Shown: in pieces, positions 1 to 64,000 of the stretch
How the letters are laid out: each line of letters starts with the position of its first letter
Position numbering within the stretch: position 1 is the stretch's first letter
NCBI RefSeq assembly: GCF_028890305.1
Contig: NZ_JARBXM010000001.1
Location: 1,096,501-1,160,500 of the forward strand
Length of the DNA stretch: 64,000 nucleotides
Reading direction: 5' to 3'
Origin: Candidatus Methanosphaera massiliense
Lineage (GTDB): Archaea; Methanobacteriota; Methanobacteria; Methanobacteriales; Methanobacteriaceae
Notes under the pieces: generated by a model
The model's input: the letters and a program-made list of their open reading frames with translations, nothing else
The model's database searches: none
Told to the model about the DNA's origin: nothing
Program-made: the position numbers and the translations under genes

Positions 1-2427
1 TAATTGGTTTATTTGGTTGTTTATTTCTTTTAGTGATATTTGTCCTTTTTTGGTTATTTGTGATAGTAGGCTTCGTACTGCTACAAAGTAAGCGGCATCC
101 ATTCTTTCATCTTCTGTTGCTTTACTTCTGCATAGGCTTAGGGCTTGTTTTAGTTTTAATGATTCTTTGAGGTATATGTCTTCTGCATCTTCTGAATTTT
201 TGGATTCTATGAAATTCACTCCTCCTTTTATTGCATCTGCTCTTTTTAGGTTACTTTCTCCATAAAAATCTGAGAAATTATAGCCATAAAATAGGTCTTT
301 ACATATTTCTAATTGTTTCTGGAATTCAGGGTATGCCGTGTTTTCTATGCTTGTATCACCATAGTTTTTCTTATCATTTGCAGTGTAATCTTTCATTGCT
401 TCTTTCAGTGCATTGGATAATCCTATGTAATCTACTATTAATCCTCCTTCTTTGTCTTTGTATACTCTGTTTACTCTTGCTATTGCCTGCATTAGTGTAT
501 GTCCTTTCATTGGCTTATATACATACATTGTTGCTAGGGAGGGCACGTCAAATCCAGTTAGCCACATATCCACTACTATTGCTATTTTAAATGGATCATT
601 GTCATCTTTGAATTTTCTTGCTAATTCTGTTTTATGTTTCTTTGTTCCAATGATTTCATGCCATTCTTCTGGGTCCTTGTTAGATGAAGTCATTATTACA
701 TTTACTTTTTTCTGCCAATTGGGTCGTATTTCTAGTATTCTTCGGTATATTTTAATTGCTATGTCTCGTGAGTATGCTACTATCATAGCTTTACCTGTTA
801 ATAGATATTCGCGGTTTTCCTCATAATGTTTCAGGATATCATCAACAAGTGTGTTAATTGTTTCTTTTGAGCCCAGAATTACTTCCATTCTACTTAATTC
901 TTTTTTACTTTTCTCGATATCTGAATTCTGGGCATTCATAGCCAGTTCATCATACTTATCATCAATTTCATGTAGAATATCATTATCTAATTTAAGATTT
1001 ACAACTCTATCCTCATAGTATATAGGTACGGTTGCCTTATCTTCAACAGACTGAGTCATATCATAGATATCAATGTAATTTCCAAAAATTTCACGAGTAC
1101 TTTTGTCTTTACTAGAAATAGGAGTACCAGTAAAGCCAATATAAGTAGCATTAGGTAAAGCATCACGTAGGCGTCTTGCATCACCTACAATAATCTTACC
1201 AGTACGTGTATCAACTTTTGTTTCAAGGCCATACTGGCTACGGTGAGCCTCATCAGTTATAACAATAACATCGTCTCTGTCAGTTAAGGACTCCTCAGAA
1301 TCATCAAACTTCTGAATAGTAGTAAAAAAGATACCATTAGCTTGTCTATTATTTAACAATTCCTTCAAGTCATCCTTACTCTCAGCCTGCACAGGCTTTT
1401 GTCTTAAAAACTCGGAACAATGAGAAAACTGTGCAAATAACTGGTTATCTAAATCATTACGATCAGTAACAACAACAAAAGTAGGATTACTCATCAACTG
1501 TTCTAACAAGTGAACATAAAAAACCATGGATAAAGACTTACCACTACCCTGTGTATGCCAGAAAACACCTGCCTTATGATTACTCTTAATAGCTTCAAGA
1601 GTACTCATAACAGCTTTACGAACAGCAAAATACTGATGATAAGCCCCTAAAATCTTACTATAAGACTGACCGTCCTTAGAAAATAATAAAAAATTTCTTA
1701 AAATATCAATAAATCTATTCTTTTCAAAGATACCTTCAAAAAATGTATTATAATCAGCAAACTCTGTAGACTCATAACTTCCATCAGTACTCTTCCACTC
1801 CATGAATCTATCCTCGCTAGAAGTTAAAGTACCTGCCTTATTAATTTCCATGTTACTCATAACACAAAAAGCATTATAATAAAATAAACGAGGAATCTTA
1901 TTCATCTGATTTTTAAGTTGAGTATAAGCATCACTAACATCAACTTCTTCCCTAGAAGGAGATTTAAGCTCCATAACAACAAGAGGTAAACCATTAACAA
2001 ATACAACAACATCAGGACGCCTAGTCTCATCCTCAGAAACATTAGTAACAGTCCACTGATTAACAACCCTAAAATCATTACGGTCAACATCCTCAAAATC
2101 AATCAACTTAACAATAACATGACGTTCCTCACCATCACTAACATATGAAACATTAATACCATTCTGAAGATAAGAAGTAAACAAATTATTTTTAAACTCA
2201 AGATTACCTAAACCAAAATCCTGCAACCGACGAATAGCCTCACAAATAGCTTCACTAGGAACATCCCTATTAATACTTCTCAAACAATCCTCTAAAACAG
2301 GAATATACAAAGGATTCTCATAATCCCTATCAATATCATATCCACACTCAACATGATAACCTAACACATCTTGAAATAATTCCAAAATAGCCTTTTCATA
2401 CTTCTCTTCACTAAAGTCAGAATTCAT
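1..2427 (-). CDS. hsdR: Type I restriction enzyme subunit R (HsdR), C-terminus cut by window edge
   Basis: This is the ATP-dependent DNA translocase and endonuclease subunit of a type I restriction enzyme. The reading frame is open from the ATG at 2427 to position 1, about 809 codons, so the last few hundred residues lie outside the window. Motifs in order: the PD-(D/E)xK nuclease region RRPDVVV...VVMELKSP near residues 135-155, Walker A TQGSGKS near 290, DEAH (ITDEAHRSQ) near 390, GFTGTP near 432 and QAIARVNR (helicase motif VI) near 646. All key residues visible in these motifs are present, so the gene looks functional. It lies downstream of the HsdM/HsdS genes on the same strand, separated from HsdM by the recombination module. 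Confidence 0.95.
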   Translation of the reverse strand, partial: MNSDFSEEKYEKAILELFQDVLGYHVECGYDIDRDYENPLYIPVLEDCLRSINRDVPSEAICEAIRRLQDFGLGNLEFKNNLFTSYLQNGINVSYVSDGEERHVIVKLIDFEDVDRNDFRVVNQWTVTNVSEDETRRPDVVVFVNGLPLVVMELKSPSREEVDVSDAYTQLKNQMNKIPRLFYYNAFCVMSNMEINKAGTLTSSEDRFMEWKSTDGSYESTEFADYNTFFEGIFEKNRFIDILRNFLLFSKDGQSYSKILGAYHQYFAVRKAVMSTLEAIKSNHKAGVFWHTQGSGKSLSMVFYVHLLEQLMSNPTFVVVTDRNDLDNQLFAQFSHCSEFLRQKPVQAESKDDLKELLNNRQANGIFFTTIQKFDDSEESLTDRDDVIVITDEAHRSQYGLETKVDTRTGKIIVGDARRLRDALPNATYIGFTGTPISSKDKSTREIFGNYIDIYDMTQSVEDKATVPIYYEDRVVNLKLDNDILHEIDDKYDELAMNAQNSDIEKSKKELSRMEVILGSKETINTLVDDILKHYEENREYLLTGKAMIVAYSRDIAIKIYRRILEIRPNWQKKVNVIMTSSNKDPEEWHEIIGTKKHKTELARKFKDDNDPFKIAIVVDMWLTGFDVPSLATMYVYKPMKGHTLMQAIARVNRVYKDKEGGLIVDYIGLSNALKEAMKDYTANDKKNYGDTSIENTAYPEFQKQLEICKDLFYGYNFSDFYGESNLKRADAIKGGVNFIESKNSEDAEDIYLKESLKLKQALSLCRSKATEDERMDAAYFVAVRSLLSQITKKGQISLKEINNQINQL

Positions 2428-2642
2428 AACACATAGCCTCGTAAAAATATAATTAATTAACTATCTATAAGTAATAACTGATAAACTTTATTAAACAAAC
2501 GAATAAAACAAATATAAAAAACAACAACAAACAATAATAAAAATAAAACAATAATATAACAATAATAGAAAAAGAATTAAAAAATACTCATAAAAATAGA
2601 ACAATATATAATAAACTGAATAAAATATGAACATTAATAAAG

Positions 2643-2662
2643 AATAAATAAAAATTTTATAG
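2643..2662 (+). repeat. hsdS recombination repeat, copy c
   Basis: AATAAATAAAAATTTTATAG sits just past the 3' end of the HsdS C-terminal-half cassette. Nineteen bases (AATAAATAAAAATTTTATA) recur in inverse orientation at copy b (5669-5692), just past the 3' end of the other C-half cassette. Together with copy d it frames the 2657-3370 cassette as an inverted-repeat pair. Confidence 0.6.
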
Positions 2663-3370
2663 TTCTACTTGTGATATATCTATTTCTCCTGACATTAATT
2701 TTGGTAATAAAGTATCTCGTAATTTTTCTAAGGACTTTATTTCTTTAAGATTATTATATATAACATCATATATTTTTGTGAAAATAGGATAATTTAATAA
2801 GTTATCTGGTGGTACAATTATAGGGAGATTTCCAATAATTTTCTTGTTTAAATTTTGTTGTACTGAACCATTAGCTATTTGTTCTATTTGTTTTTGTTTA
2901 TTTAATAAAAATAAATAAAGATATACTGATTTGATATAGGACTCACATATCATTGCACAACATGCTTGATTAGTAGTAGCCTCAGTTTTCAATAATCCTA
3001 CTCTTGCTGCAGTGCCTTTACCATATAATGCTATAATTACTGTATTTATAGGTAACAGTTTGGCTGAACTATTTATTAAACCTTCTTCTGTAATGAATTC
3101 TTCACTATCTAAAATCAAATTATTATTAATTTCACCAGTCTTTAACCAAGGAATTTTTCCATTATTCCAATATCTAGATTCTTTTCTTTTAGGTGTTCCA
3201 CCATTCATAATAGATTTTACAAATTCATTGATAGTCATTATTTTCCAATTTTCTGGAATTTTTCCTATTTTTGAATCTATAAATTTCACATTGTTTAAAA
3301 GTTTAAAATCTATATATAGATAATTATATATAAGTTTTGCAAGTTGTTCTAAATTTTTATTTAATTTCAC
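2657..3370 (-). CDS. hsdS: HsdS C-terminal half (silent specificity cassette, TRD2-B)
   Basis: A 237-residue half of a type I DNA-specificity subunit. It begins inside the central conserved region (MKLNKNLEQLAKLIYNYLYIDF). It then carries one target-recognition domain (about residues 38-200) and the distal conserved helix with LRDTLLPKLMSGEI (about 210-237). A full HsdS has two such halves, and the N-terminal recognition domain is missing. The end is closely similar to the end of the complete HsdS at 4519-5673, while its recognition domain differs. No Shine-Dalgarno sequence precedes the ATG, whose first codons lie in a recombination repeat. This suggests a storage cassette rather than a gene expressed as it stands. 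A half-HsdS that works as a homodimer remains possible. Confidence 0.85.
   Translation of the reverse strand: MKLNKNLEQLAKLIYNYLYIDFKLLNNVKFIDSKIGKIPENWKIMTINEFVKSIMNGGTPKRKESRYWNNGKIPWLKTGEINNNLILDSEEFITEEGLINSSAKLLPINTVIIALYGKGTAARVGLLKTEATTNQACCAMICESYIKSVYLYLFLLNKQKQIEQIANGSVQQNLNKKIIGNLPIIVPPDNLLNYPIFTKIYDVIYNNLKEIKSLEKLRDTLLPKLMSGEIDISQVEL
3351..3370 (-). repeat. hsdS recombination repeat, copy d
   Basis: On the minus strand the core reads AAATTAAATAAAAATTTAGA, 19 of 20 bases identical to copy a in the complete HsdS (plus strand). It encodes the start of the conserved KLNKNL stretch of the C-half cassette. Its orientation is opposite to copies a and c and the same as copy b. Confidence 0.6.
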
Positions 3371-3415
3371 AGTATAGGGATATGATTATTAATTTTTTAT
3401 TATATATTCTTTTTT

Positions 3416-4411
3416 ATGAAATCTAAAATTATTTCACAGGTATATAAACAGATGAAACATCATCTGAATAATCAACAAGAAAGAATATTGTTGAAGACTT
3501 TGAAAACGTGTTTAGCTGGTTATAATATTATAGAATATCCTAAAATTGATACTTGTAATGTTAAAGAGGATAATGTACATTTTCTTAAATTATTTTTATC
3601 ATCTAAAGAAGTTGAAGGATGTTCACCTAAAACAATAAATTACTATAAAAATACTATAGAAAGATTATTAGTTAATATAAGAAAAAATGTGATAGACATA
3701 ACAACAGATGATATACGTGAGTATTTATTTAAATATAAACTTGAACAAAAAATATCAAAGACTACTATAGATAATCTTAGAAGAATCTTTTCTAGTTTTT
3801 TTTCATGGCTAGAAGAAGAGGATTATATTATTAAAAATCCGGTAAGAAGAATACATAAAGTAAAGAGAGGACGAGTTGTAAAGGAAACATTCACTGACGA
3901 AGAACTAGAAATGTTAAGAGATTCATGTAATACTAAAAGAGATCTTTCAATGCTAGAATTATTAATATCGACAGGAATAAGAGTTGGTGAATTAGTAAAC
4001 TTAAATAAAAAAGATGTTAATTTCTATGAAAGAGAATGTAAAGTATTTGGTAAAGGAGAAAGTGAAAGAATAGTATATTTTGATGCAAGAACAAAAATAC
4101 ACTTAAAACAATACTTAACAGAAAGAACAGATAATAACCCTGCACTATTTGTAACACTAAAAAAACCATATGAAAGGTTAGGAATCACGGGAGTAGAAAC
4201 ACGAATTAAAAAATTAGGGGACAAAGCAGGAATACGAAAAGTACATCCCCACAAATTCAGAAGAACACTAGCAACAAGAGCAATAGATAAGGGAATGCCC
4301 ATAGAACATGTACAAAAATTATTAGGACACATACAAATAGACACAACAATGCAATACGCAATGGTCAATCAGATAAATGTGAAAAACGCACATAAACGAT
4401 ACATAGCTTAA
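3416..4411 (+). CDS. Tyrosine recombinase/integrase, probable hsdS invertase
   Basis: A 331-residue phage-integrase-family site-specific recombinase. A SAM-like core-binding domain lies near residues 55-145 and the catalytic domain near 165-325. Catalytic residues are visible: Arg in STGIRVGELVNL (about 190), His and Arg in HPHKFRRTLATR (about 277-280), His in LLGHIQIDTT (about 304) and the nucleophile Tyr in MQYAMV (about 312). The gene sits between two HsdS half-cassettes that are flanked by inverted copies of one motif, as the recombinases of known phase-variable hsdS loci do (for example PsrA/CreX in streptococci). That it inverts hsdS is inferred from this setting. XerA-type chromosome resolution is an alternative, but less likely here. 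Confidence 0.9.
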   Translation: MKSKIISQVYKQMKHHLNNQQERILLKTLKTCLAGYNIIEYPKIDTCNVKEDNVHFLKLFLSSKEVEGCSPKTINYYKNTIERLLVNIRKNVIDITTDDIREYLFKYKLEQKISKTTIDNLRRIFSSFFSWLEEEDYIIKNPVRRIHKVKRGRVVKETFTDEELEMLRDSCNTKRDLSMLELLISTGIRVGELVNLNKKDVNFYERECKVFGKGESERIVYFDARTKIHLKQYLTERTDNNPALFVTLKKPYERLGITGVETRIKKLGDKAGIRKVHPHKFRRTLATRAIDKGMPIEHVQKLLGHIQIDTTMQYAMVNQINVKNAHKRYIA

Positions 4412-4518
4412 ATTAATTTATTAATAATATTCATATTATACATAGTCTTATATAACAATGTTAATAGCAATTTAATAAATAATAAAAATTATATCCTATT
4501 ATCTTAAAAAAAATAATT

Positions 4519-5673
4519 ATGGAAACGAGATTCTATAATTTAAAGAATTTATTAGAAATTAAATATGGTAAAAGTCAAAAAAATATTGAAGAACCGTGCG
4601 GTAAATATCCTATTTTAGGTACTGGAGGTGTTATAGGCCATACAAATCAATTTTTATATGATAAACCATCAGTATTAATAGGACGTAAAGGAACTATCGA
4701 TAAAATACAATATATAGAACAACCATTTTGGACGATAGATACTTTATTTTACACAATTATCAATGAAAAACTTATAATTCCTAAATTTTTGTATTATCGT
4801 CTTTTATTAGTTGATTTAACGTTATATAATGAAGGAACATCTATTCCCAGTCTAACAACCAAAACATTATATAAACTTGAAATAGATATTCCTACAGTTA
4901 ATATTCAAAAAAAGATTTTGAAAATATTGAATAATCTAGATAAAAAAATAGAAATTAATAAAAAAATAAATAAAAATTTAGACAAAATATTAGATTTATT
5001 CTTTAAAAAATATTATTTAGATAATTTTGTAAATAAAGTACCTGATAACTGGAATATAACTAAAATTAAAGATTTACCTTTAATTATTACAGACTATGTT
5101 GCTAATGGTAGTTTTGCTTCTTTAAAAAATAATGTTACAATATTAGACCATGAAGATTATTCTTATTTTATCAGAAATACTGATTTAAAAAATAAAAGAT
5201 TTAAAAAATATGTAAATAAACATTCTTATGATTATCTTAATAAATCTTCGTTATATGGAAATGAATTGTTAATTTCAAATGTGGGAGATGTTGGTTCTGT
5301 ATATTTATGTCCTTTTTTAGATAAACCTATGACTTTAGGAAATAATATGATATTAGTTAAAAGCAAAAAAGAAGCAGTAGCTAATTTAAATTATTATCTT
5401 TTCTTATTATTTAGATCCAAATATGGGCAATTTTTATTAAATAGTATTACAACAGGATCAGTTCAATTAAAATTCAATAAAACCGAATTTAGGTCACTGA
5501 AAGTTATTATTCCTGATGATGATAATATAATAAAGTTTAATAAACAAATTAAACCTTTGTTTGAATATAAAAGGGTAATTTCTAAAGAAATAGAGTCATT
5601 AAGTAAATTACGAGATACATTATTACCAAAATTAATGTCTGGAGAATTAGATGTTTCAGGAGTTGATATATAA
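4519..5673 (+). CDS. hsdS: Type I specificity subunit HsdS, complete
   Basis: A 384-residue DNA-recognition subunit with both target-recognition domains: TRD1 about residues 1-130, central conserved helix IQKKILKILNNLDKKIEINKKINKN about 130-155, TRD2 about 170-350, distal helix with LRDTLLPKLMSGELD at the end. The stop codon and 3' end fall in recombination repeat b, and repeat a lies in the central helix. The gene runs opposite to hsdM and hsdR and has no clear Shine-Dalgarno site, although an AT-rich stretch upstream could hold a promoter. Inverting the 4980-5672 segment would move its C-half onto the HsdS N-half that follows hsdM. Confidence 0.92.
   Translation: METRFYNLKNLLEIKYGKSQKNIEEPCGKYPILGTGGVIGHTNQFLYDKPSVLIGRKGTIDKIQYIEQPFWTIDTLFYTIINEKLIIPKFLYYRLLLVDLTLYNEGTSIPSLTTKTLYKLEIDIPTVNIQKKILKILNNLDKKIEINKKINKNLDKILDLFFKKYYLDNFVNKVPDNWNITKIKDLPLIITDYVANGSFASLKNNVTILDHEDYSYFIRNTDLKNKRFKKYVNKHSYDYLNKSSLYGNELLISNVGDVGSVYLCPFLDKPMTLGNNMILVKSKKEAVANLNYYLFLLFRSKYGQFLLNSITTGSVQLKFNKTEFRSLKVIIPDDDNIIKFNKQIKPLFEYKRVISKEIESLSKLRDTLLPKLMSGELDVSGVDI
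4960..4979 (+). repeat. hsdS recombination repeat, copy a
   Basis: AAAAAAATAAATAAAAATTT inside the central conserved region of the complete HsdS, coding for KKINKNL. The same 20 bases occur inverted at 5673-5692 (copy b). The two copies therefore bound the second half of HsdS as a perfect 20-bp inverted repeat about 690 bp apart. Confidence 0.7.
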
Positions 5674-6202
5674 AATTTTTATTTATTTTTTTGTTAACTT
5701 CAATTTTATTATCTATATTTGAAAAGATTGCACTTATTTTTTTTTGTATTGTTAAAGGAGGTATTTTTATTTCTAATGATTTTAAAGAATCAATTTGAAC
5801 TCTTTGTCTACCTGACGTTCCAGTCATAGATTTTATAGCTTGATTTCTAAAAATATTACTTATTGCTAAATAATAGATATAAGAAATGTCACTAATATTG
5901 TCTTTATTTCGAAGAATAATAAATTCAGTTGATCCAAAACCAATTTCATTTTCTTCTAAAAAATTTATTTGTGATGTCTTACCATTCTCTAAACAAGGTG
6001 TTATTCTTGCAAAAAGAACATCATTATTTCTAAATTTACTTCCGCCATTATATTTATCTATCGTGTAAGAATTAACATATTTTTGATGAGGTAGGACATT
6101 TTCCATCGCTACTTTTTTTGAAATAGTACCTTTTTTTAATGTTTCTTTAGGATTAAAATCAATGAATTCATCACATCTAACCCATTTCCATTCAGAATTC
6201 AT
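5582..6202 (-). CDS. hsdS: HsdS N-terminal half ending in an antisense tail (TRD1-B)
   Basis: A 206-residue specificity-subunit half directly after hsdM. Its ATG at 6202 lies inside the end of hsdM (11-base overlap), so the two are translationally coupled. Residues 1-145 form one target-recognition domain and IQKKISAIFSNIDNKIEVNKKINKN is the central conserved helix. After KINKN the frame crosses repeat b and reads the antisense strand of the other HsdS C-terminus (FIYQLLKHL...), about 30 unrelated residues before a stop. This is the footprint of an inversion junction. In the present orientation the hsdM-linked HsdS is half-length. Flipping 4980-5672 would give a full two-domain HsdS in the same operon. 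Confidence 0.9.
   Translation of the reverse strand: MNSEWKWVRCDEFIDFNPKETLKKGTISKKVAMENVLPHQKYVNSYTIDKYNGGSKFRNNDVLFARITPCLENGKTSQINFLEENEIGFGSTEFIILRNKDNISDISYIYYLAISNIFRNQAIKSMTGTSGRQRVQIDSLKSLEIKIPPLTIQKKISAIFSNIDNKIEVNKKINKNFIYQLLKHLILQTLILVIMYLVIYLMTLFL
5673..5692 (-). repeat. hsdS recombination repeat, copy b
   Basis: On the minus strand this reads AAAAAAATAAATAAAAATTT, the exact inverse of copy a. It ends the coding homology of the hsdM-linked HsdS half and overlaps the stop of the plus-strand HsdS. Confidence 0.7.
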
Positions 6203-7697
6203 ATCCTATCTCCTTCAGTGATTTTTTGATTTCTTTTTCTAGTTTATGTGATTCTTCAAATAGTTCTCCTAGTTCTGTTGTTAATGTTTTCATTTTTACT
6301 TCGAATGGTATTCCATCGTCTTCTTCTGGTTTGAATCCCACGTATCTGCCAGGTGTTAGAATGTAATCTTGTTCTTTGATATCATCGAGTGTTGCTATTT
6401 TACTGTATCCTTTTTCTTCTTCTAGTGTTCCTTCTTGATATTGGTGGTATGTTTGTGCTAGTTGTTGTATGTCTTCTTGTGTTAGTTCTCTGAGTTTTCG
6501 TGAGACCATTGTTCCTAGTTCTCTTGCATCAATGAATAGTGTTTTTCCTTTTTGTTTTTTGTTTCTATCTATAAACCATAGACTTACTGGTATTCCTGTT
6601 GTGTAGAATAATTGTCCGGGTAGTGCTATGATACAGTCTACTAAATCATCTTCAATTATTGCTTGTCTGATTTTTCCTTCTCCACTTGTTGTTGATGATA
6701 ATGCTCCATTTGCTAGTACTAGACCTAATTTTCCTGTTGGTGCTAAATGGTATATCATGTGTTGTATCCATGCGAAGTTTGCGTTTCCCTTTGGAGGTAT
6801 TCCATATTTCCATCGTTGATCTTCTTTTAATTGTTCTTGTCCCCATTTTTTGAGGTTAAATGGTGGATTTGCCATTATATAATCTGCTTTTAGTGTTGGA
6901 TGTAAATCATTTAGGAATGTATCTGCATTGTGTTTTCCTAGATCTGCTTCTATTGTTCTTATTGCTAAATTCATTTTAGCCATTTTCCATGTTGTTGGAT
7001 TTGATTCTTGTCCATATACTGATATGTTATCTATATTTCCACTATGGTTTTCAATGAATTTTTGTGATTGAACAAACATTCCACCACTTCCACAGCATGG
7101 ATCGTAGATTCTGCCTTTGTATGGTTCTAGTATTTCAACTATTGTTTTTACTATACAGGAGGGTGTGTAAAATTCTCCTGCCTTTTTACCTTCACTTTCT
7201 GCAAATTTTCCAAGACAGTATTCATAGGTTCTTCCAAGAATATCTTTTTTATCTCCTTTCTCAGCCATTTTAATATTAGTGAAAATATCTATTACTGCTC
7301 CTAGTTTTTGTTTATCTAAATCATTTGATGAAAATGTTTTTGGTAGTACGTCCTTTAGTGTACTGTTTTCTTTTTCTATTGATCTCATTGCATTATCTAT
7401 CGTTATTCCATTATCTTCTTTATGTGCATGTTCTGATATAACATTCCATCTTGCTTCTGGAGGTACGTAGAATATATTTTTTTCTTCATAAAAGTCTTTA
7501 TCTTCTTCAAAGCCTTCTCCTTCATCTATTAATTCCTGATGTCTTTCTTCAAATTTATCTGATATGTATTTTAGGAAAATTAATCCTAATACTACATGTT
7601 TATATTCTGAAGCATCCATACTACCTCTTAATTCTTCTGCAGCTTGCCATATTTCTTGTTCGAAACCTATCTCGCTATTATTATCTTTTTTTACCAT
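6192..7697 (-). CDS. hsdM: Type I DNA methyltransferase subunit HsdM (first copy)
   Basis: N6-adenine methyltransferase subunit that partners HsdS and HsdR. The start is ATG 7697 (MVKKDNNSEIGFEQ), with a GGTG ribosome site just upstream. A slightly longer frame exists but would bypass that site. The N-terminal helical domain (MDASEYKHVVLGLIFLKYISDKFEER) is typical. The SAM-binding motif DPCCGSGGMF lies near residue 200 and the catalytic NPPF near 275, followed by the TTGIPVSLWF region. The length of about 501 residues is normal for HsdM. It overlaps the following HsdS half by 11 bases and follows the second HsdM by about 60 bases on the same strand, so one operon is likely. Confidence 0.96.
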   Translation of the reverse strand: MVKKDNNSEIGFEQEIWQAAEELRGSMDASEYKHVVLGLIFLKYISDKFEERHQELIDEGEGFEEDKDFYEEKNIFYVPPEARWNVISEHAHKEDNGITIDNAMRSIEKENSTLKDVLPKTFSSNDLDKQKLGAVIDIFTNIKMAEKGDKKDILGRTYEYCLGKFAESEGKKAGEFYTPSCIVKTIVEILEPYKGRIYDPCCGSGGMFVQSQKFIENHSGNIDNISVYGQESNPTTWKMAKMNLAIRTIEADLGKHNADTFLNDLHPTLKADYIMANPPFNLKKWGQEQLKEDQRWKYGIPPKGNANFAWIQHMIYHLAPTGKLGLVLANGALSSTTSGEGKIRQAIIEDDLVDCIIALPGQLFYTTGIPVSLWFIDRNKKQKGKTLFIDARELGTMVSRKLRELTQEDIQQLAQTYHQYQEGTLEEEKGYSKIATLDDIKEQDYILTPGRYVGFKPEEDDGIPFEVKMKTLTTELGELFEESHKLEKEIKKSLKEIGYEF

Positions 7698-7758
7698 AAG
7701 TTGCACCTATTATTATATTACTTATTCTCTTTTGTTATTTTTTGTTATATTTCTTATT

Positions 7759-9276
7759 TTAATGTAATAATCCTTCTATTTTAAGTTTTTTACTCTGTTT
7801 TTCTATTTTTTCATCTAATTCATCTAATTTTTTATTAGCTTCGATTAGTTTTTCAGATATTTCTTTAAGATCTATTAAATCTCCTTCTTCGAAGGTATCT
7901 ACGTATCGTGGTATGTTTAGGTTGTAGTCATTTTCTTTTATTTCTTCTTGTGTTGCTTTGTGTGAGTATTTATCGATTTCTTTTCTATTTTGGTATGTGT
8001 TTACTATTTTATCTATGTCTTGTTCTCTTAGTTTGTTTTGTCTTCTGACTTTCATGTATTCCTGTGATGCGTCTATGAATAATATGCTGTCATCTTCTTT
8101 TCTATCTTTTTTTAATACCATGATTATTGTTGGTATTCCAGTTCCATAGAATAGGTTGGAGGGTAGTCCTATTATTGCGTCTATGTAGTTTTTCTCTTCT
8201 ATTAAGTGTTTTCTTATTTTTTCTTCTGCTGCTCCTCTGAAGAGTACTCCGTGTGGTAGTACTACCGCCATTGTTCCATTATCTTTTAGGTGGTATATCA
8301 TGTGTAGTACAAATGCGTAGTCTGCTTTGCTTTTTGGAGGTAGTTTTCCATATTCTGCAAATCGAGGATCTTCCTGAAATTTCTTGGAGCTACTCCATTT
8401 TGCACTGAATGGAGGATTTGCTACTATTGCATTGAATTGTTGGTTTTTGAATGCTTTGTCTTCTAGACTGTCTCCCAGTTTAATGTCAAAATCTTCAGAT
8501 TTTATATTGTGCATAATCATATTCATTAGTGACATGTTATATGTTGTGCTGTTTAATTCTTCTCCATAGAATTTTAACTCATCAGTATATTTATTTAATT
8601 CTAACAATGATGAACCAGATCCACATGTTGGGTCATATACTGTACTGATTTCTGTTTCAGTATGTGTTACTATTTTTGCAAGTATTTCTGACACTGAATG
8701 TGGTGTGTAGAATTCACCTGCTTTTTTGCCTGCTATTTGTGAATATTTGCTAATAATGTATTCGAAGATGTCACCAGCATTATTTGATGTTAATTGAATA
8801 GTAGACATTCTTAGGATTATTTCTGAAATAGTTTTATTTTTTTCTTCTAATGTTTTTCCTAATCTTGAAGAGTTAAAGTTTAAATCTTCCAGAATATTGG
8901 TTATTGATTTATTTTGGTTGTTTTTATTTAATGAATTTTTTAAATTAAATATTGTGAGTTCTAAAGTCTCTATTGTTAGCTCATCTTTTTTTGCTTTGTT
9001 AACTAATTCGTTAAATAAATAATCGGGATTAATGAAATATCCGTTCACATGTTCTGATTCAATTTTGATGTCCTGATAATCTTCAGATTCATTGTATGCT
9101 TTTTTGAGATTTATGGGTTCATTGTTAAATTTTTCTCTTAGAAATTTTTCTTCTTTTTTTGATAGATATTTATAAACTATTAAACATAATACATAATTTT
9201 TTATATCATAGGGGCGAGAATATCTAATTAATCTATCTATTGTTTCTTTTTGTTTTATATATTCTTTATTTACCAT
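7759..9276 (-). CDS. hsdM: Second HsdM-type DNA methyltransferase
   Basis: A 505-residue HsdM-family N6-adenine methyltransferase only distantly similar to its neighbour at 6192. The motifs are intact: GEFYTPHSVSEIL about 185, DPTCGSGSSLLEL near 215, VANPPFSAKW near 286 and GTGIPTIIMVL further on, with a C-terminal coiled region (EKLIEANKKLDELDEKIEKQ). It lies between two DUF1874-like genes and the other HsdM, all on the same strand with short gaps (17 and about 60 bases). The divergent half-HsdS at 10341 could be its specificity partner, because no other HsdS is spare. This pairing is an inference. Confidence 0.93.
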   Translation of the reverse strand: MVNKEYIKQKETIDRLIRYSRPYDIKNYVLCLIVYKYLSKKEEKFLREKFNNEPINLKKAYNESEDYQDIKIESEHVNGYFINPDYLFNELVNKAKKDELTIETLELTIFNLKNSLNKNNQNKSITNILEDLNFNSSRLGKTLEEKNKTISEIILRMSTIQLTSNNAGDIFEYIISKYSQIAGKKAGEFYTPHSVSEILAKIVTHTETEISTVYDPTCGSGSSLLELNKYTDELKFYGEELNSTTYNMSLMNMIMHNIKSEDFDIKLGDSLEDKAFKNQQFNAIVANPPFSAKWSSSKKFQEDPRFAEYGKLPPKSKADYAFVLHMIYHLKDNGTMAVVLPHGVLFRGAAEEKIRKHLIEEKNYIDAIIGLPSNLFYGTGIPTIIMVLKKDRKEDDSILFIDASQEYMKVRRQNKLREQDIDKIVNTYQNRKEIDKYSHKATQEEIKENDYNLNIPRYVDTFEEGDLIDLKEISEKLIEANKKLDELDEKIEKQSKKLKIEGLLH

Positions 9277-9293
9277 CTTTTCACCATTTTTTT

Positions 9294-9590
9294 TTAGTAT
9301 ATTATTTTTATTCTTTCATATCTGAGAGTGTTTTCTTTATGATATGATGTGTGGCTTCTACCAAATTCTGATGTTATTGCATATATTTCGTCTCCTTTTT
9401 CTAATGTTATTTCTTGGGTTTGACTAAATATACTGAGGTGTTCGGATATGTATTTTGATTTTATGGAATATGTTTTATCTTCTTCTAATATTATTTTAAA
9501 GAAGTCTTTTTCTTTTATTTCTTCTGTTTCTAGTTCATGTTCTGTATTTGTTAACATATTTAGTGAAAAATTATCTGTAATATATATCAT
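9294..9590 (-). CDS. DUF1874/STIV-B116-like small protein, degenerate copy
   Basis: About 98 residues from ATG 9590 (MIYITDNFSLNML), with an AGGTCGTGA ribosome-site-like stretch just upstream. The N-terminus matches the DUF1874 signature (YLxNAFSxNML), and the C-terminal EKGDEIYAITSEFG...TLRYERIKIIY resembles the strand pattern of the family. The central AIGH motif, which carries the catalytic His of AcrIII-1 ring nucleases, is absent. If the fold is right, this copy may bind ligand without cleaving it. It is translated 13 bases after its intact-looking paralogue and 17 bases before the second HsdM. The assignment rests on motif memory only. Confidence 0.55.
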   Translation of the reverse strand: MIYITDNFSLNMLTNTEHELETEEIKEKDFFKIILEEDKTYSIKSKYISEHLSIFSQTQEITLEKGDEIYAITSEFGRSHTSYHKENTLRYERIKIIY

Positions 9591-9603
9591 CTGATTCACG
9601 ACC

Positions 9604-9873
9604 TTAGTTTATTATTATTCTTTGATATTCGTATTGATTTATGGAGTTACCGTAACCCTGTACTACGTATAATATGTCATTTTTTTCTAGTTGTATATTT
9701 ATTCTGTTTTTTTCTATTCCTAATATATTTGCTATTTGTTGATGACCTATAGCAGATACTAATTCTAATTTTTCTTCTTGTATTTCTCTGTAGGATGATG
9801 GTTCTATTTTTATTCTTTGTTTTGTATTTGATTTTAGCATTTTTGGACTGAATGCATTTGATATATATTTCAT
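9604..9873 (-). CDS. DUF1874 (AcrIII-1/Crn2-type) putative ring nuclease
   Basis: 89 residues from ATG 9873, preceded by a strong GGAGTTGA Shine-Dalgarno sequence 5 bases upstream. The ATG at 9903 lies before that site and is less likely. The sequence carries the DUF1874 hallmarks in order: YISNAFSPKML at the N-terminus, SAIGHQQIANILG with the conserved His at about residue 44, and NRINIQLEKNDILYVVQ followed by a final strand. In characterised relatives (SIRV1 gp29, AcrIII-1; prokaryotic Crn2) the fold degrades cyclic tetra-adenylate made by type III CRISPR systems, using the equivalent His. Here it leads a type I restriction-modification operon, which is an unusual setting. The family call is fairly sure. 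The activity is inferred. Confidence 0.72.
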   Translation of the reverse strand: MKYISNAFSPKMLKSNTKQRIKIEPSSYREIQEEKLELVSAIGHQQIANILGIEKNRINIQLEKNDILYVVQGYGNSINQYEYQRIIIN

Positions 9874-9923
9874 ATTTTTCAACTCCTGTATGTTGTAATA
9901 CATACGTTTCTTTTCTACACTAT

Positions 9924-10038
9924 AATTTATACTTAGTAGTATATAAAGGTTTTGTATGTTTAACTACATACATTTAATTTCATATTAAATAATTTATATT
10001 TAGTAGTATATAAAGGTTTTGTATGTAAAATTACATAC
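9924..10038 (-). promoter_or_regulatory. Tandem TATA promoter/operator repeats upstream of the DUF1874-RM operon
   Basis: A 36-bp sequence occurs twice (9924-9959 and 9991-10026) with a single mismatch. Each copy contains TATATAAAGG, which on the minus strand is the archaeal TATA box CCTTTATATA, and ends in GTATGT. Each is followed by ACATAC after 6 bases, forming GTATGT-N6-ACATAC palindromes at 9954-9971 and 10021-10038. The nearer TATA box (about 9940-9947) is placed to start a transcript about 40 bases before the ATG at 9873. The arrangement suggests repression by a dimeric regulator covering the TATA boxes. Confidence 0.55.
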
Positions 10039-10145
10039 TTAACTAATTTTACTCATGTAATTTAAAATAAATTGATTAAAGATGTTATTTCAACATTTAA
10101 AAACTTAAAACAAATAAAATAAAATTTATTACTATCCATTAGTCC

Positions 10146-10210
10146 TGTAAATTAAATAACATACATGATTAAATAAATTAATCAGTATATGTAAATTAGG
10201 TAACATACAT
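10146..10210. repeat. Further operator-like repeats in the divergent intergenic region
   Basis: TGTAAATTAAATAACATACA (10146-10165) and TGTAAATTAGGTAACATACA (10190-10209) are near-identical, and a third degenerate version runs through about 10242-10275. All share the ACATAC half-site found at the palindromes 9954-9971 and 10021-10038. They lie between the defence operon (minus) and the half-HsdS (plus), so one regulator could govern both. The rest of the 9904-10340 gap is AT-rich with no other gene visible. Confidence 0.4.
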
Positions 10211-10340
10211 TAAAAAAAATATAATTTATTTATAAAATTTTATATGTAAATATTGTATTATAAAATACATACATTTATATTGGATGAAAATAATAATATG
10301 TAATAGAAGAAAAAAGCTATTGTAATAAAGGTGAATAAAT

Positions 10341-10931
10341 TTGAATAAAAAAGTTAAATTAGGCGATATAGCCCAGATAAAAAGTGGATTTCATATAGAC
10401 AGAAAAAATAGACAATTGGAAGGTATAGACAACAAAGCTGTAAAGACAAAAATACTAGCCCCAACTCAAAATGATAGTGTCATATGTGAAGTAACAACTA
10501 AAGATATTTTTGAACCAGAATCAATAAACAAAGAATTCTTTACTAAAAAAGACGACATTGTTTTCAATATAATAAAAGAAGGAGAAGCAAAAATTATCCG
10601 AGAAGAGGACACAGGAATATTAGTACCACTTAACTTTTTAATCATCAGAATAATGGATATAACTAAATATGATCCTACATTCCTAGCATTCCTATTAAAT
10701 TACAAAAAAACAAAAAATCAAATTTCTAGGTTAAGTGAAAGCTCATCCATGTTACCTAGAGTAACAAGAAAAGATTTAAGTAATCTCAAGTTAAATATTC
10801 CTGATTACAATACACAGAAAGAATATGGACTTTTAATGAAAATGATTGAAGAAAAGATAAAAATAAAAGAAAAAACTATTCAATACAATAAAGATTCCAT
10901 CACAGGATTACTTGATAAAATAGAAGGATAA
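10341..10931 (+). CDS. hsdS: Half-size type I specificity protein (single recognition domain)
   Basis: 196 residues from a TTG start (10341) behind an AAAGGTGA ribosome site. One HsdS-type recognition domain (KLGDIAQIKSGFHIDRK at the start, SSSMLPRVTRKDLSNLKLNIPDYNTQKEYG before the helix) is followed by a single coiled conserved helix (IEEKIKIKEKTIQYNKDSITGLLDKIEG). It has half the usual HsdS length. Such proteins can act as dimers, as engineered and natural half-HsdS proteins do. It is divergent from the operon that contains the unpaired second HsdM, its likeliest partner. Confidence 0.82.
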   Translation: MNKKVKLGDIAQIKSGFHIDRKNRQLEGIDNKAVKTKILAPTQNDSVICEVTTKDIFEPESINKEFFTKKDDIVFNIIKEGEAKIIREEDTGILVPLNFLIIRIMDITKYDPTFLAFLLNYKKTKNQISRLSESSSMLPRVTRKDLSNLKLNIPDYNTQKEYGLLMKMIEEKIKIKEKTIQYNKDSITGLLDKIEG

Positions 10932-11082
10932 TTAATACAGATTTAAAATACAATATTTAATATTATTAAATAGGTTATAATTTAATAGAATCTATTTATT
11001 CAACGATTAACATATTATAAATTAATTATTACTAAATTCACATTTTTAAATAGGATTTTTGTATAATAATGATTAAAGGGAT

Positions 11083-11514
11083 GTGTTTAGTATAGAAAGA
11101 AAGTCAATGATTATAATAGGTGTTACAGCGATTATAATAGTATTAATAATAAGTGTATCTGTTGCTGTCATTACTCATAATTCAACAGTGAATAATACTA
11201 CTAATAATACAACGGTTAATACTACTACTAACAATACTACTGTGAATGCTACTAATAATACTACAAGTAATAATACAAATAGTACTACAAGTAAAAGTAG
11301 TAGTAGTAGTAGTAGTAAGAAGTCTAAAACTTCTAAGAGTAGTGATGATGGTTATCATTATTCTGATGAGTATGGTACATATATTAAGGAGTGGGATGAT
11401 GGTCATGGTAATTCTTACATGAGATCTAAGAATGGGGAATTCTATGAACATTATAATGAGAAAACAGGTTTTTATGAAACTAATTATCCTGGAGAAGGTT
11501 ATGTTCATAATTAG
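11083..11514 (+). CDS. Small membrane-anchored Asn/Thr/Ser-rich protein, tandem copy 1
   Basis: About 140 residues: a short basic N-terminus (SIERK), one membrane segment (MIIIGVTAIIIVLIISVSVAVIT), an NNTTVNTTTNNTT-type linker with many N-glycosylation-like sequons, a poly-Ser stretch encoded by repeated AGT, then a Tyr/Gly-rich C-terminal domain (YHYSDEYGTYIKEWDDGHGN). It is probably displayed outside the membrane. The function is unknown. The GTG at 11083 overlaps the weak ribosome site AAAGGGATGTG, so initiation at the AUA codon 11092 (same position as in copy 2) is possible. It shares flanks and layout with the gene at 11801. Confidence 0.7.
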   Translation: MFSIERKSMIIIGVTAIIIVLIISVSVAVITHNSTVNNTTNNTTVNTTTNNTTVNATNNTTSNNTNSTTSKSSSSSSSKKSKTSKSSDDGYHYSDEYGTYIKEWDDGHGNSYMRSKNGEFYEHYNEKTGFYETNYPGEGYVHN

Positions 11515-11800
11515 TTCTTTCTCAATTTTTTCTTTTTTTATTATTTTATCATTTCACACATGTTTCATGTATATGTATTAATTGATTTTCAGTATTTTTG
11601 AGTATTTTCAAAGATATGGATAATATAATCTATTTTCAATATTTTTTTTTCATTGTAAATAATAATATAGAATTTTTCGCCGATGGCTTTTTTTCATATA
11701 ATCTATTTATTCAAGAATTAACATATTATTAATTAGTTATAATCAAATTCACATTTTTAAATTTGATTTTGTATAAAATATTATTATAAATAAATGGGAG

Positions 11801-12244
11801 GTGTTTGGTATAAGAAGAAATTCATTAATCATGATTAGTGTTATTGTTGTTGTAATATTAGTGATTGTTGGCATAACTGCTGTTACTATTACTCATAATT
11901 CAACAGCGAATAATACTACTAATAATACAACGGTTAATACTACTGTTAATAATACTACCGTGAATGCTACTAATAATACTACATCTAACAGTACTAATAC
12001 AAGCAGTACTAAGAGTAGTAGTGCTAAGAGTAGTAGTAATTCTAAAGCTTCTAAAGGCAGTGGTGACAGTGGGTATTATTATTCTCCACAATATGACGGG
12101 TATATTAAAGACTGGTATGACTCTGATGGTAATTACCATGTAAGAGGAAGAGACAATGGTTTAAGAGAAGATTATAATACGCATACTGGTGAATATGTGA
12201 GTTATTCTAATGACTATGGTTATGAATATGATTATAGGCCATGA
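11801..12244 (+). CDS. Small membrane-anchored Asn/Thr/Ser-rich protein, tandem copy 2
   Basis: Paralogue of the gene at 11083 with the same order: basic start (IRRN), membrane helix (LIMISVIVVVILVIVGITAVTIT), NNTT linker, Ser/Lys spacer and a Tyr-rich C-terminal domain (YYYSPQYDGYIKDWYDSDGNYHV). The C-terminal domains have diverged more than the anchors. The GTG at 11801 is part of a seven-base Shine-Dalgarno match (GGAGGTG), so translation more plausibly starts downstream at AUA 11810, where spacing is normal. The function is unknown. Confidence 0.7.
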   Translation: MFGIRRNSLIMISVIVVVILVIVGITAVTITHNSTANNTTNNTTVNTTVNNTTVNATNNTTSNSTNTSSTKSSSAKSSSNSKASKGSGDSGYYYSPQYDGYIKDWYDSDGNYHVRGRDNGLREDYNTHTGEYVSYSNDYGYEYDYRP

Positions 12245-12552
12245 TAATAGATACTACATATTTTTTATTTTTTTATACCTTTTTTTTATTTTCTTATTAT
12301 ATTACTATTTTTCACATGTTTCATGTATATGTATCGGTTGATTTCAGTGTTTTTGAATGTTATATTTTTGGTTTATGTTTATTTTTTCATTAGTGTTATT
12401 AGTCTTGTTGTACATATATTTTATTAGTAGTTTTTGTATTACTTTTATGGTTTTGGCGGTTTTTATGAATTTTTGTGAAATTGGTCTGTTATCGGCTGAT
12501 AGGTACTTTTCACGGTCTATAGCTCAACGTCCTCTTTTTTCTAACATTAAAG

Positions 12553-12588
12553 TTTTACTTCGTAATATATGTCTATAACGAAGTAAAA
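12553..12588. repeat. lox-like inverted repeat or convergent-gene hairpin
   Basis: TTTTACTTCGT, a 14-base spacer, then ACGAAGTAAAA: a perfect 11-bp inverted repeat. The core ACTTCGT-N14-ACGAAGT has the same arms and spacing as P1 loxP. It lies between convergent genes (12244 and 12810), so it could also be a bidirectional terminator hairpin. The rest of 12245-12809 is AT-rich, and only a doubtful 73-codon frame (12357-12578) is open there. Confidence 0.4.
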
Positions 12589-12809
12589 ATTTGGCACGAT
12601 AAAAAAAAAATTATAAAAAAAATAATTAAAATAAATACGCCCCCTTTTTTACATTATATCATGAAAAATCCAACATCACGAAAATACTAAAAATACACCA
12701 CGAACCCTATATCAAGAATGTAAAAATATAATAAAAAACATGATTTAAAAAAAGATACTCCAAAAAAGTAAAAATAAAAAATAAATATTTTAAATTATTT
12801 TATTATTAT

Positions 12810-13454
12810 CTAGTAAAAGAAAGTTAGAAATAAAACTATATAAAAGACTATTTGTATTATAATAGCACTTTCAACAAAATGTCCTTTGTCTGTTCTAACA
12901 TCCCATGGTAATATTTTATTCATATAATCAGGGAATAAGAAAACATGCATGGTTATTAATAATAATATTAAACCATAAATGATAGATGTTTTATGGAATA
13001 TAAAATACATTACTAAAATAAATGTACCAAACAGAGATATCCAAAATGTCCAAGTCATACTATACATTGGATAAGTTCCTAGAAGTCTTTTTTCACTTGC
13101 ATACTTATCTCCCTCATAATAGAAAAACTTTATACGAAGAAATATTATAATATCACAATATGTAAATAGACCACATAAAACTAAGCCTATATGGAAAAAG
13201 AAATAATTTTCTAGAAGGTATGATATTAAATAAGAAGTAAAGCCAAAAATCCAATAACCCATTAATAACACAGAGATTATAGTTATAGAATCTATAAAGT
13301 CTCGTGATCCATTTTCTTTAATATAATATAGTTTACGTCCTGTTTTATTATAAAAATAATCACTTACTAGGAATTTACGAGTTAAAAGAAAAATGGGTAA
13401 TGGGAGAATCATACTAGCAATTAATAGCCAGCCAGGAGCTATATATATAGTCAT
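12810..13454 (-). CDS. Polytopic membrane protein of unknown function
   Basis: About 214 residues with roughly six hydrophobic segments (for example IAPGWLLIASMILPLPIFLL near the start, VLLMGYWIFGFTSYLISYLL, FFFHIGLVLCGLFTYCDIIIFL, and two to three more before the C-terminus ending AIIIQIVFYIVLFLTFFY). The start chosen is the ATG at 13454. It overlaps the TGA of the upstream gene as ATGA and has GGAGG 6 bases upstream, whereas the ATG at 13460 would abut the ribosome site. It is translationally coupled to the HxlR chimera. The family was not recognised. Confidence 0.7.
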   Translation of the reverse strand: MTIYIAPGWLLIASMILPLPIFLLTRKFLVSDYFYNKTGRKLYYIKENGSRDFIDSITIISVLLMGYWIFGFTSYLISYLLENYFFFHIGLVLCGLFTYCDIIIFLRIKFFYYEGDKYASEKRLLGTYPMYSMTWTFWISLFGTFILVMYFIFHKTSIIYGLILLLITMHVFLFPDYMNKILPWDVRTDKGHFVESAIIIQIVFYIVLFLTFFY

Positions 13455-14344
13455 GTCCATCCTCCTATTGGTTTAGTTCCATTTAAATAGGGTAATATAT
13501 TATCATGAAGTGGTTTTGATACTATCTTGTCTCTTGCTTCTTGATATAATGTATTTTGAGCTTCATCAAAGCCCTTAAGAGTAACTTCTGCAGTTTTTCC
13601 TATTCTTCCAGCATGTTCGAATATTTCTTTATTTTTTGTTGCTACTCTGAACACTCCTAATGATGTTTTACTTAATAATGGGGAAGGTATAAAACTTAAA
13701 CCAATACTTACTACAGAATCAAAAGCTTTATTAATATTGGTCATATCTGTAGTCCAGCCATTAGCATCTGCACATAATAATGCTCCAACACCCAAGACTA
13801 TCCCACTAACTACACATCCAGCACCTCCAGTAGCAATTCCTGCAATGAATACTGGTGCACTTAAATCGATTAATATTCCTCCTATCATGTCTTCCACATC
13901 AGCCCATCCACTATCTAATGGTATATTGAAGAAGTTTCTTGTTTTATCCTTGAAGTTTAGGCATAATCCATCTTCAAAACAATATTTCACGGGTAATTTT
14001 TGTATGTTTTGATTTGTATTATTTTCTGTGTCTTCTGTTATGTTTTCTGTTATTGCTCCTGTATAGTTAAATCCATTTACACATAGTATAGATGTTATTA
14101 TTCCTGTTTTTAAGTCTAATATTATTGAAACATTTTCTGTTCTTGTAATGAGTTCCGCTTCTTCTAGTTCTCTTAATCTTTTTGTTAGAATCTTGTTTGT
14201 TATATCCTTATTTTTCTTGAATTCTTTAAATCTTGTTTTACCAAAGAACATGTCTCTTATTAGTAAAATGGTCCATTTCTTTGTTATTAAATTCAGTGAT
14301 AATTCTACTGGGCAATTGTTTATTGCTGATTCAATTTTTGTCAT
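13451..14344 (-). CDS. HxlR-type winged-helix regulator fused to an unrelated C-terminal region
   Basis: 297 residues. Residues about 9-70 (NCPVELSLNLITKKWTILLIRDMFFGKTRFKEF...LTKRLRELEEAELI) are a clear HxlR winged helix, including the conserved early Cys. HxlR proteins normally end near 110 residues. Here the frame continues into an unrelated stretch with an Asn/Thr-rich segment, two Cys (YCFEDGLCLNF), Gly/Ala-rich hydrophobic runs (IAGIATGGAGCVVSGIVLGVGALLCA) and a polar end (DEAQNTLYQEARDKIVSKPLHDN). The tail resembles secreted or toxin-like proteins more than a cytosolic effector domain. It may be a genuine fusion or the product of a deletion joining two genes. The downstream membrane protein is coupled to it. 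Confidence 0.7.
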   Translation of the reverse strand: MTKIESAINNCPVELSLNLITKKWTILLIRDMFFGKTRFKEFKKNKDITNKILTKRLRELEEAELITRTENVSIILDLKTGIITSILCVNGFNYTGAITENITEDTENNTNQNIQKLPVKYCFEDGLCLNFKDKTRNFFNIPLDSGWADVEDMIGGILIDLSAPVFIAGIATGGAGCVVSGIVLGVGALLCADANGWTTDMTNINKAFDSVVSIGLSFIPSPLLSKTSLGVFRVATKNKEIFEHAGRIGKTAEVTLKGFDEAQNTLYQEARDKIVSKPLHDNILPYLNGTKPIGGWT

Positions 14345-14418
14345 CTATATATTACTTCCCATTTTATTTATTGCATTTCTATTATTAGATTATATTTGAT
14401 TTTATTTATTTAAGTATT

Positions 14419-14548
14419 GGTTTCTATTTAGATACCATTTTTGGTTTCTGTTTGGATATCAAAACATTTATATTAAATAAAATTATATATTATTAATTTT
14501 TAATACTTAATATAACTATACATGTTATATAGTATCTGTTTAGATACT
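14419..14548. promoter_or_regulatory. Three HxlR operator-like palindromes in the divergent promoter
   Basis: AGTATCTGTTTAGATACT (14531-14548) is a palindrome with 7-bp arms. GGTTTCTATTTAGATACC (14419-14436) and GGTTTCTGTTTGGATATC (14443-14460) are variants spaced 24 bp apart. They lie between the HxlR chimera (minus, starts 14344) and the small monooxygenase-like gene (plus, 14654), a normal place for HxlR autoregulation and divergent control. Confidence 0.5.
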
Positions 14549-14653
14549 TTAACTTTATATACTATCCTGTTTAATCTATTAATAACAAGAATTAACATTT
14601 TTAGAAAAAGACAATGATTCTTATTTAGAATATAAATATTAAGGTGAATAAAA

Positions 14654-14944
14654 ATGGCAGTAAAAGCATATTTACAAGTCATAATGACAATTAATAATGA
14701 AAACAGAGAGGCAGCAGCAAAAGTATATAATGATTACCGTCAACCATTCCTAGATGATATTGAAGGTGCATTAACTAAAGAATTATTAATAAGAGATGAA
14801 GATGTTCAGGTAGTTCATGGCTTTGATAGCATGGAACATGCTAAAGCATATCTTGATTCAGAATTATTTACTAAGAAAGTTGCTCCAGGTCTTAAGCCTA
14901 CATGGGCTGCTGATCCAGATATAAGATTTTATGAAGTAGCATAA
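14654..14944 (+). CDS. Small ABM-like (dimeric alpha-beta barrel) protein
   Basis: 96 residues, ATG 14654 after an AAGGTGAATAAAA ribosome site. The pattern MAVKAYLQVIMTINNENREAAAKVYNDYRQPFLD...VVHGFDSMEHAKAYLDSELF resembles the antibiotic-biosynthesis-monooxygenase / dimeric alpha-beta barrel fold (strand, helix, strand, 'F-S-x-E-A-K-AYL' helix). The substrate is unknown. It is divergent from the HxlR gene across three operator-like palindromes, the arrangement typical of an HxlR target involved in redox or electrophile stress. The family call is moderate. Confidence 0.6.
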   Translation: MAVKAYLQVIMTINNENREAAAKVYNDYRQPFLDDIEGALTKELLIRDEDVQVVHGFDSMEHAKAYLDSELFTKKVAPGLKPTWAADPDIRFYEVA

Positions 14945-15030
14945 GTAATATAATTAGAATTATTTTTCCACTTAAGGAAAAAATATTATAAAACATATGT
15001 TTAATATACTTTTTTTGTTTTTATAGTATT

Positions 15031-15867
15031 TTACCAAATGTTTATACCTAAATATTCATTAACCCAATTTGTGTAAAATGATGTTAAATCAACTATTTTA
15101 TAGAATTCACGTTCAAATATTTCTATTAATTTGTTTAAATTTTCATACATTGATTTATATATTTTAGATTTAATTTTACGCCATACATCTTCAATTGGAT
15201 TTAAATCAGGGCAATATGGTTTTAAAAAGATTAAATTTATGTTCAATATTTCACAGGCTTTTTCAACAATTTTAGCATGATGTATTCTTGCGTTATCTAA
15301 AATAATATTTATTCTTTTTTCTTTTGAGTTTATTTCCATTATTTTTGGATTTGATAGGTTATTCAGTAATCTTAATCTTTTTTCATACCCTATTTTTCTT
15401 GAATTGTTGTTGTCTTCTTTCCTGCAAATCTTTTGAATTTTTTCTATGGAAATTTGTTTGGAATTGTCATTATATAGTTCATCATTGATTTTATTTATCA
15501 AATCCATTTCATTTAGTGATTTAGAGGATAGATATTTTTTTATTTTTTCATCAGATAAGTTTTCATTGTTTATTGCATCTTTGATTAATTGTTTACCTAA
15601 TCTATTAGTCATGTTTTCAATACGGTAATGGCATAAGGTAATTACAAAGTGAAATGCATTGTTTTTTGTATTTACCTCCATATATGAGTTGCAATTGATT
15701 CCTTGAAATCCAGTTACATTTATTCCAAATTTTACTGGATGTTTTGTTTGTATATTTTTTTCTCCAGGAGCATATAATATTCTTGTAACATTTGGAACAT
15801 TTTGACAAGATGTTTCATCTAAAAAAGCAAAATATTCTGTTTGTATGTCTGTTGTCTTTAGTTTTTT
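15031..15867 (-). CDS. IS630 transposase, second frame (DDE catalytic domain)
   Basis: About 275 codons readable without a stop from just past the A8 slippery run. All three catalytic acids are visible: Asp in EYFAFLDETSCQNV, Asp in IILDNARIHHAKI and Glu in LNPIEDVWRKIKSKIYKS. The frame has no sensible start of its own before the Met at 15681, which lies after the first Asp, so it is expected to be made as a fusion with the upstream HTH frame by -1 slippage at 15862-15869. The C-terminus ends inside the left terminal repeat. Confidence 0.85.
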   Translation of the reverse strand, partial: KKLKTTDIQTEYFAFLDETSCQNVPNVTRILYAPGEKNIQTKHPVKFGINVTGFQGINCNSYMEVNTKNNAFHFVITLCHYRIENMTNRLGKQLIKDAINNENLSDEKIKKYLSSKSLNEMDLINKINDELYNDNSKQISIEKIQKICRKEDNNNSRKIGYEKRLRLLNNLSNPKIMEINSKEKRINIILDNARIHHAKIVEKACEILNINLIFLKPYCPDLNPIEDVWRKIKSKIYKSMYENLNKLIEIFEREFYKIVDLTSFYTNWVNEYLGINIW

Positions 15868-16367
15868 TTAAGATCTTCTTCAGGATTCTTAGGACGTGTG
15901 TTGTATTTAATGAATGGTTTTCCATAGTTTAAATTTAATTTTTGTCTTGTAATAACCCATACTTGCTTCTCACTATATGTTATACCATATTTTTCTTTAA
16001 TTAAGTTTCGTACATCTTTTAAATTATATTTCTCTTCATTTCCAGTTATGATTTCATTCAATTCTTTTAATTGTTGATCAGTTAAATATGATTTTCTTCC
16101 ACAATTGGAATAATTTGAAAATAAACCATCAACGCCATTTTCATTATATTGTTTGACCCAACGTTCGCCTGTTTTTCTTGAAATATTAATGTTTTTTGAG
16201 GCTTTAGCAATACTTTCACCATTTGCAACCATGTTAATTAACAAAAGACGCCTATAAACAGTGTAATATTCCTTGTACTCTTTCAGCATGTCTGAAATTT
16301 CTGAAAGTTCTAAATGTTTTTCAATTTTATTATTAAATTTTTCCATGAATATACATTTATAATCCAT
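15858..16367 (-). CDS. IS630 transposase, first frame (helix-turn-helix)
   Basis: 169 residues with two HTH units: ISDMLKEYKEYYTVYRRLLLINMVANGESIAKASKNINISRKTGERWVKQYNENGVDGL and a second around LTDQQLKELNEII...KYGITYSEKQVWVITRQKLNLNYGKP. It binds the terminal repeats. The frame stops (TAA, 15858-15860) immediately after a run of eight A (T8 on the plus strand at 15862-15869). A -1 shift there joins it to the catalytic frame. The ATG at 16367 lies in the right terminal repeat, and the ATG at 16346 is an alternative. Confidence 0.85.
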   Translation of the reverse strand: MDYKCIFMEKFNNKIEKHLELSEISDMLKEYKEYYTVYRRLLLINMVANGESIAKASKNINISRKTGERWVKQYNENGVDGLFSNYSNCGRKSYLTDQQLKELNEIITGNEEKYNLKDVRNLIKEKYGITYSEKQVWVITRQKLNLNYGKPFIKYNTRPKNPEEDLKKN

Positions 16368-16481
16368 TAGGTATAAACTTTTAGTAAAAAACTATAAATT
16401 AGAAAAAATATAATCTAATACAACTAATATTTAATTAATTTATTTTAATATATTAGTTATAAATTATAGGAGTGGAAGACT

Positions 16482-19400
16482 ATTAAAAATCAATATAGAG
16501 TATTATTCTTTGTAATGGTTATCTTCATGGTTTTAATAGGAGTATCAGCTTTATCTGCTGCTGATAATTCAACTGTAAATAGTAATGAAGTAACAGCAGC
16601 TACTAATGATGTTATAGCTACATCTGATGTTGATACAAGTATAACTAGTAATGATGAAGTTATTTTAGAATCTAGTTCAAAGACTATTTCAACTGTGAAT
16701 GATAATTCAAAAATTAGTACTAATAAGATTAGAAGTAATTCCAAATCTCTAAAAAATGATGCTAATACTACTAGAAATACATATTATGTATCATTAAATG
16801 GTTCCTCAACAAATGATGGATTAACACCAAGTACAGCTTATGATTTTAAATCAGTATTTGGATCATTTCCTAACGGTGAAACAAAATTCAATAATTCAAT
16901 CATAATTGTTCAAGAAGGAGTTTATAATATAAATGGGTCAGTAGCACCTCAAGGATTAATATACACATCCGGTGATAATTGTGGTAATTTTGTATTAAAT
17001 GTTAAAGGAAATGGAACTGTAGTATTTAATGGACAAACTGGTTCAACTATATGGTACAATATAGCATCATCTAGCAGTGGATCAAGTATAACATTAAATA
17101 ACATTAAATTTACTAATGGAACAGCATTCTTAAATTCTGGTTGGTTTACAAAAAATTATAAGTATGGTGGAGCATTATATAATAGAAGAGGAGATTTGAC
17201 TGTCATTAATTGTACATTTGAAAATAACTCTGCAAATGGTACAGCATACAGTTTAGGTGGTGCAATAACAAATTATCAAGGAAAATTAGCAATTATTGAT
17301 TCTATATTCCAAAATAACTTTGTGAACGGTACCGTAACTTATGGTGGAGCAGTAGCAAACATGGAAGGAACATGTACAATTGAAAATTCAACATTTAAAA
17401 ATAACAGTGCAAAAGCTACAACCAAAGTTAATGATGCTCAGAGTATTAGTCCAATAGAAGCAGCTTATGCTGGAGCTGTAGGTACTTACTCTTATGGAAC
17501 AACATATGTAACTGGTAGTACTTTTATAAACAACACCGCTGGTAGTGGTGGAGCTGTAGGTAATGTAAACTCTATAACTATAGTATCCAACAGTACATTT
17601 ATTGAAAATAATGCTGAAAATGGTGGAGCTATAGGAAGTTATACTAGTAGTTATGTTTTAGATAATCAGTATACCATTATTGATAATAACACTATTATTA
17701 ACAATACTGGTGTAAATGGTGGAGGTATTTCTGTATTAAGTGGAAATTCCACAGTAAACAGTAATGTTATAGTTAATAACACTGCGGTAAGTGGTGGAGC
17801 TATTGCAGTAGAAACAGGTAATGTAACTATTACTAAAAACATTATTGTAAATAACACCGCTGTAAATGGTGGAGGTATTGGAAGCTATGAAGGTAATACT
17901 GTAGTTACTGAAAATACTATAGCAAATAACAAAGCAACATCATTAGCTGGAGCAATAGGTACAAGTAATGGAATAATAACAATAAATAATAACACTATAG
18001 CAAACAACACAGCAGCACAAGGTGGAGCAGTATACAATAATCAAACAACAGGTATGTTAAATAACATATTCTTTAATAACACAGTAACATCTGAGAATGG
18101 CTATGTAATATTTAATGAACCTAGAAAAAGTATTACTATAGTTGACAACAAATTCTACAACAACACAGATTTCAAACGTGACATGTTATTCAATGATTTA
18201 ACATCAGAAAGAACAACAGGAAACATTTACATAAGTAACTTCTTAGAAACTAACACAGACACAAAACTTGAAAATGTAACAATACCATCTGATTATACTA
18301 CAACAATAACTATTGATATCAGAGATGTATACAATGACACAGTTAGAAATGGTAACATAACTGTATACATTAATGGTAAAAAATATAATACATACGAAGT
18401 AAAAGATGGTGAAAGTGCATTAATCACAATTCCAAAAAGTGATTTAGGCGCTTTAAATAAATTAGTATTTGAATACACATCACCAGACCTTAGTTATCAA
18501 CCATTAAATCTTACAGCAACAATTATTTCAATTAGAAATACAAAAGTTACTGTAACAGCTAAGGATACTAACTATGGTAATAAAACAAGCATAGTTACAA
18601 AATTAGTAGATGAAGATGGTAATCCTGTAGCAAATGCTAACGTAGTATTATATATCAATGGCAAAGCTATGGAGGTAACAACTGATAATGAAGGTTCATA
18701 CACTTATGAACTAGTAACTGATAATCTTGATGTAAACACTGTAGTAGCTATATATAATGGTGATGCATATTATAGGTCATCTTATAATGTGGATACATTC
18801 AAGGTATATAGATTAAACACAACTACAAGTGTAACTATACCAAGAATAACAGTAGGTGACGATGCTACAATAAAAGGTAATTTAGTAGACCAATTTAGTA
18901 CACCAATAGCAAATGCTGACATGGTATTAATTATTAACGGTACACACTACGCTGTTAAAACTGATGAAAATGGTTCATTCACATACAATATACAGGGTAT
19001 AACAAATAATACTGTTATAACAGCAGTATACTCTGGTAATAAAACATATGCTGAATCATTAACTTCAGAAGTAGCACAATTAGTAAAAAGAGCTACAATA
19101 GTTACAATAGACCCAATAAAAGGTATTATTGGAGAAAAAATAACATTAACTGCTCATGTAATTGATGAAAAAGGTAACAGTGTAAGTGGAGGAAATCTTG
19201 TATTCAAACTTAATGGTAAAACTTTAAGAATTGATGGTTCTTTCAATAGTACTGCAAGTCCATTAAAATTCAAAGTAGTAAATGGAACAGTTGAATACAC
19301 TATGATAGCAGATCTTTATTTAAGAAATGCTAAAAACATTACAGCAACATATAGTGGATCAAGTGCCTGTGAAAGTAATACATCCAACGTAGCAGAAGCT

Positions 19401-20081
19401 CAAATAGCAAAACGTAGTGCAACAATAAAAGTAACTACAATCAACAATACACTTGCAGATAAAGACATAGTGTTCACAGCAAATATTACAGATGTAACAC
19501 CACATGCTGAAAATATTACAGCTGTTGACAATGGTGGATATGTCATATTTAAAATTAATGGTAAAACATTAAAAGATGAAAACGATTCACCAATAAAAGT
19601 TGCTGTAGAAAACAATATTGCATCTTATGTATATCATGTACCTGTAGGTACAGCCTCTGTTGATGCTAATGGTAACCTAAGAAGCTATACTGTAACAGCT
19701 GTATATGCAAATGATATATTCTATCCAGATACTAGAAATATAACAGCATTCTCCGTTGAAAAATCACCAATCAACATACAATTTGGAGAAGTAGTTATTA
19801 ATAATGCTACTAAAACATTATCTATAAAAGGTAATATCACAGATTACAATAATAACTTACTTGTTGGAACTAACAAAGTTTGCGTAAAAGTAAATGGTGT
19901 AACAATTAAAGATGAAAACAATAAAACTATATACTACACAGTAAATAATGGTAATATTGATTTATCTAACATAAACGTATCCAACTTCAAAAAATACAAT
20001 AATGTTATGATTGTTACCGGAGACAGACAAGCATATTTAGAAGGTAGAAATTCAACATCTAATATAACAATAGAAGATTAA
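16482..20081 (+). CDS. Adhesin-like secreted beta-helix protein with Ig-like repeats
   Basis: About 1,199 residues. A signal peptide (KNQYRVLFFVMVIFMVLIGVSALSAADN) is followed by a low-complexity Ser/Asn/Thr stretch. A parallel beta-helix follows (about residues 110-560) made of repeats such as FINNTAxxGGA and VNNTAVNGGGI, then four to five Ig-like (Big-type) domains with repeated VxLxINGK and TVTAVY motifs. No C-terminal membrane anchor is seen. It resembles the adhesin-like proteins of gut Methanobacteriales, thought to bind other cells or host glycans. The first ATG (16515) leaves no basic signal-peptide region. The only good ribosome site (GGAGTGG, from 16469) fits an AUU codon at 16482, used as the start here. 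Confidence 0.85.
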   Translation: MKNQYRVLFFVMVIFMVLIGVSALSAADNSTVNSNEVTAATNDVIATSDVDTSITSNDEVILESSSKTISTVNDNSKISTNKIRSNSKSLKNDANTTRNTYYVSLNGSSTNDGLTPSTAYDFKSVFGSFPNGETKFNNSIIIVQEGVYNINGSVAPQGLIYTSGDNCGNFVLNVKGNGTVVFNGQTGSTIWYNIASSSSGSSITLNNIKFTNGTAFLNSGWFTKNYKYGGALYNRRGDLTVINCTFENNSANGTAYSLGGAITNYQGKLAIIDSIFQNNFVNGTVTYGGAVANMEGTCTIENSTFKNNSAKATTKVNDAQSISPIEAAYAGAVGTYSYGTTYVTGSTFINNTAGSGGAVGNVNSITIVSNSTFIENNAENGGAIGSYTSSYVLDNQYTIIDNNTIINNTGVNGGGISVLSGNSTVNSNVIVNNTAVSGGAIAVETGNVTITKNIIVNNTAVNGGGIGSYEGNTVVTENTIANNKATSLAGAIGTSNGIITINNNTIANNTAAQGGAVYNNQTTGMLNNIFFNNTVTSENGYVIFNEPRKSITIVDNKFYNNTDFKRDMLFNDLTSERTTGNIYISNFLETNTDTKLENVTIPSDYTTTITIDIRDVYNDTVRNGNITVYINGKKYNTYEVKDGESALITIPKSDLGALNKLVFEYTSPDLSYQPLNLTATIISIRNTKVTVTAKDTNYGNKTSIVTKLVDEDGNPVANANVVLYINGKAMEVTTDNEGSYTYELVTDNLDVNTVVAIYNGDAYYRSSYNVDTFKVYRLNTTTSVTIPRITVGDDATIKGNLVDQFSTPIANADMVLIINGTHYAVKTDENGSFTYNIQGITNNTVITAVYSGNKTYAESLTSEVAQLVKRATIVTIDPIKGIIGEKITLTAHVIDEKGNSVSGGNLVFKLNGKTLRIDGSFNSTASPLKFKVVNGTVEYTMIADLYLRNAKNITATYSGSSACESNTSNVAEAQIAKRSATIKVTTINNTLADKDIVFTANITDVTPHAENITAVDNGGYVIFKINGKTLKDENDSPIKVAVENNIASYVYHVPVGTASVDANGNLRSYTVTAVYANDIFYPDTRNITAFSVEKSPINIQFGEVVINNATKTLSIKGNITDYNNNLLVGTNKVCVKVNGVTIKDENNKTIYYTVNNGNIDLSNINVSNFKKYNNVMIVTGDRQAYLEGRNSTSNITIED

Positions 20082-20123
20082 ATTCTTCAATTTAATCTCT
20101 TTTTCTTTTTTTTTAGAAAATAT

Positions 20124-20262
20124 CTATTTTTGCACAGAATTGAATAAGATATAAATATAATAAAAATATATTTTTTTGAGTTTTATTTATTTTATTTATT
20201 GTTTCACTTTTATTTTATTCCATTAAATTTTCTTCTTTGTACTCTTTTTGAGTTAATTTTTT
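20124..20262 (-). pseudogene. Relic of the 36260-type IS transposase (3' end)
   Basis: Sequence from CTATTTTTGCA at 20124 to about 20250 follows, with many substitutions, the transposase 3' end of the intact IS at about 36275-36400: shared CTATTTTTGCA, TTGAATA, ATAAATAT, and TTATTCCATTAAAT then TTCTT. It is a fragment only, with no reading frame left. It occupies part of the 20082-20453 gap, and the remainder is AT-rich with the promoter of the next gene. Confidence 0.55.
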
Positions 20263-20453
20263 TTTGAATAATGTTAAGAACTATGTTTTAAACTTTATTT
20301 TATTAGTTTTTAATATTTTTAATAATAGATTACTTTTTTTGGGAATTTTTTTTAAATCAAAAAGTTTTTTTAAACGTCATATATACCTATATATATGTTT
20401 ATTTTTTTTGTAAACATTTATTTATTATTTAATTGATAGGAGGCGAAAATATA

Positions 20454-23162
20454 ATGAAAAATTTAAGATCTTGTATGTTATTTTTAGTTTTATGCACAGT
20501 ATTACTAATGTTAACCTCGGTTAATGCGGATAATGTTAATAATACGGGTATACATACTGAAGATAATATTATTCAGACAGATAATGCTTCAATGGTTCAT
20601 GTAACTAGTAATATTTCTAAAAATAATGTTACAAGAGATCATACCGTAACTGTTAATAAGAATAAACATCTTAATAAAAATTTAAAGCAAGAATCACATG
20701 AGGGTTATGTTTATGTTAATAGTAATGGTATTGGTGATGGTAGTGATAGTACAACACCTGCTAATATAACATATGCATTAACCAAGGTGACAAATGGAGG
20801 AACAATATACTTAGTAACAGACGAGGATAATGATACATATTATTTTAACACTAGAATAAACATAAACTCAAATACTCTAAGAAATTTTAATATAACAGCA
20901 CAACAAGGAAAAACAATAACATTCATAGGAAATAGTACTATATGGATATACCAGGGACATACCATTAATATCACAGGAATAACATTTACTGATGGAAAAG
21001 GTGGTAATGGTGGAGTAATAATGAATGGTGGTAATTTAACAATTAATAATTCAACATTCATTAATAACACAGCTGATAATGGTGGAGCAATATACAATGA
21101 TAGAGGAAATCTAACTATTACAAATAGTATTTTCATTAATAACACAGCAACTAATGGAACAATTTATAGTAATGTAGGTAATATTATTCTAAATAATAAT
21201 ACATTCACTAATAACATAGTAAGAACTGGTGGAGTAATATCAGGTAATAAATGTAATACTACTATAATAAATAATTTATTTATGAATAATTCTGCAGAGT
21301 ATGGTGGAGCTATATGCTTAACACATAATTACAATAGTGCATACACATATTACTCAATAAACAAAGTAATTAACAACACATTCACCAGTAACAAGGCAAC
21401 ATACGGAGGAGCAATATACAGTTTTGGTACAGATGACACAATAAACAATAACATATTCATAAACAATACAGCAGATAATCATGGTGGAGCAATACTAAAT
21501 AGTATAAGTAATCAAACGATAAAAAACAATACTTTCACAAATAACAATGCAGAACAAGGTGGAGCAATATATTCAATACAAGGAAATCAAAATATTACAG
21601 GTAACACATTCACTAATAATATTGCAATAGATAATAGTAATTCTTTATACAGTTATTACACTAATCAAGCATTAATAAATAATACATTACCAAGTAACAC
21701 TGTAATTATCAAAGGAAATATAATTGAAGAAAACAAGGATAGAATAGTATATAATCAGAGAGATGTAGTACCGACAAATACTTCTGAAAAGAATTATACA
21801 GTAGAAAATAACCCAAATCTATATACAGCCATAGTATTCCCATTAAGAGATGGACAACCAGTACCATTTAATGATAACAGTACCTCTTTTTGTACAGAAC
21901 TACATGATAAAATACCTGTTTTTCATGCCATATATGAAAGACAAATTATTACTAATCAAACAGTCATTAATACTAGGATGAATAAAAATGTTATAGAATA
22001 TGTAAAAGCATTCCTTGTATTATTCTGGAATGACAGTTCAGTCTTTGAAGATGCATCAAATCATAATGTTAACCGAGTAGTAATAGATTTTTTAACAGCT
22101 TATAATATTTATGATCCTGTTACTTTAGCATATACACCAAATGGACTTAAAAAACCTTTACAGTATTTTTTAACTAGTATTGAAGAAGCATTAGAACAAA
22201 ATAATGGAACAATATCTAACAGGGGTTTACTCCGTGATAATGTAACAACATATCAATTATATTACTATAAAGCATTAGATGCTTATAATGGTGGAATACA
22301 TTATCAGAATATGATTGGAATTAATTTAAATAAAACTCCATTGGAAATGTCATGGGCATGGAAACTAGTAAATCAGACAACAACAGAAAACATAACAGAA
22401 AATTACACAGTAAATACAACAGTACAAGAACCATATAATGCAACTGAAGAGTATCAGGAAAACATAACAGTACAAGAACCATACAACGTCACTGAAACAT
22501 ACAATGTAAACATTACAAGACAGGTTCCTTATACTATTACTGAGAATTATACGAGAAATATAACTAAGAACACCTCACATAGTACAGGAAGAGCTAGTGT
22601 AATAAGACCATACATACCTATTAAAACAGTGGGTATTGGAAGAAACACTATAATAAATAATAATGTAAAACAAAACATTAAAACACAACCAGTAAAGGTA
22701 ACAACACATCAAACAGGAACAAGAACAGTTATTGCTTATAGAAATGTTACAGTACAAGAACCAAGAACCAGAATAATAACAAAATACAAAAACACAATAA
22801 AAACCGTGACAAAAACAAGAATAGTGACAAAATATAGGCCAGTAACACACGAAGAACAAAGAAGCAGAATAATAACAAAAATAAACTATAATTACAAACT
22901 ATACATCTACTTATTATACCTGGAAGGTAAAATAAGTTACAAAGACCTAGTAGCAATAGTAGGAGCAGAAAACATCCAATTCAACGAACAAGGACAAATA
23001 GAACTAACATTTAATAACATAGAAGACATACCAGCAGACATAACAGTAAAAAGCTCTGACAATAGTGATATTCCAACAACAAGTGATAACATAGACACAT
23101 CAAACCCAGACGGACTAGAAGAACCAGTAATGGACGCAGGAATAATAACCACAGAAATATAA
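20454..23162 (+). CDS. Adhesin-like secreted protein with beta-helix and candidate thioester region
   Basis: About 902 residues from ATG 20454, with GGAGGCG 8-13 bases upstream. A frame start at 20433 would precede that site. Signal peptide KNLRSCMLFLVLCTVLLMLTSVNA; beta-helix repeats about residues 115-440 (FINNTADNGGAIYN and relatives); then a different domain about 455-650 with STSFCTELHDK (Cys about 477) and HYQNMIGIN (about 615), whose Cys and Phi-Q-x-x-Phi patterns recall thioester adhesin domains (PF08341); then tandem VQEPYNVTE-like repeats and a basic Arg/Lys/Thr region (RIITKYKNTIKTVTKTRIV). No membrane anchor is visible. The thioester idea is tentative. Confidence 0.82.
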   Translation: MKNLRSCMLFLVLCTVLLMLTSVNADNVNNTGIHTEDNIIQTDNASMVHVTSNISKNNVTRDHTVTVNKNKHLNKNLKQESHEGYVYVNSNGIGDGSDSTTPANITYALTKVTNGGTIYLVTDEDNDTYYFNTRININSNTLRNFNITAQQGKTITFIGNSTIWIYQGHTINITGITFTDGKGGNGGVIMNGGNLTINNSTFINNTADNGGAIYNDRGNLTITNSIFINNTATNGTIYSNVGNIILNNNTFTNNIVRTGGVISGNKCNTTIINNLFMNNSAEYGGAICLTHNYNSAYTYYSINKVINNTFTSNKATYGGAIYSFGTDDTINNNIFINNTADNHGGAILNSISNQTIKNNTFTNNNAEQGGAIYSIQGNQNITGNTFTNNIAIDNSNSLYSYYTNQALINNTLPSNTVIIKGNIIEENKDRIVYNQRDVVPTNTSEKNYTVENNPNLYTAIVFPLRDGQPVPFNDNSTSFCTELHDKIPVFHAIYERQIITNQTVINTRMNKNVIEYVKAFLVLFWNDSSVFEDASNHNVNRVVIDFLTAYNIYDPVTLAYTPNGLKKPLQYFLTSIEEALEQNNGTISNRGLLRDNVTTYQLYYYKALDAYNGGIHYQNMIGINLNKTPLEMSWAWKLVNQTTTENITENYTVNTTVQEPYNATEEYQENITVQEPYNVTETYNVNITRQVPYTITENYTRNITKNTSHSTGRASVIRPYIPIKTVGIGRNTIINNNVKQNIKTQPVKVTTHQTGTRTVIAYRNVTVQEPRTRIITKYKNTIKTVTKTRIVTKYRPVTHEEQRSRIITKINYNYKLYIYLLYLEGKISYKDLVAIVGAENIQFNEQGQIELTFNNIEDIPADITVKSSDNSDIPTTSDNIDTSNPDGLEEPVMDAGIITTEI

Positions 23163-23641
23163 AAAAATATATTCCATTTTTTTATATTTTTTTTATAGTT
23201 TTTATAGAAATCCAATAAAGTGTTATATTTTACTGAACTAGTCTAATAAATATTATATTAAAACTTTGCTTCTAACCTTTTTCATTGTAATTCAATTGTT
23301 ATTTGTCAATTAATTCCTGAACAAAACTAATTTTTTTTAACAAATAAAATTAATAATTTCTGTATTAACTAATATTTTTTTAACAATATAAATTCTTTTA
23401 AAATTTCTAATTAGTGTATTCATATTTAAATTCACTTATTTTCTTATTTTTTTCTATATTTTCTATGCTGAAACTAATTTCAAACAATATATAGTTCGTA
23501 TAAACTTATTATTTTTATTAACTTCTTAAAAATTATTAAAATAAATTTTAATATACTTATTAAATATATATTTTCTAAAGAGCCAATTTTTAATAAAAAT
23601 CTAATATATCCAATAAAAGAAAGAATAAAAGGAAAAAAATA
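23163..23641. other. Gap without a recognisable gene
   Basis: AT-rich non-coding stretch between an adhesin-like gene and the decayed adhesin gene. It ends in AAAGGAAAAAAATAG, the ribosome site of the decayed gene. No repeats or RNA gene were recognised. Confidence 0.5.
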
Positions 23642-25965
23642 GATGAATAGAAATTTAAATATGTATTTTATTTTAACAATATTATTCATACTAATAATAA
23701 GTATCACTTCAATCAATACAGCAAATAACACAATAACAGAAGATACACAAACATTAAATTATAGCAAATAATTATCAAACAATATAAGACAACATAACTC
23801 ATCATACAGAAAATAATACAAAACAAATGCCAAAAAATAAATAAACTTAAAGCAATTAAATCGAATAATAATAAAACAATAAAAACATCAACAATAGAAA
23901 AGAATGTAAACCATTTCACAGAATTATCTACAACATTAAATAAAATAAACAGTAATACAAATGAATCTAAGTATATTATACGATTAAATGAAGGAAAATA
24001 TTCTTTAAAATAATAATTTAATTTTACAAGGTTCATATAAAAAATATAGTTATAGAAGGAAACGATCAAATAATAACGAATAATGCATTAAACATAAGAG
24101 GAAGTAAGAATAGTACTGTGATATTTACTGTTCACCTTTTTGATTACCCCTTATATTTATCGATATATGTATAATTACGTAAACCTCACTTTAGATAACA
24201 CTATTTTAGGTATTAATGCATGCTTAATAAAGGTGAAAAGTCTACTGTTTATATTAATGGTACAGATAGAATTTATCAAATATTACAATATGCTCGGTAA
24301 TTATACCTTCAAAAATAAAACTCTAACAAAACTCACGGCTAATTTTGGTAACTTAATATTGATAAATTTTACACTCAACGACCTGTCAAATCAGGGTAAT
24401 TTGACTTTGAAAAATTTTACAGTCAATAAAAGAATAAATAATCATAATAATTTAACTATTGATGATAATACTATCTTTACAGAAAATACATTTATAAATA
24501 ATGATTGTAACGGCTTGATTAATATTAATACTTCAGATAGAATAACTGTTTATATGATTTCTTTAAATGGTAATTATACTTTTAAAAATATTACATTTAA
24601 TCATGAGATAATTAATAATAGAACTTTAACATTAATATAGTAATCTTTAATACAAATGAGGATAATTTACATATTGCTTGTTCATTTGAGAATATTAACA
24701 AAACACTTTCTAATTATGAAGTCTATGTATAACTAATAAAGTTAATTCTTCATTGTTTTTAAATAATACAACATTTAATATGGGTATAATCAAAAACATG
24801 AATAATTGTACTTTCATAAATAATACTATTTCATGTTGTATTGGATTAAATGAATATTATTATTCTGGTAATATAAATGCAAATTCATTCCAAGTTAAAT
24901 GTAAATAATTGTCTTTTTGAAAACAATTCATATGGTGCATTAACAGAAGTAAATATTACATTAATAAACACTACTTTCATAAATAATATTAAATATTACC
25001 AATGAACTAGTTATAATGGTGATGAGGGGCTATGTGGAGGAGTTATAGAAATCTATTTCCGTGGTAATTAACTGTAGATAATAGTATTTTTATAAACAAT
25101 TATGTTAAAGCTAATTCTTCATATGGAAATGACGGTTCTCAATGAGGAGCTATATTCATTGATAAGAATTCTGAGAGTTATATTAAAAATTCATTATTTC
25201 ATAATAATAATTATGCTATTAACGCAATCAGTTATTATGAAATAGCAACAGGAGGAGCAATTGTCGAAGATAGAAATACTATAATAAAAGGCTGTACTTT
25301 CATGAATAATAGCGTAAATGGTTCAAAATATGCTATTCAAATATGTATAAGAATCATTTAGGTAATGGTTTTGGAGGAGTTCTTTTTGTACTGTATCCTT
25401 TCAGTATTCTTTGAACATTAATAAAACTATAACAATATTCAATAACACTTTCATAAATAATTATGCAAATAATGAAGCAGGAACAATATACCTAAACCAT
25501 ACTAGAGTTATCAAAATCAAATAGGTTCTTATAATATTACTGTAATTAATAATACATTTATTAATAATACTTTACCTAAAGAAACAATCTTAATTGATTC
25601 AAATAACACTACTATATAACAAATAACAATTATATAAATACGAGTATAGGATATAAACTTATTGATCCTGAAACACAAATAAACTTCCAATGAACTTCAC
25701 AAACTTAAATAATATAATTATTAATATAAACATTATATTTAAATGGATAGAATGCAACCTTTACTAATATACCCCATTTACACTAGAATCAGAAAACATA
25801 ACCATAAAAATATGAGAATAAACAACACAATCACAGGAAACAACATAACAAGTAACACAGAAACAAGTGGATCAGCAATTGATACTAAACACAACACAAC
25901 AACAATAAAGAACAACAACATTAAAAATAATACAGCACATTCTATAAAATCTATTTTTTCATAAC
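23642..25965 (+). pseudogene. Decayed adhesin-like gene
   Basis: It starts with a good signal peptide (MNRNLNMYFILTILFILIISITS, ATG 23642), but the frame stops after about 42 codons. Downstream, all three plus frames carry fragments of the same repeat family: NFTLNDLSNQGNLTLKNFTVNK around 24370-24430, FINNTIS-like around 24810, FMNNSVNGS around 25300, TFINNYANNEAGTIYL around 25450 and NNTITGNNITSNTETSGSAID near 25830. Stops and frameshifts separate them. The longest surviving pieces are 24140-24640 and 25743-25964. It would have been a beta-helix protein like its two upstream neighbours. Confidence 0.75.
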
Positions 25966-26346
25966 TTCTAATTTTAATTATATATATAAATTTTCACAAT
26001 GTTTTTAAAAATATATTATCACTCATAAATTAAATATTCCATCTATTAAATAATAATGTTTTTTTTTATTTGATAAACTTTTTTGGTAATGTGTGAATAC
26101 TTCTAATCATTTATGGATTGTGAGTTATTATATATTAAATTAGGGAATTATTTTTGAAATAATGCTTTATTTTGTTAATTTTATGTTAAGTTATGAATAA
26201 TTAAAAATATTGTTTTTATCTAAAAATTATTATTGAAATTTCTTCTTGGAAAGTAGTGCGGAGGATAATGTTCAAAGTATGTTAATATGAAAAAAGATAA
26301 AAAGGATGGAGGTTAAATTAAACTTAGAGAGATATAAACGGTTTGT
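25966..26346. other. Gap without a recognisable gene
   Basis: AT-rich stretch between the decayed adhesin gene and the FMN reductase 3' end. A GGATGGAGG string near 26305 looks like a ribosome site, but no worthwhile frame follows it. Confidence 0.4.
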
Positions 26347-26901
26347 TTATATTAAGTTTTCTCCTAATGTTTTTGCTTCTGTTAGTTGATCTTCTTTACC
26401 TTCAATTGCTTTTAGGTCGTTGTTATCAGGTAGGTCAATAACATCTCCTTTTTGGAAACCAAGCATTCCAAATGCTTCAAGTACAGCGTTTAATGCTGGA
26501 ATACATGCTTCTTTTGGAGCTACTCCGTTAGTACCGATTATTGATACTTTTTTGTTTGAGAATAATTTTTGGTGTTTTTCAGACATGAAATATGAGTATA
26601 ATCTGTCTAATACTAATTTTCCTTGTCCTGTAATGTTTCCAAAGTATATTGGAGAACCAAAGATTATTGCATCTGCTTCTTCGATTGCTGAGTATATTTT
26701 TGTCATGTCGTCGTCGATTGCACATTTTCCTTCATGTGCTTTGCAGTAATTGTCTCCTTGACATCCTGTTATGTTCATTTTGCATGTGTCGAATATTTCT
26801 GTTTCTGCTCCTTTTGCTGCTGCTGCATCAAGTGCTGTTTGTATTGCTATTTTGTTGTTACTTCCGTCACGTGGACTTGTGTTTATTCCTATTACTTTCA
26901 T
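26347..26901 (-). CDS. NADPH-dependent FMN reductase / iron-sulfur flavoprotein family
   Basis: 184 residues of flavodoxin-like fold: MKVIGINTSPRDGSNNKIAIQTALDAA (FMN phosphate loop), a Cys-containing insert CKMNITGCQGDNYCKAHEGKC about residues 41-62, then ADAIIFGSPIYFGNITGQGKLVLDRL (flavin-binding loop). Cys spacing (C-x6-C-x5-C-x6-C) is like that in iron-sulfur flavoproteins of methanogens, which have a compact cluster motif, so an Fe-S cluster is possible. It probably serves in electron transfer or oxidative-stress defence. A perfect 20-bp palindrome lies 20 bases upstream, and a MarR gene follows further upstream on the same strand. Confidence 0.85.
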   Translation of the reverse strand: MKVIGINTSPRDGSNNKIAIQTALDAAAAKGAETEIFDTCKMNITGCQGDNYCKAHEGKCAIDDDMTKIYSAIEEADAIIFGSPIYFGNITGQGKLVLDRLYSYFMSEKHQKLFSNKKVSIIGTNGVAPKEACIPALNAVLEAFGMLGFQKGDVIDLPDNNDLKAIEGKEDQLTEAKTLGENLI

Positions 26902-26920
26902 TTTAAATCACCTATACAAT

Positions 26921-26940
26921 CTACTTGAATATTCAAGTAG
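26921..26940. promoter_or_regulatory. Perfect 20-bp palindrome, likely MarR operator
   Basis: CTACTTGAATATTCAAGTAG is exactly self-complementary. It sits 20-39 bases before the flavoprotein ATG (26901), where bound protein would block transcription start. The MarR-family gene 130 bp further upstream is the obvious candidate binder. Confidence 0.6.
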
Positions 26941-27072
26941 TTCTAATTATTACTTATAACATAATGACTATATAAATGTAACTGTAAAAAAATACTAAAA
27001 CAAGTAATTTAAACACGATAAAATGAAATACTCTTAATAAAATAATGATAAAATAATAAAAAAAGTATAATA

Positions 27073-27537
27073 CTAAGAATTTTGAAGATATTCCGCTGAT
27101 TTAAGACATAAATCAAATAATAATTGTTTAAATATTTTTAAAGTTTCTTCTGAAAGATCTTCCGTAATATCTTCTTCCCAATTGCTACTTATGTCTAATA
27201 GATTACCTGTAATCTCAGAACCATATTCAGTTAAAAAGACAAGATTTCTATTCTTTTTATTTGGATCAACCTTTCTTTCTACAATATTCTTTTTCTCAAG
27301 ACGTTTCAGAAGTTTAGCAACATTAGATTCTGTTATATATGAAGATTTAACAATTGAACGTTGAGTACATCCAGGATGTGTATATAATTGTATAAGAACA
27401 GGTAATTCTGCAGGAGTAACATCAACATCTCTTAATTTTTCATGATAAAACTTCTCTTGACTCTTAAGAATAATAGTCATACAAATATTTATTGGAATTG
27501 AATCGGGATTCTCGAAATCATAATCAATTGAAGTCAT
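27073..27537 (-). CDS. MarR-family transcriptional regulator
   Basis: About 154 residues from ATG 27537 (an upstream GTG at 27546 is part of the AGTGATT ribosome-site region). The winged helix is clear: LRDVDVTPAELPVLIQLYTHPGCTQRSIVKSSYITESNVAKLLKRLEKKNIVERKVDPNKKNRNLVFLTEYG, flanked by the dimerisation helices of the family. It likely represses the adjacent flavoprotein gene through the palindrome at 26921 and senses oxidants or aromatic ligands. The ligand is not evident. Confidence 0.88.
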   Translation of the reverse strand: MTSIDYDFENPDSIPINICMTIILKSQEKFYHEKLRDVDVTPAELPVLIQLYTHPGCTQRSIVKSSYITESNVAKLLKRLEKKNIVERKVDPNKKNRNLVFLTEYGSEITGNLLDISSNWEEDITEDLSEETLKIFKQLLFDLCLKSAEYLQNS

Positions 27538-27824
27538 TTTAATCACTAATTTATATATAGAATTATATCTTTTAATTAATATAAATAAGTTATCAAGAAA
27601 TTATTATTCTAATAATATAACACGCATCTTGATAGAATAAATAAGCCTATTTTTCACATTTTATACTTAGTTTGTTTAATTATTTATCATATTATTCTAT
27701 TTTTATTAATTAATTTAAAATATCTTAGATTACAAACATTTATTTATACACTTAATTTTTTTTATTCTTTAATGAAATATATTAGGGGTATTTGAATAAA
27801 CAATTGGAAACATGGAGATTTTTT

Positions 27825-28685
27825 ATGGATAAGAAATTCATGGCAATCCTGGCACTTGTTATACTAGTTGTAATAATACTATGTGTAGCATTTTCAGGAG
27901 TGTTTACTGATAATGATTATACAACATCTGTTTCTAATGATGAGAATGTATTAGTTCTTGGATTTGATCCAAATTTTCCTCCTTATGGTTACAAAGATGA
28001 TAATGGAGAATACATAGGATTTGACTTAGATCTTGCCCAAGAAGTATGTAACAGGAATAACTGGACACTCGTCAAACAACCTATTGATTGGAACAGTAAA
28101 GACAGTGAATTAAATTCAGGTACTATTGATTGTATATGGAATGGTTTCACAATCAACGGTAGAGAAGACGATTACACATGGTCAAAACCATACGTTGATA
28201 ATAAACAGGTAATTGTAGTTAAAAAAACATCAAATATCAGTAGCTTAGCAGACCTAAAAAATAAAAATGTAGAAACACAAGAAGATTCATCAGCATTATA
28301 TGCGTTAGAAGATAATGAAACATTAACAAGTACTTTTAAAGATCTAGTACAAGTTACAGATTACAACACAGCATTCATGGACTTAGACTGTGGTGCAGCA
28401 GATGCTATAGCAATGGATATGGGAGTTGCAAAATACCAAATTCATAATAAAAAGAATTCAGGGGATTATAAAATATTAGATGAACAAATATCCTCCGAGC
28501 AATATGGAATTGGATTTAAAAAAGGTAACACACAACTAAGAGATAAAGTACAGAAAACTCTAGATGAAATGGCAGCTGATGGTACCATAGATAAAATTGC
28601 AAGTAAATATGAGGACTATGGTGTTCCTGAATCTGTTAGTTTAGGTAAAAATAATACAACAAATAACACAACAATAGGTGAATAA
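27825..28685 (+). CDS. Amino-acid ABC transporter substrate-binding protein
   Basis: 286 residues from ATG 27825 with GGAG 7 bases upstream. A TTG at 27792 would add 11 residues. An N-terminal membrane anchor (FMAILALVILVVIILCVAFSG) tethers a SBP_bac_3 domain: LVLGFDPNFPPYGYKDDNGEYIGFDLDLAQEVC, DWNSKDSELNSGTIDCIWNGFTINGRE, and GIGFKKGNTQLRDKVQKTLDEM near the end. It captures a polar amino acid outside the membrane and delivers it to the permease encoded next. The substrate cannot be read from the sequence. Cystine is attractive, given a nearby C-S lyase. Confidence 0.9.
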   Translation: MDKKFMAILALVILVVIILCVAFSGVFTDNDYTTSVSNDENVLVLGFDPNFPPYGYKDDNGEYIGFDLDLAQEVCNRNNWTLVKQPIDWNSKDSELNSGTIDCIWNGFTINGREDDYTWSKPYVDNKQVIVVKKTSNISSLADLKNKNVETQEDSSALYALEDNETLTSTFKDLVQVTDYNTAFMDLDCGAADAIAMDMGVAKYQIHNKKNSGDYKILDEQISSEQYGIGFKKGNTQLRDKVQKTLDEMAADGTIDKIASKYEDYGVPESVSLGKNNTTNNTTIGE

Positions 28686-28688
28686 AAC

Positions 28689-29339
28689 ATGTTATTAAGC
28701 ATAATACTAAGTGAGCTAGCATGGGGAATGCTCACTTCTATTGAAATATTTCTACTCACACTATTATTCTCACTACCATTAGGATTAGTAATAGCATGGG
28801 GTAGAATGAGTAAATTCGCTCCACTACAATGGCTTATGAGAATATACATCTCAATTATGAGGGGAACACCATTAATGCTACAGTTAATAGTAGTATTCTT
28901 TGGACCATACTATTTATTTGGATTACAGGTATCAAGTGATTTCAGGATAGTATCAGTTATCATAGCATTCGTATTAAACTATGCTGCATACTTTGCAGAG
29001 ATATATCGTGGTGGAATAGAATCAATTCCAAAAGGACAATACGAGGCAGCACAAATACTAGGATACAGTAAATATGAAACATTCTTCATAATCATACTAC
29101 CACAAGTATTCAAGGCAGTATTACCAGCAATAACAAATGAAGTAATAACACTAGTAAAAGATACATCATTATCATTTGTAATAGCAGTACCAGAAATGTT
29201 CACAGTAGCAAAGGAAATAGCAGCATCAGAAGCATCAATAATGTCCCTATTTGCAGCCGGTGTATTCTACTACGTATTCAACATAATAGTTGCAGCAGTA
29301 ATGGAATATATAGAGAAAAAATTAGATTATTACGATTAG
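28689..29339 (+). CDS. Polar amino-acid ABC transporter permease
   Basis: 216 residues of the HisM/GlnP type with about five membrane helices. RGTPLMLQLIVVFFGPYY and the EAA loop EAAQILGYSKYETFFIIILPQVFKAVLPAITNEVITLVKDTSL are well conserved. It forms the homodimeric channel. It starts 4 bases after the substrate-binding gene stop and is followed 30 bases later by the ATPase, so the three genes form one operon. Confidence 0.93.
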   Translation: MLLSIILSELAWGMLTSIEIFLLTLLFSLPLGLVIAWGRMSKFAPLQWLMRIYISIMRGTPLMLQLIVVFFGPYYLFGLQVSSDFRIVSVIIAFVLNYAAYFAEIYRGGIESIPKGQYEAAQILGYSKYETFFIIILPQVFKAVLPAITNEVITLVKDTSLSFVIAVPEMFTVAKEIAASEASIMSLFAAGVFYYVFNIIVAAVMEYIEKKLDYYD

Positions 29340-29368
29340 ACAAAAGACAGAATATATGAGGAAGTATC

Positions 29369-30052
29369 ATGAAACTATTAGAAATAAAGAATCTTAGAAA
29401 GAGTTTTGATGATAATGAAGTATTGAAAGATATTTCTCTTAGTGTTGATAAAGGGGAAGTACTAGCAATTATAGGACCATCAGGTTCTGGTAAATCAACA
29501 CTTCTAAGATGTCTAACAGACCTTGAACAGGAAGATAGTGGGGAAATAATATTTGAAGGTAGATTTGGATTAGTATTCCAGGATTTCAATCTATTCCCAC
29601 ATCATACTGTTATGAAAAACATTACAAATGCACCAATCCGTGTTCAGAAAAGAAATAAAGACGAAGTATATAAAGAAGCTCGTGAATTACTAAAGAAGAT
29701 GGGCTTAGAGGACAAGGAAGAAGCATATCCCTGTGAATTATCTGGTGGTCAACAACAGAGAGTATCAATTGCAAGAGCACTTGCAATGAATCCGGATATA
29801 CTCTTTTTTGATGAGCCAACATCAGCATTAGACCCAGAACTCACCGGTGAAATATTAAATGTAATCAGAAACCTAGCAGCAGATAATATGACAATGGTTA
29901 TTGTAACCCATGAAATGAGCTTTGCAAAAAAAGTAGCTGATAAGGTTATATTCATGGATGATGGATACATCGTGGAAGAGGGAACACCAGAAGAGGTATT
30001 CTCCACAGAAAACGAGAGATTGAAATCATTCCTCGGTAAATTCTATGATTAA
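29369..30052 (+). CDS. Polar amino-acid ABC transporter ATP-binding protein
   Basis: 227 residues, GlnQ/HisP-type ATPase. Walker [10 protein letters not shown] about residues 35-43, Q-loop [13 protein letters not shown] about 70, signature [15 protein letters not shown] about 130, Walker [14 protein letters not shown] about 150, H-loop VTHEM about 183. All are intact. It energises the permease encoded directly upstream and closes the three-gene operon. Confidence 0.95.
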
Positions 30053-30095
30053 ATTATCATAGAATTAATACCAATTCACCTCCACTTATTTTAGA

Positions 30096-31205
30096 TTATT
30101 TTAGTATTGATTTTAGTTTATTCTTAACTTTAAACAGGGTACTCTTCGATTCTTCTAGTTTTTTAAATTCATATTCAACATCACAATTATTATAGTGTTC
30201 CTGTTTATTAAAATAATCCTCAAAGAATTTTGAATTCATAACTGCTAAGTAATTAGCTGCAAATTGATGAGGCAGTAACTTGAATTCTTTTTCAGTTAGA
30301 TTCATTGACTGGAATTCCTGTTTAACTCTGCTATGAAATTCATCACCAATTCGTGTTTCATTCTTGTTTATGGTTGATAAATGATATGTGAGATGGTCTA
30401 TTTTCATCTGTGTGAATTCATTTTTCAGTATTTGGTCAAGACCATGATCTTCCAAGTAGTGTTGTTCATGTTCTATTATCTTAAAAAAATCAAATATCTT
30501 CCTATTTGTATGTGATTTTTCGGTTATGGAGTATGGATTATCTAACCTGTAACTATATAATACTTCATCTACAAAGGATATTCTATTAGCTGTGAGTACT
30601 GATTCTACGTGTAGTGGTACATCATTAAATGATAATTTTTCTGGAAAGTAGAAGTTATTATCAAGCAGGAATTGTCTTCTGTATATCCTTGACCATATAT
30701 TGACGAACCTATTGAATACTAGTGATGGTATTGTATTCCATGTGAAGGTATAGTTATCATAATTTGTATTGTCAGGTATTTCTGTTTTTAGGTTGAATTT
30801 ACCAGGATATGTTATTCTAGACTTATCTGTTGTAAAGTATTTTACTCTGAAAAAGGTCATATCTGCATGATTATGGGAAGCATTCCCATAAGATAATTCA
30901 CAGTAATTCTTATCTAATATGTCATCAGCATCAACAAAGGCTACGTATTCACCCCTAGTTATATCAAGTCCTTTTTTTCTTGATATTCCAGCACCACAGT
31001 TTTTCTCATTTAATACTATCACACGATTATCCTTACCTGCATATTCCTGTAATAACTTCAATGAGTTATCAGTGGATCCATCATTAACACATATTACCTC
31101 TATATCAGGCAATGTCTGATTCAGTACACTATCCAGGCATTCTCCTAGAAATTTCTCAGCATTATATACTGGTATAATTACTGATACTTTGATTTTATCA
31201 TCCAT
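30096..31205 (-). CDS. Family 2 glycosyltransferase
   Basis: About 369 residues taken from the second Met of a MM pair (31205). Reading from 31307 would add a hydrophobic leader and leave only 22 bp to the divergent aminotransferase gene. GT-A fold motifs: VSVIIPVYNAEKFLGECLDSVLNQTLPDIEVICVNDGSTDNSL at the start, then GEYVAFVDADD (DXD). The rest is a C-terminal extension of unknown acceptor specificity, ending in a basic helix (LFKVKNKLKSILK) that may touch the membrane. Likely role: decoration of surface polysaccharide or glycoproteins. Confidence 0.88.
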   Translation of the reverse strand: MDDKIKVSVIIPVYNAEKFLGECLDSVLNQTLPDIEVICVNDGSTDNSLKLLQEYAGKDNRVIVLNEKNCGAGISRKKGLDITRGEYVAFVDADDILDKNYCELSYGNASHNHADMTFFRVKYFTTDKSRITYPGKFNLKTEIPDNTNYDNYTFTWNTIPSLVFNRFVNIWSRIYRRQFLLDNNFYFPEKLSFNDVPLHVESVLTANRISFVDEVLYSYRLDNPYSITEKSHTNRKIFDFFKIIEHEQHYLEDHGLDQILKNEFTQMKIDHLTYHLSTINKNETRIGDEFHSRVKQEFQSMNLTEKEFKLLPHQFAANYLAVMNSKFFEDYFNKQEHYNNCDVEYEFKKLEESKSTLFKVKNKLKSILK

Positions 31206-31329
31206 CATAATTTCTATATTTATTGCTTTTGTAATATTACTGTTAACATAATAAATGAATTGGAATAATGTAATTAATAACAAATAATATATAGATTTAA
31301 CAGACAAGAACAGGAGAATATAAACTAAA

Positions 31330-32493
31330 ATGAATTATGATTTTGATACTATACTAGACCGTAAAAATACAAGCTCAGTAAAATGGGACTACTTTGACAC
31401 AGAGTTACCAATGTGGGTAGCAGATATGGACTTTAAAGCAGCCCCTGAGATAACAAAAGCAATAATAGATATGACAGAAATGGGAGTATATGGATATACC
31501 ATGATACAGGATAAATGGTATGAAGTATACATTGACTGGTGGAAACAGTATGACACTAAACTAGAAAAGGATTGGCTAAAATATACAACTGGAGTAATAC
31601 CAGCAATATCAACAGTTATCAGAAAACTAACAAGTAAAGGTGATAAAGTACTGATACAAACACCTGTATATCACGTGTTCTTCTATATAATAGATGATAA
31701 TGAAAGAGAAGTAATAGAAAATAAGCTAATATACAAGGATAAACAGTATTCAATAGACTTTGATGACTTAGAAGAAAAAATAGCAAGGGATGATGTGAAG
31801 TTAATGTTACTATGTAATCCCCATAATCCTATAGGAAAAATATGGTCAAAAGAGGAACTAGAAAGAATAGGACAATTATGTAGGAAACATGATGTTGTAG
31901 TAGTAGCTGATGAAATACATGGAGATTTAACTGACCCTGGAAGAAAATATAATCCATTTATAAATATATCCGAGGAATGTCGTGATAATACTATTATGAT
32001 AATAGCTCCCACAAAGACTTTTAACATAGCCGGATTAAAAACAGCAGCAGTATGTATACCAAATATTAATCTAAGAGAAAAGATATTCAAGGTTATTGAT
32101 GTGGACTGTATAAATGACCCTAATATCTTTGCAATAAAGGGTACTATAGCAGCATATACTAAAGGGGATGAATGGCTTAATCAATTAAGGCAATACCTCT
32201 ATGATAACAAGCAATTACTGAAAGATTACTTAAAAAATAATATACCTGAGATTGAATTAGTACCATCAGATGCAACTTATCTATTATGGATAGATTGCAG
32301 TAGATTAGGTATACATGGGGAGGATTTCTGTGATTTTCTGAACAAGAAAACTGGCCTACTATTATCACCGGGAGTACAGTTTGGAAAAGTTGGAGAACAA
32401 TTTGTAAGGATAAATATTGCTTGTCCACGAAAGATTTTACTTGATGGACTAGATAGATTAAAAAGAGGAGTAGAACTATACAAGAATAGATAA
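31330..32493 (+). CDS. MalY/PatB-type PLP-dependent C-S lyase (cystathionine beta-lyase family)
   Basis: 387 residues, fold-type I aminotransferase class I/II. It begins with the MalY/PatB signature (DRKNTSSVKWDYFDTELPMWVADMDFKAAPEI), then CNPHNPIGKIWSKEEL (substrate-side Asn), VVADEIHGDL (Asp for the PLP nitrogen) and APTKTFNIAGLKTA with the PLP-binding Lys. It cleaves cystathionine or cystine to pyruvate, ammonia and a thiol. It lies between an amino-acid ABC operon and a flavin reductase, so a role in sulfur amino-acid use is plausible but inferred. Confidence 0.9.
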   Translation: MNYDFDTILDRKNTSSVKWDYFDTELPMWVADMDFKAAPEITKAIIDMTEMGVYGYTMIQDKWYEVYIDWWKQYDTKLEKDWLKYTTGVIPAISTVIRKLTSKGDKVLIQTPVYHVFFYIIDDNEREVIENKLIYKDKQYSIDFDDLEEKIARDDVKLMLLCNPHNPIGKIWSKEELERIGQLCRKHDVVVVADEIHGDLTDPGRKYNPFINISEECRDNTIMIIAPTKTFNIAGLKTAAVCIPNINLREKIFKVIDVDCINDPNIFAIKGTIAAYTKGDEWLNQLRQYLYDNKQLLKDYLKNNIPEIELVPSDATYLLWIDCSRLGIHGEDFCDFLNKKTGLLLSPGVQFGKVGEQFVRINIACPRKILLDGLDRLKRGVELYKNR

Positions 32494-32516
32494 AACTATA
32501 ATGAGATGTGATTATA

Positions 32517-33005
32517 ATGAAGATTGAGGTAGATACTAGTAATTATATTCAACCAGAACCATGTGTAATAGTATCATGTAGAGATAAGAAGGGTAAAGAT
32601 AATGCATTACCTATAGGCTTTGCTGCTAATGTAAGTTTTGAGCCAAGAATAATCATGATAGCAATAATTGACATAAGATACTCTCATAGTATTATAACTG
32701 AAAGTGGAGAGTTTGTTGTTAATATTGCAAGAGAAGATTATAGGGATACTATGAATTACTTTGGAGGTACATCTGGTAGAGATATTGATAAACTAGAGAA
32801 TATTCCAACTGTTGATGGTGACGTAGTTGATGCTCCATTACTTGTTGATTGTCCTGTGAACTTTGAATGTACTGTTATTGAATCTGTAACGCCAGGTACT
32901 CATACAGTATTCTTTGGGCGTGTTGATAAGGTTCATTGTGATGAGGAGTATGTTGATGAGGATGGACTTATCATGTGGGATAAGATTGATGTTTTACAAA
33001 ATTAA
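32517..33005 (+). CDS. Flavin reductase-like FMN-binding protein
   Basis: About 162 residues from ATG 32517. The GTG at 32508 is 9 bases earlier, with only a weak ribosome site. Typical flavin-reductase-domain text: EPCVIVSCRDKKGKDNALPIGFAANVSFEPRIIMIAIIDIRYSHSIITESGEFVVNIAREDY and later HTVFFGRVDKVHCDEEYVDEDG. It binds FMN and transfers electrons, possibly together with the flavodoxin-fold protein whose broken gene follows 28 bp downstream. Confidence 0.85.
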   Translation: MKIEVDTSNYIQPEPCVIVSCRDKKGKDNALPIGFAANVSFEPRIIMIAIIDIRYSHSIITESGEFVVNIAREDYRDTMNYFGGTSGRDIDKLENIPTVDGDVVDAPLLVDCPVNFECTVIESVTPGTHTVFFGRVDKVHCDEEYVDEDGLIMWDKIDVLQN

Positions 33006-33033
33006 TTAAATAATATAGGAGTGTTTTTTTTTT

Positions 33034-33482
33034 ATGAATATAACAGTTATTGTTTATAGGTTTGATGCTGCTTTTGAGGATGTTGGTCCATGTGAAGGCT
33101 GTGATACTTGTATAACTAATAGTAAATGTGTTAAAAGAGATAGTATGGATAAGTTAACCTCATCTACTTAGGGCTGATCTTATAGTTTTTGTTACTCCCT
33201 TGTATTACTTTGGGGTTGATGCACAGTTAATTGGTTATTGACCGTTTTCATGCTAATAATCATAGGATTATGAATAATGAGAATAAATCTATTTTAATGG
33301 CTACTAGTGCTGATGCTAATGACTGGACAATGACTACATTGGAGGTTTATTATAATACTCTTGTGAAGTATCTTGGTTTTGAGGATGTTGGTAGAATTAT
33401 AGTTACTGGCTGTTATGTTAGAATGGATATTGAGAATTCTGATTATCCAAAGCTGGCTTACTTGTTGGGTAAGAGTTTATGA
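33034..33482 (+). pseudogene. Broken flavodoxin-fold iron-sulfur flavoprotein gene
   Basis: The frame from ATG 33034 encodes MNITVIVYRFDAAFEDVGPCEGCDTCITNSKCVKRDSM and stops at TAG after 45 codons. Another frame then continues ADLIVFVTPLYYFGVDAQL, and a third IDRFHANNHRIMN...ILMATSADANDWTMTTLEVYYNTLVKYLGFEDVGRIIVTGC, ending at 33482. The FMN loop near the N-terminus is also missing (internal deletion). The parts match the NADPH-dependent FMN reductase family in order, so this is one gene with at least two frameshifts and a deletion. Ten T precede the ATG. Confidence 0.8.
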
Positions 33483-33520
33483 TATTCGATACATTTATAT
33501 AGAAGGAATACATAATATTA

Positions 33521-33552
33521 TTATATGAATATATATTGATATATTCATATAA
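33521..33552. repeat. 14-bp perfect inverted repeat with 4-base loop
   Basis: TTATATGAATATAT, loop ATTG, ATATATTCATATAA. An outer AATACATA...TATGTATT pair extends the symmetry. It follows the broken flavoprotein gene and could be a terminator-like hairpin, an operator or the remnant of a small mobile element. Confidence 0.5.
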
Positions 33553-33943
33553 GGTATGTATTGAATATAACAAAATTACAATAAAATAATTAAAAATATC
33601 TTTGAAAGCATAATGGAGGCCTTAAAATGTCGAGTCATTCGGGCAAGTGTCCCAAGTTAGGACAAAAGACAAAATGGAAGATATATTAATTACTGAAAGA
33701 TAAAAATAAAAATACGGAATATTACCTCTAAAACATAAATTATCCAAAAAAAGAGCTTTCAGTAATTCTACTTCCATATTATACAAAACAAGAAAAAATA
33801 CTATTTTTAAAGCATTAAACTACACTAATTTTATAAAATAAATCAAATTAAGTATAATTAATCATCTATTTAAATATTTTCGAAAACTATATATATAATT
33901 TTATTATAATATTACACAATCATAAATTTAAGTAGGTTTAAAT
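33553..33943. other. Gap with a tiny open frame and a 12-bp inverted repeat
   Basis: GGAGG at about 33615 precedes an ATG at 33627 that opens 20 codons beginning MSSHSGKCPKLGQK, possibly a truncated gene start. AATTACTGAAAG (33688-33699) and CTTTCAGTAATT (33756-33767) form a perfect 12-bp inverted repeat 56 bases apart. The rest is AT-rich and includes the promoter of the next gene. Confidence 0.35.
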
Positions 33944-34330
33944 ATGATTGATTGGGATATAGATTCAATAAAAAAAGTAGAAAGTCACTATAACAATATA
34001 TTTAATCCAAAACTAGATCTAATATATTTTACAAAGACTTTTGAATCAATGTATAAATTTATAACAAATGAAGGTGAAGTATTACCAGATTTACTAAACG
34101 ATCTAACATACTACACAAAAGATGGAATAAACGCAAAATACAAATTAATAATGCCGACAATAGATGATGATAAAACAAAATCAGAACTAGCAAGGCACAG
34201 ACTAAAACAAAAAATCTTCCGTAAAGAAGCACTTGAAAAAAGCGTAGACAGCTACTTCAACTATCTACTAGAAGATATTGAGGAATTCACAGATAAATAT
34301 CCACAATATCAAAATATACTAAGACAATAA
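33944..34330 (+). CDS. Unknown acidic helical protein
   Basis: 128 residues from ATG 33944, no membrane segments or signal peptide. It is rich in Asp/Glu/Lys/Tyr and probably all-helical (SIKKVESHYNNIFNPKLDLIYFTKTFESMYKF; RHRLKQKIFRKEALEKSVDSYFNYLLEDIEEFTDKY). No family was recognised. It is followed 124 bp later by another unknown helical gene on the same strand with its own promoter-like region. Confidence 0.6.
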   Translation: MIDWDIDSIKKVESHYNNIFNPKLDLIYFTKTFESMYKFITNEGEVLPDLLNDLTYYTKDGINAKYKLIMPTIDDDKTKSELARHRLKQKIFRKEALEKSVDSYFNYLLEDIEEFTDKYPQYQNILRQ

Positions 34331-34405
34331 AAAAAGTAAATACATAACCTCCATAACTTATTCTTTTTTTTACTAAAACTACCCATTTTTACTAATACAA
34401 TGATA

Positions 34406-34432
34406 CAAATAATATAATATAATATAATATAA
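34406..34432 (+). repeat. AATAT pentanucleotide repeat at a promoter position
   Basis: Four copies of AATAT in a row (34411-34430) lie 25-44 bases upstream of the ATG at 34455, where the TATA box of that gene should be. A change in repeat number would alter promoter spacing. Confidence 0.5.
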
Positions 34433-34454
34433 CAAATAATTGTAGGATGTAACA

Positions 34455-34970
34455 ATGGTCAATCAAACCAACACATATGCGAATTCAGTAAATGAATTAC
34501 TAAACAAATTCAATAAAATAATAGATAGAATCATAGAAGGAATAAAAGAAGGAAATTTAGATGAACAAAAATTTAACAAGCTACATGTAGCAATAAAAGA
34601 ATTCATCAAATTCTCAAAAGACATAACATTTCCCATAATATTTTCATTTGTAAACAGTAATGACTATATACGAGATAAATTATCCAATGACTTCTCAGAA
34701 ATAAAATTCATGGTACTAAAACTATTAGATAAACTACTAGAATCAATGGACAATATAAAAGACAATACCCATGGAACATATAACCTTACAATACTACTAG
34801 AATACCTAGAATTCATAAGTGTAATAATGAACAACTTCGCATACATAATCTATGATACAATAAAATACTCACAAGGACAAGTAACAGAGGAAGACTACCA
34901 AAAACACTACGATGAATTCAAAATTAATCTTAAAGAAAATAAAAAGAATTTTGATGAAAAATTCAGATAA
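34455..34970 (+). CDS. Unknown helical protein
   Basis: 171 residues from ATG 34455 with TAGGATGTAAC upstream. No signal peptide is seen. Long amphipathic helices are likely (ANSVNELLNKFNKIIDRIIEGIKEGNLDEQKFNKLHVAIKEFIKF; NDFSEIKFMVLKLLDKLLESMDNIKDN; EDYQKHYDEFKINLKENKKNFDEKFR). It may be a small soluble coiled-coil protein. No relative was recognised. Confidence 0.65.
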   Translation: MVNQTNTYANSVNELLNKFNKIIDRIIEGIKEGNLDEQKFNKLHVAIKEFIKFSKDITFPIIFSFVNSNDYIRDKLSNDFSEIKFMVLKLLDKLLESMDNIKDNTHGTYNLTILLEYLEFISVIMNNFAYIIYDTIKYSQGQVTEEDYQKHYDEFKINLKENKKNFDEKFR

Positions 34971-35496
34971 AACATATTAAACGCCTTCTTTTCTTTTTTT
35001 TGAATAATTTTATTAATAAATGGATTAACTAACAACAACTCAATAAATAGTACAAAAATAGTGAGTTAAGTCTGCTTCTTATTTTTTTTTTAGATTCAGA
35101 TAGTAACTGAAAATTCTATTATTTTATCATAGTTATATAGTGTAAGCCTAGACTTTGTTAAATCTGTATTATTAATTTCCATGTTTTTTATTGAAAAATT
35201 AGTTAATTCTATTCTATAGTATGATATGAATAGTTATAATTAGATAATAACTGAATAATTGAGAGAATAATAACAATTTATCTAATTAAATGCAGTATTT
35301 TATTATTCATTTATTTAATTTAAAAATAGTAGTTTATAATTAAAAAGTTTAAAAAGAAAGTCATGTAGATCATGGAGTTGATATTGTAATACTTCTTATG
35401 ATAGTATAAAACTGTCGTAAAGAAAATAAATATACAAATTTTATACAACTAGGTCAACATAACTATTTTAAAATATTATTTTATTTTTTATTGTAT
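34971..35496. other. Gap without a recognisable gene
   Basis: AT-rich stretch between convergent genes. The only structure noticed is a 10-bp inverted repeat, AATTAGATAA (35238-35247) and TTATCTAATT (35278-35287). Confidence 0.4.
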
Positions 35497-35766
35497 CTAT
35501 ATTCCAAGTGCTTCTAACATGGATTGAATACCTAATATAAATATTACAAGACCACCTATAAATTCAATAGCTCTTGAATATTTAATAGCAATCTTTGTTC
35601 CATATGTTCCTAGTAATAACCATATTATTACAACTATTAAACTTAAGCCACCTAATATAAATGGATTTACGTGTGCTACTGTTCCTTGACATGCAAGAAC
35701 TAAGTTTTCTATGTTACCAAATATTAGTAATCCCCAAAACTCTTTATAATCATCGATAAAAGACAT
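35497..35766 (-). CDS. Small three-helix membrane protein (TerC-like half), copy 1
   Basis: 89 residues, ATG 35766 after AAGGGTGATATA. Three hydrophobic segments: GLLIFGNIENLVLACQG, PFILGGLSLIVVIIWLLLGTYGTKIAI and AIEFIGGLVIFILGIQSMLEALGI. The pattern (D/E)N-L-x-x-A-x-x-G followed by a final GGLxIFILGIQ helix recalls half of a TerC/YjbE-like transporter, but it is too short for one. It may form a heterodimer with its paralogue encoded 10 bp upstream. Confidence 0.6.
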   Translation of the reverse strand: MSFIDDYKEFWGLLIFGNIENLVLACQGTVAHVNPFILGGLSLIVVIIWLLLGTYGTKIAIKYSRAIEFIGGLVIFILGIQSMLEALGI

Positions 35767-35776
35767 TATATCACCC

Positions 35777-36064
35777 TTATTCTAATTCTGGATCTTTGTT
35801 ATATCTAATTGCTTCAATCATTGATTGAAGACCTAATATGAATATTGCAAGTCCACCAATGAAATCAATTATATTTGCATAATCAATGAATATTGAAGTT
35901 CCTATAGTACCTATAACTAACCAAATTATTACACATATGATACTTACAATTCCTAGTTTTAATGGATTTGCGCCTTTTACTACTCCTTGTGAAGCTAAAA
36001 TTAAGTTTTCTATGTTACCAAAGATAATTAACCATATAAATGGTAAATAAGCATCTAAAAACAT
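35777..36064 (-). CDS. Small three-helix membrane protein (TerC-like half), copy 2
   Basis: 95 residues from ATG 36064 (MFLDAYLPFIWLIIFGN), with AGGTGA 6 bases upstream. A frame start at 36100 lacks a ribosome site. Clear paralogue of the following gene: GNIENLILASQGVVKGANPLKLGIVSIICVIIWLVIGTIGTSIFI...IIDFIGGLAIFILGLQSMIEAI. The pair, with a 10-bp gap, probably assembles into one transporter. The substrate is unknown. Confidence 0.6.
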   Translation of the reverse strand: MFLDAYLPFIWLIIFGNIENLILASQGVVKGANPLKLGIVSIICVIIWLVIGTIGTSIFIDYANIIDFIGGLAIFILGLQSMIEAIRYNKDPELE

Positions 36065-36201
36065 GTTTTCACCTATTTTTATATTTTGTTTTATAATCAC
36101 GTATTAATTATTTTTTATAAATAAAGTTAAGAGTTATTATAATTAATTCAAATAAAAAAAATTAATTATTGTTTAAATTACCGTAATTTAAACTTTAATA
36201 G

Positions 36202-36224
36202 CTTATCATGTTTTTTATGATAAG
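36202..36224. repeat. Short hairpin upstream of the IS insertion
   Basis: CTTATCAT, seven bases, ATGATAAG: an 8-bp stem just left of the IS. It may be a terminator or operator of a former local transcript. Confidence 0.35.
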
Positions 36225-36259
36225 TCTACATATAGTATATAGTAATTAATTCTATTTAT

Positions 36260-37462
36260 GGCTTTGTAGAAATCCTATTTTTGCAAAATTTGAATAGATC
36301 TATAAATATTATAAAACACATTTTTTAATTTTGTTTCTTTTATTTGTAATTTCGTAGATCTACTATTGTTTATTCCATTAAATCTTCTTTTTTGAATACT
36401 ATTCACACATTCTACTTGATTTCTGAAGTTATATACTGGTTTTAAGAAGATAGTTCTACATTTACTCCTATATTTTCCTGATTTTTGTCTAGTTTTCACA
36501 GGTATTTGTGGTAATGCTGTTGTTTCTTCTACTATTGTTTTTTTAATTATTTCTGAGTCATATGCTCTATCTGCTAATATATACCGTGGTTTGTACTTCT
36601 TTATTGCTCTAATTGCACTTATTGCAAATACTGTATCGAATTTTGGTCCTTTTAAAGCATTGTAATGTCTTATTAACATATATTTTGAATCGATTGTGAT
36701 ATGGTTTTTTATGTATTGTCGTCTTGTTTTATTTGTTCTATTGTTGTAATAGATGTCTGAATAGGAATTAGTGTATCCTGTTCCATCTAAACTGAAATAA
36801 CACTCTTTCACAGGGAAATATTGTAATAATAGTCTGTTAATATTGTTTATTTGTTTTGTTTCTATTCTTTTGAAGAATTTCTGAATTGTTGTGTGATGTG
36901 GTATCGTTTTTAGTCTTAAAGCTTTCTGTAATTTAGTTGATACGTTTAGATTATCAATTGTTGTTCTGTAATCGTATTTATTGTATATTTTATAAGCTAT
37001 TATTGCAAATAATTGTGGTTGTGTGTATTTTTTCTTTGAATAGTGTGATGAATATTTGTTAAAAGTTAATTTAGCATAATTATATGCTGTTAATACGAAA
37101 TCTAACATCATATTGTGTGTTAAATTTATTTTTTCATTTTTGGATATTTCTGATAAATAATTATTATTTTGTCTTTGAATTCCAAAATCGAAAAGTTTAA
37201 GTTGTTTAGAATTCAAATACTTATTTGTAGAATAGATATTTTCGTTTAGCATATTTATATCTATTCTACTCTTTAAATAAATACTTATTCTTATTGTATT
37301 ACTTTTAAACTTATTATTATTCTTTGATTTTATAATTTAGATTAATTTCAAGTGTAATTTTTTTATTTAATTATCTATTTTCTATTATAATTTAATTTTA
37401 AAAGATCTGATAATGTTTTCATAAAGATTTTTATTATAAAATTATATGTTTTCTACAAAGCC
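36260..37462 (-). mobile_element. Intact IS with 13-bp terminal inverted repeats and 8-bp target duplication
   Basis: A 1,203-bp element. The left end GGCTTTGTAGAAA (36260-36272) and right end TTTCTACAAAGCC (37450-37462) are perfect inverted repeats. CTATTTAT flanks it on both sides (36252-36259 and 37463-37470) as a target-site duplication. One full-length transposase gene lies inside. The perfect duplication indicates recent transposition. The 8-bp duplication and DDE organisation suggest an IS5-like (ISH1-type) group, though the group is not certain. Confidence 0.9.
36275..37252 (-). CDS. DDE transposase of the 36260 IS (IS5/transposase_11-like)
   Basis: 325 residues. N-terminal helical DNA-binding part with HYSKKKYTQPQLFAIIAYKIYNKYDYRTTIDNL. 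Catalytic Asp in YFSLDGTGYTNS (about 158), Asp in YILADRAYDSEIIKK (about 228) and Glu in YNFRNQVECVNSIQKRRFNGI (about 280). Full length with no internal stop. It ends a few bases inside the left terminal repeat. A worn copy of its 3' end exists at 20124-20262. Confidence 0.9.
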   Translation of the reverse strand: MLNENIYSTNKYLNSKQLKLFDFGIQRQNNNYLSEISKNEKINLTHNMMLDFVLTAYNYAKLTFNKYSSHYSKKKYTQPQLFAIIAYKIYNKYDYRTTIDNLNVSTKLQKALRLKTIPHHTTIQKFFKRIETKQINNINRLLLQYFPVKECYFSLDGTGYTNSYSDIYYNNRTNKTRRQYIKNHITIDSKYMLIRHYNALKGPKFDTVFAISAIRAIKKYKPRYILADRAYDSEIIKKTIVEETTALPQIPVKTRQKSGKYRSKCRTIFLKPVYNFRNQVECVNSIQKRRFNGINNSRSTKLQIKETKLKNVFYNIYRSIQILQK

Positions 37463-37470
37463 CTATTTAT

Positions 37471-37776
37471 ATTATAGTTTTCACGATATCCTGCTTGATT
37501 ATGTATATTTATTATTAAAAGCTTATTTCTTTATCATAATTAATCATTATATACTATGTTATGTTATATTATTCAAAAAAAGTTAATTTATACCTAGAAA
37601 CATATTTGTATGTAAATATATTAGATTAATATTCTCTATAAAATAATTAAATTAATTGGTGGAGTATGAGAACTTCTAATAACAATGTACAATGAGGAAT
37701 ATATTTAAAATGTTGGAATTCATATCTTTTCATAAATTAAAAAAAACATTATTATCTTTAATTAAAAAATAGACTA
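37471..37776. other. Gap without a recognisable gene
   Basis: AT-rich stretch right of the IS, between the IS and a small HTH gene. No structure worth naming was seen. Confidence 0.4.
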
Positions 37777-38034
37777 TTAATCCTTAAATTCTATAATTTC
37801 TTTGATTTCCTGTAATTTTGAGGGTACTAGTCTTATGTCTACGCCGTGATATGTTTTGTAGATGTTTATATATTTTTGTTTACGTAGTGATTTAATGCCT
37901 TTCTTTATTTCCTTGCATGAGTATTGATTTAGATTTTTACATATATTAATAATAGGTGTATGATGTTTACCTATACATCCATGTTTAAATAGTGTGGATA
38001 GTATGTCTTTTTCTAAATCAGGATTGCTTTTCAT
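37777..38034 (-). CDS. Small winged-helix-like protein
   Basis: About 85 residues from ATG 38034 (MKSNPDLEKDILSTLFKHGC). A longer frame to 38088 adds a Tyr-rich stretch unlikely to be translated. LEKDILSTLFKHGCIGKHHTPIINICKNLNQYSCKEIKKGIKSLRKQKYINIYKTYHGVDIRLVP reads as a winged helix with a 'RKQKYINIYKTYHGVDIRL' wing. Probably a DNA-binding regulator, divergent from the HTH/DUF3467 gene pair. Confidence 0.6.
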   Translation of the reverse strand: MKSNPDLEKDILSTLFKHGCIGKHHTPIINICKNLNQYSCKEIKKGIKSLRKQKYINIYKTYHGVDIRLVPSKLQEIKEIIEFKD

Positions 38035-38133
38035 ATAATATAAATATAGTGTATAACATATATAACTATATGTATAATATTTGTACATAAATATTGATTA
38101 TATGTTTAAAAAATAAACATAGGTGAATTGTGT

Positions 38134-38667
38134 ATGTATGATAAAATATTTGGAAAATATCCACAGGTAAAAGTAATAAATTACATACTTATCAATCCTA
38201 AAAGAGAATACACAAAAAAAGAAATAGCATATGGAGCAAAAATATCACGGGTAACTCTGGATTCATTTATAGATAATTTGGAAGACCTTAAAATACTTAT
38301 AAAAGATAAAACAACATATAAAGTAAATCTCGAATCAAGATTAGTTAAAACATTGATAAATACACAAATAACATTAGCTGAAATAATGATGAATGATTAC
38401 TTAGAACAGACTAAAGAACAGAAAGGAAGAGAATTAACTGATGAAGAATTAGATAACTTCATGGATAGTATAGATTATGAAGTAGATATTGATGATGAAC
38501 TAGAACGGATTGAAGAAAATAAGAATATAATAATAGAACCACCAATTCCTGGACAAGTTACTAATATTAATAAAGCAGTATTCACACCAGAAACAGAGAA
38601 TAAAGTATCAATAAACAGCTATTTTAATAATAATGATAAGACTAGGAGAATGATTAATTATGGATAA
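38134..38667 (+). CDS. HTH protein with acidic tail
   Basis: 177 residues from ATG 38134, 7 bases after AGGTGA. Residues 1-70 form a winged-helix domain (KIFGKYPQVKVINYILINPKREYTKKEIAYGAKISRVTLDSFIDNLEDLKILIKDKTTYKVNL). The middle is helical and the rest is very acidic (GRELTDEELDNFMDSIDYEVDIDDELERIEENK). It overlaps the next gene by 8 bases, so the two are translated together. It may be a transcription regulator. The target is not evident. Confidence 0.72.
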   Translation: MYDKIFGKYPQVKVINYILINPKREYTKKEIAYGAKISRVTLDSFIDNLEDLKILIKDKTTYKVNLESRLVKTLINTQITLAEIMMNDYLEQTKEQKGRELTDEELDNFMDSIDYEVDIDDELERIEENKNIIIEPPIPGQVTNINKAVFTPETENKVSINSYFNNNDKTRRMINYG

Positions 38668-38926
38668 TTTAAATAATGATTTAAATAATGGACAAATGCC
38701 AAAAATAGTATTCAAAGATAGTGAAACAAAATCAGTAAATGGAGCTGTATGTGTAGGCTCAAAAGATCAAATAAGATTAGCATTTATTGAGGAAAAACTT
38801 TCAAGTGATGATTTTGGTAATGTTGAAATGATACAGGAATGTAACACACAAGTAGTTATGACACCAGAAGTAGCTAGAAATATTATACAGGTACTTCAAG
38901 ATAATCTTGCATCAAATAATTATTAA
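38660..38926 (+). CDS. DUF3467-like small protein
   Basis: 88 residues overlapping the HTH gene by 8 bases. The C-terminal VVMTPEVARNIIQVLQDNLASNNY matches the end of DUF3467 proteins (a '(V/M)TPExAxxLxxxLxxNL' helix), and the middle AVCVGSKDQIRLAF/MIQECNTQ fits the preceding strands. The function of the family is unknown. The operon with an HTH protein suggests it is a regulatory partner. Confidence 0.65.
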   Translation: MDNLNNDLNNGQMPKIVFKDSETKSVNGAVCVGSKDQIRLAFIEEKLSSDDFGNVEMIQECNTQVVMTPEVARNIIQVLQDNLASNNY

Positions 38927-39033
38927 ATTATTTTCTTCTCCTATCTTTTAATCTTTTTTTTGAATTATTATGTGAAAATTAGTATTTAAGTAAAAAATAT
39001 TCATGTAAAAGAAGGTTATTGTAAAGAAGAGAA

Positions 39034-39243
39034 TTAGTAGAAGTGTTTTAAAGCTAATTCTACGTCTTCTGCTTGTATTGTTTTACGATCTGCATGTTTT
39101 GCTAAATCAATAACAGCACTTGCTAGTTTTTCTGTGTATGCTTCTACAGCTTCAACGATTTTTTCTTCTGCGTCTTTACTTATTCTTTCTGCACCTGCGT
39201 TTTTAACAATTCTAGTTACTGGTGCTTTTGGTATTTCTGTCAT
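39034..39243 (-). CDS. hmfA: Archaeal histone (HMf family)
   Basis: 69 residues: MTEIPKAPVTRIVKNAGAERISKDAEEKIVEAVEAYTEKLASAVIDLAKHADRKTIQAEDVELALKHFY. A full histone fold, with the paired Arg/Lys contacts of the HMf type and no tails. It wraps DNA into hypernucleosomes. A GGAGATGTT ribosome site precedes the ATG. It has its own short promoter region (39244-39363) just after the DapL stop. Confidence 0.97.
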   Translation of the reverse strand: MTEIPKAPVTRIVKNAGAERISKDAEEKIVEAVEAYTEKLASAVIDLAKHADRKTIQAEDVELALKHFY

Positions 39244-39363
39244 TTTTTAACATCTCCTTTAAAATTAATTTGTTGATAGTTTTATTTAAGTATTTCTTAA
39301 ATCTACTTAATTAACGTAGACAAATGTGGTATTTCCACTATTTTCTAATAAAAAATAAAATTA

Positions 39364-40599
39364 TTAGAATTCTAATTTAGAAATTCTGTTCATAGCTTCA
39401 ATAGTATTTTCATAAGTATTAAATGCTGTTAATCTAATGTAACCTTCACCACTAGGACCAAATCCAGCACCTGGAGTACTTACAACATGAGCCTCTTTTA
39501 ATAAAATATCAAAGAAACTCCAGGAATCAATATCATTAGGAGTTTTAAACCAGATATATGGAGAATCTACACCACCATAAACATCTAAACCTATTTTTTC
39601 AAGACTTTCACGAATAACCCCAGCATTTTTAGAATAATAATCCAGATTTTCCTGAATCTCTTTTTTACCTTCACTAGTATAAATTGCCTGAGCTGCACGT
39701 TGAACTGGATAGGATACTCCATTGAATTTAGTAGATTGTCTTCTATTCCATAATGGATTTAATTGTACGTCATTACCTTTAGAATCTTTAAGATATACTT
39801 CCTCTGGAACAACACAGTAAGCACAACGTGTACCAGTAAATCCTGCTACTTTTGAATAACTTCTGAATTCTACTGCAACATCTCTTGCTCCTTCTACCTC
39901 ATAGATACTGTGTGGTACATTAGGAGTTTTGATAAATGATTCATAAGCTGCATCAAATAATATTAATGCATCATGTTCATGTGCATAATCCACCCATTCT
40001 TTTAGTTGACTTTTAGTAAGAGTTGTACCAGTAGGATTATTAGGATAACATAAGTATATTATATCAACTTCTTCCTCTGGAAGGCTAGGAACAAAGTTAT
40101 TTTCAGCAGTTGCTGGAAGATATGTGATATTTTCATAGAATCCATCATCACCCATTTTACCACTACGTCCTGCCATAACATTACTATCCACGTATACAGG
40201 ATAAACAGGGTCTGTCACTGCTATTTTATTATCTTTAGAGAATAATTCCTGGAAGTTACCAGTATCACATTTTGCTCCATCACTTATGAATACTTCAGAG
40301 TTTTTAAGTTCAACGCCTAATGGTTTGTAATCATGTTCAATAATTTCATTTATCAGAAAATCATATCCCTGTTCTGGTCCGTATCCTCTGAATGTCTCAG
40401 GTTGTCCTAGTTCATCCACAGCTTCTTTAAATGCTTTTACTACTGATTTAGCTAATGGTCTTGTTACATCACCAATACCCATTTTTATTAAATCAACATC
40501 TGGATTTTCTTTCTGGTATTCATCTACTCTTCTTGCTATTTCTACAAATAAGTAATTATTTTGTATTAAACTATAATATTCATTTACATTTGCTGTCAT
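39364..40599 (-). CDS. dapL: LL-diaminopimelate aminotransferase
   Basis: 411 residues from ATG 40599 ([28 protein letters not shown]), with GGTGAT close upstream. Converts tetrahydrodipicolinate directly to LL-diaminopimelate in lysine synthesis. Signatures: [39 protein letters not shown] (Asn), [11 protein letters not shown] (Asp) and [15 protein letters not shown] (PLP Lys). The length is normal. It may be co-transcribed with GltX, which ends 30 bp upstream. Confidence 0.95.
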
Positions 40600-40628
40600 A
40601 TTTATCACCATTAAAAATTTTTATTATT

Positions 40629-42317
40629 TTAGTTATGTGTATAATAGAATGTTATTTCATCATCTTCTACTTCATCTACACGTGCAAATCCGAATCTTTC
40701 TAATTGTACTATATCATCAACTTTAACATCAGAACTGTCTTTTTCGATAAATCCATCTACAATGGTATTATCCGGCATTACTACTTTTGCTTTAATTGAA
40801 TCTTCTACAGGTACCCATTGGATGATACTTGCATGTTTACTTTGTGCTTCTTCTAGTGATTCACTATCATATGTTACATCACTACTAGTAACATCAATGT
40901 TGATTAAATCCATTAATCTTAATGGTTTTTTATCTAATGCTTTTTCATAATCATCTTTTGGTATGTAAGCTGATCCATTGAAGTTAAGATTTCTTAATCC
41001 TTTCTCTGGCTTGTTATAATGTAATTCTCTTGTTACACTCATTGATTGTTTATCTTCTGGTAAATCCTTGACATCTACTTTTACTGGGTTTGGTATGAAG
41101 AAGTACCTGTTAGTGTTTTCTTCTATGATTTTACGGTTTAATCCATAGATTTTCTTCCAACTTATTGTTGCATCAGCCTGTTTTGTTCCTATTTCTTCGA
41201 TTAATTCGTATAATGCTTCTTTTTTAATTCCACGTCTTGCTATTGCTCTTATTGTTCCAAGTCTAGGATCATCCCATCCAGTGTATTTACCATTAGCTAT
41301 TCCTTCACGTGCCTTGGATGTGCTTAGTAGTACATCATCCATTTTTAATCTTCCATAATGGATGAATTCTGGTATTTTCCATCCGAAGTGTTTGTAAAGG
41401 TAGGATTGTTTTTCACTGTTTGCTAGGTGGTCTTTTCCTCTTAGTACGTGTGTCATTCCCATCAGATGGTCATCTACTGTTACTGAGAAGTTCATCATTG
41501 GATATATTCTGTACTTGTTTCCTAGTCTTGGGTGTTCTTGATCTACTATTCTCATTGCAACCCAGTCACGGATAGCTGGATTTTTGTGTTTTATATCAGT
41601 TTTTACGCGTAGTACAGCTTCTCCTTCTTCCATGTCCTCGAATTTATCCCATAATTCCATGTTTTCTTCTATTGTATGACTTCTACATGGGCATGGTTGA
41701 CAGTTGTCTTTGAGCTTCTTGAATTCACCAGCATCACAGGTACACATATATGCTGCTCCTATTTCTATTGCTTTTCTTGCATATTCATAGTAGATTTCTA
41801 GTCTATCACTCTGTATGTATACTTCATCTGGTTTGATTCCTAGCCATTCTACATCTTCTGGTATTGCTGTGTATGCATCAGGCTCTACTCTTTTTGGGTC
41901 AGTGTCTTCAATTCTTAGTATGAGTTTTCCGTCATATTTCTTCTGGTATAGCATGTTTAATAATGCTGCACGTGCATGTCCTATGTGTAATGGTCCTGAT
42001 GGGTTTGGTGCAAAACGAAGTGTTACTTTTCCTTTTTCTGCATTTTCTAGTTCTGGTAGTCCTTTAGGTTTTTCCTGTGTTCTTTTATGTTCTTCTAATC
42101 CACCATATTTTTCTAGTTCTGATTGTTGTTCCTCTGGACTTAGACCATTTACTTTAGCACTCAGTTTTCCTGCTAATTGTGAAACTGTTTTTGGGTCTTT
42201 TCTCATCTCAGGATGTTTTGACATAACCATTCCTATGACAGATCCTGTCTGGCATTTATTTCCATGTTCTACTGCGTTTGTTAGTGCATATTTATATATT
42301 GTTTCCTCAATATCCAA
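40629..42317 (-). CDS. gltX: Glutamyl-tRNA synthetase (archaeal type)
   Basis: 562 residues from TTG 42317, 7-8 bases after GGAGGATG. Archaeal GluRS with an N-terminal extension of about 100 residues, catalytic Rossmann fold with FAPNPSGPLHIGHARAALLN (HIGH motif, about 103-122) and LLSTSKAREGI (KMSKS equivalent, STSK), a Cys-rich CDAGEFKKLKDNCQPCPCR zinc-like region, and a beta-barrel anticodon domain. It charges tRNA-Glu, and also tRNA-Gln where GatDE is used. Confidence 0.97.
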   Translation of the reverse strand: MDIEETIYKYALTNAVEHGNKCQTGSVIGMVMSKHPEMRKDPKTVSQLAGKLSAKVNGLSPEEQQSELEKYGGLEEHKRTQEKPKGLPELENAEKGKVTLRFAPNPSGPLHIGHARAALLNMLYQKKYDGKLILRIEDTDPKRVEPDAYTAIPEDVEWLGIKPDEVYIQSDRLEIYYEYARKAIEIGAAYMCTCDAGEFKKLKDNCQPCPCRSHTIEENMELWDKFEDMEEGEAVLRVKTDIKHKNPAIRDWVAMRIVDQEHPRLGNKYRIYPMMNFSVTVDDHLMGMTHVLRGKDHLANSEKQSYLYKHFGWKIPEFIHYGRLKMDDVLLSTSKAREGIANGKYTGWDDPRLGTIRAIARRGIKKEALYELIEEIGTKQADATISWKKIYGLNRKIIEENTNRYFFIPNPVKVDVKDLPEDKQSMSVTRELHYNKPEKGLRNLNFNGSAYIPKDDYEKALDKKPLRLMDLINIDVTSSDVTYDSESLEEAQSKHASIIQWVPVEDSIKAKVVMPDNTIVDGFIEKDSSDVKVDDIVQLERFGFARVDEVEDDEITFYYTHN

Positions 42318-42730
42318 GCTACTGCATCCTCCAAAAAATTATAATTATGTTAAAATTAATGAATATTTAAGTAATTTAATTCTATTTTTAAAAAAAAATA
42401 TTTAACAACTTATTTTTTAGTATATTTATATATTTGTATAACACGTTATAAAAAAATTTAGAATATATTATTATCTCTCTTATATTATGCAATGTTAATA
42501 GTTGATTATCATTAACTGTGATACCCTCTTGTTTTGTCATATATTTATTATTAGATTTTCCATTATTAGATTTCTCTGAATACTATAAGGAGTTGTAATA
42601 GTAATAATTTCCATTAATTGCATGAAAAGATTATTAGATGCTTTTAATAAATACTATTAATAGAATTTATTAGAGAATAAGCAGATTATATTTTAGAATA
42701 TGATGATAATCTAAAAAGGAGTTGATAAAA
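42318..42730. other. Divergent intergenic region
   Basis: AT-rich region holding the GltX promoter on the minus strand and the CapA-like gene promoter on the plus strand. The right end contains AAAAAGGAGTTGAT, the ribosome site of the CapA-like gene. No other gene is visible. Confidence 0.5.
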
Positions 42731-43858
42731 ATTACGAAATCGTCTTTATCAAATAACTTAAAAAAGAAAATAGGTATATTGATAGTTCTTATTGTTATCC
42801 TATTAGCTCTCTTAGTAGTATTTCATCCATTTTCAGGTGCTGATGCTATGGGAGGTATATGTGAATCAGTAGAGAAGGGTAATCTATCCGTTACGGTTAC
42901 AGGGGATGTTATGTTTGGCCGTAAAATGCCAGGTGTATTATCTACTAGTGAAAGTCCTTACAGGTATGTTAGTAATGTAACAGGACCCTCTGATATCCTA
43001 CTAGTAAATACTGAGAATCCTTTTACAACCTCTGGGGATGCAGTAAAACCTGATGTACCATTAAAGGCTGATCCAAAGTATATTAATCTAGTTAATGGAA
43101 CTAATCATACTGTTATTGCAGCTAATGCTAATAACCATGAGTTTGATTATGGTGTTAATGGTATGAGGGATTCTATTAAGAACTTTGATAGTGCAGGTAT
43201 TAAGCATATAGGTGCCGGTGAAAACAAACAAGAGGCAACAAGTCCCGCTACAATTGAAGAAAATGGTCATAAGGTAACTATATTTAACTATATGGATAGT
43301 AGTAATTTCCAGGAGTATAGTAGTGAGGTAATGCCAGTAGCTGGAGATTCAAATCCGGGTTATTCTGCATGGGATGATAATGAATCACCTAAACAGATTA
43401 GTGAAGCTAGAAATAATGGTTCTGACTTTATAATTGTATACATGCATTATGGTAATGAATATAGTAGAACACCTAATGATTCACAGAAAAACATTTCACA
43501 TAAGGCAATTGATGCTGGTGCAGATACAGTTCTTGGTGCCCATACTCATGTAACTCAGGGTATTGAAATGTATAATGGTAAACCTATATTCTATAATCTT
43601 GGTAATTTCATGTTTGATCAGAGTAACACTGCTACACATAGAGCTTACTTTGTAAACTTTAATTTGACTGGTGATAATGTCACAGCAACAGTTTACACAG
43701 TAGACCTTGTTAATTACTTACCACATTTCATGTCTGCATCAGATGGCCGAGCTCTTCTTGAAGAGTTAAATCCACAGTGCTCTGATTTATCAATTACGGA
43801 CAGTGGAACTGGAAAGTTATCATTCAAATTGGGAAATAATACTACTAGTAACCAGTAG
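42731..43858 (+). CDS. CapA/PgsA-like metallophosphatase-fold protein, membrane-anchored
   Basis: About 376 residues. A basic N-terminus and one membrane helix (KKKIGILIVLIVILLALLVVFHPF), then the CapA domain: VTVTGDVMFGRKMP, DILLVNTENPFT, NNHEFDYGVNGM, IVYMHYGNEYSRTPND and VLGAHTHVTQGIEMYNGKPIFYNLGNFMFDQ. The metal ligands (Asp, Asn, His-x-His) are visible. Relatives act in poly-gamma-glutamate export, and the fold is that of calcineurin phosphatases. The TTG at 42722 lies inside the Shine-Dalgarno match GGAGTTGAT, so initiation more likely uses the AUU at 42731. Confidence 0.85.
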   Translation: MTKSSLSNNLKKKIGILIVLIVILLALLVVFHPFSGADAMGGICESVEKGNLSVTVTGDVMFGRKMPGVLSTSESPYRYVSNVTGPSDILLVNTENPFTTSGDAVKPDVPLKADPKYINLVNGTNHTVIAANANNHEFDYGVNGMRDSIKNFDSAGIKHIGAGENKQEATSPATIEENGHKVTIFNYMDSSNFQEYSSEVMPVAGDSNPGYSAWDDNESPKQISEARNNGSDFIIVYMHYGNEYSRTPNDSQKNISHKAIDAGADTVLGAHTHVTQGIEMYNGKPIFYNLGNFMFDQSNTATHRAYFVNFNLTGDNVTATVYTVDLVNYLPHFMSASDGRALLEELNPQCSDLSITDSGTGKLSFKLGNNTTSNQ

Positions 43859-44324
43859 TACATGTTTCTCTATTACATCTTCCCCATTCTCTTTTTTTAA
43901 TAACTTGGAAAATAGGTTAATACGACTACTTCATACATATTTTCCAGATTCTTTTCATAACTTTATAAAACTATTATAATAATATTCACATTTCCCCTAT
44001 AATATAATAATAAAAATTAGCTCTACTACTGTTCTGGTATTACTCAAATCCCATTATTCTTTTAGCAATTCATGTGATGTGAAATTAATCATGGATATAA
44101 ATACATTATAAGTGATAACCTATACCACAAGAATAGAAGAAATGTGGCAACTATTAGATTTTTATTCTATTTCGAAAATAGTATTAAACAATTGATTATA
44201 TAAGTTAATATAGCAAATTTACTTTTTTCAATAATAATCTTATTTTTTGTAAATAAATTATTTTCAGATAAAATTTTAAATATTTTGAGATATTTGTTCT
44301 TTAAAGAGGATTGTAGGTGATATT
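43859..44324. other. Gap without a recognisable gene
   Basis: AT-rich stretch between CapA-like and Tex genes on the same strand. It presumably includes the Tex promoter. No repeats or RNA gene were recognised. Confidence 0.4.
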
Positions 44325-46478
44325 ATGATAGATATAGAAAGAACAATCGCAAGGGAATTAAATATAAAGCCATGGCAGGCAAATGCAGCAATATCCCTAA
44401 TCAATGAGGATAATACTATTCCATTCATTGCCAGATATAGGAAAGAAGCAACAGGTGGGTTGGATGATGAATTACTAAGACAATTAAATGAACGACTAGA
44501 ATACCTACAAAAGTTAGAAGAACGTAAACGACACATTCTAAATAACATAGAAAAACAGGGAAAACTAACCAGTGACCTTGAAAAAGAGATAGAGAATACT
44601 ACCACACTAGTAGAGTTAGAGGATTTATATAGACCATACAAACAAAAAAAGACAACACGTGCAGGAAAAGCTAGAGAAAAAGGATTAGAGCCATTAGCAC
44701 TAACAATATTAGACCAGAAGATGGACCATCCAATAGATGAAGAAGCTGAAAAATACCTGACTGATGATGTGCCGACAATTGAGGATGCAAAAAAGGGAGC
44801 AAATGATATAATTGCTGATATAATATCTGACAAGGCTAGTTTCAGGAGATTTATCCGAGATATAACAATTAAGAAAGGAAAAATTGTTGTTGAACCAAAA
44901 GACAAAGAGAAATCATCAGAGTATGAGATGTACTATAATTATTCAGAGAATATATCTGATATTGTACAGCATAGGATACTAGCAATAAATAGGGGTGAAA
45001 AAGAAAAGATACTCCGAGTAAAAATAGAAGCTCCTATAAAAAATATTGAATTTTTCCTAGAGGATGAAGTATTAATTAACTATTCAAGTGTACCGGAAGA
45101 ATTAGATTATAATAAATATACTGAAACATTCATTAAAAAGGCTATTAAGGATTCCTACAAACGATTGATTGCACCTGCTATTGAAAGGGAAATAAGAACA
45201 ATTCTAACCGATGTAGCAGAGGATAAATCAATCAAGGTATTCAAGAAAAATCTGGAACAGTTATTAATGCAGCCACCAATAAGAGGTCATACAGTACTTG
45301 GATGGGACCCTGCATTCAGAACTGGATGTAAGCTAGCAGTGATAGATAAATATGGTAAAGTACTGGATACAGCAGTAGTATATCCAACAGAACCACAAAA
45401 TAAGGTTGAGGAAACAAGAATTATTGTAAGAGATTTAATAAATAAGTATGATATTGATTTAATAGCATTAGGTAATGGAACAGCTTCAAGGGAATCTGAA
45501 CAAATAATATCCGACATCATAAAGGGAACCGATGTTAAATATGCTATTGTAAATGAGGCTGGTGCATCAGTATATTCTGCTAGTGACCTGGCAAGAAAGG
45601 AGTTTCCGGATTATGATGTAACAGAACGTGGAGCAATATCTATAGCACGTAGATTAGAAGATCCATTAGCAGAACTAGTTAAAATTGATCCAAAATCAAT
45701 TGGTGTAGGACAATATCAGCATGACATGGACCCTAAAAAGCTGGATGAATCACTTGATGGTGTAATAGAAAAAAGTGTGAACAATGTAGGAGTTGACTTA
45801 AACACAGCATCTGCCACACTAATGGAACATGTTGCAGGAATATCTAGTAAAATTGCTAATAATATAGTAGCATACAGGGAGGAGCATGGTTCCTTTGTTG
45901 ATAGAAATCAGTTACTGAAAGTACCTGGTATTGGTGCTAAGACATTTGAGCAATGTGCAGGTTTCATGAGAATATACGAGCCTAAAAATGTGTTAGACAG
46001 TACATGTGTACATCCAGAATCATATGATACAGCATTATCATTATTATCTCTTTACGGATATAATCTGGAGGATGTTAAAAATGGTGGAGTAACAATTAAT
46101 GTTGATGATATGAAGAAGATATCCGAGGAGTTAGGTGTTGGTGAATGGACACTAGCGGACATTATTGATGAATTAAAAAAACCTGGACGTGATCCTAGAG
46201 AAGAACTTGATACCCCACAGTTACGTACTGATGTTCTTGATATTGAGGATTTAGAGGAAGGTATGATACTAGAGGGTGTTGTACGTAATGTTGTAGACTT
46301 CGGAGCTTTTGTTGATATTGGTGTTCATCAGGATGGCCTTGTACATATTTCTGAATTAGTTGAGAACCAGTATGTCAGACATCCTATGGATATTGTCAAT
46401 GTAGGTGATATTGTTGAAGTTAGAGTATTGAGTGTTGATTTAGAAAGAAATAGGATTAGTTTATCAATGATTATCTAA
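44325..46478 (+). CDS. tex: Tex-family RNA-binding transcription accessory protein
   Basis: 717 residues. N-terminal helical Tex domain (ANAAISLINEDNTIPFIARYRKEATGGLDDELLRQL), YqgF/RuvC-like fold around GWDPAFRTGCKLAVIDKYGKVLDTAVVYP (about 325) and IALGNGTASRESEQ, helix-hairpin-helix part (LLKVPGIGAKTFEQCAGFMRI), and a C-terminal S1 domain (LEEGMILEGVVRNVVDFGAFVDIGVHQDGLVHISEL, about 645-717). It binds nucleic acid and supports transcription. It is unusual but known in archaea of this group. Family length is normal. Confidence 0.95.
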   Translation: MIDIERTIARELNIKPWQANAAISLINEDNTIPFIARYRKEATGGLDDELLRQLNERLEYLQKLEERKRHILNNIEKQGKLTSDLEKEIENTTTLVELEDLYRPYKQKKTTRAGKAREKGLEPLALTILDQKMDHPIDEEAEKYLTDDVPTIEDAKKGANDIIADIISDKASFRRFIRDITIKKGKIVVEPKDKEKSSEYEMYYNYSENISDIVQHRILAINRGEKEKILRVKIEAPIKNIEFFLEDEVLINYSSVPEELDYNKYTETFIKKAIKDSYKRLIAPAIEREIRTILTDVAEDKSIKVFKKNLEQLLMQPPIRGHTVLGWDPAFRTGCKLAVIDKYGKVLDTAVVYPTEPQNKVEETRIIVRDLINKYDIDLIALGNGTASRESEQIISDIIKGTDVKYAIVNEAGASVYSASDLARKEFPDYDVTERGAISIARRLEDPLAELVKIDPKSIGVGQYQHDMDPKKLDESLDGVIEKSVNNVGVDLNTASATLMEHVAGISSKIANNIVAYREEHGSFVDRNQLLKVPGIGAKTFEQCAGFMRIYEPKNVLDSTCVHPESYDTALSLLSLYGYNLEDVKNGGVTINVDDMKKISEELGVGEWTLADIIDELKKPGRDPREELDTPQLRTDVLDIEDLEEGMILEGVVRNVVDFGAFVDIGVHQDGLVHISELVENQYVRHPMDIVNVGDIVEVRVLSVDLERNRISLSMII

Positions 46479-46818
46479 TCTTCTATAACTTTTTTCAATA
46501 TCTCTTTTTTCCATGTTATTGGGAAATTATAAGCAAGTTTATATAATTAGTACAAATAAAATATTAATATCTAGAACATGAATTAATTTATAATGATAAT
46601 TCATGAATAATAATGTTTTTTGGAAGTAATATATATTTTCACACATGACATCATGAAGAAAAAAGTATTAACAATAAAAAACATATCACAATTAATTCAT
46701 GTTTAATGAATTTTTTTGAGAAAGTAGCTAGTAGTTTGAATATACTTTTTGAAATTTAACTACTTCTATTTTTATTTTTTTAGTTTAAAAAAAATATTAA
46801 ATAAGTGGAGTAAGTAAT
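46479..46818 (+). promoter_or_regulatory. Acd upstream region with 14-bp inverted repeat
   Basis: AACATGAATTAATT (46575-46588) and AATTAATTCATGTT (46690-46703) form a perfect 14-bp inverted repeat about 100 bases apart, upstream of the acetyl-CoA synthetase gene. They may be paired operators. A TATA-like AAAATATTAAATA lies near 46792, close to the ATG at 46819, and TGGAG serves as ribosome site. Confidence 0.45.
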
Positions 46819-48918
46819 ATGAAAGATCTTACTGGATTATTCAATCCAAAGTCTGTGGCCGTAGTAGGCGCATCAAGTCAAGAAGAGAAAGTAGGGTATA
46901 TAATAACAGATAACCTCAAAAAATGTGGTTTTAAAGGAGATATATATCCAATTAACACGAAAGCAGATGGAGAGTTACTAGGATTACCAGCTTACAAATC
47001 AGTCTTGGATATTCCAGGAGACGTTGATTTAGCTGTAATGTCTATACCTGCAAAATTTATGAATTCTGCATTAGAAGAATGTGGACAAAAAGGAATTAAA
47101 AATGTTATTGTAATTACTGCAGGATTTAAAGAAGTAGGCGGAGAAGGAGTAAAACTTGAACAAGAAATGGCAGAAATTGCTAATAAGTATGATATGAATG
47201 TTCAAGGTCCTAACTGTTTAGGAAGTATAGACACTCACACACCTATGAACGCTTCATTTGCTCAAATGATGCCTAAACCAGGTAACATTGCATTTGTATC
47301 CCAGAGTGGAGCAATGACTGTAGCAATCCTTGATTGGAGTATATCCGAGGGAATTGGTTTCAGTAAAGTAGTAAGTTTAGGAAACAAAGTGGATATATCT
47401 GAAATAGATGTGATTGAGCAGTTAGCTGATGATGAAAACACTGATGTAATATTATGTTACCTTGAAGGTATCAGTGATGGGGAAAGATTCCTAGAAGTAA
47501 TGAAAAGAGTAACAAAAATAAAACCTGTAGTAATTCTAAAATCTGGTTCAAGCTCAGCAGGAGCAAGAGCAGTATCCTCACACACAGGTGCACTAGCAGG
47601 AAATGATTCAACCTTCGATGCAGCATTTGAAAACTGTGGAGTAATGAGGGCACGTTCAATGCAAGACTTATTCGATTATGGATCAGCATTCTCAAACTCA
47701 GACCTACCAAAAGGTAAAAGAATAGCAGTAATCACAAATGCTGGTGGTGGGGGAGTACTCACCGCAGATAAAATTGAAGATATAGGCTTAGAATTAGCTG
47801 ATTTATCTGATGAAACAATTGAGAAATTACAGGAAGTAATACCATCAGAGGGAAGTGTACAGAACCCAATAGATGTGTTAGGAGATGCAGCTCCTCAAAG
47901 ATATGAAGATACATTAGACATAGTATTAGCTGAAGATGACATTGACAGTGTAATAATCATGGCATGTCCAACAGCATCATATAAACCACATGAAGTAGGA
48001 GAAGCAATAGTACAGGCTAAGAAAAAATCTGATAAACCAATAATGGTTGTAAACATGGGTGGACCATCATTTGTAGAAGAGAACAAAGTACTAAGAGACA
48101 ATCATATATCTACATTTGTATTCCCAGAAACAGCAGTAAAAGCACTTGGTGCATTAGAAAGATATGAAACAATAAGATCCGAAGATCAAGAATCATGCAT
48201 AGATAAAATCACCGATGTAGACAAAGACAAAGCAGCAAGAATAATAGCAGATGCAAAAGCAAAAGGAAGAGATGCATTACTAGGAAGTGAAGCATACCAA
48301 GTAGCAGATGCATATGGAATATCCGCAGCACCAATAGTACTAGCAACAACAAAAGAAGAAGCTGGAGAAGCTGCAGAACAAATGGGATTCCCAGTAGTAC
48401 TAAAAATTGCATCCGATAAAATATTACACAAAACAGATATTGGTGGAGTAGTAGTAAACGTTACAACAAAAGAAGAAGCAGAACAGACATTTGAAAAAAT
48501 AATGGCTAATGCTAAGAAAGCTCACCCTGACGTTGTACCTGATGGTGTAGAAGTACAGAAAATGATGCCGAACGGTCATGAAGTATTAATAGGAATGTTA
48601 CGTGATGATCAATTTGGTCCAATCATAGGATTTGGTATGGGTGGAGTATACGTAAACCTAATCAATGATGTATGCTTCAAACTTGGTTCCGGTATCAGTG
48701 ATGAAGTAATTGATGACCAAATAAACAGTACTAAAATAAGTAAATTACTCAAAGGATATCGTGGTGAAAAACCTAGTGATATAGATTCAGTTAAAGATAC
48801 ATTAAAACGTGTAACTAAATTAACATTAGACTTCCCAGAAATAAAAGAGTTAGATATTAACCCTGTATTTGTATATGAAGAAGGATCTAGTGCATTAGAT
48901 ATAAAAATTAAATTATAA
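46819..48918 (+). CDS. acd: ADP-forming acetate-CoA ligase, fused alpha and beta domains
   Basis: 699 residues. CoA-binding domain (FNPKSVAVVGASSQEEKVGYIITDNL) at 1-130, Rossmann/ligase domains with VSQSGAMTVAILDW and the SSHTGALAGND loop (His about 255, the phospho-His region), then an ATP-grasp beta domain (about 465-699: AKAKGRDALLGSEAYQVADAYGI, GFPVVLKIASDKILHKTDIGGV, KELDINPVFVYEEG). It interconverts acetyl-CoA + ADP + Pi and acetate + CoA + ATP. In an organism that uses methanol, H2 and acetate, this probably connects acetate with acetyl-CoA. The physiological direction is not shown. Confidence 0.93.
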   Translation: MKDLTGLFNPKSVAVVGASSQEEKVGYIITDNLKKCGFKGDIYPINTKADGELLGLPAYKSVLDIPGDVDLAVMSIPAKFMNSALEECGQKGIKNVIVITAGFKEVGGEGVKLEQEMAEIANKYDMNVQGPNCLGSIDTHTPMNASFAQMMPKPGNIAFVSQSGAMTVAILDWSISEGIGFSKVVSLGNKVDISEIDVIEQLADDENTDVILCYLEGISDGERFLEVMKRVTKIKPVVILKSGSSSAGARAVSSHTGALAGNDSTFDAAFENCGVMRARSMQDLFDYGSAFSNSDLPKGKRIAVITNAGGGGVLTADKIEDIGLELADLSDETIEKLQEVIPSEGSVQNPIDVLGDAAPQRYEDTLDIVLAEDDIDSVIIMACPTASYKPHEVGEAIVQAKKKSDKPIMVVNMGGPSFVEENKVLRDNHISTFVFPETAVKALGALERYETIRSEDQESCIDKITDVDKDKAARIIADAKAKGRDALLGSEAYQVADAYGISAAPIVLATTKEEAGEAAEQMGFPVVLKIASDKILHKTDIGGVVVNVTTKEEAEQTFEKIMANAKKAHPDVVPDGVEVQKMMPNGHEVLIGMLRDDQFGPIIGFGMGGVYVNLINDVCFKLGSGISDEVIDDQINSTKISKLLKGYRGEKPSDIDSVKDTLKRVTKLTLDFPEIKELDINPVFVYEEGSSALDIKIKL

Positions 48919-49099
48919 ACACCACTCCTAACCTTTTTTTATTTTAATAATTATTGTTCCTGATTTTTAACAACTATAATTAATTTTATATTAAAAAAAG
49001 ATAGTATTATTTCTAGTATTAAACTAATTTTATAAAAAAAAGTAACTTTTTTAAAAAAAAAGATTAAAGGGGTAGATTTTCTGGTTTTATTAAAGTCAT

Positions 49100-50650
49100 T
49101 TATCCTGAGTGTCTGTAGATAAATCTTACAAATACGTCAAGATACTTTTTCAATGGTCCTGTTCTGTTTACGATATGTTCTATAAATACAATATCTTCCT
49201 GTTTAATAGCTTTAAGTAATAGTACTACACCTATGTATACTATAGAACCTATAATACCACCAATAATCATTCCAAGAATGGTTTTTGGTATTAGGTACAT
49301 CACTACAATCATAGCAGCTGTAGATATTACAACTTTTGATATGTCCATAAGCGGTGGACGTACCCCTGATATTTTAGCTAATTCTATTGATGTAAGTAAC
49401 ATTAATGATAATGTTCCCAGTGTTGTTGCAAATGCTGCACCAGCTATACCATATCTTGGTGTGAGTATGAAGCTGAATACAATGTTAATAATTGAACCAA
49501 TTACTAATGCATACATTGGAAATTGCGGTTTTCCAAGTCCCTGACACATACTACTTGCAATAAGATATACTGAGAAGAAGAACATTCCTGTTACAAGTAT
49601 CCATAATGCTTCTGCACCCTGTGCATAGGCATTTCCGAATAATAATGACATTATAGGAGCTGCATAGACCATGATAAATGCTGATATTGGTAGTGTTGTT
49701 AGTGTTGTGTATCTGTATGACTGGTGTATGTACATCCTAAGTAATTCTTTATCATTTAAACTATCTGCTTCACTTAATGCCGGTAGTACTGATGTAGATA
49801 CTGAATTTGCTATTATTAAAGGTATTCTTGCTGTTGCACTAGCATTAGTGTATAATCCTGCAAATGCTGCTGGTAGAAATACTCCTATAAAGAAGGTACC
49901 TGTATCATAGATGAATATCTCTGCTATTCCTGATATCACTACTGGTATTGAGAATTTAAATATTGTTGTTAGTATTTCAAATTCTTCCTTTCTTGAAAGT
50001 GTTCTGTATTCATCATTAAGGTACGGGTCAATTATATCTTTCTTATATAAGTAGTATGATCCTAGCAGTGCCATTAAGAATCCTAGTGCTGTACCAAGTA
50101 CTGCTCCTGATGCGTACCATCCTAGTAAAACTAATGATATTGCAAATACTAATGTGAATATCTGTTCTATAAGTTTTGAGTAGAAGATATGTGTCATCTT
50201 ATAGAAGCCCTGGAATACTCCTCTTAATGCTCCAACTATTACACTGAATGGTACGATTACTGACACTAATCTTAGTGGTAGTAATGCTTCTGGTTTATGC
50301 CACATGCCTATTGCTACCGGCTCTGATATTATGTACATTATCACTGCTGCTAATATGGCCATGAATATCATTAATTTCATGGATGTCTTGATGATTTGAT
50401 GTACCATGTCCTTGTCGTCTACAGCTTTGTACTGTGATACATATTTTGCAATTGCAGGTGGTACTCCTCCACTAGCTGCTGTTATCAGTGCATTCTGAAA
50501 TGGCAGGGTTAATCCTACTATACCATATCCAGTGGTTGTTAATAGTCTACTTAAAATAAATCGATATATAAATCCGCCTAGTCTTAGGATTATTGAACCT
50601 AATAATATGATTATACTACCCGATGCTAGTTTAGATTTTTTATCGGTCAA
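49100..50650 (-). CDS. Polysaccharide flippase (MurJ/RfbX-like, MATE superfamily)
   Basis: 516 residues from TTG 50650 behind AGGAGGTAG. About 14 membrane helices. Starts KLASGSIIILLGSIILRLGGFIYRFILSRLLTTTGYGIVGL, the pattern of spore-coat/stage V sporulation B-type lipid-linked oligosaccharide flippases; also TNASATARIPLIIANSVSTSVLPALSEADS. It likely flips a lipid-linked sugar precursor for pseudomurein or a surface polysaccharide. It stands alone between convergent and divergent neighbours. Confidence 0.9.
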   Translation of the reverse strand: MTDKKSKLASGSIIILLGSIILRLGGFIYRFILSRLLTTTGYGIVGLTLPFQNALITAASGGVPPAIAKYVSQYKAVDDKDMVHQIIKTSMKLMIFMAILAAVIMYIISEPVAIGMWHKPEALLPLRLVSVIVPFSVIVGALRGVFQGFYKMTHIFYSKLIEQIFTLVFAISLVLLGWYASGAVLGTALGFLMALLGSYYLYKKDIIDPYLNDEYRTLSRKEEFEILTTIFKFSIPVVISGIAEIFIYDTGTFFIGVFLPAAFAGLYTNASATARIPLIIANSVSTSVLPALSEADSLNDKELLRMYIHQSYRYTTLTTLPISAFIMVYAAPIMSLLFGNAYAQGAEALWILVTGMFFFSVYLIASSMCQGLGKPQFPMYALVIGSIINIVFSFILTPRYGIAGAAFATTLGTLSLMLLTSIELAKISGVRPPLMDISKVVISTAAMIVVMYLIPKTILGMIIGGIIGSIVYIGVVLLLKAIKQEDIVFIEHIVNRTGPLKKYLDVFVRFIYRHSG

Positions 50651-51060
50651 ATATCTACCTCCTATGGTAATGTCCTTAGAAGAATAATGCTATTTTCCAA
50701 AAAATCTCTTTTTATATTTTATTTTTATTAATTTCTTCTAGAATAGACTGTATTAAAATATATATTCTATATTATATGAATATATTTATTGAAATGGAGG
50801 TTAAACAATAATACTTCTAGTGATACTATAATTGTATGGTACAGTAGTTGTGAATTTTTTAAGGAAGTTTACATTTCAGGTAAGAAATGTTTCATGGTAT
50901 AATAATTTTTGTAAATCATTATTAAGATAATATTAAATTAGACTATAATTAAAGGATTAGTTATACTATATGTTTAACACGTGAATTGTATCATTAATAT
51001 AAAATATAAGTAACATAAATGATATACTATATATTTAAATAGGAACAAGGAGGGGTACTA
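50651..51060. other. Divergent gap without a recognisable gene
   Basis: AT-rich region between the flippase (minus) and an unknown gene (plus). It should hold both promoters. A TGGAGG at about 50795 has no useful frame behind it. Confidence 0.4.
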
Positions 51061-51381
51061 TTGACAGATAATGTAGACAGACTAGGAACAAGAATGGTTG
51101 AACTAAACAATGCTCTACAAGACAAGAGAACAAATCCGGATTTTGCATTTGAAGATATTAATTCTGTTGACATGTTAGTGAAAATAATTGTTAACCTAGA
51201 ATCTAATGAAAAGGGAATAGAGGATGGAATATACATATATATCAATGAAGAAGGAGACATTGTAAACGCTGAATATTTTGTAAAAGAACATGGGGAAATT
51301 ACCATCTTTAGTTTTGATGATGCGCAATTAGATCTTATACGTGAATTATTCGGAGATGTCTTCGCAGTAAATGTAGAATAG
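51061..51381 (+). CDS. Unknown small acidic protein
   Basis: 106 residues from TTG 51061, with a strong AAGGAGGGG ribosome site. Acidic, no membrane segment. MTDNVDRLGTRMVELNNALQDK is probably a helix; later DGIYIYINEEGDIVNAEYFVKEHGEITIFSFDDAQLDLIRELFGDVF reads as strand-strand-helix. Not recognised; its closeness to the core genes suggests a conserved Methanobacteriales protein. Confidence 0.65.
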   Translation: MTDNVDRLGTRMVELNNALQDKRTNPDFAFEDINSVDMLVKIIVNLESNEKGIEDGIYIYINEEGDIVNAEYFVKEHGEITIFSFDDAQLDLIRELFGDVFAVNVE

Positions 51382-51556
51382 TAAGGTTTTTATCCTTTAT
51401 GCTTTTATCACCACCCCTTAATTAATTCTATTTTTTTTGGAAATTATCATCTAATTTTATCATGTACTTATATTATTTTATACAAATATTAAACCAAGAG
51501 TATTAACTCCCACATATATGAGATAATTATTATAATTTAATATAGAGATGAAATAA

Positions 51557-52708
51557 ATGGAAATAACATTAAATGAAGTAAAAAGAAGAGAAAAAGGACT
51601 AAAAATAATCAATCAAAAAATAAAAGATGATGGTGTAGATAGTTTAATTGATTTAACAGGATTAGCTGGCGGATTTGACTTAACACCAGAGGACATATCC
51701 TTACTTGAAACATATGCTGGTCCGGCAGTATTTGATGAAAGAATACAGGAACTAGGAAGAGAACACTTAGGCGGAGAAAAAATATTACCATTAAACCGTA
51801 CAACTAGTGGAATAGTAGGTATGATAATAGCACTAGTAAAACCAGGAACAAAAATAGTACATTACCTGGCAAAAAAACCGGGACATCCATCAATACCAAG
51901 AACAGCAAAACTAGTTGGGGCAGATTATGTTGAATACACTAATCTAGATGACTTTAAAATTGATGATAACACATCCCTTGTAGTAATAACTGGTACAACA
52001 ATGGATTTAGAGGTAATAAGTGTAGATGACTTTAAAACAGTTATAGACCAGGCAAAAGCAAAGAATATTCCAGTATTCGTGGATGATGCATCTGGTGCTA
52101 GAATTAGAAGAGCAGTATATGACCAGCCAAGAGCTATAGATTTAGGTGCAGACCTCTCAGTTACCAGTACTGATAAATTAATGGAAGGTCCTCGTGGCGG
52201 ATTAATGGCTGGAAGCACTGAGTTAATTGATCAAATAAAATTAGTTGTCAACCAGTATGGATTAGAAGGACAGGCACCACTAGTAGCTGGTATGATTAAA
52301 GGATTAGAGAAATATTCACCAGACAGAATTAAAGAAGCATTCAAACAAAAAGATGAATTATACCAGAAATTACAGGATAAAGGACTAAATCCACAGACAA
52401 CACCAACCGGGTTCATGTTTAAGGAAGATGAAATTAAGAATGAGGTAGATAAGAGAACTTCCACTGGTGATGTTAGTGCTGATGTTGTAGCTACAGTATA
52501 TTCAATGTTATTAATTGATAATTATAATATTATAACAATACCAGCTGTGGGAATGCCTGGTGCATCCAAGACTGTTCGTATAGACTGGTCTGCTAAGGAT
52601 TCCGAGAAATTAAGCATGGATGAACTTGTTGATGCTATTGTTGATACTTTTGATAAGGTTGCAAGTGTATTTAGCAGTGACAGTGTAGAACAGGTATTAT
52701 ATGAATAA
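51557..52708 (+). CDS. PLP-dependent enzyme of the MJ0158 (SelA-like) family
   Basis: 383 residues, fold-type I. It resembles bacterial selenocysteine synthase in layout: LPLNRTTSGIVGMIIALVKPGTKIVHYLAKKPGHPSIPR, VFVDDASGARIR (Asp for the cofactor), LSVTSTDKLMEGPRGGLMAGS with the PLP-binding Lys, and a C-terminal GMPGASKTVRIDWSAKD. Archaeal MJ0158-type proteins do not make selenocysteine, and their substrate is unsettled. A single gene with its own promoter region. Confidence 0.88.
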   Translation: MEITLNEVKRREKGLKIINQKIKDDGVDSLIDLTGLAGGFDLTPEDISLLETYAGPAVFDERIQELGREHLGGEKILPLNRTTSGIVGMIIALVKPGTKIVHYLAKKPGHPSIPRTAKLVGADYVEYTNLDDFKIDDNTSLVVITGTTMDLEVISVDDFKTVIDQAKAKNIPVFVDDASGARIRRAVYDQPRAIDLGADLSVTSTDKLMEGPRGGLMAGSTELIDQIKLVVNQYGLEGQAPLVAGMIKGLEKYSPDRIKEAFKQKDELYQKLQDKGLNPQTTPTGFMFKEDEIKNEVDKRTSTGDVSADVVATVYSMLLIDNYNIITIPAVGMPGASKTVRIDWSAKDSEKLSMDELVDAIVDTFDKVASVFSSDSVEQVLYE

Positions 52709-52825
52709 TATTTTTTTCATGGAAAACATTTAGTATAATGGTTTCCACTCTCTTTTTTTTAATTCTTTTTTTAAGTAAAATTTTTTAAGAAATAGTAAAA
52801 GGGGGAGAATTTTATAATTCTTTTT

Positions 52826-53791
52826 CTAGTTATCCAATATTTTTACTTCGCCGGATGTTATTTTTTCTAATGATCCATCTTCCAGTTCTACAATTAATGC
52901 ACCATTATTATCAATTCCCACTGCATCAGCAAATATAGCTTTTCCATGTTTATATACTTTCACATGGTGTCCGGCTGTTGATGATAATCTTCTCCATTCA
53001 GCGACTATATGTTTGAAGTTACCGTTCTTGAATTCTTCATACAAATCTTCAAAGATTTTGAAGAATACTCTTAATATATCAGCTCTATTATATTCAACAT
53101 GATATTCTTCTTTAACAGAGGTTGCTTTATCCCGTAGGCTCTTTGGAATATCAGATTCATTAATATTTACATCTATACCAACACCAACAAGAACTGCTTT
53201 TAGTTTATCATAATCAGCAACAGCCTCTGTTAGTATACCACAAATTTTCTTCTTACCAATTAATATGTCATTTGGCCATTTGATTCCCACATTTAGATTA
53301 AATTCATCATGTAATGTTTCTGCAATTGCTACACCTGTTACAATGGTAAGTTTTGATGCCTCTTCTAGTGAAACATCAGGCTTAAGTATCATTGTCATAT
53401 ATACTCCACCCTCAGGTGACACCCAGCCATCATGTTTACGTGTTCTTCCAGCTGTCTGCTTTGTTGCTATAACAATTGTTCCATCTTTAACATCCTGTTC
53501 CACAAATTTCTTTGCTGTATTATTAGTAGATTCCACTTCTTCATAGAAATGAATTGTATGACCAATGTATTTTGTTTTCAGTCCTCTTGATACTTCAAAT
53601 GGTTCTACAATGTCAGGTATACCCTTTAATTTGTAACCCTTATCCTTGTCATATGCTATCTTATAACCTTTATCTTTCAGGCTCTGTAAATTTTGTCTTA
53701 ATTTATCATGGGTAATATCTATTTTTTTTAATAATTCAGTTTCTGTTATATATTCATCTTCCATATTTTTCAAAATATTTTTTCTTATCAT
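52826..53791 (-). CDS. birA: Biotin-protein ligase with N-terminal HTH (BirA)
   Basis: 321 residues from ATG 53791 (MIRKNILKNMEDEYITETEL); a longer frame to 53803 is possible. HTH at 1-65 (ETELLKKIDITHDKLRQNLQSLKDKGYKIAYDKDKGYKL). Catalytic domain with QTAGRTRKHDGWVSPEGG (biotinyl-AMP loop, the GRGRRG equivalent), GIKWPNDILIGKKKICGILTEA and a C-terminal SH3-like part. It activates biotin and attaches it to carboxylase subunits. It is divergent from pycA, its functional target pathway. The HTH and the nearby palindrome suggest it also represses. Confidence 0.94.
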   Translation of the reverse strand: MIRKNILKNMEDEYITETELLKKIDITHDKLRQNLQSLKDKGYKIAYDKDKGYKLKGIPDIVEPFEVSRGLKTKYIGHTIHFYEEVESTNNTAKKFVEQDVKDGTIVIATKQTAGRTRKHDGWVSPEGGVYMTMILKPDVSLEEASKLTIVTGVAIAETLHDEFNLNVGIKWPNDILIGKKKICGILTEAVADYDKLKAVLVGVGIDVNINESDIPKSLRDKATSVKEEYHVEYNRADILRVFFKIFEDLYEEFKNGNFKHIVAEWRRLSSTAGHHVKVYKHGKAIFADAVGIDNNGALIVELEDGSLEKITSGEVKILDN

Positions 53792-53825
53792 CTTAAAACC
53801 CAAATAATATCAATAAATATAAACA

Positions 53826-53842
53826 ATATTACAATGTAATAT
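53826..53842. promoter_or_regulatory. Palindrome ATATTACAATGTAATAT upstream of birA
   Basis: Perfect 8-bp arms around one central base, 35-51 bases before the birA start, over the expected TATA region. A plausible self-operator for the HTH of BirA. The remaining divergent gap to pycA (53843-54182) is AT-rich and ends with GGGGTAATTAACAAA before the pycA ATG. Confidence 0.5.
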
Positions 53843-54182
53843 CAAGTGATTTTATTATATATTATTATACTATTTATATTATATTAATTCTCTTTTTATA
53901 TTAAAAATGAAATCAGTCAAGAAATCCTGTTAAAAGGGATATAAAGTATTATAAACATGATTTATTGATAAATAAATAATTAGGCCTCTTATAAGTCATA
54001 TCTTAAAAGTGATGTAACAATAACATAACATACTATTATGACAGTACTAAACCGAATCATTAAATTTTAGAAAATTGTATATTAGTTAATAAATATAATA
54101 TAATAAAGATACTAGGGTAATGAAAGAAAATCATTAAAACCATAATAAACGAATACAAACTAATAAAGGGGTAATTAACAAA

Positions 54183-55688
54183 ATGTTTGATAAAATATTA
54201 ATTGCAAACCGTGGTGAAATAGCAATACGTGTCATGAGAGCATGTAAAGAGCTAGACATACAATCAGTTGCTATACATTCAGACGTCGATTCACAGGCAT
54301 TATTCACAAAATATGCAGATGAATCAGTATCACTAAACACAGACATTCTAACACAATCATACCTAGATATAGATAAAATAATAGACATAGCTCTAGACAC
54401 AGGCGCAGATGCAATTCACCCAGGATACGGTTTTCTCTCTGAAAATCCGGAACTAGGAAGAAAATGTAAAGAAAACAATATAACCCTAATAGGACCAAAT
54501 GAAAATGCAATCAGAACAATGGGGGATAAAATCACATCAAAACAGTTAATGGTAAAAAAAGGTGTGCCAACAGTTCCTGGAGATAAAGAAGAAATTACAG
54601 ATATCGAAGAAGCAAAGAAAAGAGCAAGAGAAATTGGATACCCAGTAATTATTAAATCATCCGCAGGAGGTGGAGGAATAGGTATGAGAGTAGTCTACGA
54701 GGATGATGAATTAACTCGTGCAATAGAATCTACTCAAAACCTGGCAAAAGCAACCTTTGGTGACGGTACAGTATACCTTGAAAAATACATAGAAAAACCA
54801 AGACACATAGAATTCCAGGTACTAGGAGATAATCACGGAAACACAATACACGTCTGTGACCGTGAATGCTCAATACAGAGAAGACACCAGAAACTGATAG
54901 AGGAAGCACCTTCACCAATCATGACTGAGGAACTCAGAGAAAGAATGGGAGAATCTGCAATAAGAGCAGCTAAAAGTGTAGATTATAATAGTGCAGGAAC
55001 AGTTGAATTCATGTATTCCAATGGTGAATACTACTTCCTGGAAATGAACACAAGAATACAGGTAGAACACCCGATAACAGAGGCAATCACAGGAGTAGAC
55101 CTTGTAAAACAACAGATAAAGGTAGCTGCTGGAGAAAAATTAGACTATTCTCAGGATGATATTCAGGTAAATGGTCATGCTATTGAATGTCGTATTAATG
55201 CAGAAAACCCATTAAAGGATTTTAAACCAAACCCTGGTAAAATTGTTGGATACAGATCACCTGGAGGAATAGGTGTAAGGATGGATAGTGGTGTATACAC
55301 CGGTTATACAATTCCATCAATATATGATTCAATGATTGCAAAACTAATTGTACATGGAAATGACCGTAATGAAGCAATAGCACGTATGACAAGAGCATTA
55401 AACGAGTTTATTGTTGTCGGAGTAAATACAACAATACCCTTCCATAAGGCATTAATGAAGAATGAGAACTTCAGACAGGCTAACCTTGATACTAATTTCA
55501 TCATGGATAATAAACAGGATTTAATCACAGAAATTGAACGTGTTATGAAGGAAGATGAGAAAAGAGTTTTACAATTAAAATCCACATTCCTTCCATCAAA
55601 GAAAGTTGCTGCAATATCTACTAGTGTAAATACTTACATGAATAGAATAATTGAAGACCAGAAGAAAAAGTCTAGAGATATGAGATAA
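54183..55688 (+). CDS. pycA: Pyruvate carboxylase subunit A (biotin carboxylase)
   Basis: 501 residues. Biotin carboxylase N domain (MFDKILIANRGEIAIRVMRACKELDIQSVAIHSDVD), ATP-grasp (KSSAGGGGIGMRVVYEDDEL; EKPRHIEFQVLGDNHGN; EMNTRIQVEHPITEAITG about 285-305) and C-terminal domain (HAIECRINAENPLKDFKPNPGKI). With a separate PycB it makes oxaloacetate from pyruvate for the incomplete reductive TCA pathway. PycB is not in this window. The BirA beside it biotinylates PycB. Confidence 0.95.
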   Translation: MFDKILIANRGEIAIRVMRACKELDIQSVAIHSDVDSQALFTKYADESVSLNTDILTQSYLDIDKIIDIALDTGADAIHPGYGFLSENPELGRKCKENNITLIGPNENAIRTMGDKITSKQLMVKKGVPTVPGDKEEITDIEEAKKRAREIGYPVIIKSSAGGGGIGMRVVYEDDELTRAIESTQNLAKATFGDGTVYLEKYIEKPRHIEFQVLGDNHGNTIHVCDRECSIQRRHQKLIEEAPSPIMTEELRERMGESAIRAAKSVDYNSAGTVEFMYSNGEYYFLEMNTRIQVEHPITEAITGVDLVKQQIKVAAGEKLDYSQDDIQVNGHAIECRINAENPLKDFKPNPGKIVGYRSPGGIGVRMDSGVYTGYTIPSIYDSMIAKLIVHGNDRNEAIARMTRALNEFIVVGVNTTIPFHKALMKNENFRQANLDTNFIMDNKQDLITEIERVMKEDEKRVLQLKSTFLPSKKVAAISTSVNTYMNRIIEDQKKKSRDMR

Positions 55689-55957
55689 TTTTCATGTACT
55701 CCTTTCTTTTTGATATTTTTTTCAATTAAAGTATAATATTTAAGTATTGTATGAAAAAATACTACAAATAATACTCATTACTTAAATACTTTATTGAAAT
55801 TATCATGATTTCATATTAATCTTTGAAAAATAATTCATAACCCATAAGCTATACTAATACTCTTTTTCTACCCTATATAATAGGTAAGTTTATATATAGT
55901 TAAAAAGTAATATATAAAATAGTATTCCAACTATAGAATACTTCCTAAAACTTTTAT

Positions 55958-56800
55958 ATGTTTTCAGACAAAAATTTCTTTATGGAAAAATTGTCAATAT
56001 TCGTGCCAAATAGTTATTTGGCCGAATCAAAAGATTCAAAAATTAGAACATATAAAGTTGGATTAATTGGAAGATATGCTGCTCTATTTAGGGCTAATAA
56101 CATAGTTATTTATAATGATAATTCAGACGGAGGTAGTAGGGATGATGCTCTCTATATGAAAACTATCCTAGAATACATGGATACACCTCAATACTTGCGT
56201 AAACAAGTATTTCCGATTACACCGGAGCTGAAAAACGTAGGAATACTCCCACCACTTAGGACACCACATCATCCAGCAACTGATGACGCCCAAGTTGGTG
56301 ACTTCAGACAAGGATTAACAAAAAAACGTGTCAGAAAAGGCACAATGGTCGATATTGGTGTAGGCCGCCTTGCCTTATGTAAGGAGAAACTAAGTGTAAA
56401 TAAAGTACTAAGTTTTCGTATTGAAAAATTTGGTAAGGAAATTTTAATAGAACCTGATGAACCTACCAATGTTTATTGGGGATATAATACAATTACTAGT
56501 GACAGTAACCTCTATGACAGCATAACCATGATGAAAGATAAACCGGATCTGGTTATTGGTACATCAAAATATGCTCCTAACATTACTTCTATTCTCGATG
56601 AGGTTCAGACAAGTATAACACAAGCAAATCATGTTGCAATTCTTTTCGGAGGACCATACTCTGGAATCAACACCATGATTAATGAACGTAAATTAGATTA
56701 TGTGATTAACACTGTTCCTAAACAGGGTACTGAAACCGTTAGGACAGAGGAAGCTTTAATTAGTACATTAGCAATATTAAACATCTTACTGAACAAGTAG
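55958..56800 (+). CDS. SPOUT-class RNA methyltransferase (PF02598/DUF171)
   Basis: 280 residues; an in-frame ATG at 55982 (MEKLSIFVPNSYL) is an equally good start, as no ribosome site precedes either. Family text: SIFVPNSYLAESKDSKIRTYKVGLIGRYAALFRANNIVIYND, YLRKQVFPITPELKNVGILPPLRTPHHP and VAILFGGPYSGINTM (SAM-binding knot, C-terminal). Archaeal relatives lie next to uL3 and are linked to rRNA methylation. Here it is 81 bp before uL3. Confidence 0.88.
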   Translation: MFSDKNFFMEKLSIFVPNSYLAESKDSKIRTYKVGLIGRYAALFRANNIVIYNDNSDGGSRDDALYMKTILEYMDTPQYLRKQVFPITPELKNVGILPPLRTPHHPATDDAQVGDFRQGLTKKRVRKGTMVDIGVGRLALCKEKLSVNKVLSFRIEKFGKEILIEPDEPTNVYWGYNTITSDSNLYDSITMMKDKPDLVIGTSKYAPNITSILDEVQTSITQANHVAILFGGPYSGINTMINERKLDYVINTVPKQGTETVRTEEALISTLAILNILLNK

Positions 56801-56881
56801 TATTTTATTTAAAACAAAAAAAAATTCATATAAATAACGAAAATTAATACAAATTATAAAATTAACTAAGGAGAAAATAAC

Positions 56882-57895
56882 ATGACTAGACATCACCAAC
56901 CAAGAAAAGGATCGGTTGCATTCAGTCCACGTAAAAGAGTGGCTAGAGAAACACCTCGTGTAAGTACCTGGCCAAAATCTGACGAGACTGGACTGCTCGG
57001 ATTCGCAGGATACAAGGTGGGCATGACCCACGTGACGGCTCTGGACTCTAGAAAAGATTCTCCAACAGAAAACATGGAACTTTCAGTTCCAGTTACAATA
57101 TTAGAGGCACCACCTTTAGTAGTGTTGGGAATTAGAGCTTACACAAAAACAACATACGGATTAAAAACACTAACAGATGTACTTGCAAATGATAATTTAG
57201 ACGATGAATTATCAAGAAAAATATCAATTCCAAAATTCGAAGATGTTGAATCAAAATTAGATGATTTAAGAAACAGAATTGATGAAATTGATGAAGTAAG
57301 AGTTCTAGTTCACACAAAACCAAAATTAACAAGTGTGCCTAAGAAAAAACCAGAAGTACTTGAATTCGGATTAGGTGGAAAATCTGTAGAAGACAAACTA
57401 GAATATGCAATAAGCATACTAGGAAAAGAAATGAATGCAAAAGATGTATTCCAAGAAGGAGAATACACTGATGCAATAGCAACCACCAAAGGTAAAGGAG
57501 TTCAAGGACCTGTAAAAAGATTCGGTGTAAGAATCCAATATGGTAAAGCAGCACGTAGTGGTATAGAAAGACACGTAGGTTCTATTGGACCATGGACACC
57601 AAATAGAACAATGTGGACCGTTGCAATGCAAGGTCAAATGGGTTACCATAAAAGAACAGAATATAACAAAAAACTCCTAAAAATAGGAGATGAATCTGAG
57701 GTTGACTTAATAAACCCAGATGGTGGATTTGTAAAATATGGTTTCGTAAAAAACAACTACATACTAGTTAAAGGTTCATTACCAGGACCATCAAAAAGAT
57801 TAGTTGTTTTAAGAAAAGGAGTAAGAAACGGTAAGAAAGAAGTAATTGCTCCAGAAATATCTTACATAAGCACAACTTCAAAACAGGGAGTCTAA
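56882..57895 (+). CDS. rpl3: Ribosomal protein uL3
   Basis: 337 residues, archaeal L3 with MTRHHQPRKGSVAFSPRKR at the start and a tail with GPSKRLVVLRKGVR. Ribosome site AAGGAGAAAATA upstream. First gene of the S10-type operon. Confidence 0.98.
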   Translation: MTRHHQPRKGSVAFSPRKRVARETPRVSTWPKSDETGLLGFAGYKVGMTHVTALDSRKDSPTENMELSVPVTILEAPPLVVLGIRAYTKTTYGLKTLTDVLANDNLDDELSRKISIPKFEDVESKLDDLRNRIDEIDEVRVLVHTKPKLTSVPKKKPEVLEFGLGGKSVEDKLEYAISILGKEMNAKDVFQEGEYTDAIATTKGKGVQGPVKRFGVRIQYGKAARSGIERHVGSIGPWTPNRTMWTVAMQGQMGYHKRTEYNKKLLKIGDESEVDLINPDGGFVKYGFVKNNYILVKGSLPGPSKRLVVLRKGVRNGKKEVIAPEISYISTTSKQGV

Positions 57896-57913
57896 ATATA
57901 GAGAGTGATTGAT

Positions 57914-58693
57914 ATGGCAAAAGTTAACGTTTATTCATTAAAAGGCGACGTCACCGAAGAAATTGAGCTCCCATCAATATTTGAGGAAGAATACAGACCA
58001 GATGTAATTAAAAGAGCTGTAATCTCAACTCAAACTGCTAGAATTCAACCATGGGGAACAGACCCAATGGCTGGTAAAAGAACAACAGCAGAATCATTTG
58101 GTTCCGGTAGAGGAGCAGCAATGGTACCTCGTGTAAAAGGATCATCAAAAGCAGCATTTGTACCTCAAGCAATTGGAGGAAGAAAAGCACATCCACCACG
58201 AGTAAACACAATTTATCATGAAAAAATCAACAAAAAAGAAAGAATATTAGCAATCAGATCTGCAATAGCAGCAACAGCTAATAAAGAATTAGTAGAACAA
58301 AGAGGACATCAAATCTCAAACTTAGAACAAGTCCCATTTGTTGTAGATGATGAATTAGAAACCATAAAAACAACAAAAGAAACCAGAGAAATCTTCAAAG
58401 ACTTAGGAATCATGGACGATATCGTAAGAGCTAAAAAAGGAAGAAAAATCAAATCTGGTAAAGGAAAACTACGAGGAAGAAAATACAGAACCCCAAAAGG
58501 ACCTCTAGTAGTTGTTGGTAACGATCGTGGAATCAGCTTAGGAGCAAGAAACCATGCAGGTGTAGATGTAGTAGAAGTAAACAACGTCAATGCAGAATTA
58601 CTTGCACCAGGAACACACGCAGGAAGATTAACAATATACACAAAATCTGCTATAGAAAAATTAGGAGATTTATTCCAACAAAATAGGAGTTAG
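57914..58693 (+). CDS. rpl4: Ribosomal protein uL4
   Basis: 259 residues from ATG 57914 (MAKVNVYSLKGDVTEEIELP), after GAGAGTGATTGAT. A TTG start at 57905 is less likely. GSGRGAAMVPRVKGSSKAAFVPQAIGGRKAHPPRV is typical archaeal/eukaryotic L4. It begins 18 bases after uL3. Confidence 0.97.
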   Translation: MAKVNVYSLKGDVTEEIELPSIFEEEYRPDVIKRAVISTQTARIQPWGTDPMAGKRTTAESFGSGRGAAMVPRVKGSSKAAFVPQAIGGRKAHPPRVNTIYHEKINKKERILAIRSAIAATANKELVEQRGHQISNLEQVPFVVDDELETIKTTKETREIFKDLGIMDDIVRAKKGRKIKSGKGKLRGRKYRTPKGPLVVVGNDRGISLGARNHAGVDVVEVNNVNAELLAPGTHAGRLTIYTKSAIEKLGDLFQQNRS

Positions 58694-58698
58694 TTATT

Positions 58699-58959
58699 AT
58701 GGATCCATATTCAGTAATAATAAAACCACAATTATCAGAAAAAACAATGAATCAAATTTATGATGAAAACAAAATCACATTTGTGGTTCATAGATCTGCT
58801 AATAAAAGAGTAATCAAAGATGCTTTCCAAGACTTATACGAAACAAAAGTATTATCTGTAAATACTCATATTACTCCTAGAGGAGAAAAAATTGCATCAA
58901 TTGAATTAGAAGAACCAGAAGCTGCAGAAGATATTGCAGTAAGATTAGGTGTATTCTAA
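58699..58959 (+). CDS. rpl23: Ribosomal protein uL23
   Basis: 86 residues; IIKPQLSEKTMNQIYDENKITFVVHRSANKRVIKDAFQDLYETKVLSVNT is the family core. It starts 5 bases after the uL4 stop. Located at the exit tunnel, where it binds signal recognition particle. Confidence 0.97.
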   Translation: MDPYSVIIKPQLSEKTMNQIYDENKITFVVHRSANKRVIKDAFQDLYETKVLSVNTHITPRGEKIASIELEEPEAAEDIAVRLGVF

Positions 58960-58982
58960 GCATAACAATAGGAGGATTGATT

Positions 58983-59708
58983 ATGGGAAAAAGATTGATT
59001 ATTCAAAGAAGAGGTCGAGGAACTCCAACATACCGTAGTTCATCACACAGATTCAGAGGAAAAGTATCATACCGTTCATACGACAAACTCGAAAGAGAAG
59101 GAAGTTTAAAAGGTATAGTTACGGACATTATCCATGACCCTGGAAGATCAGCACCAGTTGCAATAGTAAAATTCGAAACAGGTGAAGAAAAATTAGTTCT
59201 AGCACCAGAAAGTATTGCAATTGATGACGAAATAGAATGTGGAATATCTGCACCTATCGAACCAGGAAACACATTACCATTAAGTGAAATTCCAGAAGGA
59301 ACTCCAGTTTTCAACATAGAAAACAACCCAGGAGATGGGGGAAAATTCGTCAGATCATCTGGAACTTACGCAGCATTAATTACTCATGATGTAGGAAAAT
59401 CCATGGTAGAATTACCATCCGGAGAACTCAAAGCATTCAACCCAAGAAGCAGAGCTACAATAGGAGTAGTTGCTGGTGGAGGAAGAAAAGATAAACCATT
59501 CCTCAAAGCAGGTAACAGATATCATGCATTAAAAGCAAAGGGTAAGAAAATGATGACTGTTAGAGGTGTTGCAATGAACGCAGTAGACCACCCACACGGT
59601 GGAGGTAACAGACAACATCCAGGAAGACCTACTACTATCTCAAGAAATGCACCTGCAGGTAGAAAAGTTGGTTCAATAGCATCTAAACGTACAGGTAGAA
59701 GACGATAG
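58983..59708 (+). CDS. rpl2: Ribosomal protein uL2
   Basis: 241 residues from ATG 58983 with GGAGG 7 bases upstream. MGKRLIIQRRGRGTPTYRSSSHRFRG start, RGVAMNAVDHPHGGGNRQHPGRPTTISRNAPAG (conserved peptidyl-transferase-centre segment with His) near the C-terminus. Confidence 0.98.
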   Translation: MGKRLIIQRRGRGTPTYRSSSHRFRGKVSYRSYDKLEREGSLKGIVTDIIHDPGRSAPVAIVKFETGEEKLVLAPESIAIDDEIECGISAPIEPGNTLPLSEIPEGTPVFNIENNPGDGGKFVRSSGTYAALITHDVGKSMVELPSGELKAFNPRSRATIGVVAGGGRKDKPFLKAGNRYHALKAKGKKMMTVRGVAMNAVDHPHGGGNRQHPGRPTTISRNAPAGRKVGSIASKRTGRRR

Positions 59709-59722
59709 AAGGAGGCACTTAA

Positions 59723-60133
59723 TTGGCTCGAAAGATATTTAAATATAGAGGATACACTCTTGAAGAGCTTCAGGACATGTCATTAGATGAAGTAATAGAA
59801 TTATTACCATCAAGACAAAGAAGATCTCTAAAGAGAGGATTTTTACCAAGACAAGAAAAAGTTCTTGAAAAAATGGAAAAAGTTAAAGACATTAAAAATG
59901 ATAGTGGAAAACCAATAGTTATTAAAACACATTGTCGTGATATGATTGTACTTCCAAACATGGTAGGATACACATTTGGTATCTACAATGGACAAGAATT
60001 TGTAGAAGTAGAAATAAAACCAGAAATGATTGGATGCTACTTCGGAGAATTCGCACAAACAAGAGGAAGAGTACAACACGGAGACCCAGGTATGGGTGCA
60101 ACAAGATCATCAATGTTTGTACCACTTAAATAG
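59723..60133 (+). CDS. rps19: Ribosomal protein uS19
   Basis: 136 residues from TTG 59723 behind [58 protein letters not shown]-type core (here KTHCRDM). Binds the small-subunit head. TTG is the only start with a proper ribosome site. Confidence 0.97.
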
Positions 60134-60151
60134 ATAAGGAGAAGGTTATTT

Positions 60152-60616
<465 letters not shown>

Positions 60617-60622
60617 ATACCA

Positions 60623-61381
60623 ATGATTGAAAAAGATTTCGTTAAAGAAGGATTAAATAGAACACGAATAGACGAATACCTAGAGAAAAAACTCGAAAGA
60701 GCAGGATACGGTGGAATGGATATTCACGTAACACCAGTAGGAACAATGGTAGTAGTCTACGCTGAAAAACCTGGTATGGTTATCGGTAGAGGTGGAAAAA
60801 CAGTAAGAGCAATTACAAAAACTCTTAAAAATAATTTTGACCTAGAAAATCCACAAGTTGAAGTTAAAGAAGTAGATGTACCTGAATTAAACCCAAGAAT
60901 CATGGCACACAAAATAGTATCCATGTTACAAAGAGGAATGCAATTCAGAAGAGTAGCATACTCAATAATCAGAAGAATAATGTCTGCTGGAGCACAGGGA
61001 GTAGAAGTTACAATTTCCGGAAAAATAAGAGGTTCCAGATCAGCATGTGCAAAATTCAATGATGGATACATCAAAAAATGTGGAGAACCTTCAATAAAAC
61101 ACGTAAAAGAAGGATTTGCTACTGTACAATTAAAACCTGGTGTACTTGGAATATATGTTAGAATCATGCCACCTGAAGTAGTTTTACCAGACAATATAGA
61201 AATCAGTGAACCAGAAATCGAAGAAGTTACAGAAACAGAAGCTGCACCAGCACCTGAAGTTGAAGAAACAGAAATCGAAGAAGAAATCACTGGTGAAGAT
61301 ATATTAGAAGAACTTTCAGAAGAATCTGAAGTAGAAGAAATTACTGAAGAAGCAGAAGATACTGAAACATTAGAAGAATAA
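60623..61381 (+). CDS. rps3: Ribosomal protein uS3 with long acidic C-terminus
   Basis: 252 residues. KH domain with VVYAEKPGMVIGRGGKTVRAIT, then the C-terminal domain (PRIMAHKIVSMLQRGMQFRRVAYSIIRRIMSAGAQGVEVTISGKIRG). After about residue 193 comes a Glu-rich tail of about 60 residues (EISEPEIEEVTETEAAPAPE...EDTETLEE). It starts 6 bases after the uL22 stop. Confidence 0.97.
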   Translation: MIEKDFVKEGLNRTRIDEYLEKKLERAGYGGMDIHVTPVGTMVVVYAEKPGMVIGRGGKTVRAITKTLKNNFDLENPQVEVKEVDVPELNPRIMAHKIVSMLQRGMQFRRVAYSIIRRIMSAGAQGVEVTISGKIRGSRSACAKFNDGYIKKCGEPSIKHVKEGFATVQLKPGVLGIYVRIMPPEVVLPDNIEISEPEIEEVTETEAAPAPEVEETEIEEEITGEDILEELSEESEVEEITEEAEDTETLEE

Positions 61382-61393
61382 GGGGAAATAGTA

Positions 61394-61600
61394 ATGGTTA
61401 TTTTAAGAAGCAGAGAATTAAGAGAACTCAGTGCATCAGATCTTGAAGCAAAACTCAATGAACTTCATGCAGAATATGATACATTAGTAAGTAAAGGATC
61501 TGTAGCTGGAGTAGATAATCCTGGAAAAATAAGAGAAACTAGAAGAACTATTGCCCGTGTTCTTACTATAATGAATGAAAACAAACAACAGGGAGAATAA
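61394..61600 (+). CDS. rpl29: Ribosomal protein uL29
   Basis: 68 residues, [63 protein letters not shown], two-helix L29. GGGGAAATAGTA ribosome site 3' of uS3. Confidence 0.96.
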
Positions 61601-61607
61601 AATAGAG

Positions 61608-61913
61608 ATGAAAATCTGTGAAATATGCGGTCTTCCAGAAGATTTATGTGTCTGCGAAGAAATAGCACGTGAAGTACAAAAAGTTAAAGTATACACTGTT
61701 CGTCGTCGATTTGGTAAACTCATGACTATAGTTGAAGGAATAGATGAACATGATATTGATATAAGAGAATTAACAAAAACACTCAAATCAAAATGTGCTT
61801 GCGGAGGTACTGCTAAAAAAGGTCAAATTGAACTTCAAGGAGACCACAAGAAAAAAGTAAAAGAAGTACTTGCAGAAATGGGATTTTCTTCAGATACTAT
61901 AGAAATCAAATAG
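61608..61913 (+). CDS. Translation initiation factor aIF1 (SUI1 family)
   Basis: 101 residues from ATG 61608 ([24 protein letters not shown]), 8 bases after the uL29 stop. A frame reaching back to 61575 would overlap uL29. An N-terminal zinc-type Cys cluster (C-x2-C-x6-C-x-C), then the SUI1 fold ([64 protein letters not shown]). Checks start-codon choice on the small subunit. Confidence 0.95.
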
Positions 61914-62005
61914 ATAAACTCTATTTAGTGAAGATTAAAAATGAAATCAATAATTCTAACAATTATTGAACAGGGAAAAAATATAAAAGATGTGAAGTTT
62001 TTAAA

Positions 62006-62287
62006 ATGATAACTCCACAGAACATATTTCGACATGAATTTATTGGTCTAACTGTTGAAATCACAGACAGTAACCATAAAGAATTCATAGGAATAAAAGG
62101 GAAAATTATCGATGAAACTCGTAATATAATCACAATTGATACGAGTACAGGCGAAAAAAAAATACCTAAAAAAGAGGTAACATTTTTATTCACATTACCT
62201 CAAGGTGAAAAAGTTTCTATTAAAGGAGAAATTATTGTAGCCCGCCCTGAAGACCGGATAAAGAAAAAATATAAGAAAATTAGGTGA
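62006..62287 (+). CDS. rnp1: Ribonuclease P protein component 1 (Rnp1/p29)
   Basis: 93 residues. [65 protein letters not shown], Sm-like barrel of archaeal Rpp29. A partner of the RNase P RNA in tRNA 5' maturation. The stop overlaps the ribosome site of uS17. Confidence 0.94.
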
Positions 62288-62291
62288 AAAT

Positions 62292-62612
62292 ATGGTAGGC
62301 ATTAATGTAAAGCAACCTGAAAAAGAATGTCACGATCCTAACTGTCCATTTCACGGTGAACTCTCTGTAAGAGGTCAAGTTATAGAAGGAACAGTTACTA
62401 GTGATAAGGCAGATCGTACAATTACCGTAGAAAGAAGTTTCTATGAGTATATTGACAAATATGAAAGATACGAAAAAAGAAATTCTAAAATAAAAGCACA
62501 TAAACCAGATTGTCTTGACGTTAAAGTTGGAGATTCTGTAAAAATTGCTGAATGCAGACAACTTAGTAAAACTAAACATTTTGTGCTAGTAGAAGTTAAA
62601 GAAGGAGAATAA
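62292..62612 (+). CDS. rps17: Ribosomal protein uS17
   Basis: 106 residues. [89 protein letters not shown]. Archaeal form with an extra N-terminal Cys/His segment. AGGTGAAAAT ribosome site overlapping the rnp1 stop. Confidence 0.97.
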
Positions 62613-62617
62613 ATAAA

Positions 62618-63016
62618 ATGAAAGCAATTACATCAAAAGTCTCCAAATCTCTTCCTATCGGTGCTAATCTAAAATGTATAGACAATACCGGAGCACGTGA
62701 AGTAGAAATTATTTCAGTAAAAGGATTTAAAGGAGTAAGAAGAAGACTTGCTGCAGCTGGAGTAGGTGACATGGTAGTAGTTTCAGTTAAAAAAGGAACA
62801 GCTGACATGAGAAGAGAAGTTACAACAGCAGTAGTAGTACGTCAAAAGAAAGAATACAGACGTGCAGATGGTCTAAGAGTTAAATTTGAAGACAATGCAG
62901 CTGTAATCATTACCGAAGATGGCGTATTAAAAGGTTCAGAAATCAGAGGTCCTATTGCTAAGGAAGCAGCAGATCTTTGGCCAGCAATTGGTAGTGCTGC
63001 AAGTATAATAGTATAG
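62618..63016 (+). CDS. rpl14: Ribosomal protein uL14
   Basis: 132 residues: [87 protein letters not shown], a canonical L14 barrel. Starts 5 bases after uS17. Confidence 0.98.
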
Positions 63017-63024
63017 GTGGAATT

Positions 63025-63378
63025 ATGTCAAAACAACCAAGAAAACAACGTAAAGCATTATATACAGCACCACTACACAAACGTCACAATTCAATGAGTG
63101 TACATCTTTCCGATGAACTCAGAGAAGAATTCAACAGAAGATCCTTCCCTGTAAGAAAAGGAGACGATGTTGAAATAGTACGTGGTGACTTTAAAGGAAC
63201 TGAAGGAAAAGTTGAAGGTGTAGATCTTAAAAATTACCGTGTTCTTGTTGACGGTGCATCCAGTCAGAAACAAGATGGATCAAAATTATACCAACCAATT
63301 CACCCATCAAACTTAGTTCTAATAGATGTATACTTAGATGATGAAAGAAGAAATGAAGCATTAAATAGGAAGGTATAA
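63025..63378 (+). CDS. rpl24: Ribosomal protein uL24
   Basis: 117 residues with HNSMSVHLSDELREEFNRRSFPVRKGDDVEIVRGDFKGTEGKVEGVDLKNYRVLVDGASSQKQDG, a KOW-type L24 (archaeal L26e-like). TAGGTGGAATT upstream. Confidence 0.97.
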   Translation: MSKQPRKQRKALYTAPLHKRHNSMSVHLSDELREEFNRRSFPVRKGDDVEIVRGDFKGTEGKVEGVDLKNYRVLVDGASSQKQDGSKLYQPIHPSNLVLIDVYLDDERRNEALNRKV

Positions 63379-63380
63379 TC

Positions 63381-64000
63381 ATGGCAAATATGGGATCAAG
63401 AAAACACTTAAAAAGATTCAAAGCACCAAAAACATGGCCTATCCACACTAAAGAAGAAGTATGGACTACAAAAACAAGTGCAGGACCACACGCTATAACT
63501 GAATCAATACCTCTTGTAATGGTTTTAAGAGAAATTTTAGGATTAGCAGAAAATACACGTGAAGCTAAAATTATCTTAAACAATGGTGACGTATTAGTTG
63601 ATGGTGTACCAAGAAAAGACCACAGATTCCCTGTAGGTTTCATGGATGTTATATCAATACCAAAAATCAACAAATACTACAGAATCTTACAAGATAACAA
63701 AGGAGCATTAGTACTACACGAAATTGAAGAAAAAGATTCAACTTTCAAATTAGTAACTATTAAAAACAAAACCACAGTTAAAGGTGGAAAAACTCAGTTA
63801 AACTTAGAAGATGGTAGAAACGTTATCACTGAAGAAGATTACAAAACTGGTGATGTTTTATTATTAAACATACCTGACCAAACAGTATCTGATTCAATTA
63901 AATTTGAAGAAGGAGCAATTGGTTTAATCACTGGTGGTAAACACATTGGTGAAACAGGTAAAATTGATAGTATTAATATAACCAAATCTTCTAAATCAAA
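63381..64000 (+). CDS. rps4e: Ribosomal protein eS4, cut by window edge
   Basis: ATG 63381 after GGAAGG. 206 codons are visible and the frame is open at the right edge, so the C-terminus is missing. MANMGSRKHLKRFKAPKTWPIHTKEEVWTTKTSAGPHAITESIPLVMVLREILGLAENTREAKIILNNGDVLVDGVPRKDHRFPVGFMDVISIPKINKYYRI contains the S4e N-terminal and S4 domains. The KOW region (GAIGLITGGKHIGETGKI) is present. Confidence 0.96.
   Translation, partial: MANMGSRKHLKRFKAPKTWPIHTKEEVWTTKTSAGPHAITESIPLVMVLREILGLAENTREAKIILNNGDVLVDGVPRKDHRFPVGFMDVISIPKINKYYRILQDNKGALVLHEIEEKDSTFKLVTIKNKTTVKGGKTQLNLEDGRNVITEEDYKTGDVLLLNIPDQTVSDSIKFEEGAIGLITGGKHIGETGKIDSINITKSSKS

Follow-up and report, generated by a model that had tools for sequence, protein, structure and literature searches.

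A probable hsdS shufflon encoding a tyrosine recombinase in Candidatus Methanosphaera massiliense

Described hsdS shufflons and the methanogen locus

The shufflons of type I restriction-modification (R-M) specificity genes (hsdS) described in the literature cited here are bacterial. They include the type I R-M shufflon of the Lactococcus JM1/JM2 megaplasmids pMPJM1 and pMPJM2 (PMC6458302), whose records are taken here, on the basis of strain name and size, to be NZ_CP016746.2 and NZ_CP016745.2, and the inverting hsdS of the pneumococcal cod (SpnD39III) locus with its dedicated tyrosine recombinase, PsrA (PMC7096588; PMC7394358). For archaea, a survey of small inversions that covered six archaeal datasets lists none from them (PMC5903667), no word starting with "archae" stands in the main text of the REBASE survey of 2020 (PMC7394358), and the main text of an archaeal R-M survey, free of words starting with "inversion" or "invert", cites recombining S subunits only as the topic of largely bacterial studies (PMC10609329).

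The locus analyzed here lies in a 64-kb stretch of the Candidatus M. massiliense chromosome (the window) and places two HsdS N-halves, two C-halves, and a tyrosine recombinase between hsdR and hsdM (Table 1). It is very probably a self-contained hsdS shufflon, an archaeal addition to those already known, in which the recombinase would pair dyads with equal N4 centers (TAAAY-N4-RTTTA) and thereby switch type I specificity. Like the Lactococcus JM1/JM2 shufflon, whose recombinase is 58.6% identical, the locus combines hsdM and hsdR with N-halves, C-cassettes, a recombinase, and four alternating TAAAT-N4-ATTTA sites; the N4, however, is CATC/GATG there and AAAA here, the recombinase runs with hsdM there and against it here, a DUF3800 gene precedes hsdR only in Lactococcus, and a bacterial plasmid stands against an archaeal chromosome. 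The inverting hsdS layout, private tyrosine recombinase, and very short repeat also recall pneumococcal cod (IR1, 15 bp), although the cod locus, as its sources present it, has three hsdS genes and, as repeats, one pair each of 15, 298, and 85 bp, whereas the window has one core in four places. The hsdS/recombinase cassettes of Bacteroides and relatives (five loci) share the recombinase family (56-61% identical), HsdM (58-68%), and the site arms; in contrast to those of the window, their sites fall into two classes (TCTC and GATA) and all lie in direct orientation, from which one would expect excision or exchange instead of inversion.

Both hsdR and hsdM are complete, hsdR being ORF 9392-12427 of a longer stretch that extends beyond the window and 64% identical to the hsdR adjoining the recombinase in Methanobrevibacter cuticularis; HsdM1 and HsdM2 both exceed the Pfam cut-offs. 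The two N-halves and two C-halves delimited by the sequence-only reading stand, with PF01420 matches on both strands and distinct hsdS parts in opposite orientation. N-half a supplies TRD1 of the sole full-length HsdS in the present arrangement, an ORF matched by Methylase_S (PF01420) in two stretches (9.4e-30). N-half b, directly behind hsdM1 with an 11-nt overlap, was correctly recognized as an HsdS N-half; its extent needed revision, as the 206-aa ORF at present continues into sequence antisense to C-half a, where it ends at 5582. Relatives of the 196-aa single-TRD protein lie directly upstream of HsdM2-type genes elsewhere (blastp, four proteins, 7.5e-19 to 6.4e-8).

Table 1. Genes, HsdS halves, and sites of the locus (window coordinates)
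Feature	Position	Strand	Evidence or remark
hsdR, 5' part	1..2427	-	whole gene 1011 aa, open; remaining 609 bp left of window
Site c, 13-bp core	2645..2657	+	just past the C-half c stop codon, which includes the last base of the site
C-half cassette c, 237 aa with GTG start (headless HsdS C-half)	2657..3370	-	PF01420 2.1e-22
Site d, 13-bp core	3351..3363	-	exact dyad TAAAT-AAAA-ATTTA
Tyrosine recombinase, 331 aa	3416..4411	+	NF040815 252.8 bits, PF00589
N-half a	4519..4966	+	PF01420; TRD profile 4543-4959
Site a, 13-bp core	4967..4979	+	exact dyad TAAAT-AAAA-ATTTA; codes I-N-K-N-L
C-half cassette a	4980..5673	+	TRD2 of full-length HsdS 4519-5673, 384 aa
Site b, 13-bp core	5673..5685	-	C-half a 3' end and N-half b end simultaneously
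N-half b	5686..6202	-	PF01420 8.8e-16; ORF 5582-6202
hsdM1, 504 aa	6192..7706	-	PF02384 1.1e-114, PF12161
Second hsdM (HsdM2 type), 505 aa	7759..9276	-	TIGR00497 372.9 bits
Single-TRD HsdS-like protein, 196 aa	10341..10931	+	PF01420 5.8e-6

Four copies of one site and the arrangements that they allow

The 13-bp core TAAATAAAAATTT occurs four times on the two strands of the window, each time at one of the four junctions c, d, a, and b, which bears out the claim of one motif recurring at these places; the further claim that the motif encodes KINKNL applies to three copies, copy c being non-coding except for its last base, which is part of the stop codon of C-half c. Exact inverted matches extend over 20 bp between a and b (4960-4979 and 5673-5692), 19 bp between b and c, and 16 bp between a and d, and sites c and d have the core alone in common. 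Dinucleotide shuffling of 2601-6210 (200 replicates) gave exact inverted repeats whose maximum length was 13.35 bp on average and at most 17. A non-homopolymer 13-mer reached four copies in 2 of 1000 shuffles of 2401-6300, which puts the four-fold multiplicity alone at about 0.002, before the position of all copies on cassette boundaries is counted. The core is not uniquely frequent in the window, where four other 13-mers occur four times and one occurs five times; AAAAATAAATAAA, one of those four, overlaps the same repeat at copies a and b. Sites a and d are strict dyads, and the right arm reads ATTTT at b and c; if A or T is accepted as the outermost base of one arm, as b and c need, the four sites follow the +-+- order with one common N4, a layout shared with Lactococcus, Oribacterium, and M. 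cuticularis and treated as a class defined in this analysis.

When inversions were permitted by script only between opposed cores, 16 arrangements were reached, from which four in-frame full-length HsdS proteins arise (384, 384, 407, and 407 aa); two full-length proteins are present simultaneously in two of the 16 states and none in two others. The inverted repeats at the TRD boundaries thus keep the reading frame after inversion, and the four HsdS proteins foreseen from the sequence all proved open. The two inversions proposed earlier also worked in computation: a-b gives the hsdM-linked N-half the first C-half, and a-d joins the plus-strand N-half to the second C-half and flips the recombinase. 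In the mechanism envisaged, the recombinase would bind dyads of the form TAAAY-N4-RTTTA (here TAAAT-AAAA-ATTT[A/T]) and recombine pairs with an equal N4 center. The alternating sites c+ d- a+ b- would define three invertible segments (C-cassette c, the recombinase with N-half a, and C-cassette a), whose inversion in living cells would supply N-half a, which stands free, or N-half b, which is linked to hsdM1, with either of the two C-halves. Since the pair of target-recognition domains differs from one HsdS to the next, the motif that the type I enzyme methylates and restricts would change with the state.

The recombinase itself has a complete catalytic set (R189, K213, H279, R282, H305, and Y314, positions set by motif and by alignment with the XerA-like chains 4a8e and 5hxy) and clears the cut-off of 220 bits for NF040815 (recomb_XerA_Arch). 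Recombinases 55-69% identical to it adjoin hsdS in methanogens, Bacteroidota, and Bacillota. A FastTree phylogeny was built from 140 sequences with at least 250 residues matched (113 unique), of which 47 were labelled archaeal, 63 bacterial, and three outgroup from their record titles. One sequence titled as a Bacteroidota MAG has 29% GC and may be misbinned. By parsimony, three archaea/bacteria changes are needed on this tree, which suggests that the recombinase has been transferred between the two domains; because backbone support is low (0.215 at one node), no direction is assigned. Two recombinase relatives were found in IMG/VR, and a 23-base junction string had no match in the IMG/VR scan.

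Rearranged relatives and a proposed site rule

Comparison of locus order, suggested earlier as a check, reveals differing states in relatives, both among near-identical Lactococcus loci and in another methanogen genus. Four Lactococcus plasmids share identical sites, a recombinase segment of 100% identity, and two adjacent 600-bp flanks of 100% identity, and their C-cassettes X and Y, likewise 100.0% identical, differ in slot and orientation; the inverted pieces in the blastn comparison terminate at the 14-bp sites or at most two bases away. This cassette inversion and slot exchange, together with the computed inversions, supports the shufflon reading. One of these plasmids, pJM1A, carries cassette X twice and lacks Y, a state that the simple inversion scheme does not yield. 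The recombinase/N-half segment has a single orientation in all four, so its inversion is evidenced only between genera: M. cuticularis has the same four-site order with this segment opposite to that of the window, which is the a-d flipped form.

The very short AT-rich repeat is real but not peculiar to this archaeon, being the local version of TAAAY-N4-RTTTA, which the junctions of most HsdM1-type loci examined fit, with one N4 per site class per locus: AAAA four times in the window, CATA four times in M. cuticularis, and GATA four times in Oribacterium and in a Bacteroidaceae MAG. Sixteen archaeal loci, that of the window among them, combine a recombinase with hsdS and a match to HsdM1; pooled, they hold 67 dyads in 74,482 bases, against a mean of 6.1 and a maximum of 11 in 50 shuffles. 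Among bacterial loci, typed by their better match to the window's HsdM1 or HsdM2, at least two dyads with the same N4 occur in 23 of 30 of HsdM1 type (such a pair is absent from the other seven) and in none of 15 of HsdM2 type.

Alternative explanations and biological meaning

The repeat might instead reflect nothing more than coding conservation in an AT-rich genome, K-I-N-K-N-L lying in the conserved center of HsdS; its inverted copies would then be duplicated gene pieces that do not switch. Three of the four copies do overlap the protein motif, and 20 control hsdS stretches, drawn from contigs other than those carrying a close recombinase (some of them short, with a recombinase possible beyond their end), contain 10 dyads against a shuffle mean of 3.4 and maximum of 8, two of them being TAAATAAAAATTTA; coding constraint therefore accounts for some of the signal. 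A mere KINKNL motif thus explains part of the excess but not the non-coding copy c, which matches b over 19 bp, nor the N4 that is uniform inside a locus and varies among loci, nor the Lactococcus breakpoints, where rearrangement is exact and the sites are identical. Dyads per kilobase are, moreover, about four times denser in the recombinase-linked archaeal loci (67 in 74.5 kb) than in the control (10 in 45.9 kb), and this explanation is considered very improbable. Rearrangement by homologous recombination, or by a recombinase acting in trans, with the adjacent gene serving as the integrase of something else, is hardly credible. It could draw on the 19 of 50 first-set recombinase loci without hsdS in the stretch examined, some of them at contig ends, and on an M. 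stadtmanae hsdS pair whose 578-bp inverted repeats could recombine homologously. Against it, repeats of 13-20 bp are very short substrates for homologous recombination; of 80 named relatives that the scan retained, 69 have hsdS in the examined stretch; and the recombinase has only one other match in its own genome, at 33% identity and a distance of 745 kb.

A formerly working shufflon, now locked or decaying in this organism, appears quite unlikely. The last arm base deviates at b and c, and the one same-species genome compared (a 91% complete draft in about 110 contigs) matches the left flank at 86-87% and the right side at 80-83% on two different contigs, the latter contig bearing a different type I system (HsdR 27% and HsdM2-type 62% identical) and ending inside hsdM. 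The place is therefore variable and the locus dispensable, yet the chimeric reading frames and catalytic residues are intact, and exact 20-, 19-, and 16-bp matches between copies persist in a stretch of 24% GC. Neither a close recombinase nor a Methylase_S match was found in that draft, the latter possibly owing to an assembly gap, and the alternative states sought there were not found in this one genome with its flanks on separate contigs; the different system and the contig break prevent an empty site or a second state from being read, and the genome is uninformative on switching.

The shufflon reading of the locus leads to a broader one, to which even chances are given: a mobile epigenetic switch common to bacteria and gut-associated methanogens, in which one recombinase family reads the fixed arms TAAAY...RTTTA and the N4 serves as an address for pairing. 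In Methanobrevibacter, the site classes would be TTGA at the 5' start, AAAA, AATA, or AGTA in the middle, and usually TGTG at the 3' end, three classes that would allow the two recognition domains to be shuffled separately. The site rule makes exact junctions testable in any metagenome and permits a sequence-based search for such loci in both domains. If the locus switches, cultures of this methanogen would be mixed populations with differing methylomes and, by inference, differing virus resistance; if the broader reading is true, phase variation of DNA methylation would be a working property of archaea.

Architecture and predicted states of the locus

The sequence-only reading proposed that two HsdS N-halves, two C-halves and a tyrosine recombinase share one locus here, and this is borne out by the open reading frames and by Pfam and NCBIfam profile searches, which back the gene names throughout. 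The Methylase_S matches in the organism's own genome (1.786 Mb, two contigs) number five, all of them within window positions 2,801-10,883.

Features of the window locus and its surroundings, with the four repeat copies (a to d) at the HsdS half junctions
Feature	Position	Strand	Remarks
hsdR	left edge	minus	one end outside the window; 1011 aa in all
headless HsdS C-half	2657-3370	minus	
tyrosine recombinase	3416-4411	plus	
full HsdS	4519-5673	plus	
HsdS N-half	5582-6202	minus	ORF; 11-nt overlap with end of hsdM1
hsdM1	6192-7706	minus	
second hsdM	7759-9276	minus	
stretch with that second hsdM and a single-TRD HsdS-like gene	7759-10931		adjoin the shufflon; single-TRD gene on opposite strand
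broken transposase-like pair of frames	15031-16367		read from translations
two long Asn/Thr-rich repeat proteins	16515-23162		adhesin type, read from translations; adjoin the transposase-like frames
13-mer, copy c	2645	plus	
13-mer, copy d	3351	minus	
13-mer, copy a	4967	plus	
13-mer, copy b	5673	minus	

The repeat claimed for the four junctions is likewise present, as the 13-mer TAAATAAAAATTT has four copies in the 64 kb, one at each junction. Exact matches extend over 20 bp between copies a and b, 19 bp between b and c, and 16 bp between a and d; the longest exact inverted repeat in the shuffled stretch averaged 13.35, with a maximum of 17 (200 shuffles). Of 1000 shuffles of the stretch, two produced a 13-mer present four times; in the whole window four further 13-mers have four copies and one has five.

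When inversion between any two opposed cores was scripted, with window 2401-6300 as the starting state, 16 arrangements were reachable. The two N-halves (N-a, N-b) join the two C-half cassettes (C-a, C-c) in frame in every combination, at 384 aa each for N-a and 407 aa each for N-b, and the four possible HsdS proteins foreseen from the sequence are therefore upheld computationally. A complete HsdS is formed with N-a alone in six arrangements, with N-b alone in six, with both in two and with neither in two. The script covers inversions; sites in direct repeat (the pairs a/c and b/d) would on recombining lead to excision of DNA instead.

Recombinase relatives and their site pattern

Recombinase matches at E<=1e-60 occur in 44 of the 138 genomes of its family searched, its own genome counted. 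A scan of named genomes returned 220 relatives, the best 80 of which were kept; these are 55-69% identical, and their hosts include Methanobrevibacter, Methanosphaera, Bacteroides, Parabacteroides, Dysgonomonas, Prevotella and Clostridia. With an iterated TRD profile, HsdS reading frames were recognised in the retrieved stretches of 69 of these best 80, and HsdM as well in 56. In a first set of 54 loci including the window, blastp recovered the recombinase in 50, accompanied by HsdS in 31 and also by HsdM in 22; the recombinase thus lives also without hsdS, although some of the stretches in question end early. Two Methanosphaera copies (L038 8548-9543, the place of L212, and L037 5733-6728) have no adjoining hsdM or full hsdS, and one of the two is on plasmid pNP174 of Methanosphaera sp. 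ISO3-F5. The dyad TAAATCACTATTTA lies about 100 bp downstream of the recombinase in both L038 and L037, and use on other genes is possible.

Junctions in the relatives follow one common pattern, the dyad TAAAY-N4-RTTTA. Four alternating sites with a single four-base centre (N4) are found, for example, in the window (AAAA, the right arm of b and c being ATTTT), M. cuticularis (CATA), Oribacterium (GATA), a Bacteroidaceae MAG (GATA) and a MAG titled Bacteroidota (L125; AAAA). In Methanobrevibacter hsdS, N4 varies by position, with TTGA at the 5' start, AAAA, AATA or AGTA in the middle and usually TGTG at the 3' end. Bacteroides-type loci (L136, L137, L139, L165, L178, L179) carry two site classes, TCTC and GATA, all in direct orientation, which suggests excision or cassette exchange instead of inversion.

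The 53 bacterial loci with HsdS were typed by which of the window's two HsdM proteins matched better (30 HsdM1-type, 15 HsdM2-type, eight not typable); two or more dyads with a common N4 occur in 23, none and two of these, respectively. The 16 archaeal loci pooled hold 67 dyads against 6.1 expected, two of them supplied by the window. Control hsdS on other contigs (20 stretches) hold 10 against 3.4 expected, an excess that points to a small contribution of coding constraint. Four Methanobrevibacter loci (L075, L077, L083, L107) combine an HsdM2-type hsdM with the same recombinase family, and their hsdS junctions carry another repeat, around TTGATGCAACAGATTTTCGCACAGAAATTAAGA, instead of the dyad.

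Rearranged relatives and the archaeal host

Plasmid records hold 14 recombinase matches. Lactococcus pJM2A, pUCCL627F, pJM1A and pUC073A have in common four sites (TAAAT-CATC/GATG-ATTTA); their middle segments match at 100% identity, as do 600-bp flanks on either side. Wherever C-cassette X (635 bp) or Y (650 bp) occurs, its copies are 100.0% identical. X adjoins hsdM with Y beyond it in pJM2A and pUC073A; both are swapped and inverted relative to these in pUCCL627F; in pJM1A the two slots are each occupied by X, in opposing orientations, and Y is absent. The double X would require two copies to have exchanged material, unless the assembly is at fault. In blastn, the inverted segments break off at the 14-bp sites or no more than two bases away. 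Comparison of these near-identical plasmid sequences shows that bacterial relatives rearrange at such sites. The three Ligilactobacillus salivarius plasmids, with four sites each (ACTA/TAGT), are neutral on inversion because just two of their six cassettes are alike (99.8%), in the same slot and orientation. One L. salivarius plasmid (L205) has in one row a single-TRD S, an N-6 methylase, a class I methyltransferase, the shuffled S, the recombinase and hsdR. A MAG contig (L140 4215-11464) contains a stretch of 3,618 bases duplicated in tandem at 100% identity, with the recombination site precisely at its ends; either the recombinase or the assembly may have produced it.

The M. cuticularis locus runs from hsdR through a full HsdS and the recombinase (all minus) to a C-half (plus), then an N-half and hsdM1 (both minus), with four sites ordered and oriented as in the window. 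This is the product expected from inverting a-d in the window, and comparison of locus order thus supplies a match for the a-d inversion form that had been predicted. No alternative state of the window locus itself was seen. In the one same-species genome (G155), contig C85 (L243 3690-7402) has another type I system (HsdR 27%, HsdM2-type 62% identical to the window's) next to the right flank of the window locus, and stops within the hsdM of that system. Another genome, which we take to be M. stadtmanae (G014), has two hsdS genes in opposite orientation that share a perfect inverted repeat of 578 bp and adjoin an hsdM of HsdM2 type (56%; L200 8333-12453); as read from sequence, a recombinase-like gene that is broken into two overlapping frames lies between the pair (9596-10641). 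With L200, the genus Methanosphaera would have a second hsdS inversion locus, of a different make.

The original finding is real and was correctly read, and the window locus belongs to a known kind, the hsdS shufflons. Among the titles and abstract openings listed, for instance 15 of 80 for one query and 12 of 24,058 for another, from a library with few subscription journals, none reported archaeal hsdS inversion. In parts, frames and sites, the archaeal locus is built like its rearranging bacterial relatives. The archaeal host, the common site grammar and a probable transfer of the module between domains appear to be new.
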